From the NCBI GenBank assembly GCA_021234155.1, contig JAJEKV010000187.1, forward strand, positions 1-64,000: a DNA stretch of 64,000 nucleotides. The letters are read 5' to 3'. This DNA is from Isoetes taiwanensis (Eukaryota; Streptophyta; Lycopodiopsida; Isoetales; Isoetaceae). Below are positions 1-64,000 of this stretch, in pieces (position 1 is the stretch's first letter; each line of letters starts with the position of its first letter). A program made the translations under genes and the position numbers. A model generated the notes under the pieces. That model saw only the letters and a program-made list of their open reading frames with translations. It ran no database searches and had not been told where the DNA came from.

Positions 1-3000
1 AGCTTCATCTTCTCCCTATTAATAATCTTAAGCTGCTTCTGAATGTCATCCACCCGTGATTCCCAACCTTTCTCTCTCTCCGAGGCTGCTTTTTCTGCCT
101 CCATATATTTTGTTGTCAGTTCACGCTGCTCATTTTCTAGCCTTCTGCAATCATTTAGATAATCTTGAATCCTAGCGTCACATTCTACTTTCATGGATCT
201 CACCAGTAACTCTGCTTCCTCAACCCTTTGTTCCATATTGTTTAGTTTACCATCCCATTCTTTCTTTCCAGCTTGAAATTCCATAGCTTTTGCCTGTGCC
301 TCTGAGTATAGCCTTTCCTTTTCATCCTGCATGAGAGAAATTTGTTGCATTAGATGCTGTATTTTATTCTCTAGTTGGCTTATTACAGCCAGCTTTTCCA
401 CACATGCCTGCTCATGCAGCTGTTCAAACTTTGCAGCTTTCTCTATTGCCTCATTCAGACATGTGTTCATGTGTCCTGTCTCTTTGTTGTATTCCTCATG
501 TCTCTTGTCAAGTTCCATTTCTAACCTTGAAACCTCACTTTCAACTAAAGCAAGAGATGATACTGATGATGAATGTTTCAAATCGGTGATTTGCAACTGG
601 TTCCTAAGTTCATTCTCTGTTATTTGCAGGTCTTTAATGTGGCCTTCTAATGCTTTTATGTTTTCAAGATGTCCTGCGGCTTCATCTTCCATCTGCTTTA
701 TCTCCAACTCAAACTTCTCTTTTGACTCATTATAGACCTTGCATCTTTCTTCTAAATCGGATTTGTTGGTTTCCAAGACGAGAACTCTAGCTCGGAGTGC
801 TTCAAGTTCATTCCTTATATCATTGTTCTTATTAACAAGTTCAATAGCATGGATTTCCAACTCTGCATTTTTGAACCTGTATGCTTCCTTCTCCTCCATG
901 CAGCAAATCAGGTGTCTTTCCAGATCCGTGTTTCTTTCGGCTAAGCGCTCTCCCTCCTCTTGAACCTGAGATATCTGATGCATGAGATTATCTTTTATTT
1001 GTGAAATTTCTTCTAACTGGGTTCTAAGGTCTATTTCCAGATGCTTCAAAGAATTTAACTCATTTTCGAGCAGGCCAATCTCCTGTTTTGATGCTTCCTG
1101 GGAGTCAGAAAACATTTTGCTTAGCATCTCTTTTTCGGCTTTTAAACCAGTGACTTCAACTTCAAGTTCCTCTTTGGATGCATTAATCAAGTCAAATTTC
1201 TCCTGTAAAGCAGATAGCTGTAAAGTAGTCTCCTTTTGCACAACGTCAAGATTTGCATGTTGTTGTAGATTGTGCACCCTTTTCTCCAACTTCCCCTTTA
1301 CCATTTGCAGATGCTTTATGGAAGACTCCATTTCCCCAAACCTTCCAGCTTGAGAAGCTATTTGCTGTAACAAATCTTCAATCTTTGCTTTCTGCTCATG
1401 ATTATCAGCCTCTAGGATTGCAATATTACGTTCCAGCTCTAGCTTTTGTACCTTGATAGCCTCTGCATCCGTTTCTAATTTGTCCTTCTCCTCTAGTGCT
1501 TTGTCAAATTGCTCTGTCATTTTTTGCATTTGTTTTGATAGTTCCATTATCTTCTGATGTGCTGACACATATTCTTCTTTTTCCTGTTCAGACTTAGATC
1601 TCAGGGATTCTATTTCCACCTCCATCGTATGAATTTCCTCATTGTATTTTTCGTTTTGTGACTCCAATTCTGAAATTGTTGTAGTCAAACCCTGAATTAA
1701 AGTCTGCAAATCAGAGATATGACTTGCATTGGTAGAACATTGTCCTGCATAGAACTCTTCCGTTTCCTTGACCTTCTTTTCCAAGTCATGTGCATGTGAT
1801 CTGACTCTCTCCAGCTCTTCATAATCTATATCTCCATCCATAGTACTAGATAACACATTATTTCTAACATGTTCTTCATTTGCTTTCTTAAGCTTAAAAA
1901 TCAAATCCAGGTTCTCCTCTGTCAGCTCTTTACAATCTTTTTCTAATTCTTCAATATCCCTCTTTAGGTTGTCTACCTCTTTTTGATGGTGTTCAGATGA
2001 TCCCTCATCGGCTTCAAGATGCTTGACAGGCTTCTTTTGACTTGATTGCAATTCAATAATTTTTTCTTGAAGTACCCTCATTTCACTCTCCTCCTGTGCT
2101 ATTTTTCTGTTCAAAGCATGTTCTTGCTCCTTTGCACTAAGCAAAGAAGCTTGAAGATGCTGGTTTTCTGACATAGCAGATTCCAGTTCTGTTCTTTGCT
2201 CCGCCAAGGATTTATCTGAATCTTGTAAAGCAACCATAAAGTCCATGTTTGATTGTTCTGTCCTTTTCAGCCGAATAGTAAGATCATAATTTTCTGCCTT
2301 AAAAGAAGCCAGTTCTTCTTGAAGACCCTTAATGATTCTCTTCGAATCGTCAGAATGCAACTTCACTGCATCAAACCTCAACCCACGAGCTTGTTTAGCA
2401 GATCTGAGGGTGTCAATCTCCAGGGCAAGTCTGTCGCGTTCATCTGCAAGAGCGGTCACCTCTGCACTTCTTTCGCATTGTTTTCTTTTCTGTTCTTCAA
2501 GTTGCTCTTTGAGATTTTTGACATCTAATTCCAACCTTTGAGCATGAGTTATAGCATCTACATAGGAAATCATATCTACTTGAGGACCTCCATTAGTAGA
2601 TTTCGGCTGCTCTACATCTTGGGAAAAAGAGTCATGTGGGCCACCTTTTGTATATTGGGAGGACCTCTGTAGCGAAACTAAAGTCCTTGCAGATTGGACT
2701 GGAGATGACCTATAACGGGATGCCTCGTGGCTGCTTCCCACTTTAGCTCTTCCACTTGGATGCTCCTTTCTACTATTTGTACAGGTTGTGGAAGACAGTA
2801 AATCTGCAGAAAACGTCCTTGAATTTCCACTGGTTCTGCCACTTGTACGTGGTGATGAAATATCAGATGAATCCTCCGAGCTGCAATGAGAGGCTGCAGC
2901 ACTATCCTGCACAGCGGAAGGAAGGGTTGCCTAAAAGTAAGTTCAAAAGACAATCATGTAAAATCACAAGGGTATAAGCCAAATACATCTACGTTGTAAG

Positions 3001-4204
3001 GACACATATCTTGTCATACTGCATGCATAGACATATGCAATGCATCTATACAACTAGCATTACCCTTGATGAATTGCGTACCAAACGACCACCAGCAGCA
3101 GATGTACCACTGCCAGCAGTAGAAAAATCTGGATCATCAATATCCTCTTCAGATGCAGACATGTGATTTGGGTCTGCAAGATGGTCATCCGACCCCCTAA
3201 GCATTCAAAATTTAAGTTTCAGATTAAAATACAATAATGACATGGTTAGCAACAACTGAATGTGAAAACATCAAATGACAGTAAACTACTGGCAACAACT
3301 GAATTTGAGCATGGATTGTGTTGTACCTGGTTCCACTGCTAGATAGGCATTGAATCTTGATCTGTCAATGAAACAGATGAGAAACATAAGTATTATGCTA
3401 TTTCAAGATGCTATATAATTTGACACCTTACATGCAGAATGGTGCCTGCATAACAATTCCTAAGAGGTAAGGACACAGAAGTTGGCGAGGTTGCACCTGC
3501 ATATTCTGCTATATTGACTGTTGCTTCACCAAGAACAGTACCCCGAGGATAACCCTGCAATTGTTTAAATAGTAAACAAACCTTTTCATGCATTATAGAA
3601 GCACATAAGAAGGCCAGAGTTCTTACTGATGTCACATGAAGCTTGTAAAACTTCTCCTCAAAAACTTTCAACCTGCTGTCCTGAATAAGTGTTGTAGTTT
3701 CAAGTATCGCATCAGGCCAGCGACAAGTCCCATTTTGAACAGCAGCTTTAGATGTCCTTGTACTTGCTTTTCCTGTCTCTGGAGGTATCAATGAAACAAC
3801 CAACTTATCCCAACCTGTCTGTGGGACCTGAATGGCAAGATGAAAATATATGTTAGGCAAGACTTGGTATTGCACGGCTAGCAAACTCCAGCACCAATGG
3901 TATTGCATGCTCAGATATGTCAAGCTCACCAGTTAAATCAACCAAAAAGCTGCAACAGTTTCGCTATATATATTAGTTCATATGAAGCAATCCAAAACTA
4001 ATGTGTTTTTCCTACTTACATATGGCAAGACAGAAAAACGAGTTTTTTCAATTTTGAAAATGTACCTCTACGTGCTCAATTATGTACTAACAAATTGGGT
4101 TCAAAAAGAAGGGAAGTCATTCGTACTCTTGTGGCATGAAGCTGTAGCCTAAAATCCAACTTCTGGTTCAACTTTTCGCCCTTTTTCTTTATCGTTTTTA
4201 ACAT
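1..4204 (-). CDS. NT-C2 domain coiled-coil protein, six exons visible, 3' end beyond window
   Basis: Exons read on the minus strand are 4204-4127, 3827-3627, 3554-3432, 3361-3327, 3196-3064 and 2930 to the left edge. Each junction has GT/AG and phases agree throughout. I read all 976 codons of the last visible exon and found no stop. The start ATG at 4204 opens a basic stretch (MLKTIKKKGEKLNQKLDF) followed by LQLHATR, VPQTGWDKLVVSLIPPETGK and LHIKIQCLSSS. This is the N-terminal C2 domain of the EEIG1/EHBP1 type (NT-C2), residues about 1-150. A Ser-rich linker follows to about residue 330, then a Glu/Lys/Gln-rich coiled coil of over 800 residues. Plant relatives are annotated as myosin-heavy-chain-related proteins. 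The family is thought to link membranes to the cytoskeleton, but the exact role is unknown. The visible protein is 1,166 residues and looks intact. Confidence 0.9.
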
Positions 4205-5876
4205 CGCGCTTAGTTTCTATCTTCTTTATGAGACGCATCATTCACCCTGAGTCCAGAGTTCAACCAAGAAAATGGCATTCCCGACATAGAAAAATCTGAG
4301 AATGTCTTCTGATGTGTTTACGTTATGAAAGAAAAGACGGTCATCGTGACATGATAGAATCAGTTTTTCACTTTCAAACAACTGATCTGTTCATCAAACA
4401 CAAGGTTATTGACAAATCTACAGCTTAGTGAATTGAAGATCTCCTTCGTACTGTTATATTCTACCGGAATTTCTCCAAAAAAGGCTTGATCCAAAAACTA
4501 AGGGACATTTGGCCTTTGACTGAGGAAAATTTCCACAAAGATGAAGCTCAATAAATGGGCCGATTTACGATTTAGTACAAGAAAGCCAAAATCCATGCTC
4601 CCCAAGAGATGGCAGCTAAATCGTGAGAAATGGATCAACAATACGGCAATGTATGCTGGAAAAATGAGAGAGAATCAGCCACAAGGTGGAAACCTTTCGG
4701 AGAAAGAGCTTCCAAGCCTCTTTCTTCACGATTTGACACTACAGTGAAGAGAGAGACAAAGTGCTCGAATCCCGCCGCGACTGGCGTCGCCGGTCCAAAC
4801 TACATTTGGACCGGTAATGGCCAGGAAATTAGGCGTTTCCGTTCCGACCGCCTTGAATACGTAAGCTTATCAGCTCGATTTTCTTTCCCATAATAATGGG
4901 CAGGCGAGAATCTTACAGGAGAAATGGCCTCCTAATGACTTTGGCAGGCTTAATGGCTTCCCCAGGACATTAGGCTTGCTTCACATGCCAAAGTTGCATG
5001 CGACTCTGCAACGCCGACTCCGACGATCTGGTTCACATGCGCTTTTTCCTCAACAAAACATCGACAAATAACATAATCGAGATTTTAAGACTAGGCTATG
5101 ACGGCTGTGACCTCTGTCATGATGTATGCCTTTTTTTTTTTTGCCACGTCATTTTTTTGTCATGCCATGTCATAAAACGGTCACATTCAACTTTGCAATG
5201 AATAGCCTCTTTGTGCATATGCCAAAATATTTCTTGGCGCTTTAAGTATTAGGGTGCTTTCCCATGGACGGACGGACCTGGATGATCATCACCATGACTG
5301 TCAATGGGAAGCAAATCTTGAAGTAAAGCTGAATGCAACAGCACCCACTTTTTAATGCTTTCCTTAGAAGCACCTAGTAAAAAATTGGCCCATAAAGTTA
5401 AGGTATTTCTTATTTTAGCTCAATCAATTTTCACATGATGATCCGATGGCTATCTCCAATGATTTTGTATTATTAGAGTAGATAAGCATGTTCCAGGCAT
5501 AAAAAAAATAAAAAAAAATTATGGTGTAGTTAGTAGAGGTTGGGAAAAGTAATATATATTCCTAGGGGAGATGGCAATCTATATTATTACTCTAGTCTCC
5601 AAAAAAAAGATGCATCTCACTAAAGACCCACATCTATGGCATGTCACGCCCCCTTCATTATCTCATCTCTACCGCACTTGCCACTTTCCATCATCTTTGC
5701 ATCGGCCTTGATTTCCTTGTATATATGTCCATGTTGTGATTCATATGTCCGAATTGGAGTAGGCCTTTTGGGTATCTTAAATGTACAATGTATTATAGTA
5801 TATGCTCTTTGCTTGCAAGAATTTGCATTCTCGAGAATTCTGTTGTCCCAAAAATAGAATATGCCAGTATATTACC
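4205..5876. other. Intergenic, upstream of the NT-C2 gene
   Basis: This should hold the promoter and 5' UTR of the minus-strand NT-C2 gene. Short ORFs at 4541-4893 and 4998-5201 match nothing I recognise and lack coding character. AT-rich runs occur near 5130, 5500 and 5600. No clear core promoter element was identified. Confidence 0.4.
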
Positions 5877-5880
5877 ACTA

Positions 5881-5909
5881 GGGTGAAAGTATGCTGGTGG
5901 GTAGCAAAA
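5881..5909 (+). repeat. Element 1 left terminal inverted repeat
   Basis: 29 bp, identical to the reverse complement of 13510-13538. The host tetranucleotide ACTA lies immediately outside. Confidence 0.9.
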
Positions 5910-6213
5910 AAACGCGACCCCAGCACCCAGCACCAGCACCCTTCATACTATTTTTTCCACCCTTCACCAATTGAAGTATAACCTATGCTATGCCCGTCAC
6001 TTCACATAGGGCGTACACGTTTCAATCATAACCTTCTTACCGCCCACCGTAACTAATGACTGTGACCCGAAAGGGTAGCGAACTTTGAATTTGTAATTTC
6101 GAACCGTGCTCCCCACCTTTTGCTACTCCGGCCAAATAGCCCGCGGAGAAGAAGCTCTAGAATTTCCGGATTCACTCCAAGCTTAGTATTCCAAAACTCA
6201 AACGCCAAAAACT

Positions 6214-6279
6214 ATGGTGAAGAAGGTTGTTAATCCGCCGGCTCGGCCAAAGAATTCCAATGGATGCCATGCTTGCGGG
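6214..6279 (+). CDS. Candidate first exon of the Element 1 RING-like gene
   Basis: An ATG opens 22 codons (MVKKVVNPPARPKN... ending GCHACG) that stop exactly at a strong GTAAGC donor, in phase 0. It lies about 300 bp inside the left TIR, where a first exon of the leftmost gene would be expected, and ends in a CxxC pair. The link to the downstream reading frame at 6928 is inferred. The intervening 6350-6920 sequence is Lys/Pro/Arg-rich in plus-strand frames but broken, and I could not build a continuous model. Confidence 0.35.
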
Positions 6280-6927
6280 GTAAGCAAAATGTAAATCCAA
6301 TTTTGATGGCTTATGGTGCCCCTGTTAATTTGTTTTTCTTGATTTCTTTTCACCCGGAAGAACGTGCCCCTAAGACCCGACCTGGGCCGATTGCCGAACC
6401 GAGGAGGACTTCCATGCCTACGCTGGTCTATCAAACGAGGGTGTGCATCCCTCTCAATTTCGAACGGATGTGATATCTGCAGCGAGAATATAATGAGGTT
6501 TGGGACACCAATGGTGTCATTCAACAAGACATCCATCGACAAAATAAGGCCGAGAGCACGAAGAAGCTCTAATTGAGTCATTGAGCAAGATATACCCGAA
6601 GGATTGAAGAACGAGAAGTAAGGAAGACGGTTTCCTTTTATTTGCATTCAACAACCGCAAGAGGGCCAAGCGGGGATCCGAAAATTTCAAGGTCAATTGG
6701 GCGGCCCGAAGTGGCGCGAAAAAGCGAGCCTATTCGAGCAAGGTCAAGAGTGAACCCAAAGACCGGTGGCCCCAGTGAACACAAAGAGCCCAAAGAAATC
6801 ACGTGGTAATAACAAAGACTCAAAAGCATTGCGAGAAAAGCCACCCTCGAATCACTGGCCAGAAAATTAGAAGGGAGGTTGTCATTCAGGAGTACTTCAA
6901 TGTGTCCAAAGAAGATTCTCTCGCCTT

Positions 6928-7561
6928 ATGGGGAAAATATTTCCGTCACGAAAGCATGATCCAAGATACGAAGCCCTAAAATTGCAGCAGAATGACCTAG
7001 TGTCAAAGAAGGAACAGGCTGCACAATCTCAGGCAAAGGGAAGCTTCTTCTCGGCTGCAGAGGGGAAGTTGAAGACCATAAAGGATAATATTGCACGTCT
7101 TCAAGCACTGCCAGATCCTAATGCAGGTGTCTCTGCTGAGATTCATTCTTTGGAGAGGGAGAAAGATATGGCAGAATATATGCTGAAGTCCCTACTTGAA
7201 ATGGGGGGTGGGCCAATAGATCAAACCTGTGTAGAAAAGGTGGCTGCACTAACTGCTGAGATTGCCAACAACGAGTCCCTCCTTGCAAAAGCCCAGCAGC
7301 ACTTACAGAATGTCACCAGGCTGAGGGAGATGACCAAGAGAAATGATCAGCTGGTCAGCATCACTCCAATACCATTCCGATTGCCAATTGGAGATGAGGA
7401 GAGATGCTCCACCTGTGGTCTTGCATTCCAGGATGATTACACCCTCAGCCTGCGGATGAAATGTGGACATCATTATCACGCTAGCGCACCGGTTGCTCAT
7501 GGAAAAAGGATGTTGCCTCGAGTGCCGTGAGACCATTCCTACCGGCTTAGTGCGGAAATAG
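6928..7561 (+). CDS. Coiled-coil protein with C-terminal RING-like zinc finger (transposon accessory gene)
   Basis: The main frame (6928-7530) has a charged helical region (residues about 10-140, heptad-like, rich in Glu, Lys, Gln), then a RING-like start: C160-x2-C163, C179-G-H181 and H184. The frame then runs out. The +1 frame from about 7490 supplies the missing end (LLMEKGCCLECRETIPTG, with C-x2-C) up to TAG at 7559-7561. The finger is therefore split by a 1-nt frame break, either real decay or a consensus error. A homologue with the shared EMTK motif and a CGHTYC RING core sits in the same relative place in Element 2. RING proteins are commonly E3 ubiquitin ligases; activity here is inference. 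The true N-terminus may lie in upstream exons. Confidence 0.65.
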
Positions 7562-8532
7562 GTAAGCTTAATACAAGAAAGCAGAAGTGTTGCATCTTTG
7601 GAACAGCTCACAAAACCGAGAAGAATATAATTGATGTTGATGAGCATGTAGACACAACTCCCCGGTAGCAAAGAGGAAAAGGAAACAAAGAAATCACACC
7701 AAAAAGTAAAAGGACCCCGGATCAGCCAAGCACAAGTCCACAAGGGTTCACATTCCACGACCAAGACATGGGAAAAAAGGTACATGCCCGCTTTTGGGGC
7801 TCTATTTTGAATTGACAAAGATCGGGGTGTCTTTGTAGACATTGGACGACAAACTACCAAAGACTCTTGACTGCATCGCAAAGACTTGGCGGCCGCAGTC
7901 TTGGAGACACCAAAGCATCTTTGAATCCAAGGGAGATTCAAGTAGTAGTGATGGTGCCAACAATTATAGTATAGTTCCAAATTCTGCGATTTGCCTCTAC
8001 AAAGGCCTCCTCTAACAACGTTCTTTGCGGGGAAGGAAAACGATGGCGAAGATGTCTAATCGATTCGAACAATCGTTAAGCGGTGAACAGTTGACACGGT
8101 CAAGGACCGTGAAGGTTGTGGAAGAAGAAAGTGAGGGTGAGTCGAAAAAATGACCTTGATGAGGGCGTCCCCATAGAAGTAGCATTTGGAAAGAAAAAAC
8201 ATGGCTAATGTAATTTTGCCTTATGTATTTCGTGCAAGCAAACCTTGATTTTGCAAGACAACCCTAAACCATCACCAAAAGGTTTTTGTTCAAACAATTA
8301 ATATATTTGATCCCTGCTTTTATTCCACCTTTAATGTGCAAATTCTGGTTTGGATTATTCAACTTAGGCTTCAAAAAAACTTGTCTCAAGAAAAAAGAAG
8401 GCACCAATGGTTATACTTAGTGAATCGATGAAGAAGACAATATAGATAAAGAAGTGCCAAACAAACTCTAACATACAAAAGGTGCCTGTTATCCCGTTAT
8501 ATTTCGTAATGTGTTTGAATTTCAGTTGTTAA

Positions 8533-9585
8533 TTGCAGCTCATCCTTGCATGCAGGGAGAAACAGTGCGTGAATGAAGAAACCGAGGACAAAGGCAAAGC
8601 AAGGGTTACTGATAGCCGGGAAACACCCATACATTGGGGGCAGGGAGATACCAATAAGGATGAATCTGACTATGGCTATCAGCACTCTCCATCATCTGGT
8701 AGCAAAGATAAAGCGAGTCAAAGAGGTTGCAAAGATCCGGCCCAAAGACCTCCCGATAGCACTTCCCAGCAGAGTCCAGCACACATTGCAGCACAGACAA
8801 GCACGATGCAGCACACATCGACAGTGGTTGCAAACGTCCAAGGATGGACACCCAGACGGAAGTTGATGGTGCTGGACGTAAATGGTGTACTGGCACAGAC
8901 ACAACAGAGGAGAATGAACGGGAAAATCTTGCCTCCACCACAAACCAAGCATGTTGTAAAAGAAACTGCAAATAAGTACCTCATTTGCAGACCAGGGTAT
9001 CATGAGTTTGTGGAGTGGGCACTGCAGAGGTTTGATATTGTTATTTGGAGTGCTTCTCTACTTCGGAATACAAGGGATATGGTGGATGCATTGTTCCCTG
9101 ATTTGCAGACCAGATTCTTGAAGGTTTATGGTCAAGAGCATTGCTATGCATGCAAGCATCCAAACAGACCAGAAAAGCAGATTTTTTTCAAGGAGTTGAA
9201 GGTTGTACTTGAGGATTTTCCTCAAAATCATGGTATGATTTTCTTGGTTGATGACAGCCTACACAAAGGGTTTCTAAACCCTGCACACACAACCCTTCCC
9301 ATTATGCCTTTCAAGGGGCAAAGAGGGACAACTTTTGCGAAAGTTTGTGTGTCCAACTTTGGAATACTTGTCTTCTCATACTTTGTCAGTACAGAAACGA
9401 TCTCACAGGTTGACATCACTGATGCATGGTTGGAAGAGGAGACAGTTGTAGTGCTGGATTACTGCCTCAACAACTATCTTGTCTCGGCCTACTATATCCT
9501 CAATGCTCCATTAGAAGTACAAAGGCAGCTGCTGGGCACCCTTCCTGGCGACCAGCATGACTCTGAAGACTTCGATGACTCATGA
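8533..9585 (+). CDS. FCP1/SCP-like HAD phosphatase-family protein (transposon cargo)
   Basis: After a disordered Gln/Ser-rich N-terminus (residues 1-105) comes an FCP1-homology HAD fold. Motif I is VLDVNGVL (D115, N117), motif II is the WSAS segment at 172, and VDDS at 239-242 is the motif IV aspartate pair. The nucleophile D115 is kept, but the second motif I aspartate (general acid/base in DxDGT) is Asn. This is also seen in plant HAD relatives with a DxNG motif, so activity is doubtful. An in-frame 66-bp GT-AG segment (9343-9408, 22 codons) interrupts the domain just after the conserved NPAHT and KGQRGTTF region and is probably an intron. The first residues may be intronic: splice acceptors lie at about 8540 and 8554, and an ATG exon at 8043-8138 ending at GTGAGT is a candidate upstream exon, though phases do not match cleanly. 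The gene lies wholly inside Element 1 and is not needed for known transposition chemistry. Confidence 0.7.
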   Translation: MQLILACREKQCVNEETEDKGKARVTDSRETPIHWGQGDTNKDESDYGYQHSPSSGSKDKASQRGCKDPAQRPPDSTSQQSPAHIAAQTSTMQHTSTVVANVQGWTPRRKLMVLDVNGVLAQTQQRRMNGKILPPPQTKHVVKETANKYLICRPGYHEFVEWALQRFDIVIWSASLLRNTRDMVDALFPDLQTRFLKVYGQEHCYACKHPNRPEKQIFFKELKVVLEDFPQNHGMIFLVDDSLHKGFLNPAHTTLPIMPFKGQRGTTFAKVCVSNFGILVFSYFVSTETISQVDITDAWLEEETVVVLDYCLNNYLVSAYYILNAPLEVQRQLLGTLPGDQHDSEDFDDS

Positions 9586-9995
9586 AGTAACCATTGTACG
9601 ATTACTTTTTGTAATATATATGTATGATTACTTTGTCTTATCTTCAAGATTGAGTGATATTGAGTGATGTTCTAATCTTGAGTGTACAATTTTCTGTAAT
9701 ATATATCAAGCTTACTCTCCAATACTACAAGCATTGTTTCCAATACTAAAATACTCCAATAATTCAAACCAATACTACAAACATTGTCTTAGGGGCATTG
9801 TCTCCAATACAATGATCAAAATTTGAGACAAGTACACAAGTAACTACAGATTTGTTACAATGATAAAACAACTAGGCCAAGCATATTCAACCTTCATATG
9901 GCGGTATCAAGGATCATCCGGTGAGTAGCCCGTTCAAGGGAAAATCAAGATGCCGGGAATCGATTCATCTCAAACTTGATAGCCGATCGTGATGA

Positions 9996-12900
9996 TCATC
10001 TTGGAAAGTCGCCTTTGTCTTCAAGTAGCTCCCAACTACCATCCGGTAGGCAAAGATAGTACAAACTAGCCAACACATGTTCATCCACATTGAAGGTTCG
10101 ACCCGCTATCCTTGACAATTCTGTCAAGGATATGCCTCGGCTTAACACATTTGACCACATAGAAATCTGCATTCTCCTGATTTCCCTGCTCGGCTACAAC
10201 AGCAAAGTTATCACCTTCCTCTACGTTTCCGGATAGCCATTCTCCATCACCTTCAAAAAATGCCTCATCGATTTCGTCTTCAGTACCTTCACCAGTAGAC
10301 TTATCTGGCTTTAGTGTAACATATTTCCAATTCTTCAATGCATTGCTTGTTCACACAAGATGACCAGTTTCCTTTCAAACAGTTACCACAGAAACAACTT
10401 AAACCTCTATGAGCCACCCTTGTGCTTGATTTGGCCAAGTATGTCCGGATGCTGTGTATTTGCTTGGTCCCTTCCACCCTGGCACAGTCCAGCGGGTCTG
10501 TCCTATCAACATCATCCTTTCCAATTACCCAGAAGTACCTGCAAGGAAACAACAAGTATTGCATCTCACAGACAGCATAATACAGCACTACTCATCACAA
10601 GATGCTGGCAGTTCCGCGACAAAGACTTAAAGCGGATGAAAGCACTATTCAAAGACATTACCGGTTTACGGTGACAAAGACTACTCAACGAATATCTGGC
10701 CAGATGAAAGCATAATACCTTTTGATGTCCCCGTTGTTGGTACCTTCATTCCAGCGAGTTGCGAATTCACATGCATCAGCAGCACCCCTAAATCTCACCC
10801 CATCATACTTGAGCTGCTCTCTAGTGAATGCCCCTTTAAGGACTGCCCCTTGCCCATCGTGCTCTCCCTTACCATGGGCTGTCCCAAAGAAATTCCATAC
10901 TATTTCCTTCCCTAGCTCATGGTGATATCTTGGTAGGAAATAGAATGGCCGGGCAGATTTGAATTGGCTAGAACAACCATCTGACCAAACTATATGCCTG
11001 GAGAAATCTACACCATTTGATACAAGCCATGAATTGTGCTTTCTAAGACAGTGCTGCACAAAAAGAGTGTCATGAAGCTTGTCATCACTCAAGTAAAAAT
11101 GGGTTTCCTTCAATAGCTTTCTGATCCCAGAACTGATGTCCATCCTATACGTGATGTGGACGAGAATTGTTATCTGGTCATTGTGCCAATGCTGGCTTTG
11201 AACCTCCCTTTGTATTTTTATGCTGTAATTCTCTGCAAAATCAATTACAGAAACAATGGTGTCATCTTGGATATTGTCCAGGCAACTCCTGAATTGCATG
11301 GCCTGCCATCTAGCCCTGTAATTGTGTGGCACGAATATCTTCAATGTGGAACACAGATATGAAATGAAATCCTTCACTGCCGTTCTCTTGTAAGACAATC
11401 TGAGGACTGGCTTTGGTCCTTTTTTTTTTTTCCCTTGCCATTTGAGGTCTCGTCTTGTCTTTGCAGCTTCGATTCACCAGTCCCACCGACTTGCTTGGAT
11501 TTCTTACTTTTGTTTCCCTTCTTCTCAACTTGTGCTGCAGCTTCAGGCTGTGTCCCACCAGCTACCTTGGATTTCTTACTTTTGTTTCCCTTCTTGGTGG
11601 CATTTTTCTGCTGCCACCTGGCACCTCCTTGGTAACGCAAATGCAACTCCACCGGCCTCTTACTGTCTCCACCGGAATGCAGAATAACAAGGTGCAGTAG
11701 CATAAAACGTAAGATTAGCGCAAGTTGAAAGCACAAAAGCAGTTTTCAGCGGATGACAAATACATATCGATGTTGCAAATGCAATAAAGAGAGTATTACC
11801 TTTTCAAACGTCTTCCATTCAAGCAAGAACTCATGATTCTCTCTCTCTCTTGGACATATAGGAAGAGTTTTTATGCCACACTTCTGACATGTCTGCATCA
11901 AGCAGTCATGTTTATGCCATTCTTCACCCTCGCTCTTGTTGCAAACCACAGCCCTCCAGAGCTCGCTGGTTGAGTCATACATATATTGGCTGGCCAGACA
12001 CGTCTCACCAGGTCCACAGACCTCGCAGGTGCACTTGCACTCTTCACCATGAAATCCAGTTTTCGCTGACCTTAATGCATTCAGGGCTACCCTGGCATAC
12101 TCCAACTTCATATGGTATATGCAACAACAGGTTTCCCTTTCTGATACTTTCTTTACATAAATAGGCTTCAACTTCTCGAAAGCCTTTAAGCAAACAGGGT
12201 GTTCAGGATGTGCCTTTTTGTATTGTTGAAATAGCTCCAGCTGAATGGTGGCCGTTGGTTAGAAATATTTATGCAACAATAGCAAAGAAAAATTTGTATG
12301 GAAACTTATACCTGTGTGACCTCCATAAGGTGCAAGGGATAAGAAATTCGGAAGCCTGACTCTCCAACAGTGTTCACAACATCTTTCTTGCAAGGAGAGA
12401 CTCTGCTATTTTGTTTCCAGAATTTTGTTATGCTTTGCTTGCAAGCAGGGGTGAGAGAATCGCACCTCAACCTCCTTTGGAAGCTAGACCACGGACCATT
12501 TCCAAGGACGGCTTCCGATTTTCTTAATGCAGCAGTTGCAATTGTTGACCTCATGCAACCTATCATAAGAAATATTGCACATTAATCAATGAACATATCT
12601 CATCCAAAGATCACTCAAAGATACAAGCACTTAAAAGCACTTAAAAGCACGAAGAAGCACAGGCATGAAAGCAAGAATTAGATGCACCTAACAGCCCTGC
12701 CATAGTGGAATTGCATCTCGATTTTGTGGAAGAAGCCATCACCAGTGTCGAGGTTCTGGCTCTCCAAACATCATGGTTCCTTTTGCCTCTTTGTGGCTGC
12801 CATTGTCTGTTTCAAGTTGTTGAGCAACGACCCCGCTGCCTTGCACTCCTTTGGATTTGGCAAAATTCCAGGTTCTGAGATTTCCATTTCGTGGTGATGA

Positions 12901-13238
12901 ACCACCCTCTTCATCACATCGGCCTTGAGTTCGGGTGAATGTTTTTTGGTGAGCTTATTGAAGTAATCAACTACTTGCTTGGCTATTTCTTGCCTGCGTC
13001 TCATGCTCAGATCCTCCCGTTCAGCCGCTGCTTTTCTCATCTTATTCCGTAATCTGTATTCTCTCTTTCTCGCTGCATCCAATTTCTTGTAAATTGCAGA
13101 GGAAACTGGATCTTCACGTGATATTTCCTGTGTTGCATTGACATCCAACAAATCTGGAACACTGTATTGGGATTCATCAGGCCGAAAATCCAATGCTAAA
13201 CGTGTGATTGCCTCCAGGCCGGTATCAGGGAGCGCCAT
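9996..13238 (-). CDS. DDE-type transposase of Element 1, five exons, frame breaks present
   Basis: Likely exons are 13238 to about 12740, 12559-12312, 12240-11800, 11658-10719 and 10538-9996, with GT/AG at the junctions from exon 2 on. Exon 1 is basic and helical. Exon 2 has a helix with the KFWKQNSRVSP motif. Exon 3 is Cys/His-rich (ETCCC, CKCTCEVC, CQKC, ICPRE), a probable zinc module. Exon 4 has a Lys-rich linker and the catalytic core: VIDFAENYS, QSQHWHNDQITILVHITYR, VWSDGCSSQFKS and HGKGEHDG, plausible D, D and D/E positions of an RNase H fold. Exon 5 has LSCFCGNC...C...C. Breaks: an in-frame TGA ends exon 1 at 12771, a 12-A run in exon 4 shifts frame before the core, and two 1-nt shifts lie in exon 5. 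The copy may be inactive unless these are sequencing errors or, for the A run, recoding. Confidence 0.75.
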
Positions 13239-13487
13239 GAAATTCTTGAGAGAGGGAGGATAAGTGAATTGGAGGGAGAAATTTCGCGGGCCATGACGAA
13301 GTAATCCAATTTGCAACGTACTACCACACCACTCGCGCGAAAATCCAGCCAAAAGCCCACAATCATTTTCCTAACGTGGACGTGCGAGTACATGAAGGGC
13401 GTAAAAAGAAATGACGGGCAGTTACGCCCATCAGCACCCAGATTAAGCAAAAGCAGGGGTGCTGATAGCGGGCTAAAACCCTGCTAT

Positions 13488-13511
13488 AAGCATGCGTCCG
13501 GACGCATGCTT
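13488..13511. repeat. 24-bp perfect palindrome next to the Element 1 right terminus
   Basis: The sequence reads AAGCATGCGTCC followed by its exact reverse complement, and its last two bases overlap the inner edge of the TIR. The left end has no equivalent. It could be a subterminal transposase-binding or cruciform site; the function is inference. Confidence 0.8.
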
Positions 13512-13538
13512 TTGCTACCCACCAGCATACTTTCACCC
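13510..13538 (-). repeat. Element 1 right terminal inverted repeat
   Basis: Exact inverted copy of 5881-5909. The flanking target duplication ACTA follows at 13539-13542. Confidence 0.9.
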
Positions 13539-13751
13539 ACTAAGCGCAATTAACGTCTTTCAAAAACAAGGTGTTGTGCACGGAGGGTTGCCCTTCAGTG
13601 TCCCGAGGGTATGTTTGCATATGTTTTTGCCATTTTGTGTGGGGGCAGGCTATCATGCCATTGGCAACAAGTTAGCTTATTACAACTTGCAACTTTGATC
13701 TCCTGTGGAATAACAGTTTCCTAACACGCAAATCACAACTATGCAACCATA

Positions 13752-13918
13752 CAACTTAGCAAAACTTACTTCAAAGCTTTCTTCAGGTGGATGCACATCA
13801 GGAAGAGGCTTGCAAATTATGCTTTGAGAGGTATATCCTTCTGAGGCAAAACTTACTTCAAAGCTTTCTTCAGGTGGATACACATCACGAAGAGGCTTGC
13901 AAATTATGCTTTGAGAAG
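13752..13918. repeat. Tandem duplication of an 85-bp unit
   Basis: Two nearly identical copies in direct orientation, joined end to end. On the minus strand both are open and encode the same peptide (SQSIICKPL...PPEESFEVSF), so the unit may be a duplicated piece of an unknown exon. No protein family recognised. Confidence 0.7.
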
Positions 13919-15029
13919 TATATCCCTCTGTTCTTCTTTGAAGGATTAAAAGACAAGCAAAGCAACGAAATTTTCATGAACACAGTATTGCAGCATGCTG
14001 CCTGCATGAACACAATATCACAGCTACTACTCGAGCATAATAAGCTATATCTATATGAATTGGGGATTTGTGAATCTTAGCTCTCATACAGACAAAGCTA
14101 TCTGCAGATTTACAGTCAAGATGAAGGTTGTATGCCTTTTATGTGAAAATACCTATATGGCTGCAAAAGAAAGTAAGCAATGTGCATGGTGTTAAGTACT
14201 AAAGGGACACAACATGCATGCATGCATGGTATGCATGCGCTGTGTGCATGCATTGTGTGCATGTAATTGATACACTTAAGCAAACATTAATTACGTCGAG
14301 AAATTTAAAATTCTACTTGAGCACGAAATAGGTCGAACGCTACTCACACGACCAAAAATATGGTCATTGTGAAGCAGAAGTTGGCATTTTATCCTAGGGT
14401 TTACGCCAGAGAAATTATAACGTGTGTGAAATTGCATGTAAGGGAACTATCCCACACTCTTGCTCGACTAAAAACATATGCAAGGAAGATGCTAAAATGA
14501 TTATGAGAATCGCGAAGGCGAAAACTTTTTGCAATAAATGAGTAATTTCTTTAACTGTTTCAAAAATTGAAAAAGGATAAAGGCCGCAAATAACATTCAC
14601 AGTAATAGCACAACAACATTTTTATAATAAATAAAAATATGTTAAAAAGAATTGCCACGACGATCTACTCGATCACTGAAGCATAGATGGCATTAATAAA
14701 TGACAAATAGAATTGAGTATTCAAAATTGGTCATTCCTATTTATCATATGTTATATCAGATACCAAGGGGGTTTCACTTTTGGGTGCCATACAATGTGCC
14801 TGAGTGACTTGTAGGGGGGTTTTTTGGATCCATTTCCACACGTATACGGCAGAGTTAGAGAGGTTTTTGACCACTACTTGGAGTAAGTTTTGTATAGAAG
14901 GGGTCAAATTTGCCTTTCAAAAAACCGTATACGGGGGCGTTTTTGGTCACCCTCTGCACGCACATGGCATACCCCCTTTTGTATAAGTGCATCCCCCGGG
15001 TCAGATACAAGATCCCTTGAGCGATAAAA
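13919..15029. other. Intergenic
   Basis: Contains a GCATGC-rich stretch near 14216-14275 (CATG/TGCA simple sequence) and AT-rich DNA. ORFs at 14415 and 14804 show no recognisable protein. I see no gene. Confidence 0.4.
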
Positions 15030-15563
15030 TCATTGAGTTTCTGATACAGAATCAGGTGTCACACCAAGTTCTTTGGCTATCTGCAGAACATGCTCTCTCC
15101 CAATTCCTATCGCCTGCGAGGTGTCCATCTCTGAATAGCCGGTCACATCTGGCACATCAATTTCCATGGCCTGAGCGATTTTCTGTACATGTTGAGTTAC
15201 TGGAACAGATTCTGAATCGCCGGGGACTTGAGATCCAAGTAACTCCCTCTGTAGCTCATGTGTGAACTCAGTTGCATGAAATATTTCTAATTTTTTGGAG
15301 GCATTATCATGCTCCTGAGTTCTAACTTCTTGGACCTCCTCCTTTTCAAAATCGTCAGAGCCCATATACTCGAAATCAGCTCCCCTTGTAACCACGGGTA
15401 TTGCGCGATGAAGAAACTTATTAAGATCCTGAAGCTTTTGAAAAGTAGGTTTTAAGGCTTCAATACCTTTCTCAGTGGACTCCAGTAGTCTTTTCGTCTC
15501 CTGCATTCTTTCCTCATAGCTCTTCTCATCCAGCCCTTGCAAAATCTGATCCAAATTAGACAT
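15030..15563 (-). CDS. Unrecognised 177-residue coiled-coil protein
   Basis: A clean ATG-to-stop frame that is acidic and helical (MSNLDQILQGLDEKSYEER... with repeated Glu/Lys heptads), with no hydrophobic segment. Upstream on the same strand, 15809-15612 encodes another charged helical stretch ending in a Lys/Glu-rich tail, possibly a preceding exon of the same gene. The Copia remnant to the right begins close by, so the gene may have been truncated by it. I do not recognise a family. Composition looks coding, but transcription is unproven. Confidence 0.4.
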   Translation of the reverse strand: MSNLDQILQGLDEKSYEERMQETKRLLESTEKGIEALKPTFQKLQDLNKFLHRAIPVVTRGADFEYMGSDDFEKEEVQEVRTQEHDNASKKLEIFHATEFTHELQRELLGSQVPGDSESVPVTQHVQKIAQAMEIDVPDVTGYSEMDTSQAIGIGREHVLQIAKELGVTPDSVSETQ

Positions 15564-15829
15564 GTTTGTGCCTTGGGTTATCCTGAAATTGATTTTTGAA
15601 GTTTCACCCTCTTATTCATTCTTTTCCTCTGCCTTCTCTTCTTTCGAGGTAGCAGTTGCCATTTTCTCCAGTATTTCAAGGAAAGACCTAAGAAATCTGC
15701 ATACTTTATCATCTTTCTCAAACGCTGCACTCCACTTTCCTTGCTGAGCAACAATGTGATATGCATATGATGTTTTCAGCTGGCATTTCAAGACATGATC
15801 TCCATCCATAACCAGTTTCTGATTCTATG

Positions 15830-18108
15830 TTTGTTTCATCAAAGTTAGATGTTGGAATACATGTTTCTTCCTCATTACTTTCTGGACCATGTTCCAAATC
15901 CTCTGTCGGTATCCACTTCATGCTGGTCTAGAGTCTTTCTATCTCTATATAGTACACTCCCATTAAACACTACATTTTCTACTCACATACACTTTGCGCG
16001 TGATTGGGTCATACAATCTATATCCATTCGTCTCCTCGTCATAACCTACTAAAAATGTGCATACACTGCGGTCATCTAGTTTCCTCCTTAAGTCTTCTGG
16101 TACCAACATGTAGACTTTAGATCGTCGCACAGACTGTCTTCTCCCTGTCCAAAACTCTTACGGTGCTCCATTTTCTACTGCAACTGTGAGCAACGTATTT
16201 TGGATATAACAAGCTGCTGCAACTGCTTCTCCCCATAAATTGTTCGGTAAACTTGCATGCTTGAGCATGGATCTGGCCGCATCCATAATGGTGCGATTTT
16301 TGCGCTCTGCTACTCCATTTTGTTGCGGCATATATCTGCAAGTATATTGTCTTCGTATTCCTCACATTCGGCAATATATGTTAAATTCTGACGATCTGTA
16401 CTTTCCACCAGGGTCAGACCTTAAACACTTAACTCGCAATGATGCTTAGTGTGTCTACTGAAATCGTCTATAAATGTAGTGAAATAAGACTTAGCACCAG
16501 GACTTTCAACTTTAATGGGCCCACAAACGTCTGAATGCACTAATTCAAGCAATCCATGTGCTCTTCTTCCTTTTCTAAAGGCCAACCTATGATGTTTACC
16601 TAACATGCATGCTTCACAGACATCATCAATTTCAGCATCTTCAAAATGCAACTCATCCAAAAGATTATCCCTTTTAGCAATCTTGATATTGTTGTAATTA
16701 CAGTGCCAAAGTTTTATGCTATCAAGGAAAGATACTTCATTGATAGTATCTTTGATTGTCGTAACGTCTAATTCAAACAAATTCTCTCTCCTTTGAGCTT
16801 CAAATAGCTTAATACCTCCTTTAATAAACTTGCATCCATATTTGTGAAAGAACAAATCAAATCCATTATCTATGAAATTCGCGATAAAAATCAAATTAAA
16901 TAGCATCCCTAGGGCATATAATGTATTTGGCAAACTCAAAACATTCTTTCCCTTAACTATGATCTGCAAATCCCATTTGCCATGCACCTCCTGCATTGCT
17001 CCATTGCCCATCTGCACCACTTTGAAATCCACATTTGACTCAATGCGTTTTAACATACCTGGTGAGCCCACTATGGAGATTTTAGCTTCAGAATCTACAG
17101 TTAATGTGCTAGATTTATCTAAAGCTTCCTTTTCAACATTGACTTTGGATATAGATTGCATAAGTTCAAAAGAAAATCGCATTCACTTACTTTTTCTTCA
17201 GTGAGAATTCCTACCATTGGTTGCTCGACGTCTCTCCAATGGTTGCCACAACTGCGCGCCCCCCTCCTCGACCAGATGAACCACGTCCTCAGCTCCACTT
17301 CTCTCAATTTGGACTTTCTGCCTTGAATGCCCAAACTCCTCGCACCCATAACACTGTATATGTTCTCTCCCCCTTCCTCTACTTCTTCCGCGACCTCGAC
17401 CCCTCTCTCCTGTATACAAGGTTATAGGATGTTCTTCCTTTTCACCTTCCACAGGAGGAGCTGCATTCACCAGCACGTCTTGCTCAAGCTCCGCTCTTAT
17501 TGCTTCTAATGACTCATCCAGAGTGGATGTTGTTCTTCTAACCAACATGGCGAGATCCTTAAATGAAAACTGAAAAGCTCTGGTCAAGGCCAATATCTTT
17601 TGTTGCTCATTTAGTGCACTCCCGCTCCTTCCAAATCATGTATTGACAGCCGAAGATTGTGTATCGAAACTTTCAAATCATCACCTTTTTTGTACTGCAA
17701 ATTCCGCAACTTCATCTCCAAAACATCAATTTGCGACGATGTTTTTGACTCGTATCTCTCCAGAAGATACATCCATATTTCACTTGCACGCTTGTGCTGA
17801 ATTTCAAGCACAACATCACCATCCAACTTTGCTATGATTATTGTTTTGGCAATTTCTTCCTTCTCTTCATCCTCCAAAAGATCTTCTTTCTTAGCCTCTG
17901 ATCCAGACGCTTCTATTTTGACCTTCAACTTCGAAGGTGTCACTTTTCCTTTGGTTGGATAGACCAAATCTCACAGCTTGTCTACCTTGAGGGCTTGTAT
18001 CACCTTGGCTTTCCAAAGCTGGAATCCAATCTCCCCTTCAAAAACTTCTGTACTATTCAGATATGTTAACGCCAACCGAGTGGCCATATCTTTAGGCTCT
18101 GATACCAC
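15830..18108 (-). pseudogene. Copia remnant C: gag, protease and integrase, no reverse transcriptase
   Basis: Sense is minus. A primer-binding site complementary to initiator tRNA-Met lies at 18095-18107 and gag starts at 18087 (ATRLALTYLNS...). Gag continues through 17967-17611 (YESKTSSQIDVLEMKLRNL) and 17593-17198, which has an Arg/Gly stretch and one CxxC half-knuckle. Protease and GAG-pre-integrase sequence follow at 17182-16421 (CEACMLGK, HSDVCGPI, FIDDFSRH), then a frameshifted integrase (16374-16117) and integrase C-terminal sequence near 16070-15900. Reverse transcriptase and RNase H are missing. Several frameshifts are present, so it is a dead, truncated element. Confidence 0.7.
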
Positions 18109-18450
18109 TGATGGAATCACCTTACACAACAGACTTCTGCTTCTATCTTAGAGTTGAGAGCCTAAGCGGCTTCTTCAAAGAATCAATCTTTTGTTCTGTC
18201 ATTTATCTCTGCCAGAATCTTTACTGCAAGTTATTTCAAATCAGAGGATCTCTAAGCTAATCGCCACCTTCAAAATGAATCCAAATCGAGCTTTTGCCGT
18301 TCTCGATTCACCTTCCGTCTCTCCAACAAGGCACGCATCTTTTTTATTTCGTCTATTCCTTTTTCCTGGCGCGTTTTTCCGGTTTGATGTTCCCAGCCAA
18401 ACATAGACACCTGTCCTTTGTGACGCGTGTACTGTAAAGGCTATATTCAA
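18109..18450 (-). repeat. 5' LTR remnant of Copia C
   Basis: The primer-binding site is separated by one base from sequence starting TGATGGAATCACC on the plus strand, so the sense LTR ends GGTGATTCCATCA. The far end is not clear; no second copy exists in the window to set it. The right boundary given is a guess. Confidence 0.45.
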
Positions 18451-20924
18451 ATAAAATTGAAGGGAGAGCTGCTACTAATACTACTTGCAGGATTCACATA
18501 CCTCATTATATTCGAACTATAGTAACAGTATTAACTCTGATCAAGAAAACAAATCGGTTCATACATTTGCAAGGCATGTTCATCTGTTTATTTTCACTTG
18601 GCTTACTTGACTATGAATATGTAGCATTATAACAGGGGTTTTTTTTTGTGATTTTATACGCTTTTTGGCATGGTTTTTATATGATTTCATGGGCGTATTG
18701 CACAAGGCATACTAATCAGTACATCTAGAGTGCACACTGGATTCTCATATTTAAATGGCATTTTAACTATGGTTTTGCAATGGTTTTGCCTTGCATGTTT
18801 TTGTTCCTTAAAAACTTAATTAATTTAATTTTATGAAGGCCATGCAAGCAACGAGGCATTCAACTTTAGGGTTCGTGGAGAAGGGGATTTAGAGGACCGT
18901 TTCCGGCAGTTTTCTTTTCGCTATGGCTTCCACAGTTCTCTCTGATGGCTAGATTATTAGCTTTAAAGAGGTTTTTACTAGTGAAGGGGATTTAGAGGAC
19001 CATTTTGCAGCAGAATCTGAGAAGCAATCTAAGTATGGCGCATTACCCCATTCAAAACTCCGATTAGGCTCCTGGTCAATTTGTTTGTCCTCATGCCCTG
19101 AGTAAATCGCCATCAGAGCAAGTAAAGGCAGATCAGAGCAGAGGTAGATGATCGGAAGGTTCAACAGATTATAAGCTATAAGCTTTGAGGGCATACCGCA
19201 GTGCTTAGATGATCGAGTGATTCAAAGGATTTTTTAAGCTATGGGTCTCATGCTTGGGGTTGCAAGTATTTCTCTGGAATAAAATGATGTACTGCAGTTG
19301 TTGTGTTGTGGGCTCCAGTTAGAGTTGTATTGAAAAGCGAGATGGTTGGAGGCAGGCCTCTACTATTAATTTGGGTTGCTTATAATCGGATTCTCTAGAT
19401 TTAAAGCTACATCTGCCATTTTCTCTGATGCAAAGCTTGCATTTGCAGCTCAGGAACAATTAGGTATTGCTAACTGTCTTGCACCGTTAATGGCTAAGTG
19501 GATTTACTTCCCATGCTCTTAAATGGCAAAAAGGCAGATCGATCAAGTCTGGGATGTATTCTAAGAAAACTGGCTATGGATCATTGAACTGCTGGCGATC
19601 TGGCCTGCATATTGTAAGGGGTAACTAGTTGGCTGCACATATAAGTTCTTTGTATATACCTTCAACCCTGTCATCCGTTTCAGCCTTGTTTTCCAGAACT
19701 TCCTGTTGAAGGTTCATCTCTACATTTGCTTTTGCAAGCTTCCTGGTTTTGACCAAGATAGATATCAGCAGCGGCCCCTGATGCCTCCTGACATTTCCCT
19801 GAATCTATCATATGCTGAGGTAAGCATGTATCCCTTAAACAGCAGATGCAAGTTATTTAATGGCATGTCTGGTGCAAGTTATGAAGTTAAAATGCAGGGC
19901 AGCTATCAGAACAGGCTATTAGGGTATCAGGCAGGCAGCACCATGTGGTTGTCATGCAAAGATTAGCCATATCTCTTGGCACAGGGGCTTTAAGTACTGG
20001 CGAGCAGCTTTGTCTTGATACATGGATGGTTTGGTACGTTTTTTGTGTTTCCGTGTATTTCAAAAACACTGTTGCTTTGTTGGTGTAACTCGGCTATTCT
20101 AAAATTGTGTTATGCCTGTGGCTCAATAACAACTAATATTTGTGATTTTTTCCAGTGGCCTTACTATTGGCTTTGCTATATACATAGATATTTGAGAAGA
20201 TGTGTACAAAGATGTGCCTTACAGCCATGGAATATTTGGTATGTAAGATAACGACTTGAAGAACTTTTTATATTTGCTGGTAACCATGATCATCAGTCTT
20301 TCATTTTTTGCAGCCTTTCTTCAAACTCACTGTTATGTTATGTTTTACTAAGAGGTGATGCACTTTTGATGGGCCAATCTTGCCCTGGTTTTACAGGTTC
20401 ATTGAAAACATCTGGAGAATTTGATTTAGTTCTATCATGCTACCATATATTGGCAATACATGTACTTACAAGATTACATTTCAGAATAAGATGTTTGGTT
20501 GCACACCATTGTGTCTGCTTACTTAGTATCATTGTGATTTGACTAGTGACTTAAACAAACGTGACATCCTTCATGGCTCCATTTCCTAAACACATGTTCT
20601 AACATGTCTAGAATATGGAATTCTACTACCTAAGGATATTGTAAGTGGTTTACATCATAAATGCATTCTCTTTAGCATTATTTTTTTCATCAATATTGTA
20701 GAGTTTCGTTTTGTATTCCAATATGTAGAATGGAGACCCTCACAATGATATAAATTTTTTGGCCTACTTGCTTATTACAAATATATATTATAGAATTTTT
20801 TGCAGCGCAACTATAAGTGGTCTTCAAGGCCACACTGTCTTAGGCACAAGAACCTATAGCAATGTACGCAACATTCATACACAATTTTCATTGCCCCGAA
20901 GGGGCAAAAAAAATTTTGAACCTA
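18451..20924. other. Intergenic
   Basis: AT-rich with short ORFs only. 19706-19966 (plus) is the longest and matches nothing I know. No RNA gene or repeat of note was seen, apart from a small GGGGC/GCCCC hairpin near 20895. Confidence 0.4.
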
Positions 20925-21279
20925 TAACACAAACCATTACATTACATCCATTAAAATTAAATTCCCCCTTAAACCCCCTTTTGTTTGGGTGCATATTCAC
21001 ACGGGGGGTGATGTAGGGCAGCGAGAGCCCTTTTAATTATGTTTTGCATGTACAAAATCAACACCATATAGTATATTACCTGAAATCTTATAGTATTTTG
21101 CAAATCTTGTTATACAGTATCATAATTTCTATACATCCATACCCCACAAACGAGGAATTTTGTGTACGGTGTAGATTAAGGAATAAGGGGTGAATATGCC
21201 TATCCAACAGCTCTCGTTGACTCCGGGGGGTTTAAGGGGGAATTTAATTTTAATGGATGTAATGTAATGGTTTGTGTTA
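20925..21279. mobile_element. MITE, 355 bp, 54-bp perfect terminal inverted repeats
   Basis: Arms at 20925-20978 and 21226-21279 are exact inverted copies beginning TAACACAAACCATTACATTA. The interior (about 250 bp) is non-coding. If the element proper starts at ACACAAACC, a TA target duplication flanks it, as in Tc1/mariner-type MITEs. That assignment is tentative. Confidence 0.85.
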
Positions 21280-22157
21280 TGATAATATTCTTAGATGATA
21301 AAGGCTCTTGAAATAAGTCCTACTTACTTGCTTCGTGGTTTGCCTTGCCTACGTAATCTGTAACACAGTATCTCTAAATGAAGTCAGATTGATTGAAAAT
21401 CAAATTTGGTCCAATTTCAAAACCAAGAAATCGCTATCTATTGATAGACAAAGCATCATATTTTTCCAATAGAAACACTCCTTTGAGCCAAACCCGACTT
21501 CAATTAGCAGTTCTTAAAGTTTGCGCCTTCAAAGAAATGACCAGAAGGAGTTGGGAGCAGATGAAGGAGCTTCACTTGGAGCTGCAACTATGTGAGCGAT
21601 GTCATGATTCCCACCGCATCTGTCAGGCGATGAACATGGCAAAATTGTATCTTTAGCAGACATCCTAGAGGGTCACAAGAATAACATGCCCTAACTATAT
21701 GAATTGAGCAATGTCATTACAAAGATCATCATAAGGATCATTGCAATCTACATCATATTCATCATAGAAAGGTGATGATGTAGATGCGAAGTAACACACA
21801 ACATAAAAGATGGCACTACCATTATTGCAATGGAGTTTGATCCATATGTAGTGATTATATCTATTATCTTTATGAAGCATAACATATAGAGCAAGGTCAT
21901 CCTTGAGATATCAAGCAACTCCACCACAACCTATTTGCCCATGACATTCATTAAATAATGAAAATGATTGATAGCCTATGAAATGAGGTAGCCTTTTGGC
22001 AGAATGCTTCCATGTTTGCATGAGCAGAAGGATATCCGTATCTTTTGCAATTGGATTCATGTCAGGGATAGGTTCAATATCGTATATATTTTACACTCAA
22101 TAAGTATTATTCGATGACATGATACAATTTTGAAGTATAATACGTCAAAAATATGGC

Positions 22158-22188
<31 letters not shown>

Positions 22189-22984
22189 CGCGTAAGCGAA
22201 AGAACAATTTCGCGTAAGCAAAAAGGTCCGCGCTTACGCGAAATATTTTTTAATTATGGGCATTGCTTCGCTTACGTGAAACTTCAGTTTCACTTACGCA
22301 ACACTGCTTCGTAAGCGAAAAAAAATTTGAATCTTTCGCTTACATGAAGTTTTTTTTCCATAAGCAAAATTGAAGTTTTGCTTAAGCGATTTTTTTTTCC
22401 CGACCGGCGAGGAAAAAATACAAGAAATATATTTTTACCCCAAGATTCTTATTTTTCAACTTTATATGTCCAGAATTTTTTATTTATATGTATAGAACCT
22501 ATTCCTGATTCATGCCATCACTTTTATACTAGAGAAAACCTCAATAATTCCAAGACACCAATAATTGTGTAAGCTGAAGAGGCTTGAGCTATGGAGGTGA
22601 TGACAACAATAGCAATAGCAGCAACATCAGCAATAGCAGCATCAGGTGTACCATTAGTAACACCGTGAGAGGAAGAGCCTTGAGCATGAGAAGATGTGGT
22701 GGGTGCAGAAGATGGAAAAGTAGAATGCACATTTGCAGCTTTGGCATGTGCATGTGAAATGGGAGAATGGACTCCAACAGCGGCGGTATGAGTGGTCATA
22801 GAATGATGAAATGCGTCAGGAAAAGTTGCATGTGATGGTGTAGAGATGCGTAATTTCCATGGATCAATGCAGCCTTATAAGTAATCTTTTGAATGTCATG
22901 GACCTTTTGTAAATCCTGGCGTCTTGCTACTTAATGTGACTTAGTAAGATCAAAACCCAAATATAGAGATGTCCATTTCGATCA
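21280..22984. other. Intergenic up to Element 2
   Basis: Short unrecognised ORFs at 21393 (plus) and 22799-22524 (minus; Ala/Ser/His-rich, low complexity). Contains the GCGTAAGCG repeat cluster listed separately and a long A run at about 22158-22184. No gene supported. Confidence 0.4.
22183..22400. repeat. Cluster of about ten GCGTAAGCGAAA-like motifs in both orientations
   Basis: Degenerate copies of a 10-12-bp motif (GCGTAAGCGAAA, or its complement TTTCGCTTACGC) recur every 15-25 bp, some adjacent in opposite orientation so that hairpins can form. An uninterrupted A run of more than 25 bases sits just before. No coding sense. Confidence 0.75.
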
Positions 22985-23005
22985 GGGTAGAAGCATAAAA
23001 GGGTG
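22985..23005 (+). repeat. Element 2 left terminal inverted repeat
   Basis: 21 bp; one mismatch to the reverse complement of 45507-45527. Preceded by target duplication ATCA. Shares the GGGT start and A/G-rich pattern with the Element 1 TIR. Confidence 0.85.
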
Positions 23006-23339
23006 ATTGAATTTTTTTGTATATTAATGTAGAAAATTGAACTGGGTTAAAGTATTTGTAATGTACATTTTGAATTTTACATGGAGTTGCCTATCATTAA
23101 TAAAGGTGGTTGACGTCCAATATTCTCCATAATTATACCAAATTCTCCCGAAATCTTTGCGCACATTTTGAACTTTCCTCAATCGATCAAACATGGCTCC
23201 GGATTCTACCTCAAGGAAAACTTGCCCCAAATCGATTATAGCTGCTCCTAAATCGAATGCATTTCAAGAATCAAATGTATCTTGAAGAAATTGAAATCCC
23301 TTTCCTTCAAGCAGTAATACAAATCTGGTTAATAATCTG

Positions 23340-25350
23340 ATTTTTTGTGCAGGATGTTGTATCCCCTTTCTGCAGAATGGATCGATGTCTTAAAGCACCA
23401 GTTGAAGAAAAAACTATAGAAGAAGATTGAACTCTCATGCAAGCACTTCGAGGTCAGCATCGGGTTCAGATTTCAATCCTCCTGTTGATGAAGCTTCGGA
23501 AAGCACTGTTACAAGCAGACAAAGAAAATCAAAACAGAGGGTTTGTAGGGGTGGATACGTGACAAAGCCAATACAAGGAAAGTGAATGCTGCTGTAAATC
23601 TCATAATGAATGAGGTATCTAATTTGACTCCAAAACAGCAAAGTATATTTGCAAGAAGATTATTGCAGGACAAAAGATTGCAATTCCTATTTGAGCCAGT
23701 CATTGGAAGGCCTCAAGAGGCTATCGTGAAAACAGATCTGGTGAAGAATTAAAGGATGGCCTCCAAGATGTCAAACATGCAAATAGCAATGACAAACTTG
23801 CTGCAAAGCATTCTGTACTATCTATGGTGGTTGGAGAGGAAGGAGAATTACAGAAGACTTCACTACCAGCTAAGTTGCTGAAAATACATCCTAGAAATAT
23901 GAAACTAGCAGTGGAGAGAAGGAAAAGAATGTCACTAGGTGGATCAGGCTATGAAGGATATGGTTGCTCAGTTTTGGTTAGATAACTCAAAGGTTTCACC
24001 AAAAATTAGAGATGTCATGAAGAAGATGACACAACCAATTCAATATATTGACATTACACAGGTACGACTGTAATTTAGCTGTAATTGCATCTTTTTTTGC
24101 AGAATAAAGTTTGCTCTACATGGAAATGTCAAATTATTTCATGGCAACACATATTTGTTTACATGTATATTGTGGATGTATTGTAGATATAGGCAGTAAC
24201 TAAGAATAAATTAGTGTGGAGATGTATTAATTGTCAAGAAATTATGTGACTTCATAGTAAATGAAATAAAATTCATGTCAGAATATACATGTATGTGTGG
24301 GAGTTTAGGGTCTTGAATATGTAAAAGATTTGTATGTAATGTAATGTAATGTAATGTAATGTAATGAGGTGACTAATTTTATTTCACTGTAATTTTACAG
24401 GCTGAATTATTCCAGAATTTTATGGATCAGTATCCAGAGGTTCGGATTGGGCTTAGGCAATTTGAATACTTAAAACCTTCTTGCATTAGAAAGCTAAAGG
24501 AAAGAAACAAATGTTGTTGCGTGAAATATGAGCAATCAGATCTGTACAAGTAGGCATTTAATTTGATGAGGTCAAGACTCCATGAAAATTGTTCGTGCAA
24601 TTGTGGTGTGTGCGTATCTGAAGCTCATGCTGGGATATGTCAAGCCAAGAACAAGACATTTGATAATGTTAGCACATTTTGGAGAGCTATGGTATGTCAC
24701 AGAATAGCAGGCAACGAGTGGCATAAGCTACAATGTATCAAATCAGATTGTGGAAATTGTGGGAAACAATTAATTGAGTTGTGTCCAAGAGAATACAATG
24801 CGCAGCTTGGTCAAAGGCTTGATTGGCAAGTCTATGATTACGTTAATGAGCCCTCGAAGAAAGGAGCTTCACGAAGACTAAAGCTAATTGACAAGAAAGG
24901 CAGCTCCAGTAATATGTTGGATAACATGTTTGATCATATGTCGAAGTTTATATATCATAACTTTGTGGCACATTGGCAGAGCAAACAATTCAAGGAATCC
25001 ATGAAGAGTCTTCGTGATGATACCGTATTATCAGTTGTTGATTTCTCGGAGAATTATACTTTGAAACCATTCAACGAGATTCAAGCACAACATTGGTACA
25101 ATGAACAAATCAGCATATTGGTCCACATCACGATGTTCAAGTTACAGGGTAAAATGAGAAAATGTGTGCACTTCTTTATTTCAGATGACAAAATACATGA
25201 TACTCACTTTGTACAAAAAGCATTCAAGATGCACCTCAATTGGCTGAAAGAAATTGGTGCTAAAATACCACTTAGTTTGGTCTGACGGGTGTGCAGCCCA
25301 ATTCAAGTCGAGAAGAGCTTTCTATCATTTCCCTGCTCTGGTTTTGCAGT
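23340..25350 (+). pseudogene. Transposase relic of Element 2
   Basis: The N-terminal part (about 23370-24060) is broken by stops but ends in AQFWLDNSKVSPKIRDV, matching exon 2 of the Element 1 transposase. After an intron holding a TAATG microsatellite (about 24334-24365), 24402-25300 encodes the Cys/His module (NKCCCV, CSCNCGVC, CGNCGKQL, LCPRE) and the core (VVDFSENYTLK, IQAQHWYNEQISILVHIT, ISDDKIHDTHFVQ). A 1-nt shift near 25262 moves the WSDGCAAQFKSRRAFYHFP segment into another frame. Homology stops about 25345, so the HGKG segment and C-terminal domain are deleted. An in-frame TAG also lies near 24551. Confidence 0.8.
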
Positions 25351-26191
25351 GGATGTCCCTGCTCTGGTTTGCACTCTCTTTTTTCCAGCTGTTTTGGCAT
25401 CAGCTTTGACCATAAATTTAGTAGTTGCCTTGGCTGCAATCTCCAAGGCTTCTTCAATATCATCTGGCTCCATTGAATCGTCGCAAGTCTCTGAAGTAAA
25501 GAAAGTGCTTCATTCTAATGTTTTGAAAGCAAGACAAAAAAAGAAACACGTACCTGCCAAAGAACAAGACTTTTCCTCAACTTGAACTTCAACAGCAGCT
25601 TCAGGACTGTTTTCAATGTCGTCACCAACATCTTCAGTAATTTTATCTGTAAACACGCCAACGTAAGTTTTAAAAAAAAAAAAAAAAAACCTTTGAATAG
25701 GAGAAAGAATTACTTTATGGGCTTTTCGACATTGTTGTCGCAATAGTAGCGTAGCAAACTTCAACAAATTGGGATCTCTTTTTGGAAAACAACCTCTGCT
25801 GCAAAATATTGAACATTAGTGAACTCTAACTACAACAGATGCAATCTTAATGTAATCAGATTGTAATCACCCTACCTTCCATAATTTCTGAAGTTTTATC
25901 CAAGTACCCCTCGGTCTCCAAATCCTGCACTGATTGCTTATGAGAGGTTGCAATTCTCAAAGGTGATGTAGATGTGGATGGACTTCCAACATCGATAGCA
26001 GCAGCATCTTTTGTGCCAGGTTCAGAAACTGGGATGTCTGAGAATGGTAAATGCAACCCCTTCTTAACAACATCCTTCTTTTCACCTACAACATAAGATT
26101 TTGCTATATTCAGAACTTAAGCATAGTGCATGAAACATGAATTGTTTAGTTTACCTCGAGTTTTAGTTCTTGCTTTCTTGATACTACCCAT
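25272..26191 (-). CDS. Second accessory gene of Element 2, 5' part only, function unknown
   Basis: ATG at 26191 opens a short basic exon (MGSIKKARTKTR) ending at 26155. The next exon, 26085 to about 25871, joins in phase and is Ser/Thr/Pro-rich. Further GT/AG-bounded exons near 25627-25554 (acidic, DDIENSPEAAVEV) and about 25495-25345 (Ala/Lys/Glu-rich) follow. The whole visible protein is disordered. It sits where Element 1 has the HAD phosphatase-like gene, whose N-terminus is also disordered, so this may be the N-terminal half of a homologue whose catalytic part was lost in the deletion near 25340. That equivalence is inference. The last frame overlaps the antisense of the transposase relic. 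Confidence 0.45.
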
Positions 26192-26813
26192 ATCTGCATT
26201 GACACAATTGGGATCATAAGCAAATAAGAAATGTAAACACTTGATTCAGAATCATGGGGAGATGTAGAGCAGATAGAAATCAGATGCAAATCAAAACAGA
26301 ACAAGTGTTAATTAGATGCAAGTAGGTTTTTACTACAGGCAAACTTTCTGCTGATAATGTAATGACAAAATAGAAGTACATTAGTGTGCATAGCTATCAG
26401 AATGTAAAGGAAAACCAAATACTAAATTCAAATGCATTTCAGAACATATGTAAAATGTAAAGAACAAAATATTTTATCAATACACCCTATCAAATACATC
26501 ATTCAACATTGAATGTAAAGGAATGTCAAATACTAAATTCGTATGCATTTCAGATCACATGTAAATGCAAAGTACAGTCATATGCAATACACCCTATCAA
26601 TACACTCTGTAAAGGAATTCCAGAAAAGCACTTCATGGCACATGTAAATGTAAAGAACAGAAGCAAATACATTACATCTTTACAGTAAAGACAAAACCAC
26701 GCCAAATCAATTGCTAATACAGTTATGTACATGATGGAAACTAACTACATCTAAGTACACTCAAACTAATTATGTAATGAAAATAGAAATAGATGTACCT
26801 TGAGAAGGGATTC
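26192..26813. other. Spacer between the Element 2 accessory genes
   Basis: AT-rich with repeated AATGTAAAG-type phrases (for example about 26400, 26510, 26590, 26648). No gene seen. Probably promoter or UTR sequence of the minus-strand gene starting at 26191. Confidence 0.4.
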
Positions 26814-27315
26814 CTAAGCAGTGTCGCAGGTCTCGGACCATGAACAATCATGTACACATGTATTCGTCGTTGAAACCCTAAATAGAAGACAAAATAGACA
26901 ATATGTATGACCACAAAGTGGAGATATTACCATGGTCGAGTCAGGGCAATCATTGCAGCTGCTGCAAGTATTGGTAATATGTGAGGATGAAGCGCTCCGT
27001 CTTGCTGCGAGTATGGGAGCGGGCTGCAGGCCTATCGGGTCTGATCTTTCCAAATGCTTAGTCATCTCCTTTATTCTATTCTCACAGTTGGAATTAACTT
27101 CCAAATCCTTGCTGATTTTTTCAATGGCAGCTTCTAATTCTTGCAAATCAGCCTTTAAACAATCAATGGGAATCATTAGAGCATCTAAGTCAGCAATATA
27201 ACTTGATTTCTCCTCCTCTAAGTGGGATGCCAAAGCCATTTGCACATCAGTTGGCTTCCCGCTTGCTTTTAAACCTGCCATAATGCTGAACTGCTCACAT
27301 ATTTGTGCATCTTTA
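26814..27315 (-). pseudogene. Element 2 RING-like coiled-coil gene, 3' part
   Basis: The frame reads out of the Copia A target site and continues through a coiled coil (ASHLEEEKSSYIADLDAL..., NRIKEMTKHLERSD) into a RING-like finger, C-x2-C ... C-G-H-T-Y-C-x2-C ... C-x3-C, ending at a stop at 26814. EMTK and the Cys/His core match the Element 1 gene at 6928. Joined across Copia A after removing one CTTTA copy, codons run on without a break into 44542-44640. Insertion of a 17-kb retrotransposon makes it non-functional. Confidence 0.75.
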
Positions 27316-27807
27316 TGTTAAAATCAATGCAATCGCCACAGTCTTCCAACACAAATCTGTGTCTGCATCCACCCACTGTATTCTTCAGTTGATTACATTA
27401 ATAGTCATCAATCTGGCGGTTCCGGGATGGATAAACTTTCCAATCCAGGCTTCTTCAATAAATACCCAAATATCCCATAGGATAAACTTTAAACCATGGA
27501 AACCTAACCATGTTACCACGTACAAATTTTCCACGCGTATTTTATACGACAGAACCGTATACGAGCACTGAAGGGGAAATACGCGCTTATCTTTTGATTT
27601 TAAACGCATCAAACGCAGGCAGCGCCCATTTTCATCTTCGATGCTCTTTACTTGCATTCACTGCCACTGCTTCTCATGAATGCTTGTATGAATCCTCATT
27701 AGCCCAGGGGAGCCAAGATGTGGTCACTAATCCCCTGAGTCTTTGCAGCTTTATTGTATAAAGACCTATACTTCTGCTCAAATATCACATGACACATAAT
27801 TTTATCA
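27316..27807 (-). repeat. Copia A 3' LTR
   Basis: 492 bp. Pairs with 44041-44541; differs by scattered substitutions and a small indel near 27476. A polypurine tract lies just inside. Confidence 0.9.
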
Positions 27808-27854
27808 TCCCCCCTTCATGTGATATTCCCTGTTGTCACAGTGTAGCAGACTTC

Positions 27855-29470
27855 TTAATTCCAGAAATCTGGACAATGTGAACTAACATAAGTTAAATGC
27901 ACCTGATCTTTCTTTACCATATCCCTAATAAAATGAACCTCCATATCAATATGTTTTGACCTTTCATGCAGAATTGGGTTTTTTGTCATAGCAATACAGC
28001 TAGTATTGTCACAATAGAGAACTGTTGGTCCTGTTTGTGCAAATCCAAATTCTTCCATGAGTCTTCTTTCCCAAATTATTTCTTTAGTCAACAAGGCTGC
28101 AGAATTGTACTCAGCTTCAGCACTGGATAGTGTAATGCTTCCTTGTTTTTTACATTTCCAGGCAATTGGAGCTCCACCTAATAAAACCACATACCCTGAA
28201 GTAGATTTTCGTTTGTCTAAATCCCCTCCCCAATCAGCATCACAATAAGCTTGCAACTGCAAATTAGCTTCACTAAATAGAATACCATAATGCATTGTAC
28301 CTTTCAAATATTTTAAGATTCTTTTTGCTGCATTCCAGTGACCTCTTCCAGCTTTATTATTGTACCTGCTGAGAATATTGACTGCAAATGCAATGTTAGG
28401 CCTAGTACAGTTTGCCACATATGATAAGCACCCAATCAAACTCCTGTAGGGTATTTTTTCCATTTCTTTACTTTCTTTTTCAGTTTTTGGGCTCATGTCT
28501 GCAGAGATTTTATGACCAGGCACCATGGGAGTATGTGCCACATTACAATTTTCCATATAAAATCTCTTTAACATATTTTGAATATGTCCTTGTTGACTTA
28601 GAGCTAGTATCCTTTGATTTCTATTCCTGTATATATCAATACCCAGAAATCTTTTGAGTTCTCCAAGGTCACTCATTTGAAATCTCCTTTTCAAAATATC
28701 TTTGCAATGATTTAGTACTTTATTTCCATTTGCTACCATAATGTTGTCATCAACATACAAAGCAATAATGCACCAATCATTTCCCATTTTAAATCTGTAA
28801 ATATTCCCATCATAATTGAGCTTTTCAAAACCCTGTTCTAACAAATATCCATCCATGCACTTATACCATTCTCTGGGAGATTGCTTAAGGCCATACACTG
28901 CTCTATTTAATCTCCACACTTTACCTTTTTCTTCTTCAAATCTAGGTGCAGGTTTTAGATATATTTCCTCTTCCAATTTAGTATTCAAAAATGTTGTACT
29001 TACATCCATATGATGTATTTCATAATCACAGGCATTTGCAATAGCCAATAGCATTCTCAAGCTGTTTATCTTCACTAATGGTGAGAATGTTTCATCAAAA
29101 ACTTCTCCCCTTTTTTCTGTGTGAAACCTTGAGCAACCAGTCTGGCTTTGAATTTCTTTGTTCTTTTATCAACACCAGGTTTCACTCGATATATCCATTT
29201 ACTTCCAACTATATTCTTATTCAATGGCATATCTACTATAGTATAAGTGTTTGTTCTCTTAAAAGCACTCATTTCTTCTTCCATGGCATTTAGCCAGTTT
29301 TTTCCATGAGAATCATGCACTGCTTCATCATAATTTTGAGGTATTTTATCATTTTCCAATATCAAAATATCAAATACTGTATTAATTTCTCCTGCAACAG
29401 ATCTGAATCTTTTGCTTCTTCCAATTTCATTTCTCCCATCACTACAAGAGGATAGTCATTTTTCATCACT
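27855..29470 (-). pseudogene. Copia A reverse transcriptase and RNase H
   Basis: Two overlapping frames. 29365-29075 holds the RT N-terminus (NIVGSKWIYRVKP, KARLVAQGFTQKKG) and 29075-27855 holds MDVSTTFLN, LYVDDNIMV, YADWGG-like and the RNase H signatures SSAEAEY and SKHIDMEVHFIRD. One frameshift separates them. The C-terminus ends close to the polypurine tract. Confidence 0.9.
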
Positions 29471-31336
29471 TTAATATCACCTAAAATTCTAAAAAGTATT
29501 AAGTGATACAAATAATGATATTCAGTGACACTACTAATGACAAGATTCTATCATCTATAGCATCATCATTATCGTCATAAATTTGGTCAACAATTATATC
29601 AGTATTAATTAATGATAGTATATGTGTTACTAATAGCGTCATGAATAATATCACATATTGCATCAACTTTACCATCATTTATTACTCCAATGGTGTTAAT
29701 GACAATATAAGTGTTATAGCTCATGCCAATTACAATATCACCTATAGCTTCATCTATAGTATCACATATTGACAATATTATATCAGTGCTAGTATATGAT
29801 GCTATATGTGTCGATAATAGCATCATGGATAATATCATGACTTACATCACTCTTACTATCAATACTTGTTGTAATTTTGGTAATGATAATTCAAATGTTA
29901 ATGCTTATGACAATTGTAATATCATTTGTAATGGCACTACCTTCTCCGAACTCTCATAGACAAAGTACACAAAATGATATTACTTGAACAAGAAAGAAAA
30001 AGATCTATTAGAGCAAACTTTCAAGTGCCACTTCATTTCACCTATCAGGCAATCTACAGGCCACTCCAGGACATGATATGTGGAATTGTGGGATCATACT
30101 TGGCAATCTCTGTCACAATTTTGCAGGAGAACACCTGCGTCAACGGTGGCAGTTTTTGCTGCTAGATCTGGAGCTATGGTGGAAGAAGACTGATCTAGAG
30201 CTATGGTGGAAGAAGAGCTAGATCTAGAGCTGCAAATCTAGGTTGATGAGAAGGCCTTCGTTTCCTCCTGGACACACCAATACGGAAGAGCTGTGAGCCC
30301 CTTTGCTTATCACTTTAATTTTTCTTCCCTATTGCACTACATTTGCCACAGTTGGGATCAATTCCTTCTCAGTTGTTAGGCAGGCTTTGAGCCTATGCAA
30401 GACCATCCAAGGTCGACCACCTCAAACTGTGTATTGAAATGTGAACTTTAGTATTTGTGGCACGTTCCGATTATAGAAGCCACATATAGAGATGTCCGGA
30501 TTTGCTACCATACCTCCATATTTTTTAAAGACTAAAAAACGTTTACGGCTGTTCGATAGCTGGCAAATAGCAGAGATGAATATGAATATTTTGGAAAGCG
30601 ATTTAACTGTGAAGGTTTAAGGCAAGTGCTGGAATGCTATCTTCTAGTTTGGATGGGCTCCATTTTATTTCATGAATTGTGGAGCCAGAACTCCAATGTA
30701 TACTATCCATACAGAATGTGTCTTTCATGTTTCAATTGATACGTAATATGTGTGTCCCAAAGACTCGTGTGTTTATATAAGATGATCCATGTCTTAGGAT
30801 TAAAACATTTTCTAGGAAGTCAAGATGCATAACATAGCAAGCCATGGCTATAAGCTTCTAGAAGGCCATGTTTTTTATTCTCATGTTTTGAAATGTTTAT
30901 TCTCAAACATCTCAACAAACTAATATTAACAAAGTTAACAAGCTCTGTGTATAAAATTATTATGTGTGTCATGATAAATCAACCCTAAATGCCTGGGCAC
31001 GAAAATAGTGGTATCTACTGCTCAATGCATGATTGTATAAGAGAGGCCCATAAGACCCTCTCACAAAGGTATACCTTAGTGATTTTGCCTTGGAACATGA
31101 CGACACCATATAGGTTTTGAAGGCTTTGGAGCAGGGACCACCTAATCTTAATGCATTGAACGTGGAAATGCTAAAGTATCAGAATAGGCTTCCATATTAT
31201 GTTAGGTTCTACAATTTTGTTTGGAGGCGTGAGAATGCAAGTAGTGGCATACCAAATCCTCAATTATCTCTTCCTTCTCTCTTTTCTCCATTAAACCCCT
31301 CTCAAATTTAGCAAGGTATTGCCCATATCTTCCTTT

Positions 31337-31464
31337 TTGTATAGGGGAATGGAGGTTGGGGCCTCCATTCTGGGTTTTCAGATGGGGTCTCGCGACCGGC
31401 GTTAGCCGAGAGCGGGTCACCTGGAAATCGGAATGGAGGCCTCAACCTCCATTCCCCTATACAA
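31337..31464. mobile_element. 128-bp hairpin MITE
   Basis: 34-bp arms at 31337-31370 and 31431-31464 are inverted copies with one mismatch, starting TTGTATAGGGGAATGGAGG. The loop is about 60 bp. Each arm also contains a GGAGG...CCTCC sub-palindrome. Confidence 0.8.
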
Positions 31465-32072
31465 TATAGAAGTTGGGGACGTTTTTTTTCTTTCTGCAAA
31501 TCCAACAAATTTACAGGGCATTTGCCAGCAGACTTACAGCATTCTTACAAGATCCGACAAGGTTTTACAAAGATTTTTCGTCCCTTGAACAGATCCTGCA
31601 ATAAACCTGCGATTTTTCGACCCTTGAAGAGATCTGCTACCTGTGCAGAAGTAAACTACATGCAAACTAGGTCAAAGAGCAGGCATTGGGCCGAAGAACA
31701 AGGCCATGGCAAGCATTTCTTTTGAAGAATTGGGCGTTGGATCAAAAACAGAGGAAGAACATGCCTATTGCGAGCTTCAAAATGCTCCGTTGTGGTAACG
31801 ATGGCAAGCACCGTGAAGAACTGTCGATCTGTGAAGAACTGGCGATGGCAAGCACTCCAGTCTGGGAAGAACTGGCGATCTGGGAAAAATTGGCGATGGT
31901 GAGAACTAGCGGCGACTACAAACATAAAACAAAACCTAAGAAAGCCCTAACCTGCGCAGCCGGTCAGTCAGAATGCGTGAAGCTAACTTCCATTCTGTGT
32001 TATTGGGTGATGCCACGCGTCGGCATCGAAATGCACACCACTAAAAATAACGGACCCAACTTCTATATTGTT
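31461..32072. repeat. Inverted repeat pair ACAATATAGAAGTTGGG, possible 0.6-kb element
   Basis: 17-18-bp inverted copies at 31461-31477 and 32055-32072 bracket about 610 bp with one unrecognised plus-strand ORF (31686-32081). The left copy overlaps the 31337-31464 hairpin, so the two may be parts of one composite element. Confidence 0.5.
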
Positions 32073-33171
32073 ATTTTGTAGTGCAATAGAGCTGTTTAGA
32101 ATTAAGGAGATGTATACATTTTCGTCATTGATATTTAAATATTTTGCAAATTCCCTTTTTGAATTCATTTAAATTGCTTTTCATAGAAGTACAACGTACG
32201 ATTACTCAATACTTCAAGAGCGTAAGGCGCTTGGCAAATTCTGGTATGTCTATATGCCTAGAACAACAAGCATGTGGCAAAATAATTAAGAAAAAATCAT
32301 TGTTGACGGCTTATTACAATGCAAATAGGGTTATGCAAGCATCTTAGGGCTAACTTTTGCTGTGATTTTTTGGCCAGAGCTTTTGGCCTTGGGCGCCCAA
32401 GCGACCTCTTTCGTCGCATCAGATATGGAAGAACTGGAAACAAAAAAAAAAATCCGGATCTGCTGCTAGCAGCTGCCGAAATCCCTGAGCATTGTGTCTG
32501 GCCAAAGAAATAAGACTGACTGCCAAGCTTTACCTTGCAGATTACAGAGCCATGGCCGGATATATGGGTAGGGCCGAAACATGCAGATATGACCCTGGAT
32601 TTAGCCTTTTCGAATATACAGAAGCCAGAGATGAACTATGATTTTCGCTGGAGACGGCATTGCAGAATGATGTTCTTGCCTTTGAATCCTGCTTAAGGTA
32701 ACAGTTAATGATTTTTATATGTTTACAATGGAGATTTAAGCTTTATGCTCCGGTCCTAAGGGTTCTCAGTGTGTTTAGAGATATGGCCATAAGTAAGATT
32801 GTGACCAGTGGTTTCGATTCTTGTGTAGCGGATTTAAAGCAGCCAGTTCTTGCACAAGGATAAGTTTCAGGTCTAAGCTTGACTGATAAGATTATCCCTG
32901 TAATTATTTTACATGACAGTCATACTTTTTTGCTTTGAAGATTAGACTCGTTGTTTTTAAGTAAAATGGATTTGCATTAAACATAAATCCTAGTTAATCA
33001 TGAACCATGGATACTGTTTATGGTGACATCAGTTGTTAGCCAACAAGATTTACAATCTGAAAATTTTAACAGCTGGCTTAAGCTGCTTGTATACAGGGGT
33101 AACACCAAGAGAATGCAGCATTGGTTCAAGATCAAGCAGAAAATGATTATTGTCAAGATAATGACTGAACT

Positions 33172-33560
33172 GAAAGAACACTTATGGAACGGATTAGACA
33201 ACAGCCCAAGGTTGAATTGAAGCAGGTAATTCTGGTTTGAAGTTCAGAAGCTTGTTTCAGTTTATGCGATCATTTTGCATGGAATAATAAGGGGATACAG
33301 AGCAAGGATAGTAGATGTGAGAGAAGAGATTCTATGGTAAAGAAGCACTGGCAAGCTCCCTGGAGACACAATCTTTGCTCTCACAGCCTGGTGGCCAGTT
33401 CATGCTAAATGGCCATATCCAATAATAAGCACTAACTATAATTTATGCTAGTTTCTTCCTGTATGAGGATGAAAAGGCACGTCTAGTGCAAGAGACTGGA
33501 CTCGAGCTGAAGCAGATTAATAACTGGTTCATCAACTAGCGAAAGAGAAGCTTCCAAATT
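33172..33560 (+). pseudogene. Class II KNOX homeobox fragment (ELK plus TALE homeodomain)
   Basis: Three exon-like blocks with intron-like gaps. 33172-33225 encodes ERTLMERIRQQPKVELKQ and stops at a GTAATT donor. About 33291-33422 encodes GYRARIVDVREEIL, a TAA, then [16 protein letters not shown] and KWPYP. About 33455-33560 encodes [24 protein letters not shown], a TAG, then RKRS. The ELK helix and homeodomain recognition helix are class II (KNAT3-like). Two stops make it a pseudogene. Introns were retained, so the fragment was captured from genomic DNA and is not a retrocopy. Confidence 0.85.
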
Positions 33561-34726
33561 GTAGACCAGTTGTTGTTTTCAAACTTTTCAACAGCACTCA
33601 TGGCTCTATTGGGCAGCGAGGATTACATCTGGATCATCTACATGGCATATATGGATAAGCTTGGTGGCTATGCCACATGCCAGTCTGATATCAGTGTGCT
33701 GCATTCCAGATTCAGGCAGAATATTTGGAGAGACATACTTCAGTTTCAAAATCACATGACACTTGTCATTGCACTTGGCATGGCAGAAATGTGTACTTGG
33801 TATTTTGATTATGTGAACATTAATGTAACAGAAAGACATTCATTGGCCATTACATTCTGAACAATGGGGCAATTAGAATTTTTTTTCCTTGTGTATGACA
33901 GATTCTTTGGCTTTTTTTATATTATCAAAATGTATGCTGCATTCTTTGAACTTATTGATGGCCCTCTTCTTTATGCAATATTGGTATACCAAATGTATAT
34001 TGCCTATATTGGTATACCAAGTGGTCGCGAAAAATTTCTCTACACATCCATAACATATTTTGTACATACTTTGTACATAAATTGTACCATTTTTGTATAT
34101 ATATTCCCTAGAACTAAACCATTGAAAGGGTTGACATATCAGGTAATAGAACTATTGAGTTAACCACACCCCGGTTTTTTTTTCCTGATATTCGTATAGG
34201 GCTTATAGATGGTATTATAGGTGATGGAAAACATGAAACTATATTTGATACAATTACAATTTAACTTAACAATATATGACATTATACTTGTCGTTAATTA
34301 TGATACAGTCATAAACCTCCACGTGGTATTATATATGGCATTGTCAATGATGCTACATCTGATACTAATCATGTTAGAAAGAATGATACAAAAGATGACA
34401 CTTGTTTTTTATGAGTCATTTAATTATAGTAATACAAGTGATATCATAGCTGACACTATTATAGCGCTCGTGGTGACATTATGGGTGATTTAATTATAGC
34501 AATACATGTGTTCCTATAGCTGACATTATTATAGCAACACAAGGACAAAATGCATGATATTATAACTGCAGCTATAGATGATGTTGCAAATGATACTATT
34601 ATGCCACTACAATGCTATAAAATATGATACTACAACTGTTGTTATTGATGATGCTACAGGTGAGGATATAGATGATGCGATTTTATCAACAACTACCGTC
34701 ACTTATTGTATCAAAATCTAAAAATT

Positions 34727-35683
34727 TTAAAAGTACGATTTTAAGCAAATAAATGATGAAACTAGTGACTTAGATTGCATATTCTCTTGTAGTGCATGTG
34801 ATTCTAAAACATGTTTAGCTTCATCTGCCAAAATCTGAGCTTCAGTCCGTTTTGGCTTTCTCTTGGGTTTGGTACCATGATCAACTTCTAACTCTTGATG
34901 TTCAATTCTAGGTTCCATTTCAGACTCAACAACTTCCTCTGGAATTAATTCTGACTCATTGTCAGAATCACTTAAATCTGCCTGTTCAACCCTTTCAGTT
35001 TTATCTTCTTCTTCATTTATTTCTTGTTGTATTTCTGTAATAACATCCTTTCTTTTATTATCATATGGGGTTTCTGAGTTTACCATGGGAATCCTTCTAT
35101 AAAACTCATTCTCATTAAAAATAACATCCCTGCTAACTATGATTTTTCTCCTTGCTGGATCATATAGTCTGAATGCTTTTGAGCTTGAATCATATCCTAC
35201 AAGATATGCTATATATGCCCTATCATCCAATTTCTTTTTTAATTCTTCAGGGACATGAACAAAACATAAACATCCATATGCTTTAAATCTGTCATAAGAT
35301 GGAAGCTTACCAGACCAAAGCATCTCGGGAATAGCACCTTTTATGCCTGTAGAAGGTAGCAAATTTTGAATATAGACTGCTGCCTTCATAGCTTCATCCC
35401 ACAGAAAATTTGGTAGGCCAGAGTATTTTAGCATGGATCTCACAGCATCTAGTAAGGTTCTGTTCTTTCTTTCAGCTACTCCATTTTGTTGTGGTGAGTA
35501 TCTACAAGTTAGTTGCCTCTTGATTCCCTTGCTTGCACAAAAAAACTTAAATTCATCAGATATATACTCACCTCCCCTATCTGACCTTATACATTTAATT
35601 TTCCTTCCAGTCTCTAGCTCAGTTTCAGCAGTCAAGGCCTCACTTGCTTGATCTTTTGTTTTCAGAATATAACATTTTGTCCT
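34727..35683 (-). pseudogene. Copia A integrase, C-terminal part
   Basis: Continues the integrase after the GTCCT target site: KCYILKTKDQ, CIRSDRGGEYISDEF, SPQQNGVAERKNR (catalytic Glu) and the C-terminal GYDSSSKAFRLYDP and VSRDVIFNENEFY signatures. Interrupted on the 3' side near 34735 by the foldback insertion. Confidence 0.85.
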
Positions 35684-36328
35684 TGAAAAATTATAAGCAA
35701 GAACACTTAGCAATACTTAACCCAAAGCAATCAATCAGCAATTTCCCTTGTAATTACTAGGTTATTCAAACCATTGTAATAGCACAACGTTTTTCAATTT
35801 CAATCGAATAGGCCTTTAGCAATATTTCAAACTTCAAATATAGTGGCAACACATCGAACTTTAACCACGAAAACCCTTACAGTTCCGGAATACATTTATC
35901 TACTATGCATCTTGGTTTATAGGGCCGGATCCGGCCGCTATGGCATGGTTCCGGCCTCTGAGGCATCCGTGTACATTTCCCCTTTCGCTTAGGGACTTCT
36001 AAATTTGAATCTAGTTTACCTCCATCTGTTTCAGTAAACAGTTTAATGGTCTCGACCCTAATATACAATTTAATGGTCTCAACCATTGCTATAATATTCA
36101 CAATGTCTGCTCTCATATTTCAATGGTTCTTACCATTGTTAATGGTTAAAACATGTCAAATAATGCATGCATATGTATTCGTCTGCCTGCAACTGTCAAG
36201 TGCTCTGTGAATCTTGAATCTCTAAGACCCTTTAGCCTGGATGTTGACAGTTGCTTTGCCACTAACTGCATTATCAGTGGTTAACCATGTAAACCTGTGT
36301 GATGACATAATTTTACACATAACTTACA
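35684..36328 (-). repeat. Copia B 3' LTR
   Basis: 645 bp, 8 differences by eye from 41652-42296, no indels. Confidence 0.92.
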
Positions 36329-36395
36329 CTCCTTCTTCAGCACACAGGTTTATAACTTTCAGTAACTTTCTGCTGATTTCTGAAACATGTAAACT

Positions 36396-38288
36396 TCAAC
36401 TTTTAGCAACTTTCAGCTTATCTCTGAAACATGTAAATTTCCTTTCAACTAAAGCCTTTGTAAATATGTCAGCAATCTGCAAATTTGTGTTAACATAACA
36501 CATCTGTATATACCCTTTTTCTGCCATGTCTCGAATGAAATGAACATCTAATTCAATGTGTTTGGTACGCTCATGTTGTACAGGATTTTTTACGATTGCT
36601 ATGCAGCTCATACTATCAGTCATAATCACTGTTGGCTGATTTTGCTTAAAGCCAAGCTCTTCTAACAGTCTTCTCAACCAAACAAGTTCCTTAGATAATA
36701 ATGAGCTAGCTGCATATTCAGCTTCAGCTGATGACATAGCTACAGCACTTTGTTTTTTACTTCTCCATGTAATTACTCCTCCTCCAAGAAAAACAACGTA
36801 TCCTGAGGTAGACTTTCTTGTGCTTCTATCCCCTCCCCAATCTGCATCACTGTAGCTATTTAGACTTAACTCATCAGAGGTAAACGTGATCCCATAGTTT
36901 TTAGTTCCTTTAAGGTATCTTAGGATATGCTTTGCTGCCTCCCAATGCATTCTGATTGGATTGCTACAATATCTGCTAAGAACATTAACTGCATAGCAAA
37001 TGTCAGGCCGTGTATTGTTAGACAAGTAGAGCAAGCAACCTACAATTTCCCTGTATGGAATATTTTCCATTCCCTTTGTATCTGCATCAGACTGAACATG
37101 ATCAGTTAGTTTGTGACCAACCACAATTGGTGTTTTTGCCACCTTTGCATTTTGTAAATGAAATCTTTTTAGCATATTCTGTACATGTCTACTCTGCTTT
37201 AATGCCAGAATACCTTTTTCCCTATCTCTCCATACCTCAATTCCCAAAAATTGCTTCAATTCTCCAAGATCCGTCATTTCAAACCTGTTTTTCAAAATTT
37301 CTTTGCAATGTGCTAGAGTTCTCTGATTATTAGATACCATTATACAATCGTCTACATATAAGGCAATCAAGCAAAAATTCTCTCCATCTTTAAATCTATA
37401 TAAGTTCCCATCATTTTTGCAATCTGTCAAATCTTTGTGCTCTCAAGAAGTTGTCTATGCAGAAATACCATTCCCTAGGTGATTGCCTCAGTCCATACAC
37501 TGCTTTTCTTAGTTTCCAAACATTTGAAATATTATCTTCATAACCTGCAGGCTGTTTCATGAAGATATCCTCTTTAAGGTCAGCATTTAGAAAAGCCGTT
37601 TTTACATCCATATGATGTAATTCTAGATTCAATGCATTTGCAATGGCCAATATCACTCTTAGACTTGTCAACTTAACAACTGGAGAAAAAATCTCATTGT
37701 AATCTTTCCCTTTTTTCTGGGAGAACCCCTGAGCCACTAATCTTGCTTTGAATCTTTTTGAGCCATCACTATTTGTCTTAATTCTGTAGATCCACTCATT
37801 TCCTACAATGTTTGTATTCTCTGGTTTTGGTACAACATCATATGTATCGGTATCATCAAATGACTTTATCTCCTCCTTCATTGCTTGGATCCACAAATCT
37901 TTTTCAGTGCTGTTCATTGCTTCTTCATAAGAAGTTGGGATAATGTAATCTTTTTTAGAATTGCCAATATTTGCTCTTGATCATGTATTTCTGCTAGTTT
38001 CTCAATTCGTCTACTCCTTCCACTACCTAGTCTGCCATATTCTCCTTCTGTTAATGGTAGATCTTCCTTTAATCTCTCTACTTGAGTTTTTCTTCTTTTT
38101 ATTTTTTCTTGCTGCTCATCTTGATTATTGTTGTTGGCAGATCTGTCCATGTTATCATCACTATCATTCCCTTTTTCTCCACTTAGACTTGCTTTTGTTT
38201 CTCCCATGTTCTCTTTGTCATTATTTTTCTTTTTTGTCTATCTTTGTAATAAGTTTGCTCATCAAAGACCACATCACGACTTATCACA
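36396..38288 (-). pseudogene. Copia B reverse transcriptase and RNase H
   Basis: Resumes at IVISRDVVFDE immediately after the insertion. An acidic Asn/Asp-rich linker (38207-37914) precedes RT (NIVGNEWIYRIK, KARLVAQGFSQKKG, MDVKTAFLN, then LYVDDCIMV) and RNase H (SDADWGG, SSAEAEYAA, KHIELDVHFIRD). Frameshifts lie near 38225, 37925 and 37425, so the element cannot make a full polyprotein. Confidence 0.85.
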
Positions 38289-39351
38289 ATGTCGTCGATT
38301 CGCGTAGCGAATCGGCATTCTTGCTCAAGACGAGCATGCATGCATTGCATGCATCGCATGCGTTTTGGGCAGTTCGTCAGGTTGGGCGTTTGCTACTTAT
38401 TGCAGAGTTCTTCATCGACGTTTCATCGGCGCTTCCTCTTCTCTCAGCAGTACCTTATTCTCTTTGAATTGTTTCCCAGGCAGGGGAGGGGCTTCTTCCT
38501 GCCTGGTTTGGCCAATTTGGCGGAGTTTCTTTCTTGCTGTCCTTTTCCGGCCTTTAGCCTTCGTCCTGTGACCTTCGTCCTCGATTCTAGTTTGTTAAGG
38601 AAGTCCTTTGGTATTCGGGCGCTTTGTTGGTTTCATGCGAGTCGCAGTGCAAGAATGTCGTCGATTCGCGTAGCGAATCGGCATTCTTGCTCAAGACGCG
38701 ATAACATGCATTGCATGCATCGCATGCGTTTTGGGCCGTTCGTCCGGGTTGAAGGGCGTTTGCTACTTATTGCGGTTCTTCATCGACGTTTCATCGGCGC
38801 TTCCTCTTCTCTCTGATACCTTATTCTCTTTGAACCCGCCCTTCCCCCTTCTTTGTTTCTTTGTATTTTGTACAAGTTACGTTTATCATGTTTTTCCACC
38901 CCCGCGGGTGATGCTTTTTCCACCCACTAGGTGATGCTATTCTTTGGTATGTTTCTCGTTTGTTGTTGTTGATGATGTGCGTACAGGTTGGCGGCGCCAT
39001 CCGCTTTGACTTCTCCATGCGCGGGTTTTTGGGAGCGATTCTATGCCTTACGTTTGTCTAAGCCCCTTGCCGAGGGCTTATCACTAGGGTTTTTCCTCGA
39101 AAACCCGAAAGGGCGGGGTTTTTTAATCCCGGTGATAAGCTTTCGGCAGGTACATCAGCCACTCATCTATTAGCATTGTATTTGTTTTTGGGGTCCAAAT
39201 ATTATAATTGGATTTTCCCTTTATTTTTCGTGGGTAGTTCGCATGTGTGCGGCTATCCACTGTCCACCATTGTAGAAATCTGCTGAGATGAATGAGAAGC
39301 CTATCTATCTATCGGGCGCTTTGTTGGTTTCATGCGAGTCGCAGTGCAAGA
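38289..39351 (-). mobile_element. Two tandem Helitron2/Helentron-like non-autonomous elements
   Basis: Units 38289-38654 and 38655-39351 share about 190 bp at one end and about 40 bp at the other but differ in the middle. On the minus strand each unit starts TCTTGCACTGCG and ends GACGACAT, preceded by an 8-bp stem, 3-nt loop hairpin (CGATTCGC/GCGAATCG at 38296-38314). The start TCTTGC has an inverted subterminal match GCAAGA just before the hairpin, an asymmetric terminal inverted repeat. Removing both units rejoins the Copia B codons for MNKIVISRD with no base gained or lost: insertion between T and T without duplication. Confidence 0.6.
39069..39147. repeat. 79-bp stem-loop inside the second Helentron-like unit
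   Basis: Arms GCCGAGGGCTTATCAC (39069-39084) and GTGATAAGCTTTCGGC (39132-39147) pair with two mismatches. A nested AAAACCC/GGGGTTTT hairpin lies between. Confidence 0.75.
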
Positions 39352-41630
39352 ATTTTATTCATGAGAGGCACAAACATTCTGTATGCTTTGCTTTGCTCAT
39401 CATATCCCACAAAATATCCTACTTCAGCTTTATTGTCCAATTTCTTTCTCAACTCTTTTGGCACATGAATGTATCCGAGACAACCATAGCATTTTAACAT
39501 GTCATAATCTATATTCTCTTTGTTTGACCAAGCTAATTCTAGTATATTGCCTTTTAAGCTTGAAGTTGGAAGTCTATTTTGCACATAAATTGCTGTTTTT
39601 AATGCTTCTTCCCACAGATAATTTGGCAGACCTGAAGACTTCAACATTGATCTAACTGCATCAAGTAATGTCCTATTCTTTCTCTCAGCAACTCCGTTTT
39701 GCTGTGGTGTATACCTGCATGTCAGTTGTCTCCTAATTCCTTTGGCTACACAATAGGATCTAAATTGTGCAGATAAATATTCTCCTCTTCTATCTGACCT
39801 TATGCACTTTAATTTTTTGTTTGTTTGCCTTTCCATTTCTGAAACATACATCTTTAAAGCTTCAAGAGCTTGTGATTTTCGAGCCAAGCAATATGCTTTA
39901 CATTTTCTGCTATGGTCATCTATGAAGGTTATGAAATATCTTTTCCCACTTTTACCTCTAACATTTAGAGGGCCACACAAATCTGTGTGTACCAAATCCA
40001 GCAGTCCTTCAGCCCTTTTATATGATTTTGGAAATGGTAAACGAGTGATCTTGCCTAGCATACATCCTTCACATATGCATTTATGCTCTTCCACATTGCA
40101 TGCTATAAGTCCCTTTTTTGCCATGAATTTCACATTATTATAATGTGTGTGTGCAAGTCTATTATGCCAAGTATCCAAATCAGCCAACATTACTGCATTA
40201 ATTCCATCAATAGAACCATTTTCAATTTGAAATAAATTTCCAACACGTCTTGCCAAAAATTTCAGTTTATTCTCCATAAAGATCTTACATATTCTCTTCT
40301 CAAAGAAGATTTTGTAACCAAGATCTACTAACTGACATAGTGAGACTAGATTTTTTATCAAACTAGGAACACATAGTACATTTTCAATATTTACAATATT
40401 TCTATCAAGATCCAGCAGTTGTAACATTCCACATCCTTCAACAGTTTGCAATTCTCCATTCCCTACTTGCACATGTTTTGATTTGGCTGATTTTTTATCC
40501 TTGAGCATGTCTAGAGATCTTATTACTGATCTCTCAGCTCCACTATCAACTACAATCACAGAATTTTTCTCATTAGTTTGTGGATCAATACTATTTAATG
40601 AGCAAATACAATGTACCTCATCATCACTTGTTTCTTCTTTTTCTTTTGCTTCAGTCTTCTCCTGAGTGATATGTATCCCAGCTGCTCCTCCTCTCCTTCC
40701 GGAAAAATATCCTCTTCCTCTTACATCTCTTCCTCTTCCGCTTCCCCTGCCATACTCCTTTTCTTTTGGACTAGGACATTTGGCAGCTATGTGTCCTTTC
40801 CCTTTACAATTATAACATATAATTTCTTGTTTGAGTTTGGGGCAATTTGGTTTAATGTTCCCTGCCTCATAGCAATTGTAACAGACTGTTTTATCACCCT
40901 GAGACTTTTTCTTCCTTCCAGCATATAAAATTTCAGCAGCATTATCTTCTTCCCTCATCAATTTGTTTTGTTCTATTTCTGTTCTTAGCATACTCTTAGC
41001 CACATTTCTAATCAAAAGGGACAACTGAGGATTAAAGTTTACTGCCCTGGCAATTGCTAGTACCAAGTACCTTTCAGACAAAGCAACTCCTGCACCATCT
41101 AAGTCTCCTACAAGATTTTCAAACTTATTGAAGAAATCTGAAACCTCCTCATCTTCATTATATTTCAAATTTCTCAATTCCTTCTCTAAAACATCAATTT
41201 GTGATGAAGTTTTACTTTCATGATGTTTAAGCATGTAAATCCACATCTGTCTAGGGGACATACCTCTGAGTTTCAGCTGAATTGTTGGTCCAACTTTGCT
41301 TGTAATTATGCCTCTTGCTTCCTTAACTTTTGTTGACAGCACACCTGATGTTTGTACAACTCTTTCTCCAGCTACAATCCTTGCAACAGACCTACCACCA
41401 GAGGTCTCAGAACTGGCATCATCACCTCCAGCTGATTCTACAGCTGCCATATTACTTGATGTGCCACCTGCACTAGTATCTACCACATCTGCTTTAGTGG
41501 GATCAACAATTTCCCAAAGATCCTCAACATCTAAAATATGTTGAATTTGATCTTTCCACACCTGGAAACCAGAACCACCATTATACACCTGCACTGCACT
41601 TAGTAATCCTGCACCAAACCTTGTTGCCAT
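39352..41630 (-). CDS. Copia B gag-protease-integrase polyprotein, 3' end cut by insertion
   Basis: A long open frame from ATG 41630 (MATRFGAGLLSAVQVY). Gag has HESKTSSQIDVLEKELRNLK. Two zinc knuckles follow (CYNCYEAGNIKPNC, CYNCKGKGHIAAKC), then protease (VVDSGAERSVI), GAG-pre-integrase (TWHNRLAHTHYNN, CEGCMLGK) and integrase (HTDLCGPL, FIDDHSRK, QQNGVAERKNR). RSDRRGEY replaces the usual RSDRGGEY near the second catalytic region. The frame is uninterrupted for about 760 codons until MNKI, where the 38289-39351 insertion breaks it. Confidence 0.9.
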
Positions 41631-41651
41631 TGTTCTGGCTCTGATACCAAA

Positions 41652-42296
41652 TGAAAAATTATAAGCAAGAACACTTAGCAATACTTAACCCAAAGCAATC
41701 AATCAGCAATTTCCCTTGTAATTACTAGGTTATTCAAACCATTGTAATAGCACAACGTTTTTCAATTTCAATCGAATAGGCCTTTAGCAATATTTCAAAC
41801 TTCAAATATAGTGGCAACACATCTAACTTTAACCACGAAAACCCTTACAGTTCCGGAATACATTTATCTACAATCCATCTTGGTTTATAGGGCCGGATCC
41901 GGCCGCTATGGCATGGTTCCGGCCTCTGAGGCATTCGTGTACACTTCCCCTTTTGCTTAGGGACTTCTAAATTTGAATCGAGTTTACCTCCATCTGTTTC
42001 AGTAAACAGTTTAATGGTCTCGACCCTAATATACAATTTAATGGTCTCAACCATTGCTATAATATTCACAATGTCTGCTCTCATATTTCAATGGTTCTTA
42101 CCATTGTTAATGGTTAAAACATGTCAAATAATGCATGCATATGTATTCGTCTGCCTGCAACTGTCAAGTGCTCTGTGAATCTTGAATCTCTAAGACCCTT
42201 TAGCCTGGATGTTGACAGTTGCTATGCCACTAACTGCATTATCAGTGGTTAACCATGTAAACCTGTGTGATGACATAATTTTACACATAACTTACA
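41652..42296 (-). repeat. Copia B 5' LTR
   Basis: 645 bp; the sense LTR ends in TTTTTCA, one base from the TTGGTATCAGAG primer site. Confidence 0.92.
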
Positions 42297-43255
42297 GTCC
42301 TTCTATTGAAATCATCTATGAAGCTCATGAAATACTTATGTCCACTTAAACTGGTAACATTTATAGGACCACATAGATCCGTGTGTACCAGATCCAAAAT
42401 GCCTTTTGCTCTTTTATTTGACCTTTTGAATGGTAATCTTGGTTGCTTGCCAAGTTAACAGCCACCACATAAAAATTTTCCTTCTTCTACTTTGGCAGAG
42501 ATTATACCCTTTTTTTTAAGAGCTTCAATCACTGCAGAATTCACATGACATAGCCTGTTATGCCAAAGTTTTATATCTGGATATTCTACCAGATTAACTT
42601 CATGAAGATGATCAATATTAACACCAAATAAGTTTCCAACTCTTTTGCCAATGAACTTTAATTCACCATTCAGAAATACTTTACATTGGATTTGTTCAAA
42701 TAAAACTTTGTATCCCATATCCACTAACTGACATACAGATATGAGATTTTTTACAAGACTAGGTACACATAAAACTTCTTTCAGCATGACAGTTTTTCCA
42801 TTCAAATCAAACAACTCCAAAACTCCAGAGTCTTCTATTTTTTTCAGGCCTCCATCACCAAGCTGAACATGACCTTCTTTCTTTTCCACATTTTTTAACA
42901 CGTGCATATCACACATCACACTTTTCTCTGCTCCTGAATCTATAACCACAAACTTGTTATTATTTCTTCTCGAAGATATAGAAACATTACAAGTTAAGTT
43001 TTTACTTACCTCCAAGGTGTCATCTTCTATATCTCCTTCACTACTTTCATGCTTCTCAATTATATTGACACTTGCACCACCCCTGAAACTTCTCTTGCCT
43101 CTGCCACCTCTGTAACCACCAGATCTACCACGACCCCTTCCTTTTTTAGGACTTGAGCAATTGAAAGCGAAATGGCCCTTGCCCTCACAATTAAAACACC
43201 ACTTGGACATTCATTCTTCAAATGACCATACTGATCGCATAAATAGCAAGGCCCT
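42297..43255 (-). pseudogene. Copia A zinc knuckles, protease and start of integrase
   Basis: A first knuckle is followed by a frameshift into a second (CFNCEGKGHFAFNC). Then come the retroviral-type protease (VVIDSGAEKSVM), GAG-pre-integrase (LWHNRLCHV, CGGC) and the integrase start (HTDLCGPI, FIDDFNR). One in-frame TAA follows CGGC at about 42455. The frame stops at the Copia B insertion site; its other half is at 35683. Confidence 0.85.
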
Positions 43256-44010
43256 ATTTTTCCTTATGAAAATTTTTTAAAACCAACCTTCTTTGCCTTA
43301 CCAGTGTACAATATCTCTGCAGATTGTTCTGACTCCTCTTGTGCAACATTAGATTGCTCAAATTCAGTGCGTATCATTCTGATAGCATGTTCCTTAGAAG
43401 TAACTACATTTCTGAGCAAAGTTGCTAAATGGCTATTATGAGAAACTGACCTTGCTAAAGCCAAAATCTGATACTGCTCATTCAAAATATTTCCAGCACC
43501 TTCAAGATCTGCAATAATAGAATCAAACCTTTCTAAAAAATTAGTTAGGTTGTCTTTCTCAACAAGCTTCATTCTCCTTAACTCCTTTTCCAACATATCT
43601 ATCTGTGAGGAACTCTTTTGTTCATAATGTTTAATCAGATAGTCCCACATCTCTTTAGGCTTCATACCTCGAAGTTTTAACTTTAAGGCAGTTCCTACCT
43701 TGCACATAATTATGGCTTGAGCTTCCATAATTTTAGCTGCTTCTCCTTCAGAGCTAGCAGAAGTTCCCCCTGCATGAGACACTACTGCAGGTGTTGAACC
43801 ACCTTCAGACTGTGCACTAGAACTGGCAGCAGGGCTTGAACCCCCTGAACTAGTTGCCCCTACACTCACAACTGCACTACCATCAATCAGATACCATAAC
43901 TTTTCAAACTCGAGCACACTCCTAATGCTCTCCTTCCAGATTTGAAACCCTCCATCCCCTTTAAAAACTTCAATTGCGTTCAGCAAATTTGCACCAAATC
44001 TGGTTGTCAT
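43256..44010 (-). pseudogene. Copia A gag
   Basis: Starts at ATG 44010 (MTTRFGANLLNAIEVF) with the UBN2-type Copia gag signature YEQKSSSQIDMLEKELRRMK. Ends at a TAA just before a zinc knuckle (CYLCDQYGHLKNEC) that would belong to the same polyprotein, so a stop interrupts gag-pol. Confidence 0.85.
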
Positions 44011-44040
44011 GATTACTAGACCTTGAAGCTCTGATACCAA

Positions 44041-44541
44041 TGTTAAAATCAATGCAATCGCCACAGTCTTCCAACACAAATCTGTGTCTGCATCCACCCA
44101 CTGTATTCTTCAGTTGATTACATTAATAGTCATCAATCTGGCGGTTCTGGGATGGATAAACTTTTCAATCCAGGCTTCTGCAATAAATACCCAAATATCC
44201 CATATGCGTATAAAAATAAACTTTAAACCATGGAAACCTAACTATGTTACCACGTACAAATTTTCCACGTGTATTTTATACGGTGGAACCGTATAGGGGC
44301 GCTGAAGGGGAAATACGCGCTTATCTTTTGATTTTAAACGCATCAAACGCAGGCAGTGCCCATTTTCATCTTCGATGCTCTTTACTTGCATTCACTGCCA
44401 CTGCTTCTCATGAATGCTTGTATGAATCCTCATTAGCCCAGGGGAGCCAAGATGTGGTCACTAATCCCCTGAGTCTTTGCAGCTTTATTGTATAAAGACC
44501 TATACTTTTGCTCAAATATCACATGACACATAATTTTATCA
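44041..44541 (-). repeat. Copia A 5' LTR
   Basis: 501 bp. The sense LTR ends in AACA, directly followed by TTGGTATCAGAGC, the initiator tRNA-Met priming site. Confidence 0.9.
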
Positions 44542-45240
44542 CTTTATTCTGCACAAGTCTTGTCAAGAAGCTCTTATCACTCTCATGCTTCAACAATTCA
44601 ATTTCCATTGTTTTCCTTTTCTCTTTTAAAGTCTATATTTCATCAAGCATGGAGGCAGAATCTAATGCTCTTCTTTCCCTCCATCTTTTCATCATTTCCA
44701 ACTGCTGCCCCAATTCTACCTGAGGCATACATTTAGTAGCTTTAACATTGGAAGACTTTACTGTAGCTAATTCTGTCAGGTCAGATTCTTTTTGAGAGCC
44801 TTTTGAATGAAGACTTGCACTTGCTTTCACCTTATCCCAATCAATGCTTACTCTTTTGTAATGAAGTGCATATGCTCGGGCAAAATACAATGGAATGTGA
44901 TGATTTGCAATGTCCTTTCTACAAAAAACGTGTTCATACACAGAAAAAAATCTGCCATCCAAATAGGCTTAATCCTGCACTCTTGATAACCCCTAACAGC
45001 AGGGGCTTCAGAACCCCAAACATCCTGCACTATTTGCACTAGCCCTGGAAACATGCTATCAAAATTGTTGCTCCTAAGCTGCTGATGCTTACCTTGTCAA
45101 ACTCGGGCGACAAGACCTCCCAATCTGAAGAAGACCCACTCTTGAGTTTTCGGGTGGCAATTCCAGTGGGAGACCTTGGCATGGGCTTTACAGGTTTGTT
45201 GCGAGGAGATTTCCTTGGAGATGTCTTTGTTCCAAGCTGC
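44542..45240 (-). pseudogene. Element 2 RING-like coiled-coil gene, 5' part
   Basis: An exon ending at a GTAAGC donor near 45095 is basic and Pro/Ser-rich (TSPRKSPRNKPVKPMPRSP). The next exon begins about 45060 (FPGLVQIVQDVWGSEAPA..., RIKPIWMADFF). It shifts frame at a T7 run near 44950, then continues (YEHVFCRKDIANHHIPLYFA...), meets one in-frame TAG near 44633 and reads on as a coiled coil into the Copia A insertion site. The N-terminal domain is not one I recognise. Confidence 0.6.
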
Positions 45241-45506
45241 TTCGTCGTGATCTCTTCCCTGGTGTTTCAACTCTCTGAAAATGCAAGCTTTTGGCTATGG
45301 AGGCCCTGATCTTGGCTATGTCGAATATGGATGTCAAGCTTTCGGCTATGGAGGTTCGAGCGGGAGGGAGGTTGAACAGAGAGGGGGAGGAGAGTTCAAA
45401 ATTATTTGCCCTATTAATGATTCATTCCAAGAATAATAATTTTTGGGTGGAGGGATTTCCTTACATTTTGAATTTGTAAATGTAAAATACTGGCACTTTT
45501 TTTGCG

Positions 45507-45527
45507 CACCCTTTCATGCTTCTACCC
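45507..45527 (-). repeat. Element 2 right terminal inverted repeat
   Basis: Inverted partner of 22985-23005; followed by ATCA at 45528-45531. Confidence 0.85.
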
Positions 45528-45873
45528 ATCATTTGGCTTGCTTTAGGATGTCCATTTTGGTACTCAAATTTGGCACTGTAAATTTCACTATGCGGGGGCA
45601 GTGGGGCTGTAATAATCCTATTCTGTATGCAGCAATGATAACAACTAGTGTTGTGAGGTCCGATTTAGTCAATACCAATCTTTTGTTGCAAGTCCTTTTG
45701 TTGCATGCCATGAATCACCAAATGACACTGACAGTTGTGTCTATCAAAGTATTCTCTACGCCTCTGAGCAGATGCAGATGCAATACTTGTTATATATGTT
45801 GGAATGCTGGAGAATGTGTAATGGGCACACATGAAGAATGACTCAGTGGAGGAGTGCCGAAAGCCCATCAAAG

Positions 45874-45944
45874 GGCCGGTAGCTCAGTGGTAGAGTACTT
45901 GGCTTACAAGCAAGAGGTCCTGGGTTCGATCTCTAGCCTGTCCA
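45874..45944 (+). repeat. tRNA-Val(UAC)-like sequence, probably a SINE head or LTR-embedded tRNA relic
   Basis: The 71-nt span folds as a cloverleaf with D stem CTC/GAG, anticodon loop CTTACAA (anticodon TAC), T loop TTCGATC and pol III A and B boxes (TAGCTCAGTGGTAGAGT and GGTTCGATC). The acceptor stem has two mismatches and the anticodon stem one, so a functional tRNA is unlikely. A retrotransposon primer-binding site follows 30 bp downstream. Confidence 0.55.
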
Positions 45945-45973
45945 CCCAATCAAAGAAACCTCATTTCTCAACA

Positions 45974-45986
45974 TGGTATCAGAGCC
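45974..45986 (+). other. Retrotransposon primer-binding-site sequence (initiator tRNA-Met)
   Basis: TGGTATCAGAGCC preceded by CTCAACA, the usual end of a Copia 5' LTR. No matching second LTR or coding region was found, so this is an isolated remnant in plus orientation. Confidence 0.55.
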
Positions 45987-47336
45987 ATGGTCCCAAGTAA
46001 AGGGTGCTTAACCGCACCGGGATAGTCCCCAGTGGTGTAGGGGTGAGAATGAGCAAAGCTTGGCCAGTGGAAAGCCCAACTCCCACAGTTGGTGGAGTTG
46101 CCCGAGGAGGGAAGCAAAATTATGGGGAGGATGAACTAGGCATGGAACTCGCATTAGGATCATACTTTGAAGATAAAGTTGTGCCTTAGTTGCTTGAAAA
46201 TAGGAATGTTCCAAAGTAGCAACTTGACCAGATGTTTCCTTAGCAAGCTCAATCACTTAGCAAGTCAATATTTCTTATGCGCTCATGCGAGTATTGAAAT
46301 TAGTAGACACATTAGAGACATGGGGGAGTAAATCTTGCCTCTGCTTGCCTATATCAACCATTAGGTACTCCACATTTATGTGGCAAGCATCAAATTCCAA
46401 CTTTGCACCCTTAATTGCTTCCCAAAGCAATTGAAGGCTCAACAATCTACTTCCCTTCATCAGCCTAAGTTGATACTCCAATGCATGTTGGAGGTGTTTC
46501 TGAGCAAATTGCACTGCCAATTGTAGCACATGCAATCTGCTCCCTATCAACACCATTTGAACCTCCAACGCATTCGTCAGAACCATCTGCACTGTCAACA
46601 CCTATGAAAAATTGCATTGGACAATGCTTGTCTTGTTGAGAGTAAAGATGCAATAGCCTACCCAATGCTTACTATTTGCAATAGGTATCTTTATTGAGAT
46701 GTCGAGTGAACACATCTTTATATCTGTTATTTTTGTTCGTGGATCTTAGAAACGTAAAGGGGTGACGAACGGACTCTCGCTGCTTTGATTGAGGTGCTGA
46801 TGTACTAGCAAAGATATTAACATGCACCACATAAGGGTCCCCTTGCTGCTGCACTAAAACCCTCCATCTTGCAAAAGACAATGAAGGAAAAAAGTAAAGG
46901 CTGAAGGTCGATATTTGCAACAGAGCTTTTGCTACAACATTTGACTAAAGGCAAACATTTTTGTGGAAGGTTTCTGGCAAAGTTGTATGGCTTGCTGAAT
47001 TCCTCCTTCCAATTGAACCTACTATATGCTGCCTATAGCCCCCACTCACTGCAGATTGCTCTTCTCATTTCGCTTCCAAGGATGATATGGACTTCCAAGC
47101 AGAGCCCGATAAGCAAAATAAAAAACCATAGAACTTCAGCCCCATTCAAAAATAACCTCTACCAAATTCTTGAGCCGACAAAGAGCAATAGATCTAGCCA
47201 TTTGGTGTCCTCGAATACATCATGTCAGAGATTCTATTCACGAACTACTATCTTGAGACCCCAAATTCATGTCCTAAACTAGGATATAAAACTCCTATAA
47301 AACAATTAGCATTTCATGTCAAAAAAGTATGCAGTT
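45987..47336. other. Non-coding, possible retroelement remnant
   Basis: Overlapping minus-strand ORFs at 46275-46665 switch frames and resemble nothing I recognise. No RNA gene or regulatory site supported. Confidence 0.35.
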
Positions 47337-47888
47337 TCAAATAAAATACAGAACAAGAATCATAGCCCAAACCTTATTGTGAATCTCTCGAAAAGGAAAA
47401 AAGAAAAAAGAATTGGCGAAGAGGTACTCCTTCCCTTCGATAACCATCAGGAATAAAGCCGTTATGTCTATCGGTGGTTCTGTGGCCCTTCTCATTTCTT
47501 CCTCATGCCTCTCAACTTGCTTTTCCATCTGTTTTGCCAGCCTTCTCTCCTCACGCTCGTCTATTTCCTCTTCTTTTTCATAATCTGCCTCAAGCTGAAG
47601 TTGCCCTGAAGAAATACCCCAAAAAACATATTCAGTAGAGTCCAGCTGTTGGATAAAGCGTTGATTTACTCTTGTGTTCAAGGGTGCTAAGTCCAAAGGC
47701 TGTATGGGCGGTTCTCCTACTTTGTTGATGGCATTGAAATGCATGAATGTTACTAAAGCTGCCTGCGATGACATGTATCTATGCCTTTGGGCTTTACAGC
47801 TCATGTAATATGGCATGTTCCTCGTCTGATCCCAAATCTGATTCTTGACCCTTGCACTCTTATCCAGCACTTGACCGAGTGCCTCCAA
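47337..47888 (-). CDS. Unrecognised 183-residue protein, possibly retroelement-derived
   Basis: ATG at 47888. A basic Tyr/Arg-rich N-terminal half (YMSCKAQRHRYMSSQAAL) is followed by an acidic coiled-coil stretch (ADYEKEEEIDEREERRLAKQMEKQVERHEEE) and a hydrophobic C-terminus. The layout recalls plant retroelement-associated ORFs, but I cannot name a family. No neighbouring pol sequence was found. Confidence 0.3.
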   Translation of the reverse strand: MEALGQVLDKSARVKNQIWDQTRNMPYYMSCKAQRHRYMSSQAALVTFMHFNAINKVGEPPIQPLDLAPLNTRVNQRFIQQLDSTEYVFWGISSGQLQLEADYEKEEEIDEREERRLAKQMEKQVERHEEEMRRATEPPIDITALFLMVIEGKEYLFANSFFFFPFREIHNKVWAMILVLYFI

Positions 47889-48360
47889 GGAAACCCATTT
47901 CTTTCCCCTTGGTTGAATGGTAACATCTCAAGTAGGACTTGCTCAATGTTCCATGAAGACCAAAGAGATGGCCGAACACTTGGAAGGCTTCTTCAACAGG
48001 TACCTCACTGATGTGGTTGGTGCCATTGTACTATTCGATGAAGTTGGTAGGTGCCATAGGAATGGAGAGTGGAGTAGAAAATGGTTTACAGAGATGACAA
48101 GAGGGCTAGAAAATTGCCTTAAGCAAGGAGAGCTCAAGTTTAGTGAGAAAAAGGTCCAAATGACGTTTCCTTATATAGGCCAGGGTTTCCTAGGTTTCTG
48201 CGCCAGAACTACCCGTTGGAGAAATCTAGGTTCTGGAAAGTATAATGGACCAATTGGACTGATTTGAAGAGTTAATCTAGCTAAAACAAGATGAAAAACA
48301 TGCCGAGTGGCTTATTGGGTGATTGTTGGCCAACTTTGGGTTAAACTGGGTCAAACCATG

Positions 48361-48620
48361 TTACTCCACATGGGGTTTCCGAGAGTCTCGGAATTCCTCC
48401 GGTGCGAAATGACTCGGGTATGTCTGTTTGGTCCAAATTTACCCTATTTGGTTGATGTAAGATGCTAGGATGCAAAATATCTTTACTTCTATATATTTAC
48501 CAACTTATCGCGCAAGAATCCAACACTTAGAAGCAAAAACTTGGGCAGACTGAGTTACTCTGCGTGGATGGGGTCTCCGAGAGTCTCGGAATATCGTTTG
48601 GCGCAGAGTGATCCGGGTCA
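48361..48620. repeat. Two direct copies of a segment with palindrome CCGAGAGTCTCGG
   Basis: About 65 bp around 48361-48420 and 48551-48615 match imperfectly. Each includes the perfect palindrome CCGAGAGTCTCGG and ends in a (G/T)G(C/A)(G/C)...CGGGT phrase. Possible remnants of repeated LTR or promoter sequence. Confidence 0.5.
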
Positions 48621-49318
48621 CTAGACTTGACCTATTTTTCCCTTGTTAACAAATTTTTGATAAGCGTTGTACTAATTCCAAAGCTTTGGCCGCCGCGAAC
48701 ATTTCTCTTCCCCGACTTACTCCTGCAAAGAAGGATTTGTATATCTGTGGCATTGTGTGAAAGATGTTTCTGAAATGCAAAGGCGGATTCTATATCTTTG
48801 GAATGGTGTGAAAGATGTTCTTGAAATGCAAGACTTAATAGTAAGGAATTTATGTAAAGAGATTCCTTTCTATTAACTTATGTAAGTTGGATTTGTTTTG
48901 AGAACTACGGGACTTGATGAATGATTTGGGGTTTCAAACTTTTCTGTATTGCATGATTTGGATTGCCTAGTATTTCAAACATTGTTATGGCTTATTGACA
49001 TTTCCCCATTGATATGATTTTCTAGCCTTTTTTCAATTTATCATAGCATGAAATGAAGTTACAAATTGGCTTCCCAAGTAGTCTCTCCTAGCACATCAAA
49101 ATGAAGCAAACACAACCATTTAAACGATCAATTTGTGAATCTGCCAAGTATAAGACACATCCTCATCATCCTCGCAATCATAGTCACCTTCATCTTGAAC
49201 ATGTCTTTGTGGATTAAGATGCAATTGCACTGCCCCTATATCTACATGGTGCCCACCTTCATGGGCCAATGTAAAGGTTGTGAATCTTCTTTAGCCTCCA
49301 CTAAAAGGGCTGCTACAT

Positions 49319-50080
49319 TCCATTTTCATCTAAGTCCATGTTAAGGTCAAAATCTCTTGGCCGAGGCCTAGTTAATTCGTTAGTCTCTAATTCCTCTGCC
49401 TGTTGCTTTAGACTACCATTTCCAAAATTGGAGTCAAATCTGTCATTCCTATCAGAGCCAAAATCTAAGTCTGCATCTTTATACTTATCTTCAGCAAGTT
49501 CTGCTCTACGACTTCTACCGCCTCTATCTCTACACATCTTGCTCTGCCCCTGCCAGACGGGTGTGATGCAAGCACATAATATATATATATAAGATTAAAT
49601 AGACAATAAAGTAAACATTAAAAATATTGCACTTGTTAGACCATTCTATATACTAACCCAGTGAAGATACATGTTGTATTTAGCTTTGTAGTACCTTCTT
49701 CAGCCTCCATGTTCGTCATCTCCTGTTTCTGTTCCAATATCAGGAACCTTTGCGACTATTGCTTGTAAGAAATCAAAAATGTTGTTTGTCTGTACACACT
49801 CTGTCCGTCATCCACTAAAGATAATTCTTGCAACATACTTACAGGTGCAAGACGCTCAAAGTCTTTGTCCCTCTCCTCAGCGTTATTTCGTATGTCTCAT
49901 CACAAAGGTCTTGAATAAATAACTCCAAAGTTAAGGTGTTAATTTTTCAACTTAACAATTAAAAAGTTCAGCCACTAACTTAACAAATGGGAAGCTGCTT
50001 TGGTTACATATTAATATAGGTGTTGCTAATGCTATTTTAACTACTTCCTCGTCGGCTTGCATGGTGATCTTTATGCAATC
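49319..50080 (-). pseudogene. NF-YC11/DRAP1-like histone-fold gene, degenerate
   Basis: Exon-like blocks: 50080-50008 (IKITMQADEEVVKIALATPILI, the histone-fold helix 1 to loop), about 49929-49853 (LELFIQDLCDETYEITLRRG, TKTLSVLHL), 49789-49700 (NNIFDFLQAIVAKVPDIGTE) and 49537-49319 (C-terminus with PRDFDLNMDLDENG, an EAR-like LxLxL tail). Order and splice sites match plant Dr1-associated corepressors, which act as NC2-alpha in transcription repression. The first exon was not found, the block-2/3 junction has lost several residues and block 3 lacks a clean acceptor, so this is more likely a relic than a working gene. Confidence 0.6.
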
Positions 50081-50742
50081 CTGTAGTTTTTCAACACTCA
50101 GTTTGAGATCTCTCAATTCTAAACTATGATCTGACACAAATACAAATAACTCTACAAGCATGACTCAATCTTTAAGCAGATAACAACACAACTTACCAGA
50201 GGAAATTTTCCATGACAAAAAAAGATCAAAATAAGGGCGAGAAACATCAAGTTTTTCGGAAAAACAAACAAAAAAAAAGGAATCTTATAGCGGAAACACG
50301 CATCCAATTTTTTCTTCATATTTTAGTCCCAGGAACAGCTAGTTAAAAAGATTTGCTTCAAAATGATACAATCTACATTCACCAGCAAACGAATCCGGAC
50401 TTCTGCTTCCAGATTATGACACTATTCTTGCACGGCCTTCAGCAACATGGATTGTGCTCCCAACTCCTTCCTTCCTTCAGAGCTCAGACTTCTTCTACTA
50501 TTTGCAGTACATATATGCGTACGTCACAACATCCTGTGCATGGTTCCAAGCTGAGGCATATTAGTCATTTAACATTTTCGAAATCCACAAAAGCAGGGTT
50601 GTTAAGCTTTTGGACATGGCGTATTTAGCAAAAGAAGAAATCCAAGAGATGATGAAGTGAACGGAAATAGTGCCGAAGCACACAGGAGAGGCTTGTGGCC
50701 TCCTTATGGCCCAGCCAAAAGCAGGGATCATTAGGATTATTC

Positions 50743-51070
50743 TCAAAATGGGTATGCACACAAAGATTGTCCTGGTTTGCGTTGTCTAGAGCTTCGGGAT
50801 ACGTAACTTAGTATCGTCTTTGTGAAAGATAGGAATACCTGAGTTCGAAGCCGCCAGAGGGAACCTGTACAATTCTGCATCCAGTTGCTGGTAGAAACTG
50901 GCTTGATAATCTGGATAACAATCGAACGAGACAAATCCTAACCTCGACAGCCCTTTATCATATTCAAAATGAACATTGCTGAGGATCTGACAGGTAAAAA
51001 AGCCAGGCATTTGATATTCTAAGGAACCTGAATGAAATAATTCTCCGCAAGAGGTTTTCTTCTAGATGAT
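50743..51070 (-). pseudogene. A1 (pepsin-like) aspartic protease C-terminal fragment
   Basis: From right to left, KPLAENYFIQVP is followed by a stop, then NIKCLAF. After a frame change comes LSNVHFEYDKGLSRLGFVSFDC, the conserved C-terminal strand pattern of plant pepsin-like proteases. No catalytic DTG/DSG motif is nearby, so only the last part of the gene is present. Confidence 0.65.
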
Positions 51071-51264
51071 CCAGACTTAAGAACTATATTCTATCATACG
51101 GATCAGGATCAGTCAGAACAGGATGAGTCAGAAGAGGATGAGGATCGGGACCCCCTCCTAAGTGGGGAAATCAAGTACGAGCTACAAACTAAGGAGAAGG
51201 GCCCCTTAAATAAAAATGGATTTCCCCCGTCTATGGCTGCTTACCTTGTCGAGGCATTTGCTGC

Positions 51265-51894
51265 TTGGAGCTTCATGTTGGAGGTTATATTGCCCGAGAG
51301 GCTCTTATGGGTGTTAGAAGATGTCACTGCTTTGTGAGTGATGAGCAGGCCAAAGACTTTCTTGAACCATTCCTCATGCATGTGCTTGCCAAATCTCCTA
51401 AAGGCCCTTATGGCAACCTGAAATCATCAGCAATCAAAAGTCTCGTAGACTTGTCCAATTCGAACGTGGACGATGGTTCTGGTGAGGGAACTAGTAATCC
51501 GCAGCCTGATAAGGAAAGCAATGAACAAATAGCTGCTAAACTGGCTGCTCAAAGTAATGTGATCGCGGCGAACTTAGGGAATATCTATGCCTCTCTTCAG
51601 GGTGATGCAAGCAACAATAGAGTAGATTCACAGGTTAACAATGAACTAATTGACAGGGCAACCGAAACTGAAGGCCACCAAGGCGACTCTAGTGATTCAC
51701 AGGTTTGCCAAATCAATAGTAAAATAATGTCAGTTGTGAAGGACGCAGCGGAACTAATTGAAAATAACAATTCTAACAGTCAGAAGAGCACGAAGACTAA
51801 GGGTGGCGAAGGGGAGAATGACGCCGACGACGGCAGCGAAACTGAAGATGATAGGTATGGCCTTGCCCACGAAATCGCGCCACGCGTGATTTAA
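51265..51894 (+). CDS. Unrecognised 209-residue acidic protein
   Basis: An open frame with an N-terminal ordered part (residues 1-70) and an Asn/Ser/Asp/Glu-rich disordered tail. The preceding 51100-51290 region is also open in another frame (SEEDEDRDPLLSGEIKYELQ, PPSMAAYLVEAFAAWS), suggesting the gene starts earlier and is frameshifted near 51280. I do not recognise the family. Confidence 0.35.
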   Translation: MELHVGGYIAREALMGVRRCHCFVSDEQAKDFLEPFLMHVLAKSPKGPYGNLKSSAIKSLVDLSNSNVDDGSGEGTSNPQPDKESNEQIAAKLAAQSNVIAANLGNIYASLQGDASNNRVDSQVNNELIDRATETEGHQGDSSDSQVCQINSKIMSVVKDAAELIENNNSNSQKSTKTKGGEGENDADDGSETEDDRYGLAHEIAPRVI

Positions 51895-51999
51895 TTTATA
51901 TTACCTTTGAATTAAATCGCGCCAGGCGTGCTTTGATTATTTTTCGTTGTCAAACTAACTCAAGTTCTCAAAGTTTATTTTTCCTGATCCTCCTTGCCA

Positions 52000-53080
52000 A
52001 ACTCAGGCCCTTGGTCATAATAGTTACCCGTTTGGCATGAATGGCACAGAGGTTCCCCCTCTTCGAAGAGTTGGACGAGCTCTGCTTCTGATGCCTCTTA
52101 CAATGCATGCATCATCGAGATCACCCGAATCCATCTTGAACTCCTGCATTACTTCTCGAAGGAGCGCTTAAAGCGTGCTTTTCGGATCAAAAGGTTTATG
52201 CACTGTTGAATGCTTGGAGTTAGGCCCATGATGGACCCTCTTGGGCATCCTTGGTCGAGGTGGAGGGGGCTTGGGATTGTTTTGCAGTCTGCAACCCTTC
52301 ACGTACTTTGGTATATTCTGCTTTACAATACCAGTCATTGTTACCTGGACCATTGGCTAAAGGCCACCTTCTTCTTCTCGAACTCTATGTCGTGTTTGAG
52401 CTTGAAGGGTTTCTCTCCTGCCTTTTGTTTTTTCTTCGTCTGCTTCGGTGGCTTCAGTCACACGGGATACGGTGGTCGAGCGTTGGGCTCCCCAACTTCC
52501 TCCTCTACTTCCTCCTCCACTTGATCAACTTTCTGATTCGATGCTTCTTTGATTTCTTCCTTCTCCTCTGACTTGGAGTCGACTTGGGTTCTTCGTGGCT
52601 CTTCTTGGATCACCACATTTCCTCGCGGCCTATCTTCGCTCCGCTTGGTCCTTTTCTCTTGGCGTTGCTCCCCCATCTTTTCTCCCTTCTTTCCTGCTCT
52701 TGTCTTTCCTCTTCCCATTTCGCCACTTTTTCCTTCTCCTTCCTCTTCCTAGGTGCCACTTGTTCTTCATGCTGCTGCGGCTCATGCTGTTGCTACTGCT
52801 CTTGTTGCTCATCCCTTGAGGGTGTGCCTAGGGCGATCGTCTCGTCCTTCGTTGCACCGATTCAGATGAGCTACTTGGTGCTCATTCATCGGTGGTGTGG
52901 AAGGATTCGTCTGAGGAGTCAGAGCTGCTCGATTCCTTGTTCAGTCTTGGTCGTAGATGCTCCGAGATTTTCTTGCCGATTCCTGATGCAATCTCCCCCA
53001 TGCTTGATCTTGGTCTTGGGCTCCTAATCTTCCTCGCCGTGCATTTAGCCCATGCCATATCTTTTGGATTAGCAAACTGA
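52000..53080 (-). other. Low-complexity, Lys/Glu/Arg-rich minus-strand reading frames
   Basis: A start near 53060 (MAWAKCTARKIRSPRPRSS...) runs to a TGA about 52885. Other frames (52812-52630, 52718-52458, 52353-52168) are strongly charged or Pro-rich. It resembles the N-terminal ORF of a plant retroelement broken by frameshifts, but no domain confirms this. Confidence 0.3.
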
Positions 53081-53273
53081 TTAAGTTAAGTCAGAGATCC
53101 CCTTAGGGTCTAAGAAGGTGATTTAGGGCGCAACTAGGAAAAAGGGGTTAAAATGTCATTTAAAAAGGCAAGATGCCCATACATATGAAGAGTATTTCGT
53201 GGTCATTATTACTATTTTTAATGAGCCACCCTTATTAATAATGAACCCCCCAAAAAAAAAAAAAAAAACCAGC

Positions 53274-54351
53274 GCAGGGTTGAGAAGAAGGCTAGGCAGG
53301 TGGGTTTGCGTTGGAATTTTAATCGTGCAGCAAACTTCTTAAGGTTTTTTTTTTCTTATATTATAGCGTACCAGTATGCCTGCAAAGGCTTGAATTCCAT
53401 TGAGAAATAATATGGACATTAAAGGATTGCATGTTAACTTCCCATTACTGGTTTGATATGATGCCAAATGAAATTATGAGCGAACAGGAATCATACACAT
53501 ACGGAAAAGGAATGCCAATGAAGATACAGATCTCAGTGAATGGCTAAGAGGAAAAAGAATGATCATTAGAGCTAGTAATACACATAGAAGGTTTAAAGAT
53601 GTAAATCAAAAAAGTATTAGCACTAGAGAGGCTTTACCCTATACAAAATGGAGAAGAATATCAAGTATATTCCAAGTGCACCCCCTTGTACGACGAAGTA
53701 GGGATTATCATTGGCTTTGAAGCGGCTACATTAGCAGTGTTTTCTTCAGCTGGAAGTTCGCCGTCGTGTTTGGCGATACGATCGACAGCTGCTTCCTGTC
53801 TTTTATTCGCGAGAGCATCACGTACAGTAGCCCATGCATGAACGCTCTCCTCACGACCATGATTGCGTTGCCTTCTATCGTGGAGCTCTGGCTCTTATGG
53901 CACATCAGACCTTGGAGGACTTCTAGAGCAGACCTAAAGGCATGACCACCAATGCCTCCATTTGGAGCAGCCATAGCGTCCATGTCCCATGCTAAAGGCA
54001 TTAGGAGAAGCCCTACAACTACAATGAAGATTATTGATCTGGTGAATATTTTCCTTGTCCCATTTCTCCTCGGCAGCTGAATTATGTTTGTCACTGCTGT
54101 TAAAACTAATCCGTTACAAATTAATTATCGCTCTCAAAGGCAGAATATAACGTTAGAGGTTATGCTCACCTTGTAGAACATGTAGAATCGTCAGGTTGGG
54201 CTCAACAGCGGCGACTACTTGCACTGGAGGCCAGAGGCGATGCTGGAAGAAGAGGAATTTTGCACGTGGTGTGCACATAGGATACACGTGGCATACGCGT
54301 GTATAGGCTAGAATTGCACGAAATTGTGCACCTTCTGTTAGGCAACCCTGC
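53274..54351. repeat. Repeat R1 (1,078 bp) sharing both ends with R2
   Basis: The left end (GCAGGGTTGAGAAGAAGG) and right end (TTAGGCAACCCTGC) match those of 56684-58793, and GCAGGGTTG/CAACCCTGC are inverted. Homology extends about 55 bp inward at each side. CAGGGTT termini recall hAT elements, but I see no 8-bp target duplication. The minus-strand ORF at 54094-53726 (122 residues, one hydrophobic N-terminal segment) is unrecognised. Confidence 0.5.
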
Positions 54352-55779
54352 TTAAAAAAGAAAAAAAGATGTGATCATCCTCCTAGATGCCAACAACCTA
54401 GCACAAACTAAAAATCTTTGTCCACAAAGAACTCTTTTCGTAAATCGGGTACACAATCAAAGGAAAAAAACACTCCACGTCGATGATGTACGTGGAGCAC
54501 CTATGCCTTAGCTCCATAGCAATGATCATATTTAGGTTCAACTCGCAAAGGTGCCACAAGGACTTTTTGCATAAATCTTGTGCAATCCTAGAAATTTTTC
54601 TTTTCTACATTAAGAAAAAAGCTATATTCATTCTATAAGATGCAAAAATAAACATTTGGATCTGATTCAAGCCACGTTCATCCTACAAGATGCAAAAATT
54701 AAATATTTGCATCTAACTCTCGAGGTGCATAGGGTGTTGGCTCCGCCAGCCAATGCTAAATTCATGTATCCAGTATAAGTATGCTCTACTACCATTGATA
54801 GTACGTTGCATCCATAAAAGAACTTTGTCCAAGTCGCACATTTGAAGAAGAGTACCACCTCAGAATATTCAATTTCGTGCAATAAAGTAGCGGTTGCAAC
54901 TATTGCAAAAACCTAGGAAAATGTGCTTTAAGAATCTGTAGAGTTCTCTAACATGCAAACATGGGTGCTTTTGAATTTCAAGAGTGTTAAATTTGTGACA
55001 TTGCAAAGTTGAATTCAGTTTACCCATCTGAAATCTGAAAAAAAACACATTGAAAGATAATTCGTCCCTCCCTGTTCATGGTACACAACCAGCACAAGTG
55101 CTGTTTTGGGACGCTGGATATCACATTGTCTGATATAAGCACTGTGTTATTCCCATCCATTCTTGCGCTTTTGACCAAAATAAAGAAATTTTTGGAGCTT
55201 CTATTTTCTGCCATCTTAGACAAACAATATAAAGTGAACAATAATGCTTGCAATCCCATAAATTTTCCCTGGTGAACTACTATTTGCCTCAACTCATGCC
55301 TGCTTTTATAGAAATGAAAGATAACTGCAGCTCACTTAAAGAAACAATGGCAGGTTTTAATGTTGGAAATAATGACAGATAAAAATTGGTCAAACACAAC
55401 AAAGGAATGCACAATTGCGCATTTCCTACGGACGGTTTGGATTCTGATGTTCTTACAATATTATCCATGCATCATAAACTTTCTGTTGAGAAAATACTCT
55501 TCGGTGAACATGCTTTGATGGCCAATGCCCATGGCCTGATAAATAAGTTATAAATGTTATTCTTGGTTCACTTTGTCCCATTTGGCAACTCAATCATAGT
55601 AGTAAACAAAATGTATACTTGTGTAAACATCTGAAATGTTTCCAAAGGAACGCCGAGCTGACGCAGTTATATGCTACATTTTAGGCTAAAAAGAGCAGCA
55701 CTATTATGGTATAGATTGTCTAAAACTCCATAATCAATGCTTCTCAAAGGCCAGACCAAAGGGGTTTAAGAACTGAATT
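54352..55779. other. Non-coding spacer
   Basis: AT-rich; TAAATATTTG/GATGCAAAAAT phrases repeat around 54640-54715. No gene seen. Confidence 0.4.
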
Positions 55780-56070
55780 ACCAAGTAAGGCTATATGATC
55801 GGAAGACCACTCAGGAGATGGAAGAGCAGTATCTTTCTGATCCCAAGTGGATCTGTTGTTAAGTCAGGATGGCCAGGGTCGACCTTTCCAGTTGCAAGAA
55901 GTGCATGCAGAGCACTAGTAAAAATGCAAAATACTTATATCAGGATAACCATCAAAATTATTGTGATAAAACAAGCACCTTACCTGCCAGGGACAGAATT
56001 GACAGCCACTAGCATTGATATATCTGCACTTGCTGCAATCTTTTCTAACCCTTTCAAAAGATTGTGCACC
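55780..56070 (-). pseudogene. CCR4-type deadenylase fragment with internal deletion
   Basis: Exon block 56068-55984 reads LLKGLEKIAASADISMLVAV, then NSVPG, and ends at a GTAAGG donor. The next block starts at 55914 after an AG acceptor: ALHALLATGKVDPGHPDLTT, then DPLG. After a frame change it goes straight to KDTALPSPEWSSDHIALL. In plant CCR4 exonuclease-endonuclease-phosphatase proteins these motifs are separated by well over 100 residues, so the middle of the catalytic domain is missing. The FNSVPG motif has also lost its catalytic GDFN (VAVN here). Confidence 0.75.
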
Positions 56071-56683
56071 TATAACATTCGAATTTCATACTTGCATACT
56101 GATGCTATAAAGCACCAAAATCAGCAATACTTTTAAATTTCAGGAGCTCTTGATGCATGAATGTGAGTGTTGGCCTGAACCAATATGATGCAACGATATT
56201 TAGTGTTTCAAAACTTAAGAACTTATGAACTTATGTGCACATGAATAATAAAGTGACAATTTGTTCAGCCCTTAAAGCTGCTCAATCCGGGAAAGATGCA
56301 GAAGTAGAAAGTTACACATCATTCTTAACAATTCCAATTTCTGTAGTCACGGAACCCAATTAGAGGAATTAAAAGGCACAAACATACAGATAAAAAAGAG
56401 TTAATGGGGTCCTTATAAGGCAACAAGGGCTACTAAGGTTGAACTCCTTCATTTTGATCCTCAATGTTTTGTAGCATAGAAAATTCTTGGGTTCATTATT
56501 TCATCCTCCACATTAACCATATACAACAGTTGGCTATTTTATCAAATAACCAAACTCATAGCCAATCATTATGCCACATTAAATCCTTTTCTTTGCTTGA
56601 AAAGAATACTAGGTAGTTAAGATACTTACCCCAGCTTTTCCTGGTAAGATGCACTGCCAAATCATCAGGTTCACAGATCAGGT

Positions 56684-58793
56684 GCAGGGTTGGGAAGAAG
56701 GGTAGTTTGATGGATTTGTGTTCGTATTTTTATTGTATACGAACCTGTTACCTGGTTCAGAGATACGTACAGGAATGCTAAATCTGTTCAGCTTGTTGAG
56801 GGCAAAGAAATTTGCATTACAACAGACTATGAATACAAGGGAGATTCTCAGATAATTGCTATGACGTATAAATAGCTAACGAAGTATGTAAAGCCCGGAA
56901 ACCAGATTCTATGCTCTGATGGCACTATTATATTGCATGTATTATCTTGTGATGCGTCTGCAGCCACCCTTAAGCAGTATTAGGTGAAAGGAAAATGTTA
57001 ATTTGCCTGGGGTCATAGTAGACCTTACAACTATCACAGAGAAAGACAATAAAGACTTCTTAAAATGGGGAATTCCTAATAAAATTGACTCCATTCCAGC
57101 TTCTTTTGTTCTAAAGGGCCAAGATATTATAAACATTCGAGAAGTTCTTAGGGAGCATGCAAGAACTATCCAAAAAATTTCAAAACTTAGCCTCTGTACC
57201 TTTTCACTTCCTTCACCCCTCCTAAAAGATACTGATGACGATATATGCTCTAGGTGGAAAACCAAGAAGGCCTTCAAAATTTTGATGATATATTAAAGAG
57301 ATAGATTCTATTGTGGTGGCTAGAGGTGACCTTGGCATTGATTGAAAAAATATTTCTCGCACAAGAGATGATGATATACAAGTGCAATGTGGCTAGCAAA
57401 CCAGTGGTAACTGCAGCCCAAATGCTGGAGTCAATGATCAAGACACCAAGGCCTATGCGAGCAGAATGCACTGACATAGCAAATGCAGAACGCGAGCAAA
57501 ATGCACTGACGTAGCAAATGCAGTGCTTGATGGCACAGATTGCGTCATGCTCAGTGAAGAAACTGCTGCAGGAGCTTATCCAGAGATAGCAATAAAAGTG
57601 ATGCAACACATATGTTTGGAAGCAGAGGCATCAATAGATTATGAAGATGTCTTAAAATCCATTTTCAGCGTATTCTTCTTCCCATGTCTCCTTAGCAGAA
57701 CTAGGGTTCTTTGAGATGCCTGGGAATTTGTTAAAAGGTTTAGGATGATCATCATTATGGAGCAGGATTGAGATCATATGTTTGAAACCAAACATTGGAG
57801 ATGCAAAGCATGAAAATTTTGTTTGAAGATATTTTTCAAGCATGTTAGCATAGGATCAATTCTTAAGCTGTTCAGAATTGCATAGATTTATGTGTTTTTG
57901 AATGCAGAGGAGCTCAAGTCTGCCATTAGAAATTGGAAACGAACGTATATGATGCTCTAGATCAAGAGAGCATATACATCATTGCTTGTAACTCTTAGTC
58001 AGAGATTCAAGTTGGTGCCTGTTTCTGAGCTACTCCACGCCTAGCTAATCTAAATGTTGATGATTCTCTCAATATATATTCTCTATTTGGGGGCCATTGC
58101 AAGGCAAGTATGCAGCAAAATAGCAACTGTAGTTTTTTGGCAACCTCTCAGATGGATTAGAAAATCAGTCTGGTTATTCGCAAATGAGAAAAGATTAACT
58201 TTTCTGAAATTTGGTAAGATAAGTATGAGTAATTTAATGGCGATATTCTACCCCTTCGGAAATCTCTTTTGAATTTCTTCTAGAGAACTAGGAGGGATAC
58301 CATAAATTACCACCCCAACCGCCAAAACAGTAAAAACACCCTTAATCTGAAAAGCAGAAACACAAAGGGTTTCATACAAAACCTTACCTCCATGATGGCG
58401 GCCCACTTGCAAATTCCCAATAGTGATGGGAATAAATCGGACAAAGGACCCGAATCACGACCTTTAGCAGAATCACAAAAAAACTCAGAACTGGCCTGAC
58501 GTGGTTTGAGCCAATCCTTGCTTTCCTCCTCTTTAGCGCCCCCTTCCCGACCAGCTGGGTAGCGTTGGTCATCTTCCGAGCGTCGAGCATCCGCGGCACA
58601 AAGCAGAGCCAGAAAAGGAAAAGTTGTCTCGCAGAAGGTCAAAGAGGAATTTCTTTGAGTTTTCTATTTTTCTGGACCGTAGATATGGAAAATTATAGAT
58701 CTAATGGCTTATGTTAAATATTGCTGAGGTGGCATGATATGTGGACACCTTAGAATTGCAGGAATTAGTGCACCTGGGGTTAGGCAACCCTGC
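56684..58793. repeat. Repeat R2 (2,110 bp) with captured pyruvate kinase fragment
   Basis: Ends GCAGGGTTGGGAAGAAGGG and GGTTAGGCAACCCTGC match repeat R1. The interior contains the pyruvate kinase relic and unrelated non-coding DNA, unlike R1. Shared ends with different contents suggest a gene-capturing non-autonomous DNA transposon. No target duplication found. Confidence 0.5.
57000..57660 (+). pseudogene. Pyruvate kinase fragment (cytosolic plant type)
   Basis: The first block (57003-57180) is MPGVIVDLTTITEKDNKDFL, then KWGIPNKIDSIPASFVLKG. Next come the VARGDLG active-site region (about 57318, shifted frame), [20 protein letters not shown] and [12 protein letters not shown], then a TRAE-like segment with a partial duplication around 57460-57520, and [20 protein letters not shown]. 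Matches the barrel domain of plant cytosolic pyruvate kinase with several frameshifts and stops. It lacks the N-terminal, B and C-terminal domains. Confidence 0.85.
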
Positions 58794-59146
58794 TAAAAAT
58801 TTCTATAGTTCTTGCGTGGTTAATTACGAATTTATGCCATATTCCACTGGGATCTCCGATTGTGATGATTCTTTGACCCTTTTTTATGTGGAATCGTGGT
58901 GCGAATGTCTAATTTCCACTCCAATTTTACTAGGATGATTATTTAACTCACTATTTTTATCCCCCAAGTTTATAACGTAGCCTACTTTACGACCTGCTAA
59001 TGGGGCAAAAAAAAAAAAAAGGGTCTTATCGAGATTTAAAGTTGGAATTCTCATTCTATTCCTTAACTAGGCCAGTTAATCTACTTATCCAGGGTCATGG
59101 CCAGTGCTGGATCTTGGTCAATCAAGATCATTGCTTTGATATCATT
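58794..59146. other. Spacer with degenerate primer-binding-like site
   Basis: No gene. GCTTTGATATCA at 59133-59144 resembles the complement of an initiator-Met primer-binding site (two mismatches) next to the LTR-like segment at 59147. Confidence 0.35.
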
Positions 59147-60298
59147 TGACGCTCCCCACAAAATATACGACGTCTCGTCGTATACCTCACTGGAAATCCA
59201 TCATCCGGCAAAGTTTGCCGCACAGGCCCTCCGTCTATCCCGTCCTGGGATGGCTCAGACATGGAAAAGAGATACAAAGGTGTATTGTGCGCCCGTCTTG
59301 GGCTCCTACACAGCGAAAGCGTAAACATAAATGTCAGCACTAGCAATAACAATACAATCAGTTACCTCGAAGGGTAGCATCATCCATCCATCCATAGATC
59401 CCTCATAGACATCAATACATCATCTATCGCATAAGCTCCTACCCAGGCTCAGACTCGTGGGGAAAGTAGACTGACAGCTGGAGTCTGAAGATAGAACAGA
59501 CCGAGTTATGACAATAACTTGGGCTGGCAATAGACAATGGCTAGGGTTGGCCACTCCATCTGCCCCTCCTGTGCATACTTTGCAGATAGGCTAAACCAGA
59601 CTCTGTCGTGACTGTAATCTGTCGGGGACGTAACCCCTTAGTCTCACCTAATGAGGCTACTCTGGGTTGCATCTACACGGTCCGATAAGGTAGGAAGGGT
59701 TGCACTTCCCCTTCCCCGAACCCAATGATTTGATAGGTGGCTAGAGGATCGTGACGACATACTCCTTACCCGATTGAACTCCCAAAACAAGAGCCAGACC
59801 AACACCTACAACTCCTGAGGGTCAGGGTGATACCATCGACCCAGGAAGTGTCGCTCATACCCGGCCCTCTCAAAGTGACTGGCTATAAGCGTAGCCCGCT
59901 CCAAATCCCCAGTAACCATGCTCAGTAGGGACTCCTATATCTTGCCATTGACTCCGTTGTGTGGTGTTGAGCCACTCCCTAGCCTCCATAGCTTGGTGGG
60001 CTCTATGGGCAGCAGACGATTCTCGAAACAGAGTTTCAAGCGCAAACAGGGTTCCAGGACTATTGGAGCCGAAGAATGGCCTAGGGTTAGGGTTTGGTCA
60101 TTAGTAGGTTAGGGTTGCCATGTCACGCCATGTGGCTCCAATAGGGTGCATCCATGTGGCAGGTTGCCAATAGGATGGAACTATGTGGAAATGGTTCCAT
60201 ACCTAAGGTTGGCTAAGTTATGTATAATGACTTAGCCATATATACAAGGCTACTAAGGTAGGCTTATATGGTGACGTGGCCTAAAATATAACGTGACA
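59147..60298 (-). repeat. Probable isolated LTR, Gypsy-like ends
   Basis: On the minus strand the segment starts TGTCACGTTATATTTTAGG and ends GGGGAGCGTCA (TG...CA), followed by a degenerate primer-binding site. TGTCACG starts are common in plant Gypsy LTRs. No second copy or internal coding region is in the window, so it is a solo LTR or a deletion remnant; boundaries are inferred. Confidence 0.45.
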
Positions 60299-61090
60299 AC
60301 ATCTACCTACCAACGCCAATTTTCACCCACGGCCAGCTCTATGTCGCATTCTCAAGGTGCACCACACGGAGTGAAAGTATACATTCAAGCTACCTCAAGG
60401 CAAGGAGCGTTGCTAAAAAACGGTAGGAGGTTCACACCCAATGTACTCTACAAAGAGATCCTACGGGATGAAATAGCCCCTTAGTTCCTATAGATCTCTT
60501 ATATTGTACTATGCCCTAGCTCTGTAATGTGTACTTTTTAGATATGGATAACATAAATTCAAACATGGAGGCCATCCTGGTACCACTTACAGGTTCTTAA
60601 CTAATGCCCAGCGCTGAGCACTGTTACTAGTTATATGTTAAGGATATATGGATATGACATCTCCGGTGCATCTCCACCCTCTATGAGGGTGCATCTTGTA
60701 AGGTGGCATTCCATCCCTGCCGTTCAATCTAGACCCTCGAATCAAAGGGTGTCTCTTAGAGAGAAAAGCTTTATGCATGGCCAAATGTGTTGCAACGAAA
60801 GATTTTGGCCCATTTTAGCCTTTCGGCCAAAATGATATATGGTACATATGATACGACATCTTTCTTAACCCGTAGCTAGAGAGTCATTACTCAACCGGCT
60901 ACCGTGGTGTGTATGTTTTGGGGGTTCGGAAGACCCAAGATATGGGCGGAATAATCATGTATCGAAGGCGCTTACATACATTTACCAGATTAATCGACGA
61001 CCATATTAACAAGCTTTGAGGTAGGATTCTATTGTTTTCTGCGCTTCATTCTTACTAAGGTCTTTGTTAGGCTTGATGACGAAATAAGAA
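60299..61090. other. Region upstream of the PPR gene
   Basis: Expected to hold the promoter and 5' UTR. Short ORFs at 60293 and 60635 are not recognisable. No clear TATA box assigned. Confidence 0.4.
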
Positions 61091-63094
61091 ATGATACCGA
61101 TAACTATAGAAAGGAGTTACTGGCTGGTGCAGGATTGCACCAAAAGGGGAAATTATGAGTCCTTTCATGTACATAATGGGCCACATTCTGTTTCCATCCT
61201 TGATCGTCATGTGCTTCTTGCTTGTCGAAGTTTAGCCCAAGCAAATCAAGCATTTAGCGAGGTTGTAAAACCGAGCCAGTATACATGGAACTCTGTCATT
61301 GCTGCAAATGCCAAGTTTGGCTTGTACGGCGTGGCATTTGATCTGTATGATGGAATGCAAAATTCAACTTTTGAGGGCGACAAGTACACATACCTTGCTG
61401 TCCTGCAGGCATGCATCAGGACCAAAAATGTTATGTGGGGCCAAGTCATCCATGGTGAAGTTATTCGGAGTAATCTCCATGATGATGTATTTGTGGGTAC
61501 TGCTATGATTGATATGTATGCAAAATGCGGAAGCCTTGAAAATGCGCGCAGAGTTTTTGATGAGTTGTTTAATCGAAATGAGGTATCGTGGGGAGCAATG
61601 ATTGCTGGATATGTCCAGCATGGTGATGGTATTCTCGCTTTAGAATGCTTTCAAATGATGCAAAGCCAAGGATTAAAACCAAATAAAGTTATATTGCTGA
61701 GTGTTCTTAAAGCATGTGGCATTACAGGGGCTATAAGATATGGAAAGTTTATCCATGAGCTGGTCTCGCATAATCATCTCCAGTTGGAAGGTTCTTTAGG
61801 AACTACTCTTGTTGACATGTATGCTAAATGTGGGAACTTGGTAGATGCACGTAAACTGTTTGACAGTTTATCAAATCACAATGTCATATCGTGGAGTGTA
61901 ATGATTTCTGGATATGTTCAAAATGGTGAAGGGCTCCTTGCCATAGAATGTTTTGAAAGCATGCAAGCGAAAGGTATAGCTCCTGACAAAGTTATATTTT
62001 CCAGTATTTTAAGAGCATGTAGCACCATAGGGGCAATTGATAAGGGGAGGCAAATTCATAAAATAGTTGTTCAAAGTGGAGACCAGTCTGCTCTTTTTGT
62101 TGCCAATGCGCTCATTGATTTGTATGCAAAATGTGGGGACTTAGAGGAGTCCTGCAAAATTTTCAGGGAATTGAGACATCGAGATGTGGTGTCATGGAAT
62201 ACAATGATTGCAGGATACGTTGAGCATGGGGAAATTGGTCTGATCCACCAGTGCCTTGCTGAGATGCGATTAGAGGGAACCAAACCAAATGAAGTGACAT
62301 TTGCTACAATTATTTCTGCCTGCACTCATGCAGGTCTAATATATGAAGGAAAGAAGTACTTTAATTCTATGATAGAAGATTATGGTATTATACCAGATAG
62401 CCGCCATTATAACTGTATAATTGACCTTCTTGGACGTGCAGGATATTTGAAAGAGGCAGAAACTTTAATTTCTACAGCTCACACAGATATTATTTCTTGG
62501 ACATCCTTGCTTAGCGCTTGTAAAACCTATGGTAATGTAGAGATGGGAAAACGTTGCTTTGATCAGTTTGTGCAAATGGATCCTCATCACTCTGCTGGTT
62601 ATATGATGATGTCCAAGATTTACTCTGATGCTTCTATGCAAGATGATGCCACCAAGGTAGAAGAGCTGAGACGTTGTGAGGGAGCATGGAGAAAACCTGC
62701 GAAGGCATGGATTGAAGTGAATAGCAAAGTGCATGAATTTGTTGTTACCGATAAAAGCCATCCTCAAAGTGAAGAGATCTATCATGTATTGAAGGGTCTA
62801 AATAATAGAATGAATGAGAAAGGATCTTTGCCAGACACCAACTTAATGCTGCACCGCAAGCGAAAGGAAGAAAATTTGTGTGGCCATTGTGAGAAGCTTG
62901 CAATAGCATTTGGCATTCTAAGTACACCACAAGGTACAGTAATTCGAGCCACGAAGAATTTACGAATGTGCATGGACTGTCATAATTTCAGTAAATTCAT
63001 TTCTAAGCTTGAAAGGCGGGAAATCATAATAAGGGATGCTTATAGAATGCACCATTTCAAGGATGGGTGTTGTTCCTGTGGGGATTTTATTTGA
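61091..63094 (+). CDS. PLS-class pentatricopeptide repeat protein with DYW deaminase domain
   Basis: An intact, intronless 667-codon frame. Tandem PPR motifs fill residues about 60-470 (WNSVIAANAKFGLYGVAFDL, MIDMYAKCGSLENARRVFDE, WGAMIAGYVQHG, VDMYAKCGNLVDARKLFD and others), alternating P, L and S types. E/E+ motifs follow (YMMMSKIYSD; AKAWIEVNSKVHEFV). The C-terminal 90 residues are a DYW cytidine deaminase domain: PDT box, H599-x-E601, C627-x2-C630-H631 and CSCG. The last tripeptide is DFI instead of DYW. Zinc and catalytic residues are kept, so C-to-U RNA editing in plastids or mitochondria is likely. No clear targeting peptide is visible, so the true start could be upstream. The target site is unknown. 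Confidence 0.93.
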   Translation: MIPITIERSYWLVQDCTKRGNYESFHVHNGPHSVSILDRHVLLACRSLAQANQAFSEVVKPSQYTWNSVIAANAKFGLYGVAFDLYDGMQNSTFEGDKYTYLAVLQACIRTKNVMWGQVIHGEVIRSNLHDDVFVGTAMIDMYAKCGSLENARRVFDELFNRNEVSWGAMIAGYVQHGDGILALECFQMMQSQGLKPNKVILLSVLKACGITGAIRYGKFIHELVSHNHLQLEGSLGTTLVDMYAKCGNLVDARKLFDSLSNHNVISWSVMISGYVQNGEGLLAIECFESMQAKGIAPDKVIFSSILRACSTIGAIDKGRQIHKIVVQSGDQSALFVANALIDLYAKCGDLEESCKIFRELRHRDVVSWNTMIAGYVEHGEIGLIHQCLAEMRLEGTKPNEVTFATIISACTHAGLIYEGKKYFNSMIEDYGIIPDSRHYNCIIDLLGRAGYLKEAETLISTAHTDIISWTSLLSACKTYGNVEMGKRCFDQFVQMDPHHSAGYMMMSKIYSDASMQDDATKVEELRRCEGAWRKPAKAWIEVNSKVHEFVVTDKSHPQSEEIYHVLKGLNNRMNEKGSLPDTNLMLHRKRKEENLCGHCEKLAIAFGILSTPQGTVIRATKNLRMCMDCHNFSKFISKLERREIIIRDAYRMHHFKDGCCSCGDFI

Positions 63095-63362
63095 TGGTTT
63101 TTTATTTTGTGTGCTTTTAGTTCTTACGACTTGGCTTTCAAGCCCTCAGGCCAGACTTACACCCTTATGGCGAACCTGGCCCATTTTTTGGGACCACAAT
63201 GCAAGGTTTATGATTCAAAATTCATATACACAGCACCTATATTCACATTCTTTAAGGTGCTTTATTATGTCTAAGCGATCTATTGTCTGTCAAGACCATT
63301 GATTCGTTGGAATTCAGAATCAAGGGCTCTCAACTGACACATACATTCCACGTTGTATCTGA

Positions 63363-63475
63363 GAGTTCCAAGGTTGGCATAAAAAACGACTGTTCCAAGG
63401 TTGGCATCAAAAACGACTATGTTGGCATAAAAAACGACTGTTCCAACGTTGGCATCGAAAACGACTATGTACCAT
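63363..63475. repeat. Minisatellite, about four copies of a 20-28-bp unit
   Basis: The unit TTCCAAGGTTGGCATNAAAA plus ACGACTG repeats, with one shortened copy. It lies about 270 bp after the PPR stop, probably in or after its 3' UTR. Confidence 0.8.
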
Positions 63476-64000
63476 CTGCGTTCACGTCATTATCATCCAA
63501 GAGCTAGCAGATGGCAGCCAATGAAAATCCGGACGAAAACAGCAGCAATATTGCAGATTGGTTTCCGTGGACGATAAAAATAACTAACTTCCTTCCTTCC
63601 TAAAAAGACCATTACATGCATCATTAAAATTTGGGAAAACTACAAACTACAAAATACCTTATATTTTGATGAATTTCACGAGATACCCTCGAGTTTATAT
63701 AAATTACTCTTGATTTTTAAGCATTTGAAATTTGAAGGAAAACTTAAGAGCATTTGGGAAATTAATGTGAATCTTAAGGGCATTTGAATAATTTTAGAAG
63801 ATGCTACTTCGTCTTCCATCATACAAAACGCCCACTGAAAGCAAAACCCATCCAATCAACCTGTACCTCAAAAAAACCAGCTGCAGCCATACCTTACCGC
63901 GACGAAGTTGACGCTCACGCCACTATCTATCACAAAACTATCGGCCAAATTTGCCCACAGGCATGCACAACTCGCACTCCAGAGTTCCCAACTAATCCCC
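63476..64000. other. Intergenic
   Basis: AT-rich. A repeated phrase, roughly TTAAG-GCATTTG-AA, occurs at about 63718, 63748 and 63777. No gene or RNA seen. Confidence 0.4.

Follow-up and report, generated by a model that had tools for sequence, protein, structure and literature searches.

A 64,000-nucleotide stretch of the Isoetes taiwanensis genome (assembly GCA_021234155.1, contig JAJEKV010000187.1, positions 1 to 64,000 of the forward strand; hereafter the window) carries a DNA transposon of 7,658 bp (E1, 5881-13538) that is, in all likelihood, one copy of a high-copy family with terminal inverted repeats (TIRs) in which a RING gene and a HAD gene are regular, selected parts, while a second element of the window (E2) belongs to a sister family of the same plan with an ULP1-like gene replacing the HAD gene. 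A single genome would thus hold two large families with selected RING, FCP1-like and ULP1-like genes in fixed places, i.e., many natural replicates for asking what accessory genes give a transposon, in a plant lineage that has been little studied in this respect.

E1 is delimited by perfect 29-bp TIRs (left 5881-5909, +; right 13510-13538, -) that are 90% alike over 39 bp, and by an unstranded 4-bp target site duplication (TSD), ACTA, on either side (5877-5880 and 13539-13542). Between the TIRs lie, in this order, the RING gene, the HAD gene and, on the opposite strand, the transposase, and the element and three gene units of the original prediction are borne out both here and in sister copies elsewhere in the genome. 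The 17-bp E1 end has 349 exact matches in the assembly (1,658,258,908 bases, 1,110 contigs) and the reversed control none; the matches listed (100 of 349) include 34 pairs of neighbours no more than 30 kb apart, and 30 of these pairs are in forward-reverse orientation. We studied 24 copies, i.e., every forward-reverse pair spanning less than 10 kb among the matches listed (six pairs of 12-25 kb were left out). All 24 have an exact 4-bp TSD and TIRs of 20-29 bp, and apart from AGCA, which occurs twice, their TSDs are all different. These copies show that the E1 family is a TIR DNA transposon that has been mobile at many sites in the past, presumably by a cut-and-paste route.

At a tblastn coverage of more than 40%, the RING region is present in all 24 copies, the HAD gene (NIF domain) in 22, the transposase core in 22 and all three genes in 20; the exceptions retain one third of the NIF domain (L012), no NIF domain (L021), one third of the transposase core (L020) or no transposase core (L022). 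The prediction had allowed for a one-off capture or for spurious ends, i.e., a TIR pair unique to this locus or copies that mostly lack the RING and HAD genes, and the genome search for ends and TSDs that it proposed rules out both, given the 349 ends, the 24 exact TSDs and the 20 three-gene copies. Searches with the proteins point the same way. The HAD protein gave 118 matches at 53-100% identity (4,637 first-look candidates, 116 scored) and the transposase core 149 at 62-100% (9,452 candidates, 146 scored). Counting one row per locus (two and three second rows removed), at least 49 of the 116 scored HAD loci, E1 included, have an opposite-strand transposase match within 3 kb (0.06 expected), always downstream and never on the same strand among the matches listed. 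Of the 24 HAD loci on contigs with listed E1 ends, 17 have an exact E1 end within 10 kb and none has a listed E2 end nearby.

Individual copies are worn. Exact motifs survive in 7 (RING), 13 (LD[VI]NG), 20 (WSAS) and 23 (LVDD) of the 24 copies, and the transposase Asp motifs D1, D2 and D3 in 9, 15 and 12, respectively. The many small frame breaks in the seven copies inspected may be due to either decay or assembly error, the assembly being described as built from Nanopore reads with Illumina polishing (PMC8566536). E1 itself is broken or mis-assembled: its RING frame is broken after the first half, and owing to one in-frame TGA and three frame breaks in the transposase reading and a stretch of the HAD frame that differs from eight other copies, it is not intact as assembled.

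The coiled-coil/RING gene of E1 (6214-8208, +, frame broken in several places) consists of a first exon set by eye (6214-6279), the coiled coil and RING (6871-7530) and a charged tail that ends with a TAA near 8206. Pfam reports the RING of E1 itself at E=0.021. The open frame of a sister copy, L026, matches the full zf-RING_2 domain at E=4.3e-4 (20.9 bits vs a cut-off of 27.3) and that of L016 a RING at E=0.0063, both below the cut-off, and both proteins have all eight zinc ligands in RING order (CSTC-x15-CGHxYHxSC-...-CLEC). By zinc-ligand order the predicted E1-type protein qualifies as a RING finger, with a putative role as a ubiquitin ligase.

The main exon of the HAD gene (8556-9585, +) follows a splice-acceptor-like AG and carries the motif LDVNGV. 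Its NIF domain (ca. 8860-9321, inside the frame 8533-9585) is recognized by Pfam at E=1.8e-16 (60.6 bits vs a cut-off of 21.8), and the same domain was found in all nine HAD proteins scanned. The motifs LD[VI]NGV, WSAS and LVDD are conserved in 13 of 13 HAD frames and KEL is present in all nine aligned proteins. However, motif I reads D-[V/I]-N-G-V in all 13 frames, with Asn replacing the second Asp of the DxDx[T/V] signature of active phosphatases. HAD enzymes use the first Asp as nucleophile and the second as general acid, so that phosphatase activity of the E1 protein is doubtful and weak or no turnover is expected; cellular plant relatives with D-x-N-G exist. The term “phosphatase-like” thus holds for the protein family and fails at motif I. 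The FCP1/SCP/UBLCP1 phosphatases share the NIF domain with the E1 protein but differ from it in motif I, and the latter sits in a transposon. Searched alone, the E1 HAD protein matches UBLCP1 (3shq, E=4.1e-4); a profile of nine HAD proteins matched no solved structure in PDB at E<=1e-3, and AlphaFold, run on one sequence, returned a poor model (pLDDT 34). Literature searches with the motifs found nothing on E1 transposon proteins.

Given that the HAD exon starts at an AG acceptor and that conserved coding sequence precedes its first conserved Met, the RING and HAD units could also be a single gene encoding a spliced coiled-coil/RING-HAD fusion. We consider this unlikely, as a TAA follows the RING tail at the same aligned place in both subfamilies of the family (in frame in E1, L023 and L026) and the shift in identity between the subfamilies sits between the two units. 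Against L009, L023 and L026, three members of the other subfamily, E1 is 63-78% identical over element positions 1-2700 and 78-98% beyond; against L018 identity is 89-99% along the entire element. The half of the element with the RING gene thus differs in history from the half with HAD gene and transposase, which recombination between elements would explain most simply.

In agreement with the multi-exon transposase that had been predicted, the gene was modelled on the minus strand with ca. five exons and splice sites set by eye: exon 1 (12688-13238, with the in-frame TGA), exon 2 (12312-12549, boundaries by eye), the Cys-rich exon 3 (11800-12240), exon 4 (10719-11658), which holds the candidate catalytic Asp motifs and a frame break at a poly-A run, and exon 5 (9996-10538, two frame breaks). 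No Pfam transposase domain was found in this reading. Three conserved Asp motifs, spaced by 86 and 40 residues, form a candidate catalytic set, from which we infer a putative DDE/D chemistry; AlphaFold gave a poor model of the core for two sequences (pLDDT 35), and scans of viral-contig and genome-contig collections returned no relatives.

TSDs measure 8-11 bp in MULEs, i.e., longer than the 4 bp of E1, 8 bp in hAT, 3 bp in CACTA and in PIF/Harbinger and 2 bp (TA) in Tc1/mariner, and read TTAA in piggyBac. All six assignments are contradicted by the varied 4-bp TSDs of the E1 family and the absence of any Pfam transposase match. The superfamily of E1 is unproven, and its 4-bp TSD fits Sola2, with which E1 shares the TSD length, TIRs and a long transposase and whose members can bear cargo such as Fanzor1 (PMC3627910). 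The excerpted text of PMC3627910 describes no RING, HAD or ULP1 cargo, and amoeba families of Sola2 have AT-rich, AWWT-like targets from which the TSDs of the E1 family depart (e.g., GCCA and TTCC). On account of the same TSD and TIR match (PMC3627910), the family might already stand in Repbase or Dfam, e.g., as Sola2, with its cargo recorded there. This seems to us quite unlikely, as no RING and HAD cargo surfaced among the titles and abstract openings of a PMC literature search, and the main text of a 2026 review of plant gene capture (PMC13317346) is devoid of the whole words RING, phosphatase, FCP1, ubiquitin and Sola.

The second, diverged element of the window, E2 (22985-45527), is interrupted by a copia element. 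Its ends read GGGTAGAAGCATRAAAGGGTG at 22985(+) and 45527(-), with TIRs at 22985-23005 (+) and 45507-45527 (-) and the unstranded TSD ATCA at 22981-22984 and 45528-45531. It retains exon pieces of a transposase without the 3' part (23930-25340, +) and a coiled-coil/RING-like gene on the minus strand, whose 3' part (26814-27315) and 5' part (44547-45270) are separated by the copia (27316-44541, -, TSD CTTTA on both sides, nested elements inside). The frame 24554-25285(+) shares 40% identity with the core of the E1 transposase (E=5e-35). The two elements are laid out alike, in that transposase and coiled-coil/RING gene run inward from opposite ends.

The RING genes of E1 and E2 resemble each other weakly (pairwise E=0.018; hhalign probability 48%, E=1.8e-4). 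The score of the RING-bearing tail exceeds those of all 2000 full shuffles and of 1998 of 2000 local shuffles; for the coiled coil alone, 499 and 656 of 2000 shuffles score as well. When matched to the E2 RING-like protein, a different coiled-coil frame from the window outscores the E1 RING gene, and a search of four full E2-family copies with the E1 RING protein gave no match at E<=0.01. Homology of the two RING genes is therefore likely, judging from these comparisons, and not proven. The Cys/His pattern is there in the E2-type protein, with Pfam reporting zf-rbx1 for L051 (E=0.069), zf-C3HC4 for the E2 of the window (E=0.29) and no RING family at E<=1 for L053. As a separate observation, the first part of the L049 RING frame has ca. 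150 extra residues relative to L051-L053, possibly an insertion.

E2 likewise belongs to a large family, its end occurring at 1,585 genome places with at most one mismatch. A search with the E2-type RING protein scored 150 of 1,301 candidates and returned 150 matches. Of the 25 such loci on contigs up to C916 (query locus included), 17 lie within 10 kb of an E2 end among the matches listed (100 of 1,585), and none is near an E1 end, again among the matches listed. We examined four full copies of 9.4-11.3 kb (L033, L034, L035+36 and L049+50), three of which have an exact TSD (the flanks of L035+36 are unequal). In all four, the transposase and the RING-like gene are accompanied by a shared middle gene on the strand of the latter, and a NIF/HAD gene was not detected in any of them at E<=0.01. 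Loss of a HAD gene by deletion in the E2 of the window was thus dropped as an explanation. In the broken copy L033, the middle gene (pieces joined with X) matches Peptidase_C48 at E=0.0072 (16.6 vs a cut-off of 20.7 bits) over profile positions 8-189 of 217, and an SCGLYVM-like motif is found in three of the four copies (none in L034). On these grounds we call the predicted middle gene ULP1-like.

Selection was assessed by dN/dS, computed pairwise and without a tree from Nei-Gojobori counts with a custom script. At deep divergence ratios are low. The RING coiled coil of all 13 copies of the other subfamily vs E1 gives 0.17-0.29 (dS 0.73-1.10). Among open NIF frames (the short L047 and L048 excluded), L046 gives 0.18-0.24 against nine others (dS 0.72-0.84) and 0.29 against E1. 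The E2-type RING frames compared (L051-L053, 422-426 aa; L054, 379 aa; a piece of L034) give 0.15-0.25 in seven of eight deep pairs, the eighth being saturated. For the transposase core exon, 12 copies of the other subfamily vs E1 give 0.18-0.42. Shallow comparisons range higher, i.e., 0.54-0.88 for NIF in 12 copies of the other subfamily vs E1 (dS 0.15-0.22), 0.28-1.17 for RING in 11 copies of E1's own subfamily, 0.25-0.96 for the other listed HAD pairs (dS <0.3), and values of 0.52 and 0.78 in the two close pairs of E2-type RING. The shallow values of 0.5-1.2 for HAD and RING are expected of decaying copies, yet give no support for selection.

Captured gene pieces are frequent in plant transposons (PMC13317346), and with shallow ratios of 0.5-1 the RING and HAD genes might be regarded as passengers, captured once, spread by hitch-hiking and functionless for the element. 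We find this very unlikely given the dN/dS of near 0.2 at deep divergence, the presence of RING and HAD genes in 20-24 of 24 copies, and the occurrence of a RING-like gene at the same position in two families with only ca. 40% identity between their transposase cores. We instead read the data as suggesting that both genes were kept by selection during the multiplication of the elements, with single copies decaying later.

To our knowledge, few accessory genes of DNA transposons have a known anti-silencing part, VANC being one of them. By analogy, the nearest parallel to the E1/E2 accessory genes is VANC together with the Ulp1-bearing KIU (Kaonashi) genes of VANDAL elements. These MULEs of flowering plants are DNA transposons, too, and likewise have an accessory gene next to that for the transposase; VANC counters silencing, and KIU carries a Ulp1 domain (PMC13317346), as the E2 family seems to do. 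They differ in their ends and TSD, RING and HAD genes go unreported for them in the excerpted source, and an anti-silencing part of the E1/E2 genes is putative. We postulate, with somewhat less than even confidence, that the RING protein serves the element as a regulator of its own, occupying the slot that TNPA, MURB or VANC fills in other plant transposons, and that the third gene would contribute an activity aiding escape from silencing; the RING protein could act as the specificity factor and the third protein as the effector against silencing. With its D-[V/I]-N-G-V motif, the HAD protein would be a binder more than a cleaver of a phosphorylated partner, e.g., an RNA polymerase tail. More tentatively still, the two families could represent a plant transposon superfamily with a swappable protein-modification kit, i.e., a fast-evolving, recombining RING specificity factor plus an exchangeable enzyme or pseudo-enzyme (FCP1-like or ULP1-like), which would disarm host silencing via ubiquitin, SUMO and phospho-tail signalling.

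It is also possible, at a comparably modest level of confidence, that the accessory proteins work inside transposition and have no role in silencing. The RING protein would then cap the amount of transposase by ubiquitination, while phosphorylation or sumoylation of the transposase would be tuned by the HAD or ULP1-like protein; an adjustment of the transposase amount or of the strand-transfer complex seems about as doubtful to us. The fixed position beside the transposase and the purifying selection would suit a control of transposition, and nothing in these data points to DNA methylation. However, the exchange of the RING half with retention of the transposase half agrees loosely with the idea of a tight transposase partner, and the second Asp of HAD motif I is absent in 13 of 13 frames, which also argues against it.

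Several minor features of the window were recorded alongside the two elements. Directly outside the right end of E1 lies a tandem pair of 85-bp repeats (13759-13930, 95% alike), and ca. 2 kb from E1 a C2-like, exon-like frame (3411-3932, -) and matches to a long coiled-coil protein (ca. 150-2670, by eye) are perhaps parts of a single host gene. At 20924-21280 lies a perfect 55-bp inverted repeat, perhaps a small non-autonomous element, whose arms are 247 bp apart. The repeated ends of the copia (27316-44541) are 97-98% alike and further copia-like frames lie inside it, as does a pair of 300-bp repeats (starting points 35684 and 41652, 98% alike), which may delimit a second copia; a 42-bp inverted repeat (90% complementary, arms 60 bp apart) at 31329-31472 resembles a MITE-like hairpin. 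Just beyond the right end of E2 is a tRNA-Val (TAC) gene (45873-45946, +), and a 668-aa open frame farther on (61088-63094, +) looks, by eye, like a pentatricopeptide-repeat protein.
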